Virus record (IMG/VR): IMGVR_UViG_3300008108_000898
Coordinates: 1 to 26,343 of that record
Length of the DNA: 26,343 bases
Source: a virus
Strand: one strand, 5' to 3'
The notes under the pieces are model-generated. The model ran no database searches. It saw nothing but the letters and a program-made list of their open reading frames with translations, and was not told the origin of the DNA. The translations under genes were made by a program, and so were the position numbers. This document shows positions 1 to 26,343 of this stretch, piece after piece; the first letter of the stretch is position 1, and the number at the start of each line of letters is the position of its first letter.

Positions 1-182
1 AATTATTACCTATTTTAAACGAAAGAACAAAAAACATAAATAGTATTGAACTTCCAGAGGGTATGGTTTATAGATGTGAAAGAAAAGGTGAAGTTGACTT
101 TTTGGCAAAATGGGTAAGGAAAGATTTTACAACAGGTAAGTATTTATTTAATGATGAATTTACTTTAAACAATATTATATGA
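1..182 (+). CDS. C-terminal end of an unidentified phage protein (5' truncated)
   Basis: An open frame enters from the left edge (first full codon at position 3) and ends at the TGA at 180-182, giving 59 residues that finish in LNNII. The segment is basic and hydrophilic, with a YRCERKGEVDFLAKW stretch. Its stop overlaps the next ATG in an ATGA junction (179-182), the arrangement used by most genes in this window, which supports it as a real gene end. I do not recognise the family and the missing N-terminus prevents a functional call. Confidence 0.55.
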   Translation, partial: LLPILNERTKNINSIELPEGMVYRCERKGEVDFLAKWVRKDFTTGKYLFNDEFTLNNII

Positions 183-469
183 CAAAACAAGAATTTGAAG
201 AAATGACCTATTTTAAGCTATTAGGTAAAGACCAAATGCTAGTAGGTGAGTTTATATCCTATTGGACTGAAACCTCTTTAAAAGGTAAAAAAATGAGGTT
301 TGAGAGTGAAAAGTTTTTTGATATTAATAGAAGGTTTGCTACTTTTGAAAAGAATGCGAAACAATGGAATAAGAATCCAGCTACATTCACTCAATCAGTA
401 ATAGATAAAACAGCCCAACTAGAACAGTTATTTAAAGAAATGGATAATACAAACAAACAAATAGGATGA
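179..469 (+). CDS. Small phage protein, possibly replication-associated
   Basis: A 96-residue acidic/basic mixed protein beginning at the ATG of an ATGA overlap with the upstream gene. The central stretch GKKMRFESEKFFDINRRFAT is reminiscent of the C-terminal segment of replication-helper (DnaD/DnaT-like) proteins of Bacteroidetes phages, where a GKKxRF...F...RRxxTW pattern occurs. That resemblance is from memory and weak. It has no membrane segment or cysteine. Gene neighbours are other small early-type genes, which fits a DNA metabolism or regulatory role, but function remains unassigned. Confidence 0.6.
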   Translation: MTKQEFEEMTYFKLLGKDQMLVGEFISYWTETSLKGKKMRFESEKFFDINRRFATFEKNAKQWNKNPATFTQSVIDKTAQLEQLFKEMDNTNKQIG

Positions 470-476
470 CATGCAA

Positions 477-510
477 AAAGCCACCAAGTTTTTTAAAAAA
501 TGATGGCTTT
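477..510. terminator. Imperfect hairpin, possible terminator
   Basis: AAAGCCACCA at 477-486 can pair with TGATGGCTTT at 501-510 with one mismatch, around a loop that contains a T6A6 stretch. It lies just after the stop at 469, in one of the few gaps of the early region. There is no T-run after it on the plus strand; on the minus strand the stem is followed by TTTTT. It could be a weak minus-strand terminator or an mRNA structure between two genes. Confidence 0.35.
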
Positions 511-558
511 AGGTTGCTATAAAAATAGCGTGTCGCACAACAAATATAAATATAAAAT

Positions 559-789
559 ATGGAACAAACAAGAAAATTTGGAGGAAAAGATGATGTGGTT
601 TTTTGGAGTGATAAACCAATTCAAGAAGGGCATCCAAAATATAAAAAACCGACAAAATGGTATCATATACATTGGTACAATATACCATATAAACCAAATC
701 ATTTAAGTCCATGCGGTGAATTTAAAGATACAATATTTTCAGTTACTCTTTATAAATGTAGGTGTGGAAAAACAAAAAAACAATTATAG
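559..789 (+). CDS. Small cysteine-containing protein of unknown function
   Basis: A 76-residue protein rich in aromatic residues and histidine (WYHIHWYNIPYK) with a C-terminal cysteine group (C at SPCGEF, then YKCRCGK) that could bind a metal. The leader before the ATG is AAATATAAATATAAAAT, the A-rich type expected for a Bacteroidetes start. An overlapping frame starting at 500 gives a much less protein-like product. The stop at 787-789 is immediately followed by the next ATG at 791. I do not recognise the family. Confidence 0.6.
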   Translation: MEQTRKFGGKDDVVFWSDKPIQEGHPKYKKPTKWYHIHWYNIPYKPNHLSPCGEFKDTIFSVTLYKCRCGKTKKQL

Positions 790-790
790 A

Positions 791-1576
791 ATGGAAATAG
801 CGAAACAAAACGACTTAATTGATAAGATAAGCGAACAGTATAGACCTTACATACTGGCTTTAAGAACCCCTGACTTAAAAAGTACACATAAGACCGATAA
901 CATCAAAGCTATAATAATGGCTTTAGTTAAGGCTACTTCTTTAACAGGAAAGGTAAACACAGATGTAAATGTAGATAAGTTTATAGCCGATCAATTCTAT
1001 GAGCAAGTAATAATTAAATATCCTTACGCTCGACATGGTGAGATTTCCCTAGCCTTTCAAAAAGGTGCATTAGGTGAATACGGGGAATATTTCGGTATTA
1101 ACGTTACTACTTGTTGGAAATGGTGGAAAGCCTACATAGAAAGTAAAGAACTGATAGCAGCTAAAAAGGAGTGGATTAACTTAATAGAGATGCCAAAACA
1201 CGACCCAGATGTGAAACCATTAAACCTTAACGAAGCAATGCGAGAACCTATTTTAAATGCCTTTAAAGAGTATCAGACCAATGGGAAGCTACCTTATACC
1301 GCTTCAAGTTTTTATTCGATTATATGCCAATTAAAAGGGGTCAAAACATTAATAAGTGATTTAGAAACTCGCAAAAGAATAAGACAAGACGCATACGATA
1401 ATTACCGAAGGAGTTTAGTAGAAAAAGGAGTTAACAGAAAAGACCCTAAAAACTTTGAACAGTTGCTTGAATGGTGTGCAAAAGGAATAAACCCAAGTTA
1501 CGATACTGAGAGCAGAAAGTTAGCCCTAAAAGAATATTTTAACGAATGTATAACCAAACAAATAAAACCAATATGA
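791..1576 (+). CDS. Early-region protein of unknown function, possible replication-associated factor
   Basis: This 261-residue protein is read from the ATG at 791, one base after the upstream stop; an upstream in-frame ATG at 716 would overlap the preceding gene extensively and adds unlikely sequence. It contains YPYARHGEISLAFQKGALG followed by a Tyr/Trp-rich stretch (YFGINVTTCWKWWKAYI). A similar E-I-x-x-A-F then Y-G-x-N-V then W-x-x-Y pattern occurs in replication-region proteins of Bacteroidetes phages as I remember them, so a DNA replication role is possible but unproven. The C-terminal half is basic and helical. It ends in an ATGA overlap with the next gene. Confidence 0.6.
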   Translation: MEIAKQNDLIDKISEQYRPYILALRTPDLKSTHKTDNIKAIIMALVKATSLTGKVNTDVNVDKFIADQFYEQVIIKYPYARHGEISLAFQKGALGEYGEYFGINVTTCWKWWKAYIESKELIAAKKEWINLIEMPKHDPDVKPLNLNEAMREPILNAFKEYQTNGKLPYTASSFYSIICQLKGVKTLISDLETRKRIRQDAYDNYRRSLVEKGVNRKDPKNFEQLLEWCAKGINPSYDTESRKLALKEYFNECITKQIKPI

Positions 1577-1935
1577 TTGAAAATGAATTAAGGATAGGTA
1601 ATTATGTTATTGATGTTGATAATTCAATAATTAAAATTTCATGCGGAACAGCCATTGATGGGGTTTGGGAACCAATAAATTTAACAAAAGAATGGCTTTT
1701 AAAATTTGGGTTTGATAATAAAGATTATAAACAAGGATATATTGGTATAATGTGCGAATCTACGGATTTTGTATTAACTGAGCCTTATACTTTAGGTAAG
1801 TGGCAAGAATTTTATATATGGTCTTTTGATAATTATAAATTTGTTAGTATAAAACACGTACATCAATTACAAAATTTATTTTATTTCATAAGTAAAGAAG
1901 AGTTAAATATAAAACAAAATAAACAAACAATATGA
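1573..1935 (+). CDS. ELRIGNYV...HQLQNL family protein, function unknown
   Basis: The 120-residue protein starts at the ATG of the ATGA overlap (1573-1576); an in-frame upstream ATG at 1546 is less likely. It carries an N-terminal NELRIGNYV, a middle LTKEWLLKFGF and a C-terminal HVHQLQNLFYF...KEEL. I recognise this three-part pattern as a small protein frequent in Bacteroidetes phages, prophages and mobile elements, with no known activity. The DNA looks more AT-rich than its neighbours, which would fit independent acquisition. No membrane segment is evident. Confidence 0.7.
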   Translation: MIENELRIGNYVIDVDNSIIKISCGTAIDGVWEPINLTKEWLLKFGFDNKDYKQGYIGIMCESTDFVLTEPYTLGKWQEFYIWSFDNYKFVSIKHVHQLQNLFYFISKEELNIKQNKQTI

Positions 1936-2117
1936 AACACGAAACAGAAACCCCCAGTCTAACCAAACTACAAGAAGAGAGGTTAGAAGAGATTAGAGAA
2001 ATAGAAAAAAAACTTTATTATGAAAAGTTAAGCGATCATGATAGGTCTATGCTTAAAAGTAAAATGGAGTTCTTAACTAGAAAGTTCTTATATCCTTTCG
2101 ATTGTCAAAACCCTTAA
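1932..2117 (+). CDS. Small helical protein of unknown function
   Basis: A 61-residue, strongly charged protein (EERLEEIREIEKKL) predicted to be mostly helical, with a basic C-terminal part ending in FLYPFDCQNP. The ATG lies in an ATGA overlap with the preceding stop and is preceded by AAACAAACAAT, a leader seen again upstream of the minus-strand gene at 21867. The family is not recognised. Translational coupling with its neighbour is likely. Confidence 0.55.
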   Translation: MKHETETPSLTKLQEERLEEIREIEKKLYYEKLSDHDRSMLKSKMEFLTRKFLYPFDCQNP

Positions 2118-2121
2118 TAAA

Positions 2122-2265
2122 ATGGCACACGGAAACCCAAGAATAAACATTTGTTATGATTGTAGTAAATACACTTTAGTATCAAGATTTTCAGAAGACC
2201 CAATTTGCCCTTACTGTAAAAACATTACTTTTCAAATAACAAAAGATAAGATAAAAGATTTATGA
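2122..2265 (+). CDS. Tiny zinc-ribbon-like protein
   Basis: A 47-residue ORF begins at the ATG at 2122, four bases after the upstream stop. It has two cysteine pairs: CYDC at residues 11-14 and CPYC at 29-32. The CxxC-N14-CxxC spacing is typical of a small zinc ribbon, so it may bind nucleic acid or a partner protein. Compact proteins of this kind are common in phage early regions. Function is inferred only from the cysteine pattern. Confidence 0.5.
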   Translation: MAHGNPRINICYDCSKYTLVSRFSEDPICPYCKNITFQITKDKIKDL

Positions 2266-2286
2266 ATGGAGACTTAATTTTAATCA

Positions 2287-2622
2287 ATGGATAGATATAT
2301 CAGAACTAAAAAAGTAATTATGCTAAACAAAGACCAACAGGAACAATTTAAAAGAGATGCGGTACATCATACCAATGGAGAGCTAGGAGACAAATACGGA
2401 CTAAGCGATCATTGGGTAAGTTACTACATAACAAAACATGGTATTAAACGTACCCCCTCTTTTAAAATAGTGACCTCTAAAGTATTAGAGTACCTAAAAG
2501 AAAACATGGAAACAGATAACATACTTTGTGGACTGGTATTAGATATGCCTCCTTATAGAGTAGAATTAATTAAAGAAGAGATACGAACCAATAAAAAAAG
2601 AAGGTCACACCGTAAAATGTGA
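2287..2622 (+). CDS. Putative helix-turn-helix DNA-binding protein
   Basis: A 111-residue basic protein. The segment NGELGDKYGLSDHWVSYYI followed by TKHGIKR looks like a helix-turn-helix: a helix, a GLS turn, then a recognition-like helix ending in HGIKR, a pattern found in small phage regulators. A second ATG at 2320 is an alternative start. A 10-codon ORF at 2262-2294 overlaps its start and might couple translation. It lies directly upstream of the sigma-like gene, so it could regulate it. The C-terminus is rich in Lys and Arg. Confidence 0.6.
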   Translation: MDRYIRTKKVIMLNKDQQEQFKRDAVHHTNGELGDKYGLSDHWVSYYITKHGIKRTPSFKIVTSKVLEYLKENMETDNILCGLVLDMPPYRVELIKEEIRTNKKRRSHRKM

Positions 2623-2625
2623 TTG

Positions 2626-2640
2626 TTAATTACTAATTAA
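2626..2640. promoter_or_regulatory. AT-rich perfect palindrome upstream of the sigma-like gene
   Basis: TTAATTA-C-TAATTAA is a perfect 7-bp inverted repeat around a central C, located in the 61-bp gap between the HTH-like gene and the sigma-like gene. It could be an operator, but short palindromes arise easily in such AT-rich DNA. I see no convincing -33/-7 host promoter or late-type GTATATA element in this gap. Confidence 0.25.
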
Positions 2641-2683
2641 AACTTATCATAAAAGATTAAATATAAATTAGCAATTTTAACCC

Positions 2684-3274
2684 GTGAGTTTAATAGACCA
2701 AATAGCACGGGATGGTAGATACTTAAGCATCTGTAAAAAGTTAGCTAAAAGAGAACATTTAGCCGATGATCTGCTACAGGAGTTTAGACTTGCGATATGT
2801 GAAATGGGTAATGAGAAACTAGAGAAACACCGGGAGCATATAGAAATCTTTTGTGTAGGTATCATTAACAACATTTGGAATAAGTACAGTAATCAATTGA
2901 CTATTAAAAAGAACGTAAACGGGGCTACATCCCCCCTATTTGAATTTAGCAAGTATGCGGTTGAGAATCCTGTTTTTGTTAGTACAGGGACTTATGACGT
3001 AAAAGTAGACTACATTTACAAGTGGGCTAAAGACCAAATAGAAAGGGACATAGTTAGTAAAGATACTACCACAATGGCTAAGAGCAGAACATTTGCTTAT
3101 TCGCTAGGGTATAAGATTAATCCTAACAACGGTAAAATAGAAGAAGGTGGTAAGTTTAAGAACGCTAGGGACTTTTCAATTCAGTTGAAAGGAGAGTACC
3201 ACACAGTCTATAAGCAGTACAAGAGCTACCAAAAAAGGTTAAAAGAATTTTTTAAAAAGTATATAAATGATTGA
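2684..3274 (+). CDS. Sigma-70-like transcription factor (phage-encoded)
   Basis: A 196-residue protein starting at GTG. Residues about 12-41 (RYLSICKKLAKREHLADDLL then QEFRLAICEM) match the style of sigma region 2.1-2.2, in which a helical core with L-A-x-D-L-x-Q-E binds RNA polymerase. Residues about 50-70 (EHIEIFCVGIINNIWNKY) are aromatic-rich like region 2.3. Residues about 155-195 (ARDFSIQLKGEYHTVYKQYK) resemble a region-4-type helix-turn-helix. A two-domain protein of this size is like ECF or phage sigma factors. I infer that it redirects host RNA polymerase, perhaps to the repeated ATTT-N11-GTATATA elements downstream. It is separated by 61 bp from the gene before it and overlaps the next by 8 bp. 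Confidence 0.6.
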   Translation: MSLIDQIARDGRYLSICKKLAKREHLADDLLQEFRLAICEMGNEKLEKHREHIEIFCVGIINNIWNKYSNQLTIKKNVNGATSPLFEFSKYAVENPVFVSTGTYDVKVDYIYKWAKDQIERDIVSKDTTTMAKSRTFAYSLGYKINPNNGKIEEGGKFKNARDFSIQLKGEYHTVYKQYKSYQKRLKEFFKKYIND

Positions 3275-3596
3275 GTTATTAATAGTTTGCTTTAGTTTCT
3301 GGTTTGCAGAATTGAGCCTTATTCCTTCCAACTTTGCTTTGTGGTTAATGGATAAATCTATTCTTTACAAAGAGTATGATGGTAATAAAATCAACAGAGT
3401 AGTGTTTAATAGGTATTCTGAACTGTATAAAATCCCGGTAAGATTATATCCATTTGATTGTACGAAGTGTTTGTCCTTTTGGTTGGGTGGTATTTATAGT
3501 TATTCAATGTATGAGAATTTAACATTTGCTGTTTTAATGGCTGGGGTAAGTTCTTTAGTTGGAATGATAATTAGTAAACTATACGCTAGGTTATGA
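3267..3596 (+). CDS. Small membrane protein with CxxC-FW motif
   Basis: A 109-residue protein with a hydrophobic N-terminal segment (about residues 3-27) and a hydrophobic C-terminal half (about 68-105), so two or three transmembrane segments. Between them is PFDCTKCLSFWLGG (about 62-75). A CxxCxxFW motif at the membrane face occurs in small membrane proteins such as the DUF1360 type and in Bacteroidetes phage membrane proteins; no activity is known. It overlaps the sigma-like gene by 8 bp and the next gene by an ATGA. Confidence 0.65.
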   Translation: MIELLIVCFSFWFAELSLIPSNFALWLMDKSILYKEYDGNKINRVVFNRYSELYKIPVRLYPFDCTKCLSFWLGGIYSYSMYENLTFAVLMAGVSSLVGMIISKLYARL

Positions 3597-3865
3597 ACGA
3601 ACAGTTAAAACCATATTATGAAACCCTAGTTAAGTATTCTGACTTTTTTGACAAGTGGAATAAAGAAAAGTATATAGGCAGGGACAATGAAGGAATAGTA
3701 GCAGCGATATGGGGAGCATACAAACAAATAAATCCAAGTGCAAAAGACCCTTTCGGATGTACAGGATGCGTAAAAGATATGTTATTCTATGCTAACATTA
3801 ATCGGGTAACGTATATGCAAACACAATTAAAAAGAGAAACATTCCCAAAACATAAAAAGAAGTGA
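3593..3865 (+). CDS. Small CxxC-containing protein, function unknown
   Basis: A 90-residue soluble protein with one CxxC pair (CTGC, residues 56-59) followed by a helical basic tail ending in KHKKK. Its start is in an ATGA overlap with the membrane protein gene, and its stop overlaps the next GTG. The CxxC pair resembles that of the upstream membrane protein; the two adjacent products may interact, which is only a context-based guess. Confidence 0.6.
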   Translation: MNEQLKPYYETLVKYSDFFDKWNKEKYIGRDNEGIVAAIWGAYKQINPSAKDPFGCTGCVKDMLFYANINRVTYMQTQLKRETFPKHKKK

Positions 3866-4104
3866 GAAAGATTAAGAGAGGACATATAGAATCAGCACGT
3901 AACTACATGGAGTTTTTTACTAAATTACATGAAGATTTAGAAACTCAAATGTATAGAAGTGATGCTATTGAAAGAAAAGATAAGCACATAAGCCAGTTAA
4001 AAGAAGAGATTAAAAGACTTAAGAAAGAGAATGAAGAGTTATTCCAAAACTTATTAGATAAATCAAATTACATTTATAACATAAAAAAGCAGTTAAGCGA
4101 GTGA
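3862..4104 (+). CDS. Small coiled-coil protein
   Basis: An 80-residue protein read from a GTG in a GTGA overlap. Residues about 42-75 form a clear heptad-type coiled coil (LKEEIKRLKKENEELFQNLL). It is likely to oligomerise; no enzymatic motif is visible. It sits directly upstream of the glycosyltransferase cassette and again shares a GTGA junction with it. Confidence 0.55.
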   Translation: MRKIKRGHIESARNYMEFFTKLHEDLETQMYRSDAIERKDKHISQLKEEIKRLKKENEELFQNLLDKSNYIYNIKKQLSE

Positions 4105-5228
4105 AGATATTATTAGTAGATAACTTTCAGGTAAAGGATGAGCAGCCACAATTTAGTGGTGTGACTTATTACCGTATGATTAAACCCCATGCTGTTTTAA
4201 AAAGACACAATGATTTTGACTTCACCTTACTAAACGGCATCACGGATTCAGTAACAGATGAAACTTTAAAAGAGTATGACCTTGTTTTATTCTCACGTAC
4301 TTTAGGTGATTATGAGAATGTAGAACCCATTGCAGAGCGTTTAAATAAGTTAGGGATTAAGTTTGGTGTTGATCTCGATGACCACTGGGAACTATCAAAT
4401 AACCACATATTAAAAGAACATTACAACGAACATAAGGTAACAGAAGCCATTTATAATTCTGTTAAGCTCGCTCACTTCGTTATTTGCACTACACCGATAT
4501 TAGCGGATGAGATTAAAAAAGTTAACAAAAATGTGTATATAATAGAGAATGGAATAGATACCGATGACCCTGTTTGGCAGCAAAACAAAAAAGAAAGTAA
4601 CAGGTTAAGATTTGGATTTACTCAAGGTACTACACACTTTTACGACCTAACAAAGATAGCGGATAGTGTTGCACGTTCTTTTAAAGATGATAAGTTCTAT
4701 AAAGAGGCTCAAGTGGTTTTATGTGGTTTCCACGCTGAATTGAATAAGCCTAGTATGTATGTAGGGTATGAGAGATTGATTACAGATAATTTGAAACTTT
4801 TAAAGAACAAGGAATACGAGAACCGATTAAAAGCCCTTTTAAGAATAGTGGACGAGACCCAAGTATATAAACGTATATGGTCAAAGCCTGTGTTTGAATT
4901 TGGAGAGGTTTACAATGAATTAGACATCTGTGTTGCTCCTTTAGAAGATAATAAGTTTAACAGTTGTAAGAGTGAACTAAAGATGTTAGAGGCTGGTTTT
5001 ATGGGGTGTGCCGCAATGGTAAGCGGGGTTAAACCTTATACGTTATTAATGACTAAAGACAATAGTTTTGATCTAAACGAACACACGTTTTATGTATGGC
5101 AAAGGATTATACTAAGAAATCCGAACCTTTGGAAAGATAAAGCGGCACAGTTGGCAGAAGATGTCAAGAAATACGAGTTAAAGAATTTAATGGACAAAAG
5201 ATTACAATTATATAAATCATGCGTGTAG
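4101..5228 (+). CDS. GT-B fold glycosyltransferase (GT4-like)
   Basis: A 375-residue protein with the two-domain layout of a GT-B glycosyltransferase. The N-terminal domain opens with MKILLVDNFQ and contains GVDLDDHWEL (about 89-98). The C-terminal domain contains RFGFTQGTTH (about 170-179) and the donor-binding region DICVAPLEDNKFNSCKSELK (275-294) followed by MLEAGFMG, where the glutamate of the K-x-x-E motif would contact the nucleotide sugar. It starts at a GTG overlapping the upstream stop and overlaps the next gene by 10 bp. As first gene of a five-gene sugar cassette it probably adds a sugar to a phage-made or host substrate; donor and acceptor cannot be told from sequence. Confidence 0.75.
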   Translation: MKILLVDNFQVKDEQPQFSGVTYYRMIKPHAVLKRHNDFDFTLLNGITDSVTDETLKEYDLVLFSRTLGDYENVEPIAERLNKLGIKFGVDLDDHWELSNNHILKEHYNEHKVTEAIYNSVKLAHFVICTTPILADEIKKVNKNVYIIENGIDTDDPVWQQNKKESNRLRFGFTQGTTHFYDLTKIADSVARSFKDDKFYKEAQVVLCGFHAELNKPSMYVGYERLITDNLKLLKNKEYENRLKALLRIVDETQVYKRIWSKPVFEFGEVYNELDICVAPLEDNKFNSCKSELKMLEAGFMGCAAMVSGVKPYTLLMTKDNSFDLNEHTFYVWQRIILRNPNLWKDKAAQLAEDVKKYELKNLMDKRLQLYKSCV

Positions 5229-6118
5229 GGTTATTAATGAGTGCAGACTGGGCTAATTTTGGTATGAACTTACTAAAGTCCTTAAAAGCCGTTGAAGTGG
5301 ATTGTATAGGCTATTCATTGACCCGTCATATATTTGGGTATGTAGACCAATTACCAACTATTACGCCTAATCAAATAAAGGAAACTTACAAGGATTGTGA
5401 TGTAGTTATCATGGTTCATTCAGATTGGGAGTTAACCGAATACTTAGATAATCAAATTATAATTAACTATGCTACAGGGACAAAATACCGTCAAGGTTAC
5501 CAACATATAAACCAAAAGTTTACAGCACCATTCACACTAATAGCTTTACCAGAGTTTCAGTATTTAGCACCTAACCCAAAGTACTTAGTAGGAGCAATAG
5601 AGGTTGAGAAACCGATTAAAGAAATAGGGGACAAACTGGTAGTAGGTCACTTCCCAAGCAACCCAAGTGTAAAAGGAACAAACGATATTATAAGAATAGT
5701 TGAGGACTTAAAACGATCACACGATTTCGAGTTCTTGTTTTCAACAGATAGAGTAAGCCATGAAGAAAACCTAGACCGAATGAATCAGTGTGATATTTAC
5801 GTTGAGTTATTAGCAAGTGAACAGGGTGGTAAACCTTACGGAAGTTTTGGGGTAAGTGCATTAGAAGCAGCCAGTTTAAGTAAGATAGTAATAACCCAAG
5901 CCATAACAGATAACGGGCTTTATAACGATACTTATGGAGTTAATATGTTAAATACAGTAATTAACGAGCAAGGGTTAAGAAAGACATTAAATGGTCTTTT
6001 AAATTATAAGGGTGACTTTATTACTGGGCAGCAACAGTTAACTAAAAGTTGGGTAACTGAACACCACTCGTTTAAAGCAACAGGAAACAAACTAAAACAA
6101 TATTTATATGGACTATAG
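5219..6118 (+). CDS. Second GT-B fold glycosyltransferase
   Basis: A 299-residue protein, shorter than the usual GT-B enzyme (350-400), with a Rossmann-like N-terminus (MRVGLLMSADW). It then has VVGHFPSNPSVKGTNDI (141-157), a common start of the second GT-B domain, and YGSFGVSALEAASLSKIVIT (207-226), the typical C-terminal signature with the conserved Glu. It differs in sequence from the preceding GT-B enzyme, so it is not a recent tandem duplicate. It overlaps both neighbours by about 10 bp. Substrate is unknown; the cassette context implies stepwise glycan building. Confidence 0.7.
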   Translation: MRVGLLMSADWANFGMNLLKSLKAVEVDCIGYSLTRHIFGYVDQLPTITPNQIKETYKDCDVVIMVHSDWELTEYLDNQIIINYATGTKYRQGYQHINQKFTAPFTLIALPEFQYLAPNPKYLVGAIEVEKPIKEIGDKLVVGHFPSNPSVKGTNDIIRIVEDLKRSHDFEFLFSTDRVSHEENLDRMNQCDIYVELLASEQGGKPYGSFGVSALEAASLSKIVITQAITDNGLYNDTYGVNMLNTVINEQGLRKTLNGLLNYKGDFITGQQQLTKSWVTEHHSFKATGNKLKQYLYGL

Positions 6119-6635
6119 AAATAAATTAAAACAGTGGAACAGTACTGAAAAGTATAAGGAAGAGATTTGGTTTTTAGAGCAATTAGTAAGACCTAGACCA
6201 AAGGATATTATATTAGATTATGGATGTGGTTTAGGAACTGCTACCAAGTTAATTAACTGCTTTTCAAAATGTAGGGGGTATGATGTTACTGATTATATGG
6301 AAGATGCCTTTTTAAAAGATACGGAACTAACAGAAGATTATAACAAGATATTCTTTAATCACGTAATTGCTCATATTCCAAACCCTAAAGAAGTATTAAC
6401 CAATTTAAGAAGCAGGTACCCAAAAGCACAGATCACAGTTATAACACCCAACGCTTATTGGTTAATGTTACAATCAAACAAAGACTATAAACCAGACCCT
6501 ACGGTTATTCAGCATTATACTCAAACACAATTAAAGGAACTTTTTGAAAGCGTAGGGTACAAAGTAACATTAATAGGTCAGTTTGGAGAAGAGAAAACAG
6601 GAGTTAACGAACGTATATTTTTACAAGCATCATGA
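6108..6635 (+). CDS. SAM-dependent methyltransferase (class I)
   Basis: A 175-residue protein with motif I ILDYGCGLGTATKL (about 35-48) for S-adenosylmethionine binding, an acidic loop GYDVTDYM (57-64) where motif II is expected, and IFFNHVIAHIPNPKEVLTNL (81-100), the motif IV/post-motif region of UbiE/methyltransferase-11-type enzymes. It is shorter than many in the family but complete. Located in the middle of four glycosyltransferases and overlapping both neighbours, it most likely methylates a sugar or glycan intermediate rather than DNA; no target-recognition domain is seen. Confidence 0.75.
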   Translation: MDYRNKLKQWNSTEKYKEEIWFLEQLVRPRPKDIILDYGCGLGTATKLINCFSKCRGYDVTDYMEDAFLKDTELTEDYNKIFFNHVIAHIPNPKEVLTNLRSRYPKAQITVITPNAYWLMLQSNKDYKPDPTVIQHYTQTQLKELFESVGYKVTLIGQFGEEKTGVNERIFLQAS

Positions 6636-7306
6636 TAGTATCTGTGTTAATGCCAACATATAACCGTGTAGATATGTTACCGGGAGCTATTGATTCATTC
6701 TTAAACCAAGATTATGACAATGCAAAACTATTTATTTTAAACAACGGAAGCACAGACGGTACAGCAGACTTTTTAAAACAGTATAAACACCACCCAAAGA
6801 TTGAAGTAATAACTTTATCTCATAATATTTTGCCACCTCATAACTTTAATTTACTTTTGCATGACTATGCTTATGGGGATCTTGTTTGTCATTTACATGA
6901 TGATGATAGATTACTTCCAAACGGTATAAGTTTAAGGGTAGAAGCATTTAAAAAAGACCCTAGTTTAGACGTGGTGTATGCTGGTTGGATAACAAACGGT
7001 AAGACATATTACGCTGACCCACCTTTCAAAGAAAGGATAATAAAAGAAGAGTACATCAATTATTTAACAATGATGTGGAAACTAAAGAAAGTAGACGGGA
7101 CATTTGATACAGATTTAAGATACTACCACGATTGGTTATTTAAGATTGAATGCTTTATGAAACACAAAGTAGGTCACATTATGCAGCCAGTAGTCGACTA
7201 TACAATACACTTAGGACAAGCAAGTATAGAGTGTAGAAAGTTGGGAATGAATGGAATAGAAGAGCAATTAATGAGAAAGAAACTAAACGAAAGATATGGA
7301 ATATAA
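6632..7306 (+). CDS. GT-A (GT2-like) glycosyltransferase
   Basis: A 224-residue enzyme with the GT2 start VSVLMPTYNRVDMLPGAIDS, the loop ILNNGSTDGT (about 35-44) and the metal-binding DXD region HLHDDDRLLPNG (about 87-98). A later YYHDWLFKIECF stretch with a conserved Asp, and IHLGQAS near the C-terminus, fit the acceptor side of the family. It has no membrane segment, so it acts in the cytosol. The ATG is in an ATGA overlap with the methyltransferase stop. Confidence 0.8.
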   Translation: MIVSVLMPTYNRVDMLPGAIDSFLNQDYDNAKLFILNNGSTDGTADFLKQYKHHPKIEVITLSHNILPPHNFNLLLHDYAYGDLVCHLHDDDRLLPNGISLRVEAFKKDPSLDVVYAGWITNGKTYYADPPFKERIIKEEYINYLTMMWKLKKVDGTFDTDLRYYHDWLFKIECFMKHKVGHIMQPVVDYTIHLGQASIECRKLGMNGIEEQLMRKKLNERYGI

Positions 7307-8009
7307 GAAAGTAAGTATATTATTACTCTGCATAGATAGATACAACGAATGCCGGGAGTACATAGACAAAGCATTTAAAGAAGCTGGTTATCCTTTTGAG
7401 CTTTGTATATCAGATAATGGAAGCACAGACCCCCGTATTTTTGAATGGTGTGAACAAAAGAACCCTAAAGTATATTTTAAAAATGGGTACAACTACGGAA
7501 CAGCTCAAAGCCTAAACAGAATGATAGAAGCTAACCCATCCGATTACTACGTGTTTATAGGTAACGACATCCAACTACCAAACAACTGGTTAAAGTCAAT
7601 GGTTGAATATGCTGAGGCAATTCCTGATCATGGGGTTATTGGAATAGATTGGAGAGGTCTAAACTACCCAAACAAAGAGATGCTAACGCACGACGGAAGT
7701 AAGAAAATGGTATGGGAGACTACCAATGTATTCGGGGATATGTTTATAAGTCAGGACTTAAGAAACAAGATAGGGAAGTTTTGTGAGGAATATGGGGTTT
7801 ATGGTCTTTGGGATTCAGATTATAGCTTAAGAGCAACAGCAGCAGGAAGGCAGAACTTTTACTTACCTAACTTAAGAACCCACCATTTTGGAAATGATGT
7901 AGGGGAACAAACAGCCTACAGAAAGATGAAGGATGAAAGTTTAGCAAAAGCAAAACCTTTCTTTGATGCCAACCGTTTAAAGTACGATAAAGGTGAGTAT
8001 TTTATATAA
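7296..8009 (+). CDS. GT-A (GT2-like) glycosyltransferase
   Basis: A 237-residue protein with VSILLLCIDRYNECREYID, then ELCISDNGSTDPRIFEW (about 35-51). The position of the DXD motif reads FIGNDIQLP (about 87-95), so a single Asp stands in the usual acidic pair. A WDSDYSLRATAAG segment matches the ED/DxD acceptor motif of GT2 enzymes. It overlaps the previous GT2 gene by 11 bp. The reduced DXD motif may mean a different metal dependence or specificity from the neighbour; whether it is active is not certain. Confidence 0.75.
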   Translation: MEYKKVSILLLCIDRYNECREYIDKAFKEAGYPFELCISDNGSTDPRIFEWCEQKNPKVYFKNGYNYGTAQSLNRMIEANPSDYYVFIGNDIQLPNNWLKSMVEYAEAIPDHGVIGIDWRGLNYPNKEMLTHDGSKKMVWETTNVFGDMFISQDLRNKIGKFCEEYGVYGLWDSDYSLRATAAGRQNFYLPNLRTHHFGNDVGEQTAYRKMKDESLAKAKPFFDANRLKYDKGEYFI

Positions 8010-8154
8010 CATATTATACTTTTTAGGAGGGATGGGGACTTGTTTAGTTCTATTATTCTTTTTATCTTTACGCTATAGAGGAGATGACAAAACAGAAATG
8101 TTAAGGGACTTAGAACAATTAAGCAAAGAAAACCAACAAAAAAGAGGGTTATGA
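7993..8154 (+). CDS. Small single-pass membrane protein
   Basis: A GTG-started frame of 53 residues overlaps the end of the glycosyltransferase by 17 bp; an internal ATG at 8032 is an alternative start. Residues about 2-27 are hydrophobic (ILYFLGGMGTCLVLLFFLSL), followed by RYRGDD and a charged helical tail. That is the layout of a small single-pass membrane protein with a cytoplasmic tail. Its stop overlaps the next ATG in an ATGA. A holin or spanin role is conceivable but no lysis genes are nearby. Confidence 0.45.
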   Translation: MSILYNILYFLGGMGTCLVLLFFLSLRYRGDDKTEMLRDLEQLSKENQQKRGL

Positions 8155-8240
8155 TAATAGGAAACATGGAATGTATAGAACCTCAAGTTGATCTATACAA
8201 CTCAAACTTAATAGGATTATTTATAGTAATATTAAACTAA
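8151..8240 (+). CDS. Very small ORF, hydrophobic C-terminus
   Basis: A 29-codon ORF (MIIGNMECIEPQVDLYNSN then LIGLFIVILN) starts in an ATGA overlap with the previous small membrane protein and stops 7 bp before the next ATG. The hydrophobic tail could insert in a membrane. Support is only positional: it fills exactly the gap between two genes using the overlap style of the operon. A second ATG lies at 8166. Confidence 0.3.
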   Translation: MIIGNMECIEPQVDLYNSNLIGLFIVILN

Positions 8241-8247
8241 CAAACAA

Positions 8248-8451
8248 ATGAAAGAGAAATTAGACCAATTTTTAAAGGAGCTGGACAAAGTACAGTCTAT
8301 ACCTCATGGAACAACACAAATCTATGACTTAGGCAATAACTACATGGCATCTTTTATAAACATAGGAAACACCAACCAAATCACAGTAAACGAAAACGGA
8401 GCTGTAATATGGAAAAAAGTATTTAATAATGCATCCAACAAGAATATTTAA
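8248..8451 (+). CDS. Small protein of unknown function upstream of terminase
   Basis: A 67-residue protein with a helical N-terminus (KEKLDQFLKELDKVQ) and a beta-type remainder. The ATG follows AACAAACAA, the A-rich leader found at several other starts. It overlaps the small terminase gene by 23 bp, so it belongs to the packaging transcription unit. I do not recognise the family. Confidence 0.55.
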   Translation: MKEKLDQFLKELDKVQSIPHGTTQIYDLGNNYMASFINIGNTNQITVNENGAVIWKKVFNNASNKNI

Positions 8452-8878
8452 AACACCTGAAGACCTTTTAAAAGCATGGGGGGAATATAAACAATCCCTA
8501 AAAGAACAAGCTAAAGAATGGCCAAAGATACAATACGTAGGGAAAGATGGTAATAGAGTAACAGACTATCCAGTTATTCCTTTTACTTTAGAAGGATTTA
8601 AACGCTATTGTCGTGAGAATCATGGAGATATACACCATTATTTTGAAAGTAAAGATTCTTATTATGATGAGTTTAGGGGTATCTGTTCGCACATAAAGGA
8701 AGAAATAAGAGAACAACAGATCATTGGAGGTATGTTAGGCTTTTATAATCCAAGTATTACACAGAGATTAAACGGCTTAGTTGAGAAATCAGAAAACAAA
8801 ACAGAACACTCAGGAACAATAAATGCAAACTTCGGTAACCCTATACAATCCACACCAAAAGCAGAAGATAATACATGA
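8429..8878 (+). CDS. terS: Terminase small subunit (GP3-package-like)
   Basis: A 149-residue protein with an N-terminal TRIFKTPEDLLKAWGEYKQS, a middle PFTLEGFKRYC, and a C-terminal GGMLGFYNPSITQRLNGLVE. This is the pattern I associate with the small terminase (DNA-packaging protein gp3-like) of many Bacteroidetes phages; the small subunit recognises the packaging site and recruits the large subunit. Position immediately before terL, with a 56-bp overlap, supports the call. The acidic/Asn-rich C-terminal tail ends in PKAEDNT. Confidence 0.75.
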   Translation: MHPTRIFKTPEDLLKAWGEYKQSLKEQAKEWPKIQYVGKDGNRVTDYPVIPFTLEGFKRYCRENHGDIHHYFESKDSYYDEFRGICSHIKEEIREQQIIGGMLGFYNPSITQRLNGLVEKSENKTEHSGTINANFGNPIQSTPKAEDNT

Positions 8879-10016
8879 TTCTATTAATTTAGAACCTTAC
8901 AAGTATTATGTTTTAAATATTGGCAGGCAGTTTGGTAAGACCATGTTAGCCATGAACCAATGTTATTACTGGGCATTTAACAATTCAAATGTTAAAATAG
9001 CATGGGTTTCACCTATCTATAAACAGTGTAAGAAAGTATTTGATGAGATGGTTTTAGCCTTTGCGGATTCAAACCTAATCAAATCTAATGCTAGTGATCT
9101 AGTTATAACACTTCCAAACGGTTCAACTATTCAATTCTTTAGTGCAGAACGTTACGATAATATTCGTGGTTTTACATTTGATTACCTAGTATGTGATGAG
9201 TTCGCATTTATGGCAGAACAGGCATGGTCAGAAGTATTAAGAGCCACTGTATTAGTTAAGGGTAAGAAAGTCCTATTAATTAGTACTCCAAAGGGTAAAA
9301 ATCATTTTTATAACCTTTTTAATCTGGATGGGGTCAACCCACAGTACAAGTCTTTTAAGATGACCAGTTACGATGGTTTGGCTACTAAAGACGAAATAGA
9401 CGGGGCAAAGTTAACCTTACCAGAAAACATCTTTAAGCAAGAATATTTAGCCGAGTTTGTAGATAATGGTTCGGGGGTATTCAAAGAACTAACCATAAAC
9501 GAAACACCACAAGAAACAGAACGCTATTATGCAGGGGTTGACTTAGGTAGAGCAGATGATTATTCAGTCTTAACCATTTTAAACGAAAATGGACAAATGG
9601 TATACTGTGAGAGATGGAGACATGAAAGCTGGCAAAAGATAGTTAATAACATAGCAAGCGATTTAATGCGTTTTAAGGCTACTGCTTATATAGAGGTAAA
9701 TAGTATCGGGGACGCAATATTCGAGCAAATAAAGGCACAGTATTCAAAAATAGAACCATTCTACACAACAAGTAAAAGCAAGATGGATGCTATTGAAAGT
9801 TTACAGGTAGCCATTCAAAACAAAGAATTTAACATTTTAGACAAGGAATGGTTAAAAAAGGAGTTCGATATATTCACTTATGAGTATAACCATAAGACTA
9901 GATCAGTTCGTTATTCTGCCCCTCAAGGCTTTCATGATGACGGTGTTATGAGTTGTGCCATAGCTTATCAAGCATTAAAGAACTTAAAAACTGCTGGGAC
10001 GTATTCTTTCTATTAA
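8823..10016 (+). CDS. terL: Terminase large subunit
   Basis: A 397-residue packaging motor. Walker A is IGRQFGKT (33-40), Walker B YLVCDE (121-126) with the catalytic Glu, and the coupling motif is LISTPKG (152-158). The C-terminal RNase-H-like nuclease has GVDLGRADD (Asp240), YIEVNS (Glu301) and GFHDDGV (Asp372/373), so all expected acidic residues are present. It pumps DNA into the prohead and cuts at headful or cos sites. The N-terminus overlaps terS by 56 bp. The portal, its docking partner, is unusually far away (22402). Confidence 0.93.
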   Translation: MQTSVTLYNPHQKQKIIHDSINLEPYKYYVLNIGRQFGKTMLAMNQCYYWAFNNSNVKIAWVSPIYKQCKKVFDEMVLAFADSNLIKSNASDLVITLPNGSTIQFFSAERYDNIRGFTFDYLVCDEFAFMAEQAWSEVLRATVLVKGKKVLLISTPKGKNHFYNLFNLDGVNPQYKSFKMTSYDGLATKDEIDGAKLTLPENIFKQEYLAEFVDNGSGVFKELTINETPQETERYYAGVDLGRADDYSVLTILNENGQMVYCERWRHESWQKIVNNIASDLMRFKATAYIEVNSIGDAIFEQIKAQYSKIEPFYTTSKSKMDAIESLQVAIQNKEFNILDKEWLKKEFDIFTYEYNHKTRSVRYSAPQGFHDDGVMSCAIAYQALKNLKTAGTYSFY

Positions 10017-10038
10017 ATTTACAAAATAAGTGTATATA
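10012..10038 (+). promoter_or_regulatory. Late-type promoter element A
   Basis: ATTT at 10017-10020, an 11-bp spacer, then GTATATA at 10032-10038 (inside GTGTATATA). The final A lies 6 nt before the GTG start at 10044. The same spacing and core recur at 18654, 19284 and 21954. If TATATA is the -10 box, transcription would begin at or next to the start codon, giving a leaderless mRNA. The upstream box is the weakest of the four, matching only ATTT. Confidence 0.5.
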
Positions 10039-10043
10039 TTGGT

Positions 10044-10697
10044 GTGAAGTTACCAGTATCGTACAAAGACTTAAGCGTTAAAGATTATCAATCTATTCAT
10101 CCTTTTATTAAGGATAAGATGACTTTTGATGATTGGATGACCGTACTCTCTAAAGTATGCGGTTTGACGATTGCAGAGTTAGAAACCATCCCTTTAAAAA
10201 AGTTAAAAGACTATTTTGTCTTAATCTCATTTTTAGGCAAATTACCGTCTATAAACAATCGTAAATACTTAAGAGTAGGTAAACACCTTTTAAAGAAGGA
10301 AACAGACGCAGAGAATCTTTGTGTAGCTCAATATGCTACAATAAAAGAACTTTGCAAGGATGGAAACGCAATTCAAAACCTACACCATATAGCTGCCTGT
10401 TCATATCGTATATTCAAGGTAAGACATAAATACATGGAATCGGGAGTTCAAAAGTCTAAATGGTTCTCATTTGTTTACGATGCTAACTATCACAAAGAGA
10501 TTTCAGAAAGTATCTTAACTAAGAATATACAAAGTGTTTACGGGGTGGTTTTTTTTTGCTCCAAAGCATTGAAACACTTGATGGTAAATACAGAGGACTA
10601 TTTAAAAGCGCAGGAAGTAATCATGGAACGGGAACAGGAGATTTTACGCATGATCCAAGAAGGGACTTTATTGACTTCTGGGGATGGTATGCAGTAG
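10044..10697 (+). CDS. Putative tail assembly chaperone, zero-frame product
   Basis: A 217-residue product from GTG, directly after promoter element A. The body is helical (SYKDLSVKDYQSIHPFIKDK at the start, repeated short helices, then YGVVFFCSKALKHL). I infer a tail assembly chaperone (lambda gpG/gpGT analogue) because a T9 run at 10549-10557 sets the in-frame heptamer T TTT TTT, and the -1 frame then stays open into a protein-like extension without its own start. Size and helical content fit; sequence identity to known chaperones is not something I can show. The zero-frame tail (residues 171-217) is also protein-like (LKAQEVIMEREQEILRMIQE). Confidence 0.55.
   Translation: MKLPVSYKDLSVKDYQSIHPFIKDKMTFDDWMTVLSKVCGLTIAELETIPLKKLKDYFVLISFLGKLPSINNRKYLRVGKHLLKKETDAENLCVAQYATIKELCKDGNAIQNLHHIAACSYRIFKVRHKYMESGVQKSKWFSFVYDANYHKEISESILTKNIQSVYGVVFFCSKALKHLMVNTEDYLKAQEVIMEREQEILRMIQEGTLLTSGDGMQ
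10549..10557 (+). other. T9 slippery site for -1 ribosomal frameshifting
   Basis: Nine T residues in the context GTT TTT TTT TGC. In zero frame the heptamer T TTT TTT (10550-10556) allows both P- and A-site tRNAs to re-pair after a one-base backward slip. The -1 frame is open from 10523 to the stop at 10841-10843. A sequencing undercall of one T would look the same and is the main alternative. Confidence 0.5.
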
Positions 10698-10843
10698 TTG
10701 ATGATGTAACAGGTGGCGACCCTTTTAAAGAAGATGAGGTTTGGAGCTGGGGTGTTGTAAGGTTCTTAAATAGGTTAAGTTACATGAAAGATAAGAACGA
10801 AGTAATAGCAGAAGAGTTAAAAAAGAGTGGCACTAGAGGATGA
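10556..10843 (+). CDS. Minus-1 frame extension of the tail assembly chaperone
   Basis: A 95-residue segment in the -1 frame relative to the gene at 10044. It contains DFWGWYAVVDDVTGGDPFKE and WGVVRFLNRLSYMKDKNEVI, which look like a folded domain; I associate a similar GWY...GD...FLxxLSYxKDKNE pattern with Bacteroidetes phage proteins near the chaperone position. The first ATG in this frame is far inside the domain, so normal initiation is unlikely; frameshifting at 10549-10557 would give a 266-residue fusion (171 + 95). The end overlaps the next gene by 17 bp. Confidence 0.5.
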   Translation: MLQSIETLDGKYRGLFKSAGSNHGTGTGDFTHDPRRDFIDFWGWYAVVDDVTGGDPFKEDEVWSWGVVRFLNRLSYMKDKNEVIAEELKKSGTRG

Positions 10844-11366
10844 AATAAAACAGGTTTGTGATAACTGGGCGGTGTTGTTAAGCACTGATTTACTAGCATC
10901 ATTAAACAAGGCTCTTAAAGAGGGCGGTTCAACAAATCCCAATATATCAGCTTTACAGTTTAACCCAGTGGTTACTGTAACAAATACAGGATATACGGTT
11001 CGTGTTCTTAGTAACTATGATTATTGGTATTGGGTTGAATACGGAAGAAAGAAAGGTAAGATGCCACCAAGCGAAGTGTTTGGTAAGAAATGGCAGAATA
11101 AACACGGTATCAATGCGAATAAGGTAATAGCAGAGATAAACCTAAAGACCAAAAAAGGATTGACTAGAAAGCCTAAAAAGCTGAATTATGAAAAGAACGT
11201 TAAGACCCTATCTTATTTAATAGCTAGGTCAGTAGGTAAGAAAGGATATAAAGCAAGACCTTTTATTGATAGAGTAGTAACACAAGAAAGAATAAACGAT
11301 TTAAGTGAGCAGTTAGCAAAAGTAATGAGTAAGAATATAACAATAGATTTAACAATAGGTAAATGA
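10827..11366 (+). CDS. HK97 gp10-like tail completion/neck protein
   Basis: A 179-residue protein starting at GTG. YWYWVEYGRKKGKMPP (about 66-81) and a C-terminal KKGYKARPFIDRVV are the hallmark of the HK97 gp10/minor capsid family: an aromatic-VEYG-R loop with a Pro pair, then a G-x-x-x-RPF-I motif near the end. Such proteins sit at the head-tail interface or finish the tail tube. It overlaps both neighbours (17 bp and an ATGA). Confidence 0.7.
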   Translation: MALEDEIKQVCDNWAVLLSTDLLASLNKALKEGGSTNPNISALQFNPVVTVTNTGYTVRVLSNYDYWYWVEYGRKKGKMPPSEVFGKKWQNKHGINANKVIAEINLKTKKGLTRKPKKLNYEKNVKTLSYLIARSVGKKGYKARPFIDRVVTQERINDLSEQLAKVMSKNITIDLTIGK

Positions 11367-11596
11367 GTGTAACAGTACATACATATCCAATAGGGTACGT
11401 AACAGGGTTTAACCCTCAATGGTTTGTAGCAACCTCAACACAAGTGGCTTCAGCTAACTTTACTTATACAGTTAAATGCACGGATGTAATAACAAGTGCT
11501 ACAGCTACTTATGAGATTGAACAAAGACCAGATACGAAGCTGGCTTTTGATGCTTCCAACTTTGCTAAGAATTACATTGAACATAAGTGGGTCTAA
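11363..11596 (+). CDS. Phage structural protein, N-terminal part of an apparently split gene
   Basis: A 77-residue product from the ATGA overlap. The sequence (FNPQWFVATSTQVASANFTY, then a beta strand pair, RPDTKLAFDASNFAKNYIEH) looks like the first domain of a beta-rich structural protein common in Bacteroidetes phages, which in my recollection continues for some 250-400 more residues. Here it meets TAA at 11594-11596, while what looks like the next domain continues in the +1 frame just downstream. It may be a genuine short protein, but a split gene is likelier. Confidence 0.5.
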   Translation: MSVTVHTYPIGYVTGFNPQWFVATSTQVASANFTYTVKCTDVITSATATYEIEQRPDTKLAFDASNFAKNYIEHKWV

Positions 11597-12155
11597 TATA
11601 GATTATATTGTTTGGAATGGTGTTTTGAAATGGTTAGATTATCCCGGCTACGATCAAGATGATTTTGTTTATGCTAATTCAACTTCTAACTATAAGTACT
11701 TAACTAGTTTAAGGAACCCTTCAAGTTCGACCTTTTACAAACCAGATGCTAAGACCTATTCAGATAAAAGTTACTTCTTATATGCTTTAACAAGTGAGAA
11801 TAATGATCTTGAGTTCATAAGAATAAACGCTTACGATGCATCAGGGAACTTAATTCAATACAGTGATATAGCTAACCCATACGAAGCCAGTACAACATAC
11901 ACGGATAAAATGCTGTGTATAGATTGCGGAAGAAAGGGATTAGACAATATAGCTAGTGGATTGGTTACGGGTTCTTATCCTATTATACCTGCTAACTGTG
12001 CTTATTACGATGTTATAGATGCTTATACTATGCCTCCTGCTACAGCAAGAAAGAACATAGTTAGAATTTATGTAGAAAGCGAGTGTAAGTATGATGTTTA
12101 TGTTTTACACTTTTTAGATAAGGACGGGAACTTTCTACTACACGTATTAAATTGA
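11496..12155 (+). CDS. Phage structural protein, middle part of the split gene (start uncertain)
   Basis: The convincing protein sequence begins around 11580 (SGSNIDYIVWNGVLKWLDYP) and runs to HFLDKDGNF near 12130. The first 30 codons from the GTG at 11496 overlap the preceding gene in another frame and look non-native; TTG at 11577 or ATG at 11511 are other starts. The segment resembles the central domain of the same family as the preceding fragment, with KCxYDVYVLHFLDKDGNF-like strands (here ECKYDVYVLHFLDKDGNF). It ends at TGA 12153-12155, which overlaps a TTG opening the third fragment. Confidence 0.45.
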   Translation: MLQLLMRLNKDQIRSWLLMLPTLLRITLNISGSNIDYIVWNGVLKWLDYPGYDQDDFVYANSTSNYKYLTSLRNPSSSTFYKPDAKTYSDKSYFLYALTSENNDLEFIRINAYDASGNLIQYSDIANPYEASTTYTDKMLCIDCGRKGLDNIASGLVTGSYPIIPANCAYYDVIDAYTMPPATARKNIVRIYVESECKYDVYVLHFLDKDGNFLLHVLN

Positions 12156-12367
12156 ATAGTGATTGGTTTAGTGAAGAACAAATAGATGCCTATAGATACT
12201 TGGTTTCAAGCCCTGTAGTTTATATGGATATGGGTTCGACTATTGGATTAATCCCAGTTAAAGTTAACACAAATAACTACTTAGTAAATAAGAAGTTTAA
12301 CAACAAACTATACAACTTGACTATAGACATAGAGTACACACATAAAGACATTTACCAGAATGGCTAA
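12152..12367 (+). CDS. Phage structural protein, C-terminal part of the split gene
   Basis: A 71-residue product, read here from the TTG in a TTGA overlap; the frame is open from 12122 and RIKLNSDWFSEEQIDAYRYL suggests coding before the TTG. The motif chain SDWxSEEQ, SSPVVYMD, GLIPVKV, NKKFNNKLYNLTIDIEY is what I remember as the C-terminus of the Bacteroidetes structural family seen in the two upstream fragments. It may be translated by coupling or be the remnant of one gene. It overlaps the tail gene at 12360 by 8 bp. Confidence 0.5.
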   Translation: MNSDWFSEEQIDAYRYLVSSPVVYMDMGSTIGLIPVKVNTNNYLVNKKFNNKLYNLTIDIEYTHKDIYQNG

Positions 12368-14681
12368 TACTAGACTTCAGATAGGAACAAATGAGAATGT
12401 GGGGTACTTTGCAAACATCCCTATAACGATCATTTACCAAATAGCGGATATAAGAAATCCAGAGAATAGGAAAGGTTCTTTCAGTAAGACTATTGACATT
12501 CCAGGTAACAAAGAAACTAATATCCTATTCGAGAATATCTTTGAAGCGAACATAAGTTTACAAACCTTTGACCCTAGATTAAAGACTGAAGCTGTTTACT
12601 ATGTGGATGAGTTACCACAAATCAAAGGGTATATCCAGTTATTGAACATTTTAAAGAATGAGACCACAGGACAAGTAATTTACCAGTGTTCGTTAATTGG
12701 AGAGCTTACAACCTTATTCACAGATATACAAGGACTTTATTTAACAGACTTAGATTTTAGTGAGATAAACCATACATTAGATTATTTTAGTATATCGGGA
12801 AGTTGGGCTAATACAAGCGGAGCAACCTTTACAAGTACTAACGCCTCACGTGCCTATCCTTTATTAGACTGGGGGGTTAACAATTCTAACTTATCTTATG
12901 TAAAACCTCAACACTTTAGGTTGTGTTTGTTTGCTAGGGATATTCTATTAAAGATGTTTATTGCAGCCGGGTATACATGGGAATCTACCTTTTTGGATTC
13001 AGACCTTTTCAAAAGATTGGTAGTAACACCAACAAAGCCAAGCGCATTAAGTACTACAGTAATAAATAACAACAGATTTTTAGCAGAAGCAGACGGTACA
13101 GAAACCTTCACTAAAACAATGGTAGATAGTGCATTTCCTTTATTATCATTAACTGATATGACTGGGAATACTGTTAACTTCCAAACTGAAACTTACGATG
13201 CTGGTGGGGTATTTGCTACACCTACTTACACAGTAGCTACTACTAACTACCATAACATTCAAACTAACTTATCGTTAACATTAACCGTTTATAAAAATAC
13301 AGTAACAGATGTAAGTGCATCATGTACTTTATTGTCAGGTGTTATAGGGGTTTATTTGTATCAAGGTAGTAACATTGTAGGTACGGGTTCGTTGGTTTAT
13401 ACTCAATTAACACTAGGCTCAACGGCTGCAAATAACGTTAATGTGATCTTAAATAATTATCCTTTAACAGCTACCAATACTTATACTGTAAAGGTAGTTT
13501 ATAATAACATTCAAATCTCAACATTAGCAGCGGGATCGGCAGCGGACACATGGGATTTAAGAGTTAAAGTAAATAGTGGTTCTAACTTTTCAAGCGAGTT
13601 CACTTCTAACCAAGTTTATGACGGGATAGCAGTAGTGGCTAATGAATCAATCCCTGAGAACGTAACACAGGCAGACTTCTTCAAATCAATTATAAGACTG
13701 TTTAATTTATATGTGACGGTAGATAAGACCAATCCTAAGAACTATATTATAGAGCCAAGAGAGGATTTTTATTTGACCACAGCAAGAGATTGGACATACA
13801 AGCATAACGAAAACAGTGTAACAGAAATAAAGCCAGTAGGAGAGTTAAACTATAAGAAATACAAGTATCGTTATAAAGAAGATGGGGACTACTTTAATAA
13901 GTGGCATAAAGAAACATTTAAAGAAACTTATGGATATAAGGATGTAGATGTAACGAGTGACTTTGTAAAGGCTGAGAACATGACGGATGTAGTATTCAGT
14001 GCTACGCCTTATTATAGAAACCCTTATTTTAATTTAGTTACCGGGGCAATCTTACAAAAGAACAATAATATAATTTCAGAGATTAAGCCTAACATAAGAT
14101 TGTTGTATTACAAACAGATTAATCTACCTAATACACAATGGACATTTACAACGGCTGCCGGGAATTATACTTACACAAATTATCCACATGGGGGACATAC
14201 AGACAATCCATATAACCCAACTTTAGACTTAAACTGGGGATTACCTAATTTACCGTATATCTATCCTAATCAGTATTGGACTACTAACAACCTTTATAAT
14301 AAGTATTATTCAAGATACATTAACCAGATCACTGATAAAGATAGTAAGATAGTAACAACTGAATTTTGGTTAACACCTTTGGACATCCATATTTTTGATT
14401 TCCGCTACCCTATATTTTGGAAGGATGCTTATTATGTGGTGAACAAATTAGAGGCTAATTTAATAGACTACTTACCAACTAAGGTTGAGTTATTGAAGTT
14501 GACTAATTACGATGCCTTTACTCCTACAGATATAGATTTAAGTGGTGGAGTAGGTGGTGGTAATAACACGTATGAGAAAGTATACAATAACAACTTAACA
14601 AGCGGAGACGGTAACCAAAACTACGGTAATAGTTCAATGATTATAGGAGGCTCAAAAAACTTTATAGAAAATGGCTCGTGA
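12360..14681 (+). CDS. Large distal tail/baseplate-type protein
   Basis: A 773-residue, beta-rich protein. It opens with NIPITIIYQIADIRNPENRK and GSFSKTIDIPGNKETNILFE, and ends with FDFRYPIFWKDAYYVVNKLE then PTKVELLKL. I recognise this RKGxxSKT-I-PG-x-x-x-N...F and C-terminal YY-x-V-N-K pattern from Bacteroidetes phage tail proteins that lie near the tape measure, probably in the distal tail or baseplate hub. The very C-terminus is Gly/Asn-rich and flexible. It overlaps the next gene by 11 bp. Confidence 0.65.
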   Translation: MANTRLQIGTNENVGYFANIPITIIYQIADIRNPENRKGSFSKTIDIPGNKETNILFENIFEANISLQTFDPRLKTEAVYYVDELPQIKGYIQLLNILKNETTGQVIYQCSLIGELTTLFTDIQGLYLTDLDFSEINHTLDYFSISGSWANTSGATFTSTNASRAYPLLDWGVNNSNLSYVKPQHFRLCLFARDILLKMFIAAGYTWESTFLDSDLFKRLVVTPTKPSALSTTVINNNRFLAEADGTETFTKTMVDSAFPLLSLTDMTGNTVNFQTETYDAGGVFATPTYTVATTNYHNIQTNLSLTLTVYKNTVTDVSASCTLLSGVIGVYLYQGSNIVGTGSLVYTQLTLGSTAANNVNVILNNYPLTATNTYTVKVVYNNIQISTLAAGSAADTWDLRVKVNSGSNFSSEFTSNQVYDGIAVVANESIPENVTQADFFKSIIRLFNLYVTVDKTNPKNYIIEPREDFYLTTARDWTYKHNENSVTEIKPVGELNYKKYKYRYKEDGDYFNKWHKETFKETYGYKDVDVTSDFVKAENMTDVVFSATPYYRNPYFNLVTGAILQKNNNIISEIKPNIRLLYYKQINLPNTQWTFTTAAGNYTYTNYPHGGHTDNPYNPTLDLNWGLPNLPYIYPNQYWTTNNLYNKYYSRYINQITDKDSKIVTTEFWLTPLDIHIFDFRYPIFWKDAYYVVNKLEANLIDYLPTKVELLKLTNYDAFTPTDIDLSGGVGGGNNTYEKVYNNNLTSGDGNQNYGNSSMIIGGSKNFIENGS

Positions 14682-15147
14682 TATAGCATTAATTAATTGT
14701 GACGGTGTAGTAGTTACTTCAGAGATAGAAGACTTTGTAGGTATCGGCTTAACCAGTTCTACCACTGTAGAAAGCAATAAAATAAACATAAGGGAATCTA
14801 TAAAGGTAACTAAAGAGGCTGGGCAGTTATACTATACAACTTCAGTCTATCAAAAGGCTCAAAGGATAGATAGTGCAACTAAAACGGCAGACTTTACAGT
14901 AGATATGACTAAAGGTATCTACTATATAAACACAAGTTTAGGGGATGTAACAGCAACATGGGATGATACACTTGGAGCTAATTGGCAAGTAACATTTAAA
15001 ATAGTGGATGCTACAAATAACTTTATAATAACTACTTCGAGTGGTACAGGGTTGTTTGAGACTAATGCACTACCATATACAACAGGACTAGCAGTAAGGG
15101 ATTCAATAACAGTACATTTTGACGGTACAGATTTAAACATAGTATAA
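14671..15147 (+). CDS. Virion-associated beta-rich protein (fibre or tail accessory)
   Basis: A 158-residue Thr/Asp-rich protein without cysteine clusters or membrane segments. N-terminal MARDIALINCDGVVVTSEIE is followed by strand-turn repeats ending in DSITVHFDGTDLNIV. The composition is that of phage tail fibre or decoration proteins. It lies between the large tail protein and two more beta-rich genes and overlaps both sides (11 bp, and TAATG). Its exact place in the virion is unknown. Confidence 0.55.
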   Translation: MARDIALINCDGVVVTSEIEDFVGIGLTSSTTVESNKINIRESIKVTKEAGQLYYTTSVYQKAQRIDSATKTADFTVDMTKGIYYINTSLGDVTATWDDTLGANWQVTFKIVDATNNFIITTSSGTGLFETNALPYTTGLAVRDSITVHFDGTDLNIV

Positions 15148-15590
15148 TGACGTACATAGCTAAAAGAGTAAGAGTAAAACATAATGATGTTGATGTAGCA
15201 TACACCAACTCTGTTAACTTTTTAGATGGCACTAATGCTAGCTTTACAGTAAACGATGATATACCAAATGAACACGTAGACGTTCAAGTAGAATCTACAG
15301 GTGGGGGAGGAAGTGGAAGTACTATTAGTGGAACGGCTGTTTTGAATTTTGGAGCAGAAAAGGATAAAGCATTAAATACAGTTACATCAGTTGTATTGAC
15401 TACCGCTAACATAAAGAGTTTTACAATTATTCCACAGGAAACAACAGAAACAAGTTTAGACGATTTTAAATTAAACGGGGTAACTTTTAACATAGAGAAT
15501 ATAATTAATAACACATCATTTGACATAAGAGGCACAGCATCAAAAAAGGCAAGTGGTAACTACACAATTAAATACATAATAATTTATTAA
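15147..15590 (+). CDS. Virion-associated protein with Gly/Ser linker
   Basis: A 147-residue protein in two parts, joined by a GGGGSGS linker around residues 53-59. The N-terminal part (YIAKRVRVKHNDVDVAYTNS) and the C-terminal part ending in NYTIKYIIIY are beta-type. The linker suggests independently folded domains, as in tail accessory or fibre-tip proteins. Start and upstream stop share TAATG. No known domain is recognised. Confidence 0.5.
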   Translation: MTYIAKRVRVKHNDVDVAYTNSVNFLDGTNASFTVNDDIPNEHVDVQVESTGGGGSGSTISGTAVLNFGAEKDKALNTVTSVVLTTANIKSFTIIPQETTETSLDDFKLNGVTFNIENIINNTSFDIRGTASKKASGNYTIKYIIIY

Positions 15591-15593
15591 GAC

Positions 15594-17048
15594 ATGGCAA
15601 CAAAAATCGAGGGCGGCTCGAATACCGCAGGACTAGCAAACGTAACAACTGATTACGCTATAAAGACTACTTTAGAAAGGGATGTAGATACTAACCCAGC
15701 TAATGTAAGTGCTGTTAAATTCTATAGTGAGAATGATAGCGGAACTAAAACAGGATCGCCTTATTTATACTCTCCTGAGACTGATGAGGATTACCGTTTA
15801 CGTGTATCACAGGATACAATGTTAGATAATGAGACTTTTAACTATACAGCGCAAAATACAGGAAAGCACACATACGCCAATAGTACATTAACAGCTACAT
15901 GGACAACTGCTGGTTTAACTACTAACGGTGGTTCAGTAACTACTACAGGAACAGGAGTTACATTTGGTACTTATGCAGAGTTTCCTTTACTTACTTCATG
16001 TTTATTATATAACGAATTTACAGGAGCAATCACGGCAGCATTAACAACAAACTTTGTAATAGATATTGGATTATTTAGAAGAGGTGCAGCTACAGCTTAT
16101 GCGCCTACTGATGGTGTTTATTTCAGAATTAACGCTAGTGGTGTGTTTGGTGTTATCAATTACAACGGTGCAGAAACAACAACTGGAGCGTTTAGTTTTA
16201 GCCATACTAATAACCAAAACTATCAATTTATTATCACAGCAAGCGAGCGTGAAGTAAACTTCTGGATAGATAATGTTCGTTACGGAAGTATTCCAACTCC
16301 TGCTGGACAAGGTTCACCTTTCTTGTCTTCTACTTTACCATTCTCTATTCGCCATGCACACACAGGGACTACAGGAGCAGTAATTCAATTTCAGTTAAAA
16401 GATTATGGAGTTTCTGTTTCTGGTGCTAATATCCCAAAAGGATTAGGAGAAGTTGGTAATTCTATATTAGGTTCTTATCAAGGTTTAAGTGGTGGGACTA
16501 TGGGGTCTTTAGCTTCTTATGCTAACTCAACAAATCCAACAGCAGCAGCACCAAGTAACACGGCTTTAACTGCAAACTTACCAAACGGACTAGGTGGACA
16601 GGGAGCAGTAACAGCAGCGGCAGGTGGTTCGACTGATGGTATATGGGGATCTTATCAAGTTCCTGCTGGGACAGTTTCCGTACAGGGTAAAAGATTAAGA
16701 ATAACAGGAGTTAGGGTGGATGCTGTAAATATTGGAGCAGCAGTAGCTACTACTGTAACAACAGTTCAATTTAGTTTAGCATTTGGACATACAGCCGTAT
16801 CACTTGCAACAGCAGAGGGAGCAGCAGCAAAAGCAGCACGAAGAGTAGCTTTAGGTTATATGAGCTGGGCAGTAGGAGCAGCAATAGGAACACCTCCAAC
16901 ACAAGGAGCAATAAACGTAGATTTTAAAGAACCTATTTATGTTAACTCTGGTGAGTTTGTTCAATTAGTAGGAAAGTTTATAGTAGGAACAGCAACAGCT
17001 TCACAAGTGATTTCATTTGTATGGCAACCAATCTATTCATGGGAATAA
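15594..17048 (+). CDS. Large fibre/decoration-type structural protein with lectin-like region
   Basis: A 484-residue Ala/Thr/Gly-rich protein. A YRLRVSQDTMLDNETFNYTA stretch (about 66-85) introduces a region (about 90-270) with repeated beta strands and VYFRINASGVFGVINYNG and VNFWIDNVRYGSIP motifs that look like a concanavalin/LamG-type jelly roll, as in receptor-binding phage proteins. The C-terminal 200 residues are low in charge and end in FVWQPIYSWE. I infer a receptor-binding or surface-exposed virion role; the RLRVxxDTxL motif occurs in structural proteins of uncultured phages, from memory. Confidence 0.55.
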   Translation: MATKIEGGSNTAGLANVTTDYAIKTTLERDVDTNPANVSAVKFYSENDSGTKTGSPYLYSPETDEDYRLRVSQDTMLDNETFNYTAQNTGKHTYANSTLTATWTTAGLTTNGGSVTTTGTGVTFGTYAEFPLLTSCLLYNEFTGAITAALTTNFVIDIGLFRRGAATAYAPTDGVYFRINASGVFGVINYNGAETTTGAFSFSHTNNQNYQFIITASEREVNFWIDNVRYGSIPTPAGQGSPFLSSTLPFSIRHAHTGTTGAVIQFQLKDYGVSVSGANIPKGLGEVGNSILGSYQGLSGGTMGSLASYANSTNPTAAAPSNTALTANLPNGLGGQGAVTAAAGGSTDGIWGSYQVPAGTVSVQGKRLRITGVRVDAVNIGAAVATTVTTVQFSLAFGHTAVSLATAEGAAAKAARRVALGYMSWAVGAAIGTPPTQGAINVDFKEPIYVNSGEFVQLVGKFIVGTATASQVISFVWQPIYSWE

Positions 17049-17057
17049 AATTAAAAC

Positions 17058-18653
17058 ATGGCAGAAAGTAAAGTAGTAATAACAACAGAGGTTAAAACAG
17101 GTGACTCACTAAACTCACTTAAAAACCTAAAGAAAGAATTAAAAGAAGCTCAAGCTGCTGCCTTAAATGGTGACGGTAAAGCTGCTAAGAGAGTAGCGGA
17201 ATTAAAAGACCGTATGGATGACCTTACGGATGCTACAAAGACCTTTCAAGGTAGTGGTGTTGAACGCGCTACCTCTTCTTTAAATTTATTAGGTGACGGT
17301 TTTAAGAACTTAGATTTAGACAAAGTAAAAACAGGTTTTAAAGGTTTGGGGGCTGCTATGGCGGCTGTTCCTATCTTTTTAATTGTTGAGGGTATTACTT
17401 ACTTAATCCAAAACTTTGAAGAACTATCACAAGGTAACGGAATACTGGCTAAGTCTTTAAGAGCAGTAGGGGATGTTATTGATTGGGTAGTAGATAAGGT
17501 TTATGCTTTAACCGATGCTTTAGGTTTGACAAATAGCGAACTTGATAAACAAGGCGAGGCAATAAAAGAGAACGCCGACAAAACAAAAGAGGCACTAGAC
17601 CAACAAACCGCTGCATTTGATAGACAAATTAAAGCTGCTCAAGCTGCTGGTAAAAGTACGGTTGAATTAGAGAAAGCCAAACAAAAAGCAATCATAGATA
17701 CTAATTTACAAGTAGTAAAACAAATAGAGGCTTTTGTAAGAGCAGGAGGGGAATTAGACGAAGAGAAAAAGAGATTGTTAACAGCAAGTTTAGAGGCTAT
17801 TAAGACGGCTAAGAACGAAGAGAATATAATAGATATAAAGTCTGAACAAGATAAAAAGAAGAACAATGAACAAGCATTAAAAAACTTACAAGAGAAACAA
17901 GAAAAAGAAAGAGCAGAACTAGAAAAAGCACACCAAGAGGTTTTAAAAAGAGCAAAGGATGAAGAAGAGTGGCAGGCTGCTAGTTTAGACTATTTAACTA
18001 AAAGAGATGAATTAGCTAAGAAACAATCAATAGAATTTGCAGAGCAAGAGGCAAATGCAAAAGCTAGTTTATTTAACGATACTGTTGTTGCTGGTGCAAA
18101 GTCATACGAAGAAGATGTAGAGAACAAAAAGAAGAGTGATGCAGCTATAAAGGAAGCGGATGCTAAAAAGTTCGATGCAATGAAAGGATTATCTGATGCC
18201 TTCTTTGCTATTCAATTAAACAGAGCAAAAGGAAACGCAGCCAGAGAATTAGAGATTAAAAAGCAAATGTTTAATGTGGATAAGGCTTTTAACGTAGCAA
18301 GAGCAACACAGGACGGTATCAGATCGGTTCAAGCTGCTTTAACTATTCCTCCTCCCGGTGGTCAAATCTTAGCAGGTGTTAACGCTGCTTTAGCTGTAGC
18401 CAATGTAGCTAAAATCTTAGCGACAAAATTTGACGGTGGCGGTGCATCAGTAACAGCGGAAACAGGTTCAGTAAGTGTGCCAACAAACACAAGTTTACCT
18501 ACTGTAAGCAATACAACAGCCCCTAACATTCAACCGTCTACTTCATTTGATGAGACTGGCAGAAACTTAAACAATAGAGTTTATGTCTTGGAATCTGATA
18601 TTACTAAGTCACAGGGTAGGGTAGCAAGGTTAAACGAACAGGCAACTATATAA
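17058..18653 (+). CDS. Tape measure protein (short)
   Basis: A 531-residue protein. The N-terminal part is helical (SLNSLKNLKKELKEAQAAAL), a hydrophobic segment lies at about 97-116 (LGAAMAAVPIFLIVEGITYL), a long charged coiled coil occupies about 260-330 (QEKQEKERAELEKAHQEV), and the C-terminal part has the Ala-rich LTIPPPGGQILAGVNAALAV stretch followed by KFDGGG. This layout is that of tail tape measure proteins of Bacteroidetes phages. At 531 residues it is short and, if length scales at about 1.5 angstroms per residue, implies a tail of roughly 80 nm. It ends 32 bp before the next start, where promoter element B lies. Confidence 0.75.
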   Translation: MAESKVVITTEVKTGDSLNSLKNLKKELKEAQAAALNGDGKAAKRVAELKDRMDDLTDATKTFQGSGVERATSSLNLLGDGFKNLDLDKVKTGFKGLGAAMAAVPIFLIVEGITYLIQNFEELSQGNGILAKSLRAVGDVIDWVVDKVYALTDALGLTNSELDKQGEAIKENADKTKEALDQQTAAFDRQIKAAQAAGKSTVELEKAKQKAIIDTNLQVVKQIEAFVRAGGELDEEKKRLLTASLEAIKTAKNEENIIDIKSEQDKKKNNEQALKNLQEKQEKERAELEKAHQEVLKRAKDEEEWQAASLDYLTKRDELAKKQSIEFAEQEANAKASLFNDTVVAGAKSYEEDVENKKKSDAAIKEADAKKFDAMKGLSDAFFAIQLNRAKGNAARELEIKKQMFNVDKAFNVARATQDGIRSVQAALTIPPPGGQILAGVNAALAVANVAKILATKFDGGGASVTAETGSVSVPTNTSLPTVSNTTAPNIQPSTSFDETGRNLNNRVYVLESDITKSQGRVARLNEQATI

Positions 18654-18680
18654 TTAACATTTTAACAATTAACGTATATA
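18654..18680 (+). promoter_or_regulatory. Late-type promoter element B
   Basis: TTAACATTT at 18654-18662, then 11 bp, then GTATATA at 18674-18680; its last A is 6 nt before the ATG at 18686. It occupies the only gap between the tape measure and protease genes. TTAACATTTTAA is shared base for base with element C. Predicted transcription would start at the ATG. Confidence 0.55.
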
Positions 18681-18685
18681 AAGAC

Positions 18686-19300
18686 ATGGAATTATTTGAA
18701 TTATTCATAAGCGAAGACCTAACAGATAAAAGTGGGGTTGATGATATAAGCGCAGTAGATAGCCCAGCAATAGGAGACGGTTATTTTGTATTTAACAAAC
18801 AGAAAGACCTTAAAAGATTAAAGCTAACATTCGGAAATCAAAAAGGGGACTTTACCCCAGTAGAAGGTGATAAACAGATTTTAGTGGGTGCTTTAATGAT
18901 CCCCGATCTAGAAATCTACCGAGTAAGTGATAATGGTCAGGAATATAACGTACAATTCCCAGCATCAGAGATAGCTAAGATACAAAGAAAGTTTAAAATG
19001 TTAGGTTATAATACTAACATAAACGAGATGCACGACCCTAACAAAAGGATAGACAATTCAGTATTGTTTCAAGATTATATCGTAAACCGTGCTTTTGGTC
19101 TTAACCCTCCAAAAGGTAAGGAACATTTACCAGACGGTACATGGGTTGGATTTGTTTATGTAGGGGACAAGAAGTTGTATGACGAGTACATGAAAACAGG
19201 AATTTACACAGGATTTAGTGTAGGTGGTTTCTTTTATGATCGCCCGGTAATTAAAATGACTGATGAGGTAGTAAGCCAATTAGTTAACATTTTAAAGTAA
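18686..19300 (+). CDS. Prohead protease, XkdF-like
   Basis: A 204-residue protein with DISAVDSPAI at 20-29 and a C-terminal GTWVGFVYVGDKKLYDEYMK followed by TGIYTGFSVGGFF (176-183 for GFSVGGFF). These are the marks of the XkdF-type putative phage serine peptidase, with Ser178 in GFSVGG and His116 in NEMHDP as likely catalytic residues. It would cleave scaffold and capsid during head maturation. Direct position before scaffold and capsid genes supports this. It starts right after promoter element B; element C overlaps its end. Confidence 0.75.
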   Translation: MELFELFISEDLTDKSGVDDISAVDSPAIGDGYFVFNKQKDLKRLKLTFGNQKGDFTPVEGDKQILVGALMIPDLEIYRVSDNGQEYNVQFPASEIAKIQRKFKMLGYNTNINEMHDPNKRIDNSVLFQDYIVNRAFGLNPPKGKEHLPDGTWVGFVYVGDKKLYDEYMKTGIYTGFSVGGFFYDRPVIKMTDEVVSQLVNILK

Positions 19301-19310
19301 GGTGTATATA
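19284..19310 (+). promoter_or_regulatory. Late-type promoter element C
   Basis: TTAACATTT at 19284-19292 (within the 3' end of the protease gene), 11 bp, then GTATATA at 19304-19310. Here the ATG (19334) is 24 nt downstream of the last A, so the predicted mRNA has a short A-rich leader. This copy shows the element is not simply part of the start codon context. Confidence 0.5.
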
Positions 19311-19333
19311 AGGTTATAACTTAAAATTAAATC

Positions 19334-19960
19334 ATGAATCCATTAAAAGACTTATTTACAAAAGCTATCAAAAACCTTTCTGTAGAAGAGCAAAAAGAAC
19401 TTGCTTCTCACTTAGAAAAGTTTAACGTAGCTCCAGTAGTTGCAGCCCCAGCGGTAGCAGCTCCAGTCCAAATGGGTGGCGAGGCAAAATTATCTGATGG
19501 TACAGTAGTAAAGTATGATACCCCTACTTTGGTAGTTGGTTCAGCTGTAACTGTTGTAACTCCAGAGGGTGAACTTCCTGCTCCAGACGGCGAACACACA
19601 CTAGAAGATGGTACTAAGATTGAAACAGTAGGCGGTAAAGTAACAGCGGTAGAAGCTCCTGAAATGCCAGTTGAGCAAGCACCTGCACCAGTTGCACAAG
19701 CTGCTCCTGTAGTTCCTTCGGTATTTGAGAAAGAAGTTAAAGAGAACTTCGCAAGCGTAAAAGCAGAAAACGAAACTCTAAAGACTGAACTTTCAAAGAT
19801 GAACGAAGTGATTGCAAATCAATCAAAGGACATCGAAGCTATTAAATCTTTCTTCAATTCGTTGATGGAAGTACCAACTGCTAAACCAGTAGAGGTTTCT
19901 GAAAAAGGAAATCTATTAAACAGAAAAATCGAAAAATTAACAAAATTCAATAACAAGTAA
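19334..19960 (+). CDS. Capsid scaffolding protein (putative)
   Basis: A 208-residue acidic, Ala/Pro/Val-rich protein. Two related beta motifs, KLSDGTVVKYDTPTLVVG and HTLEDGTKIETVGGKVTAVE, lie in the middle, and a coiled-coil-like helix (FASVKAENETLKTELSKMNE) follows. This composition and place, between protease and capsid, match scaffold proteins of Bacteroidetes phages. It would guide prohead assembly and be removed by the upstream protease. It ends 11 bp before the capsid gene and shares promoter element C with it. Confidence 0.7.
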   Translation: MNPLKDLFTKAIKNLSVEEQKELASHLEKFNVAPVVAAPAVAAPVQMGGEAKLSDGTVVKYDTPTLVVGSAVTVVTPEGELPAPDGEHTLEDGTKIETVGGKVTAVEAPEMPVEQAPAPVAQAAPVVPSVFEKEVKENFASVKAENETLKTELSKMNEVIANQSKDIEAIKSFFNSLMEVPTAKPVEVSEKGNLLNRKIEKLTKFNNK

Positions 19961-19971
19961 AAAATTAAAAA

Positions 19972-20877
19972 ATGGCATATAACGTTTCAGCTCTAGGGAG
20001 CTATACAAAAGAAAATGCAGATAGCTTAATTTACAAGACTATCGCTACAGGTGCAAAGACTGCACAATACATGGTTAAACAACCGGGTATCAAATCGGCA
20101 GAAACTATCAACATCGCTGCTACACGTGGTGTATGGCAAACAGGTAGTTCTTGTGGTTTCTCTGCTTCAGGTGATACTACTTTTAGCCAACGTACTTTAA
20201 CAGTAGGTAAAGTAAAAATTAACCTTAAATGGTGTGAGAAAGATTTAGAGCCTAAGTATTTACAAGGTGCTTTAGCTGCTGGTTCAACTTACACAATGTT
20301 AACTTTTGAAGAGCAGATCATTTCTGACATTCAGCAAAACATCGCTGCTGATTTAGAGACTGCAATTTGGCAAGGTGATACTACAGCAGGTTCAGCTTAT
20401 TTAAATAAGTTTGACGGTTTGTTAAAAATTATCGCTGCTGCTTCTCCAGTTTCAGCTTCAACTGTTGCTTGGTCAGTTGCTAACTCACGTACAGCGGTTC
20501 AAAACGTTTTAACTGCTGCTACTGCTGACATCTTAGCTCAACCAAACCTTAAATTGTTCATGGGTACAGTAGAAGCTCGTGACTACAAATTAAAATTAGG
20601 TATTGATAACCTTTACCATATCACTGGTTCAGAAGGTACTTTGTATGCTGAAAATTCAGACATTGAAATCGTACCAGTATTAGGCTTATCAGGTACAAAG
20701 AAGTTGATTTTAACTTCAACTGATAACTTGTATTTAGGTACAGACTTAATGAACGAAGATGAGAAATTTGATCTATTCTATGCTAAAGAAGCAGATGAGA
20801 TTCGTTTCGTAGCAGAGTTCAAAGTAGGTACTCAAATCGCTTTCGGTGACTTAATTGTTTACCAAGCTAACTCATAA
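19972..20877 (+). CDS. Major capsid protein
   Basis: A 301-residue protein with MAYNVSALGSYTKENADSLI at the start and a C-terminal ADEIRFVAEFKVGTQIAFGD typical of the HK97-fold capsid P-domain end. Codon use is even and high in common codons, consistent with high expression. It follows the protease and scaffold genes and is followed by a strong intrinsic terminator. The leader AAAAAATTAAAAA is the A-rich type. I see no long N-terminal delta domain, consistent with a separate scaffold. Confidence 0.8.
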   Translation: MAYNVSALGSYTKENADSLIYKTIATGAKTAQYMVKQPGIKSAETINIAATRGVWQTGSSCGFSASGDTTFSQRTLTVGKVKINLKWCEKDLEPKYLQGALAAGSTYTMLTFEEQIISDIQQNIAADLETAIWQGDTTAGSAYLNKFDGLLKIIAAASPVSASTVAWSVANSRTAVQNVLTAATADILAQPNLKLFMGTVEARDYKLKLGIDNLYHITGSEGTLYAENSDIEIVPVLGLSGTKKLILTSTDNLYLGTDLMNEDEKFDLFYAKEADEIRFVAEFKVGTQIAFGDLIVYQANS

Positions 20878-20882
20878 TGAGT

Positions 20883-20908
20883 GGGGGATTTAGTCCCCCC
20901 TCTTTTTT
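20883..20908 (+). terminator. Intrinsic terminator after the capsid gene
   Basis: GGGGGA (20883-20888), loop TTTAG, TCCCCC (20894-20899), followed by C T C and a T6 run to 20908. Stem and T-run are textbook. It lies right after the capsid stop codon and would set a high capsid-to-tail ratio, with readthrough supplying the tail tube gene, since no late-type element is seen before 20933. Confidence 0.85.
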
Positions 20909-20932
20909 ATTAATATTTAAAATATTTAAAAA

Positions 20933-21439
20933 ATGGCGTGTACATTAACACAAGATATAACAAAAGGATGCCGTGATTCAGTAGGTGGTATTAAAACTAT
21001 CTATATTGCTGAACTTTCAAGAAAAGGAACAGTAACTCAAGCATCTGGTGTTATTACTGCGTGGACAATGTCAAGCGGTTCATTTTGGACTTATGAGTTA
21101 GAAATGGGTGTAGCTTCTTACACTCAAACAATTAAGCCGAATAGAACTAATGGCACTACTTATTATGAGCAGTCTATTTCATTTACTATCCCTAAGAACC
21201 AAGCTACATTATCACAAGAGTTTAAATTACTAGCTCAAAACGATTTAATGGTTATTGCTTTAGATAGAAATGGTAAATACTTCTTATTAGGTGAGGCTAA
21301 TGGCTTGTCAATGGCAGATAGCACAACCGAAACAGGAACTGCTATGGCAGATTTCAACGGATATAGAATAACATTAACAGGTAGTGAAGAGACTATTGCC
21401 CCTGAAGTTCAGAGTGCAGTGGTAGCAACAATTATCTAA
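20933..21439 (+). CDS. Major tail tube protein (putative)
   Basis: A 168-residue protein with MACTLTQDITKGCRDSVGGI at the start, a KTIYIAEL strand, and a C-terminal YFLLGEANGLSMADSTTETG followed by TAMADFNGYRITLTGSEE. I recognise the CRDSVGGIK and GxAMxDxNGYxxTLTGxE motifs from tail tube proteins of Bacteroidetes siphophages; they form the hollow tail shaft. It lies between two terminators, as expected for a product with its own dosage. Confidence 0.7.
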   Translation: MACTLTQDITKGCRDSVGGIKTIYIAELSRKGTVTQASGVITAWTMSSGSFWTYELEMGVASYTQTIKPNRTNGTTYYEQSISFTIPKNQATLSQEFKLLAQNDLMVIALDRNGKYFLLGEANGLSMADSTTETGTAMADFNGYRITLTGSEETIAPEVQSAVVATII

Positions 21440-21468
21440 CAACTTTTGTTTGTTTGTTTCTCAAAAAT

Positions 21469-21509
21469 GGGGGAGCGTAGCCTGTAAGCTGCATCCCCCT
21501 TTCTTTTTT
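21469..21509. terminator. Bidirectional intrinsic terminator
   Basis: GGGGGA at 21469-21474 pairs with TCCCCC at 21494-21499; inside, GC and AGC pair with GCT and GC around a CTGTAA loop. A T-rich run (TTTCTTTTTT) follows to 21509 on the plus strand, and AAAAA just before the stem gives TTTTT on the minus strand. It can end both the tail tube transcript and the convergent minus-strand gene, whose stop codon is at 21508-21510. Confidence 0.8.
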
Positions 21510-21867
21510 ATACAGAAGCTATTTCTTTAACTAAAGACTTCTGGTTTAATTCATAAACCCTACCATCTAATGTTTTAGTTACAATGTGGTATTCATCTTC
21601 TATAGTTTTAAAAATCTCAACATCACTTTCATGTAATGTAAAATCAAGAGCTATAGGTTTTGCTCTGCCTAGAGCTTTATTTCTGTTTTTTACACTATCC
21701 ATTCCAAAACCATAATCCTCTAAAAGAGATATTATTTCATTTGTGTTTTTAACTACTACAAAATAGTCTTTACCCTTTACTTCAGTGTTATTAAACTTTA
21801 AAAAAGAGTTTGCAACACCAACGGAGTGGGTTATTCCGTGTTTTCTGATTACTTCAAATTTTGTCAT
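21508..21867 (-). CDS. Minus-strand accessory protein of unknown function
   Basis: A 119-residue protein read from the ATG at 21867 (MTKFEVIRKHGITHSVGVAN) to the stop at 21508-21510. An upstream in-frame ATG at 21897 is rejected because it would lie above the predicted transcription start. The leader AAACAAACAATATG is identical to that at 1932. The product has alternating helix and strand segments, no cysteine and no membrane segment; no family is recognised. It is the only minus-strand gene in the window and has its own host-type promoter and a shared terminator, like a moron gene. Confidence 0.7.
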   Translation of the reverse strand: MTKFEVIRKHGITHSVGVANSFLKFNNTEVKGKDYFVVVKNTNEIISLLEDYGFGMDSVKNRNKALGRAKPIALDFTLHESDVEIFKTIEDEYHIVTKTLDGRVYELNQKSLVKEIASV

Positions 21868-21886
21868 ATTGTTTGTTTTTATAATG

Positions 21887-21915
21887 CAAATATACATACT
21901 AATTCAATACACAAA
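21887..21915 (-). promoter_or_regulatory. Bacteroidetes host-type promoter for the minus-strand gene
   Basis: On the minus strand, TTTG at 21915-21912, a 17-bp spacer, then TATATTTG at 21894-21887, which fits the Bacteroidetes vegetative consensus TTTG / TAnnTTTG. Transcription would begin near 21880, leaving about 13 nt before the ATG at 21867. Confidence 0.7.
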
Positions 21916-21947
21916 TGTTAAATTTTCATTCTTAAATGTTAAATTTT
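21913..21947. repeat. Two 14-bp direct repeats, operator-like
   Basis: AAATGTTAAATTTT occurs at 21913-21926 and again at 21934-21947, identical in all 14 bases and offset by 21 bp, two helical turns. The first copy overlaps the -33 box of the minus-strand promoter and the second lies just upstream of late element D, whose GTAACATTT box is a partial inverted match. The layout is that of an operator between divergent promoters. Confidence 0.6.
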
Positions 21948-21953
21948 AAAATA

Positions 21954-21980
21954 GTAACATTTATAAATAAAGTGTATATA
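21954..21980 (+). promoter_or_regulatory. Late-type promoter element D
   Basis: GTAACATTT at 21954-21962, 11 bp, then GTATATA at 21974-21980 (within GTGTATATA); its last A is 6 nt before the GTG at 21986. Between GTATATA and start it reads ATAGT, against TTGGT at element A. It drives the portal-containing unit away from the minus-strand gene. Confidence 0.55.
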
Positions 21981-21985
21981 ATAGT

Positions 21986-22402
21986 GTGATATTTTTAGAG
22001 TTCGGTTCAAATACTTGTGATTTTACCTTAGAAGAAAAAAGGACTATAACCAATGCGGATTATGTATTCGTATTTGTTAATGACAATACAGGTAAAAAAG
22101 TGGCTTGTACGGCTACTAATACTTCGAGTTATACAGATAGATATGATCGTTTTGTAATAACGGTAGCAAGTTCTAATATCCCAGCAAGTGGGTATATTAA
22201 TTTAGATGACTTTGGATTTTATCACTATTACGTTTATGAAACAGCGGATGCTTCAACATTCGACTATACAAACATAGATACTACAGACTTAAGAACTTTA
22301 ACAGGAGAGGTTGAAACTGGTAAAATGTATTATAACACTGCTTCACCTACTCACACCTATTATAAAGATACTAGGTCATCAATTAAAACATACGGCACAT
22401 AA
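21986..22402 (+). CDS. Virion-module protein of unknown function
   Basis: A 138-residue protein from a GTG right after promoter element D. It has a beta-rich body (TLEEKRTITNADYVFVFVND), then SYTDRYDRFVITV, then GYINLDDFGFYHYYVYETAD, and a VETGKMYYN element. I remember this order of motifs (TLxEK, Y-x-F-x-F, RYxxFxI, Y-x-V-Y-E, E-x-G) from small proteins in Bacteroidetes phage head-tail regions; no role is established. It shares TAATG with the portal gene, so the two are probably coupled. Confidence 0.6.
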   Translation: MIFLEFGSNTCDFTLEEKRTITNADYVFVFVNDNTGKKVACTATNTSSYTDRYDRFVITVASSNIPASGYINLDDFGFYHYYVYETADASTFDYTNIDTTDLRTLTGEVETGKMYYNTASPTHTYYKDTRSSIKTYGT

Positions 22403-24309
22403 TGGAAGATAACGGATTAAATATTATTAGAGTTGATTTAGCCACCAATTTACAACCTATCGCTAAATACAAAAACGGTAAGGACTATATTTACTGGGGT
22501 GAACAAAATAACTACCCACAGTACTTAATTGAACTCTATAAGCGTGATTCAATACACGGGGCAATTGTAAAGGGTAAAACAGACTATGTATTCGGAAAGG
22601 GATTGACTTACAATAAAGAAACTTTATCAATAGTTCAACAAGCTGTTATTCAAAATTTCCTAAACAGTGCAAATGACACAGAGGACTGGAATGATATTTA
22701 CAGAAGTACGTGCGCACAGTTTGAGATGTTTGACGGGTTCGCTTGGCAAATAGTTTGGACTGTAGGAGGTAAGCCAAAAGTTTACTGTATGCAGTTAGCT
22801 AAGTTAAGAAGATCGGCAGACGGCAGTAAATTCTTTTATTGTGAGAAATGGGTAAATGAGGACGGTTCGATTAATTCAGCCCCTCAAAGACATCCAAGTT
22901 ATACAGAAATGGATGCGTTTAATCCAAACGTAAGAACAGGAACACAAATATATTTCTATAAGACCCCAACTATTCATTCAACAGAGTTTTCTAATTTATA
23001 TCCAGAGCCTAACTATTTACAGTGCGTTCAGGATATTGAAACTAATATAGAGATCACTAACCACTCTTATAATACTGTGGTAAATGGTATGAGTGCTAGT
23101 TCTATCGTGACTTTCTTTAATGGAGAGCCACCAAAAGCAGAGAAAAAGAAAATAGCTGAACAGTTTAAAGGAACTCATACCGGGACTAATAATGCAGGTA
23201 AGGCTATATTGAACTTTGCTAATAAAGATGCTCAACCTGCTGCCGTGACCCCTTTAACTCCAGCCGATGCTTTCCAACAGTATCAAGAAATGGCTAAGAG
23301 AGTTCAGCAGAATATCTTTACAGGTCATAACGCTAATCCAGTGTTATTTGGAATACAAACCGATAACGGTATCAGTAACCCAACAGCCGACCAAATCTTA
23401 CCTTTAGATAATGCCAATGTAATGGCTTTGTTTAATAAAGAAACATTGACTAATTACGTATCTAAGAAGTATGGTGTTGAGATAATTAACCCGGTAACAG
23501 ATATTGTACAGGAGGGAATGGTTAATGAGAACATTAAGAACTTGACTGGTAGACAATGGCAGAACATTAATAGAATTAAGAATAATTTAAGTAAAGGAAA
23601 GATAGATAAGGCGCAAGCTAAAATGCTTTTAAAGAGTGGTTACGGCTTAAGTGATGGGGATATAGAGACTTTGTTAGTTCAGCCTGTTCAAAATTTTAAC
23701 AGTGATAAAACTAAGGCAATACTAGCCCTATTCGATAAGTACGCTATTGATGACAATGATGATGAAATAGTAAGTGAGGAGTTTGTATGTAGTGGTAATG
23801 AGGCGTTAAAAAAAGAATTTAACAGATTAAAGTTTGAAACCCAAATAGATAATAAGGTTTTAGAAATTGTAAAGGGCGCACCAGAAACACCAGCGGATAA
23901 GATAGCAAAGATGTTAGGCACTGACGTAGATACGGTTAATTTGGCTTTACAGTCACTTTTATCGGCTGGGTTAATATCTTACATCAATAACGCTTTAAAC
24001 GTAACAGAAGCTGGTTTAAATAAAGATACACGCCCAGTAATAACAGAGACTTACACAGTATACAAATACGTTACTCGTGAAGATGTACCAAGCGCAAACC
24101 AAACACGAGATTTTTGCCGTGAGTTATTAGCTAAATCTAATAATGGCAGAAGATGGACTAGAGAGGCGATTGATAAGATAACGAATGAATTTGGTGATGA
24201 TGCTTGGACTTACAGAGGGGGTTTTTACACAAACCCGAATACAGGAGAAACAACACCATTCTGTAGGCACAGCTGGAAAAGTATAGTTAAAGCTAGAAAG
24301 AAGAAATAA
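22402..24309 (+). CDS. Portal protein with C-terminal extension
   Basis: A 635-residue protein. The N-terminal 430 residues have a portal-type pattern: IYWGEQNNYPQYLIELYKRD, then KGKTDYVFGKGL near the start, an aromatic middle with FDGFAWQIVW, and NIFTGHNANPVLFGIQTDNG near 315-330. A linker follows with a winged-helix-like TPADKIAKMLGTDVDTVNLA (about 490-535). The last 80 residues read YVTREDVPSANQTRDFCREL ... WTREAIDKI ... YRGGFYTNPNTGETTPFCRH and end at CRHSW (621-625). The portal forms the DNA gate at the head vertex. The tail part resembles a head-morphogenesis (MuF-like) C-terminus, so this may be a fused portal/minor head protein. Confidence 0.75.
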   Translation: MEDNGLNIIRVDLATNLQPIAKYKNGKDYIYWGEQNNYPQYLIELYKRDSIHGAIVKGKTDYVFGKGLTYNKETLSIVQQAVIQNFLNSANDTEDWNDIYRSTCAQFEMFDGFAWQIVWTVGGKPKVYCMQLAKLRRSADGSKFFYCEKWVNEDGSINSAPQRHPSYTEMDAFNPNVRTGTQIYFYKTPTIHSTEFSNLYPEPNYLQCVQDIETNIEITNHSYNTVVNGMSASSIVTFFNGEPPKAEKKKIAEQFKGTHTGTNNAGKAILNFANKDAQPAAVTPLTPADAFQQYQEMAKRVQQNIFTGHNANPVLFGIQTDNGISNPTADQILPLDNANVMALFNKETLTNYVSKKYGVEIINPVTDIVQEGMVNENIKNLTGRQWQNINRIKNNLSKGKIDKAQAKMLLKSGYGLSDGDIETLLVQPVQNFNSDKTKAILALFDKYAIDDNDDEIVSEEFVCSGNEALKKEFNRLKFETQIDNKVLEIVKGAPETPADKIAKMLGTDVDTVNLALQSLLSAGLISYINNALNVTEAGLNKDTRPVITETYTVYKYVTREDVPSANQTRDFCRELLAKSNNGRRWTREAIDKITNEFGDDAWTYRGGFYTNPNTGETTPFCRHSWKSIVKARKKK

Positions 24310-24310
24310 T

Positions 24311-24826
24311 ATGTATAGCGTATATAGATTGATAAACCCATTAGATAATTCAACATTTTATGTTGGAGTAACTAATAACATAAAAAGAAGATTCTCGCAA
24401 CATTTAAGAGATAAAAAGCAAAAAGAAAAATATGCTTATATTAAGTCTATTGGACAAAAGCCAATAATTGAAGAGCTTAAAAATGTTGATAATATAGAGT
24501 TGGCTGAATTTATAGAGTCTGAATATATTGATTTATATAAGTTTAACGGTTATAATCTATATAACAAAAATAATGGTGGTAACAATCCACCAAGCCAAAG
24601 TGGCAAAGTATTTTCTGAAGAAAGAAAACGCAAATGTTTTGAAATAAGTGTATTAAAGAAAAGAATAGTACAGTTAGATAAAAACAATAATGTTGTAGCA
24701 GAGTTTGAAGGTGCTAGAGAAGCTGGCAGAATTACAGGAATAGACCATAGAAGTATATCACAAGTTGCAAGCGGAAGTTTAATTAGAAAATCGGCTGGTG
24801 GCTATAAATGGAAGTATAAACAATGA
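24311..24826 (+). CDS. GIY-YIG homing endonuclease
   Basis: A 171-residue free-standing nuclease. The GIY-YIG fold is seen as MYSVYRL (1-7) and TFYVGVTNNIKRRFSQH (15-31), with YVG in place of YIG, the conserved Arg27, and Glu-rich helix ELAEFIESEYIDLY (63-76). The C-terminus has a NUMOD-type DNA-binding region (KRIVQLDKNNNVVAEFEGAR then HRSISQVASG and GYKWKY). It lies one base after the portal stop and overlaps the next start by an ATGA. AT content is higher than in its neighbours, consistent with recent insertion. Confidence 0.85.
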   Translation: MYSVYRLINPLDNSTFYVGVTNNIKRRFSQHLRDKKQKEKYAYIKSIGQKPIIEELKNVDNIELAEFIESEYIDLYKFNGYNLYNKNNGGNNPPSQSGKVFSEERKRKCFEISVLKKRIVQLDKNNNVVAEFEGAREAGRITGIDHRSISQVASGSLIRKSAGGYKWKYKQ

Positions 24827-25371
24827 GTGCATTAATTATATCAGAAAATTACTTAAAAGAGTACAGCATTATAAATAATAATCCAGACATGAAAGTTATA
24901 ACCCCTACTATTCAATTAGTGCAGGATATTTATATACATCCAATATTAGGAAGTGACCTTTATGATGAGATCATTTCACAAATCAATTCTAACACGGTTA
25001 CAAGTTTAAACCAAACCTTATTAGATAGTTATGTTATCCCTTGTATGCTTTGGTATGTGCTTTGTGAGTGTACCCCAGTATTCAAATATCGTTACATGAA
25101 TAAGGGTGTAATGGTTAAAAATTCAGAGAATAGCACCCCAGCGGATTTAAACGAAATCCAATTTTTAATGGACAAGTGGAAAAATAACGCTGAAGTGTAC
25201 GCTGAAAGAATTACCAAGTATTTAAAGAAGAATGCATCAAGCTATCCAGAATACACAAGCAATCCAGATTACGATGACATTAAACCTAATAAAAGTAATT
25301 ACGAAACTGGTATCTATTTAGATGATAGTTCAGATGATGACTGTAATATAATTATCGGAAATTATGAGTAA
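24823..25371 (+). CDS. Head-tail adaptor-like protein (DUF6712-like)
   Basis: A 182-residue mostly helical protein. The N-terminal half (ISENYLKEYSIINNNPDMKV, then PTIQLVQDIYIHPILGSDLY) is what I recall for the Bacteroidetes family DUF6712, found beside portal and tail genes and probably a head-tail connector. The C-terminus is acidic (SSDDDCNIIIGNYE). Its start overlaps the homing endonuclease stop, so this gene would have been adjacent to the portal before the insertion. Confidence 0.65.
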   Translation: MSALIISENYLKEYSIINNNPDMKVITPTIQLVQDIYIHPILGSDLYDEIISQINSNTVTSLNQTLLDSYVIPCMLWYVLCECTPVFKYRYMNKGVMVKNSENSTPADLNEIQFLMDKWKNNAEVYAERITKYLKKNASSYPEYTSNPDYDDIKPNKSNYETGIYLDDSSDDDCNIIIGNYE

Positions 25372-25498
25372 AGGAAACAAAACAAGCGCAAAGTACATTC
25401 AGTTATTAAAACAATTAGAAGCTAAGATAAATGCTAACTCTCAACCAGATAATTCAGATATTAAACAACAAGCAAAGCAATCACGCCCAACTAAGTAA
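25364..25498 (+). CDS. Small basic ORF between adaptor and tail-terminator genes
   Basis: A 44-residue Lys/Gln-rich ORF (MSKGNKTSAKYIQLLKQLEA) begins 8 bp before the adaptor stop and runs 68 bp into the next gene. The overlap style suits this operon and the first half looks like a short helix, but the second half (QQAKQSRPTK) is read in the same DNA as the convincing downstream protein, so it is only tentative. Confidence 0.35.
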   Translation: MSKGNKTSAKYIQLLKQLEAKINANSQPDNSDIKQQAKQSRPTK

Positions 25499-26027
25499 CG
25501 GGACTTTCTTGTTTGGTAACCCTTGGGAGTTTGGTGCTGAAAATGCTATCACATATCCTTTAATGGGGGTTACTTTAAACAACTCTAGTTTAACAGGGAA
25601 TATCTTTAGTACTTCATTTAACATTTTTTTTTGTGATTTAGTACACAAGGATGAGGGAAACGAAAACGAAGTGTTGAGTGATATGCAGCGAGTAGCATTA
25701 GATGTATGGTCACAAATTAAAGACGAGTTAGAAGATGCTTATGATGCTACCGTAAATCAGACGGCACAGTTAACAGACTTTACAGAGCGTTTTGATGATG
25801 AGGTAACAGGCTGGCAAATGGATATATCTATTGAACAGTTCTATGACCAATCAACTTGTGATGTTCCCGATTCAAATGCTAATGCTGGCAAGGCTTATAT
25901 TATAGACCAAGACGGTAATATTTTACAGTACTTAAATCCAGGAGAGGGATATACTGTAGAGGTTTTACAACAAATAATAGACACATTAACTAATAATACT
26001 TCAACAATAATAGACCCTTTAACATAA
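25431..26027 (+). CDS. Tail terminator/tail completion-like protein
   Basis: A 198-residue protein with MLTLNQIIQILNNKQSNHAQ, then GTFLFGNPWEFGAENAITYP, a FFCDLVHKDEGNENEVLSDM segment and DDEVTGWQMDISIEQF near the C-terminal third. I recall this order (fG-x-x-W-E, YP, D-x-x-x-x-D-x-x-N-x-x-E-V-x-S-D, GW) from a Bacteroidetes phage family next to the adaptor protein; it fits a tail terminator or head-tail completion role. A T9 run lies inside, but the -1 frame stops at once. It shares TAATG with the fibre gene. Confidence 0.6.
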   Translation: MLTLNQIIQILNNKQSNHAQLSNGTFLFGNPWEFGAENAITYPLMGVTLNNSSLTGNIFSTSFNIFFCDLVHKDEGNENEVLSDMQRVALDVWSQIKDELEDAYDATVNQTAQLTDFTERFDDEVTGWQMDISIEQFYDQSTCDVPDSNANAGKAYIIDQDGNILQYLNPGEGYTVEVLQQIIDTLTNNTSTIIDPLT

Positions 26028-26343
26028 TGGCAAACGTAGATATAATACCAGCAAATAGAACAACGGCACAGATAGCAGCAGCTACAACCACAGTTCCTTT
26101 GGATGGTCAAATAGTTTATAACACTGATAACGGACAATATTGTATAGGAGACGGTGTAACGGCTTTAAGTGCTTTAACTTTTTATGGTGGTGTTTCATCT
26201 TCTGGTTTAACTATTGGAACATCAACCATAACAAGTGGAACTAATACAAGGGTATTATATAATAACAATGGGGTTGTAGGGGAATATGCTGTGACTGGAA
26301 CTGGTACAACGGCTGTATTATCTACTTCACCCACTTTTACTAA
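26027..26343 (+). CDS. Tail fibre-type protein, N-terminal part (3' truncated)
   Basis: An open frame from the ATG in a TAATG overlap to the window edge, 105 residues so far. It starts MANVDIIPANRTTAQIAAAT, then GQIVYNTDNGQYCIGDG, and ends with GTNTRVLYNNNGVVGEYAVT followed by GTGTTAVLSTSPTF. The GTNTRxLYNNxG and GTGTxxVLSTSPTF motifs are common repeats in long phage tail fibre or spike proteins. This implies a long receptor-binding gene to the right of the window. Confidence 0.7.
   Translation, partial: MANVDIIPANRTTAQIAAATTTVPLDGQIVYNTDNGQYCIGDGVTALSALTFYGGVSSSGLTIGTSTITSGTNTRVLYNNNGVVGEYAVTGTGTTAVLSTSPTFT

Follow-up and report, generated by a model that had tools for sequence, protein, structure and literature searches.

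Predicted late promoters at virion gene starts of a Bacteroidota phage, with a phage-encoded ECF-like sigma factor as their likely reader

In the stretch of viral DNA analysed here (26,343 nt, hereafter the window), four copies of a two-part element stand before genes of the virion module, and we think it probable that these elements are late promoters that drive leaderless or near-leaderless virion operons and are read by a phage ECF-like sigma factor acting on host core RNA polymerase. In particular, each promoter would pair TTAAC, as a -35-like box, with GTATATA(A), as a -10-like box, and transcription would start at, or a base or two from, the first start codon of the tail, protease, and portal operons, with the scaffold/capsid unit as the exception. 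The two-domain sigma factor would be expressed from the gene block 5' of the terminase and would then direct host core RNA polymerase to the late promoters, with host sigma-A sites (TAnnTTTG) serving the early and inserted genes.

The exact copies of ATTT-N11-GTATATA in the window all lie on the plus strand (10017-10038, 18659-18680, 19289-19310, and 21959-21980), which bears out a preliminary description of this DNA that had reported four spaced pairs at 10012, 18654, 19284, and 21954; those coordinates begin 5 nt sooner, at TTAACATTT or its equivalents. The base make-up given there is likewise correct, with CATTT at three of the four copies, TTAACATTT at two, and GTGTATATA at three. Predicted promoter A (10012..10038, plus strand; upstream box ATTAAATTT, -10 box GTATATA at 10032-10038) follows the large terminase gene (8823..10016, plus strand), which shares its gene block with the sigma gene, and precedes the first post-terminase gene, where the tail module starts (10044..10697, plus strand; GTG start, predicted leaderless). 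Predicted promoter B (18654..18680, plus strand; TTAACATTT, GTATATA at 18674-18680) precedes the gene for the head maturation protease (18686..19300, plus strand; a family match to Peptidase_S78_2), and predicted promoter C (19284..19310, plus strand; TTAACATTT, GTATATA at 19304-19310) precedes a gene for a scaffold-like protein (19334..19960, plus strand), assigned by its position 5' of the capsid gene and by phrog_24921. The major capsid protein candidate (19972..20877, plus strand; a virion structural protein by phrog_1623) is presumably co-transcribed from promoter C. Predicted promoter D (21954..21980, plus strand; GTAACATTT, GTATATA at 21974-21980), which is identical in L001, precedes the first gene of the portal operon (21986..22402, plus strand), and the portal protein gene (22402..24309, plus strand) lies 3' of it.

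As had been described, the last A of the element is 6 nt from the start codons at 10044 (GTG), 18686 (ATG), and 21986 (GTG) and 24 nt from the ATG at 19334. Because the signal is so close to the start codon, the mRNAs are predicted to have almost no leader; from the greater distance at promoter C, the scaffold-like gene is predicted to have a short leader (~17 nt), and short leaders are predicted for this gene in relatives G002, G004, and G007 too. An intrinsic terminator-like hairpin follows the capsid gene (20883..20900, plus strand), and a second hairpin read in the sequence, GGGGGAGC..GTAA..GCATCCCCC with a T-rich tail (21469..21499, plus strand), forms a putative boundary ahead of transcription unit D. 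Equivalent hairpins lie 5' of the portal-operon promoter in G002, G003, G005, and G011.

In the shuffled-sequence control that the preliminary description had called for, the spaced pair occurred 0.10 times on average (dinucleotide shuffles), and none of 100 shuffles attained four copies. When the 4-mer/7-mer pair and the spacing were chosen freely, however, nine pairs reached four copies in the window, against zero to six in shuffles, and thus copy number alone is not proof. Moreover, GTATATA by itself is not enriched in the window (10 copies versus 8.3 expected), and ATTT-N11-GTATATA with two mismatches shows no excess (38 versus 33.7 expected). In light of the rival gapped words and the lack of a two-mismatch excess we dropped any claim of significance from copy number. 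These same two observations are what would be expected if four similar gapped words had arisen by chance in an AT-rich genome and been picked post hoc, an explanation that we regard as extremely improbable, since the same pattern, spelled in different words, occurs at homologous sites of separate lineages, which chance does not yield. The element counts as real because, as claimed, all four copies sit in or at intergenic gaps, which make up 4.9% of the window; the patterns at homologous sites in relatives lend it independent support. Counting against a promoter reading, each of the four window sites is short and AT-rich. (Note that an internal GTGTATATAATAG at 4533 and GTATATA at 3259, 3670, 4863, and 24320 lack a spaced partner, lie within coding sequence, and were set aside.)

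Relatives with 63-80% identity in TerL, together with the distantly related cultivated Nonlabens phages P12024L and P12024S, formed the comparison set. In the scan of related phages that had been proposed, the literal word proved not to be conserved, as 63 stretches in IMG/VR contain TTAACATTT-N11-GTATATA and each has just one copy, but the homologous virion gene starts carry lineage-specific boxes. These are 7-9-mers, each repeated at such starts within its own lineage (GTAATTTA, GGTATTAT, TTGATATAT, AATACTT, GTAAGTTTA, GTAATTTTA, and CGTTAATA), and almost always end 4-8 nt 5' of the start codon. At site A, homologues with boxes of this kind are found in G002, G004, G005, G006, G007-G010, G011, and G012. 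In G000, G002, G004, G005, and G011, homologous sites resemble one another more than do gene starts drawn at random from their own genome (0 of 400 permutations in each). For G007 and G010, where the protease start has no box, the four-site test gave p ~0.06. In G011 (37.9 kb), GTAAGTTTA occurs exactly five times, always on the plus strand and 4-5 nt ahead of a start codon, and in P12024L CGTTA[AT]TA lies 4 nt ahead of six start codons (179, 3031, 5412, 24771, 26011, and 27612) and is itself preceded, at 14-15 nt, by AAAACAA. The boxes are wholly different between phages whose TerL proteins are 70-80% identical. Searches of cultivated phages with the protease and portal protein recovered P12024L/S only, and searches at the DNA level or with the MCP and sigma proteins gave no matches there. 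(The sole provirus-based hint of a host, a weak one, is a 3.1-kb contig from a Chitinophagaceae MAG with 60% TerL identity.)

Some 17 nt 5' of the TA-type box there is an AAC/AAAC box, which was found at a near-fixed distance at 17 of 36 sites, compared to a null mean of 8.6 and a null maximum of 14. The window has TTAAC/GTAAC-N15-GTATATA at three of its four sites, G004 has TTAAT/GTAAT-N15 at three of four, and P12024L has AAAACAA-N14/15-CGTTA at six of six; the spacing is less regular in G002 and G005. The preliminary description had proposed a phage-type promoter in which TATATA forms the -10 box, a second box lies upstream around -30, and transcription starts at the codon itself. The boxes in relatives and the AAC statistics support that proposal, with three amendments: the upstream core is TTAAC/AAAC rather than ATTT, the literal sequence is lineage-specific, and the element is probably read by the phage's own sigma-like gene product. 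(An E. coli-type promoter, TTAACA-N17-TATAAT, matches 10 of 12 positions at site D and loosely elsewhere, with 43 sites in the window versus 58 in shuffles; it is not used by the host phylum or kept in relatives, and was set aside.)

The element could instead be an AT-rich, Kozak-like sequence that aids translation initiation at highly expressed virion genes and plays no part in transcription. The absence of Shine-Dalgarno sequences at 33 gene starts, and the dependence of Bacteroidota translation on an A-rich upstream context (PMC6847099), would fit. Against this, no box stands at the starts of the capsid gene and g20933, two genes that probably rank among the most highly expressed, in any lineage examined, and in several lineages the box lies 18-29 nt from the scaffold gene start. 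Since the spacing to the start codon is broken at the scaffold gene, the element is not a pure translation signal, as had already been argued from the copy at 19284. A lineage-specific 7-9-mer that has a partner box some 17 nt ahead of it, and terminator-like hairpins ahead of the box at the portal operon, argue further against this idea, which we consider very improbable.

The likely reader of the predicted late promoters is a two-domain ECF-like sigma factor (sigma-2 plus sigma-4; 2684..3274, plus strand) identified by Pfam, profile, and AF2 analyses, with the link between sigma and promoter an indirect one. The gene is present in 14 of the 15 records searched; in P12024L it lies at 21405-21884. 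Pfam Sigma70_r2 scores over the cut-off in four relatives (G007-G010) and weakly in the window member, and the profile matches structures of ECF sigma factors. In the AF2 model the sigma-2 domain gives a fold match of 2.2 A over 80 residues (Z 10.7, VIA-align), and the sigma-4 region (residues 103-196) gives 3.5 A over 77 (Z 7.6), modest by itself; the sigma alignment (A1) has a C-terminal HTH. The two domains are joined by a short linker (74-103, low model confidence), and there is neither a sigma-1 nor a sigma-3 region. (When iterated against a small database, the sigma profile began to pick up the post-terminase gene; those matches were omitted from A1.) Similarity among sigma factors tracks similarity among boxes (r 0.74), mostly through common descent; with TerL taken into account, the partial correlation was 0.05 (p 0.37), or 0.32 (p 0.025) once one of the boxes had been re-aligned. 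A T7-type single-subunit polymerase (PF00940) was found in none of the 15 records (some of them fragments), with the T7 control positive, and a promoter for such an enzyme was set aside. The reader could alternatively be some other regulator, such as an HTH protein.

The late promoters might also be served by the host's RNA polymerase carrying sigma-A or an alternative sigma factor of the host, perhaps with help from a phage activator (encoded, for instance, by the HTH-like gene at 2287-2622); the sigma-like gene would then have another role. We consider this unlikely. In its favour, GTAAGTTTA and GTAATTTTA of some lineages resemble the host -7 element TAnnTTTG minus the final G, and the possible HTH ORF, recognised by eye and with only weak HNH-family matches, lies ahead of the sigma gene. 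However, boxes that differ completely at 70-80% TerL identity are not what a consensus set by the host would produce, and the upstream box is AAC rather than TTTG. Consistent with the earlier claim of unlikeness to the host consensus, TAnnTTTG at -7 with TTTG near -33 occurs at none of the four sites; a full host-type promoter (TTTG-N17-TATATTTG; 21887..21915, minus strand) is instead predicted to drive an inserted minus-strand gene (21508..21897, 129 aa; no significant match in family searches), so both promoter kinds coexist in one genome.

Because the boxes end 4-8 nt before the start codon, the first T of the TA box falls at -11 to -13, which corresponds to the -12 position, relative to the transcription start, of the flavobacterial -7 box (PMC9723704). 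Counting against the reading of leaderless late promoters, GTG is the start codon at two of the three sites where a leaderless start is predicted, and few mRNAs of the flavobacteria studied so far lack a leader (5.5% in F. psychrophilum, PMC9723704; in F. johnsoniae most leaders are longer than 10 nt, PMC6847099). We give roughly even odds to the broader idea that this Bacteroidota phage group expresses its late genes from leaderless mRNAs, with a promoter code and a matching ECF-like sigma factor that turn over much faster than the virion genes and are orthogonal in each lineage. If so, each lineage would have a private code for its late promoters, in a phylum that seldom makes leaderless mRNAs itself. 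Should the promoter reading be correct, these phages would also offer Bacteroidota genetics a natural set of sigma-promoter pairs that differ in specificity, and they would test whether ribosomes independent of Shine-Dalgarno sequences translate leaderless AUG/GUG mRNAs efficiently. Our literature search found neither a late promoter nor a phage sigma regulon described for these phages; the present analysis supplies a predicted code, the sigma factor likely to read it, and, for testing both, the cultivated phage P12024L with its flavobacterial host.

Phage sigma factors with late promoters are known from T4 gp55 and SPO1-type cascades, and the present case is best read as a switch of that known kind, made unusual by what appear to be fast promoter turnover and leaderless placement. 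As there, a phage member of the sigma-70 superfamily is proposed to bring the host's core RNA polymerase to a -10 box specific to the phage at virion genes; here, the factor is compact and ECF-like, with a sigma-2 and a sigma-4 domain, AAC serves as a -35-like box in the promoter, the box varies among close relatives, and the placement of the promoter predicts near-leaderless mRNA. Many ECF sigma factors use an AAC -35 box, and sigma-P recognizes AACA with a conserved TA in the -10 (PMC8791391). With ECF factors such as SigR, SigW, and SigH the phage protein shares two-domain size, profile, and fold, together with the AAC box and the TA; it differs in that no anti-sigma gene was identified here, the window member's Pfam score is weak, and the distance from AAC to the -10 core changes by lineage (~12-18 nt). 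The late promoters of phiKZ and AR9 (TATG and AACA-N6-TA/G, respectively; PMC5312081) are likewise short phage-specific boxes near the start site, but they are read by phage multisubunit RNA polymerases, and AR9 leaders span 26-491 nt (PMC5312081). The flavobacterial sigma-A promoter (TAnnTTTG; PMC9723704) also has a -10 box from about -12, whereas here TTTG occurs neither in the box nor upstream, and there leaders are normally present.

The two-part element ATTT-N11-GTATATA occurs as an exact match at positions 10017, 18659, 19289 and 21959 on the plus strand of the window and nowhere on the minus strand, compared to 0.10 matches expected from shuffled sequences. The four copies of the preliminary description were thus recovered; note that its coordinates mark the beginning of a longer sequence, TTAACATTT. 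Copy number by itself is poor evidence for the element, because nine gapped 4+7 words reach four copies in the window (zero to six in shuffles) and because matches with two mismatches allowed show no excess there. Only 4.9% of the window is intergenic and, as originally described, each of the four copies falls within or at such a gap, immediately 5' of virion genes: the first gene after the terminases (10044; site A), the protease gene (18686; site B), the scaffold-like gene (19334; site C) and the portal operon (21986; site D).

We then read the regions upstream of homologous genes in related virus records (G and L handles) and in the distantly related cultivated phage P12024L. Homologous gene starts share one repeated word within each lineage, and the word changes between lineages: GTATATA in the window, GTAATTTA in G002 and G003, GGTATTAT in G004, TTGATATAT in G005, AATACTT in G007 to G010, GTAAGTTTA in G011, GTAATTTTA in L054 and L059, and CGTTA[AT]TA in P12024L, with a word at one site each in G006 (TTGGTATAT) and G012 (TTGTATTATA). 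The nine-letter word of G011 is present in five copies in 37.9 kb, all on the plus strand and all 4–5 nt 5' of a start codon. Chance does not produce one repeated word per lineage at the same gene starts; in each of G000, G002, G004, G005 and G011, none of 400 random sets of gene starts from the same genome gave an equally good shared word. (In G007 and G010 this test was borderline, at 0.06, because the word is absent at their protease start.) Nor does a generic AT-rich translation context account for the words, since the capsid gene start carries no word in any lineage examined. A separate repeated word, AAAACCAAA, lies directly before the start codons of several non-virion ORFs in L054 and L044 and is perhaps a second class of signal in that lineage.

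The elements are very likely promoters, and ones that would act late, because they precede virion genes. At nearly all sites, the scaffold-like gene excepted, the first T of the box (the repeated word) lies 11–13 nt 5' of the start codon, which is ATG or GTG. The flavobacterial sigma-A box TAnnTTTG occupies -12 to -5 (PMC9723704); counted in the same way, the start codon would begin at about +1, in agreement with the transcription start at the codon proposed earlier. The mRNAs would thus likely be leaderless or nearly so, a placement that stands out in a phylum with few leaderless mRNAs (5.5% in F. psychrophilum, PMC9723704; leaders mostly >10 nt in F. johnsoniae, PMC6847099). The scaffold-like gene has its box 18–29 nt 5' of the start codon in the window and in G002, G004 and G007, but G005 and G011 show the usual distance; the spacing is therefore not fixed, which supports the view that the copy at 19284 (site C) is more than a translation signal. 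No Shine-Dalgarno-like word was found at 33 gene starts of the window, versus 8% at random places, as expected for a Bacteroidota phage.

The upstream box stood in part. The word AAC (AAAC) is paired with the box, about 17 nt 5' of it, at 17 of 36 sites in eight lineages (matched controls: mean 8.6, maximum 14); in the window it takes the form TTAAC within TTAACATTT, and site A lacks it in that form. In G002, G003, G005 and G011 the promoter corresponding to site D has a terminator-like hairpin immediately 5' of it, an arrangement that fits a transcription-unit boundary. The loop of the hairpins before the portal operon is repeatedly GTAA, a GNRA-type tetraloop, in the window (21469-21499) and in these four relatives.

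The gene at 2684-3271 encodes a sigma-70-family protein. Relatives exceed the cut-off of Pfam Sigma70_r2, the window member scoring weakly (E 0.037), and a profile built from 23 relatives matches structures of the ECF sigma factors SigR, RpoE, SigW and SigH. In an AlphaFold2 model of the window protein (pLDDT 80), residues 1-82 superpose on an ECF sigma-2 domain (2.2 Å over 80 residues, Z 10.7) and residues 103-196 on sigma-4 (3.5 Å over 77, Z 7.6). Of 15 records, 14 match the profile; two of these, G002 (E 6e-28) and P12024L (E 5e-4), lie outside its building set, and P12024L_35 was independently annotated with Sigma-70 region 2. In the window and most relatives the gene sits in the block 5' of the terminase. 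The records yielded no T7-type polymerase (a T7 positive control was detected), which is not proof of absence because some are fragments. The -35 box of many ECF sigmas is AAC, and TA is conserved in the -10 box of a described case (PMC8791391), a pattern that would be compatible with the phage boxes. In a test of co-evolution, similarity of sigma factors and boxes is correlated (r 0.74); given similarity of the large terminase, TerL, the value is 0.32 (p 0.025) with one lineage re-aligned and was 0.05 (p 0.37) before re-alignment. Because the correlation shrinks in this way, we regard a link between sigma and boxes as plausible; the phage sigma is the probable reader of the late boxes.

The boxes were also said to be unlike the host consensus, and the window indeed carries a complete host-type promoter, TTTG-N17-TATATTTG, separately, on the minus strand 5' of an inserted gene (21508-21897). 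Minus-strand genes of P12024L likewise adjoin late promoters and carry TATATTTG-like boxes; the two kinds of promoter are therefore kept apart in these genomes. The small inserted gene is flanked by a terminator and a late promoter, and minus-strand genes of P12024L are similarly located (2750-2980, 5123-5365 and 25649-25945). The gap at 470-571 of the window holds the inverted repeat AAAGCCACCA...TGATGGCTTT; it also has a minus-strand match to the host-type TTTG/TATATTTG promoter, facing away from the virion module.

Neither sigma factors encoded by phages nor late promoters specific to them are new in kind. Within the literature searched, largely outside subscription journals, what is new is the setting in Bacteroidota, the placement for likely leaderless mRNAs and the fast turnover of promoter words between close relatives.

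The record, 26,343 bases from an uncultured virus, is likely a fragment. The nearest cultivated relatives found with the protease and portal are two phages that infect a flavobacterium, Nonlabens (Persicivirga) phages P12024L and P12024S. Along the record, the sigma-like gene is followed by the glycosyltransferase cluster and the terminases. Promoter A then precedes the tail genes, promoter B the protease, and promoter C the scaffold-like and capsid genes, behind which come a terminator, one further gene and a terminator-like hairpin. The inserted minus-strand gene is next, and promoter D leads into the portal operon. The cluster between the sigma-like gene and the terminase (4101-8009) comprises glycosyltransferase-like genes and a methyltransferase. 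The N-terminus of the scaffold-like protein (19334-19960) is similar to the dimerisation domain of ribosomal L7/L12 (E 3e-5, slightly below the Pfam cut-off). A GIY-YIG/NUMOD1 homing endonuclease gene (24311-24826) lies between the portal gene and the following gene; among the compared relatives it was found only in L001, although G011 has a distant match on its minus strand. A single intact ORF of ~400 aa in G002, G004, G005 and G006 corresponds to three short ORFs that overlap in the window (11363-11596, 11496-12155 and 12152-12367), which reflects frameshifts in the window, either real or assembly-derived. Finally, a nine-T run at 10545-10560, where ORFs 10044-10697 and 10556-10843 join, persists as a T-run in nearly all relatives. 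It resembles a site of programmed frameshifting or slippage that would fuse the frames of two tail-assembly chaperones in the manner of lambda G/GT.
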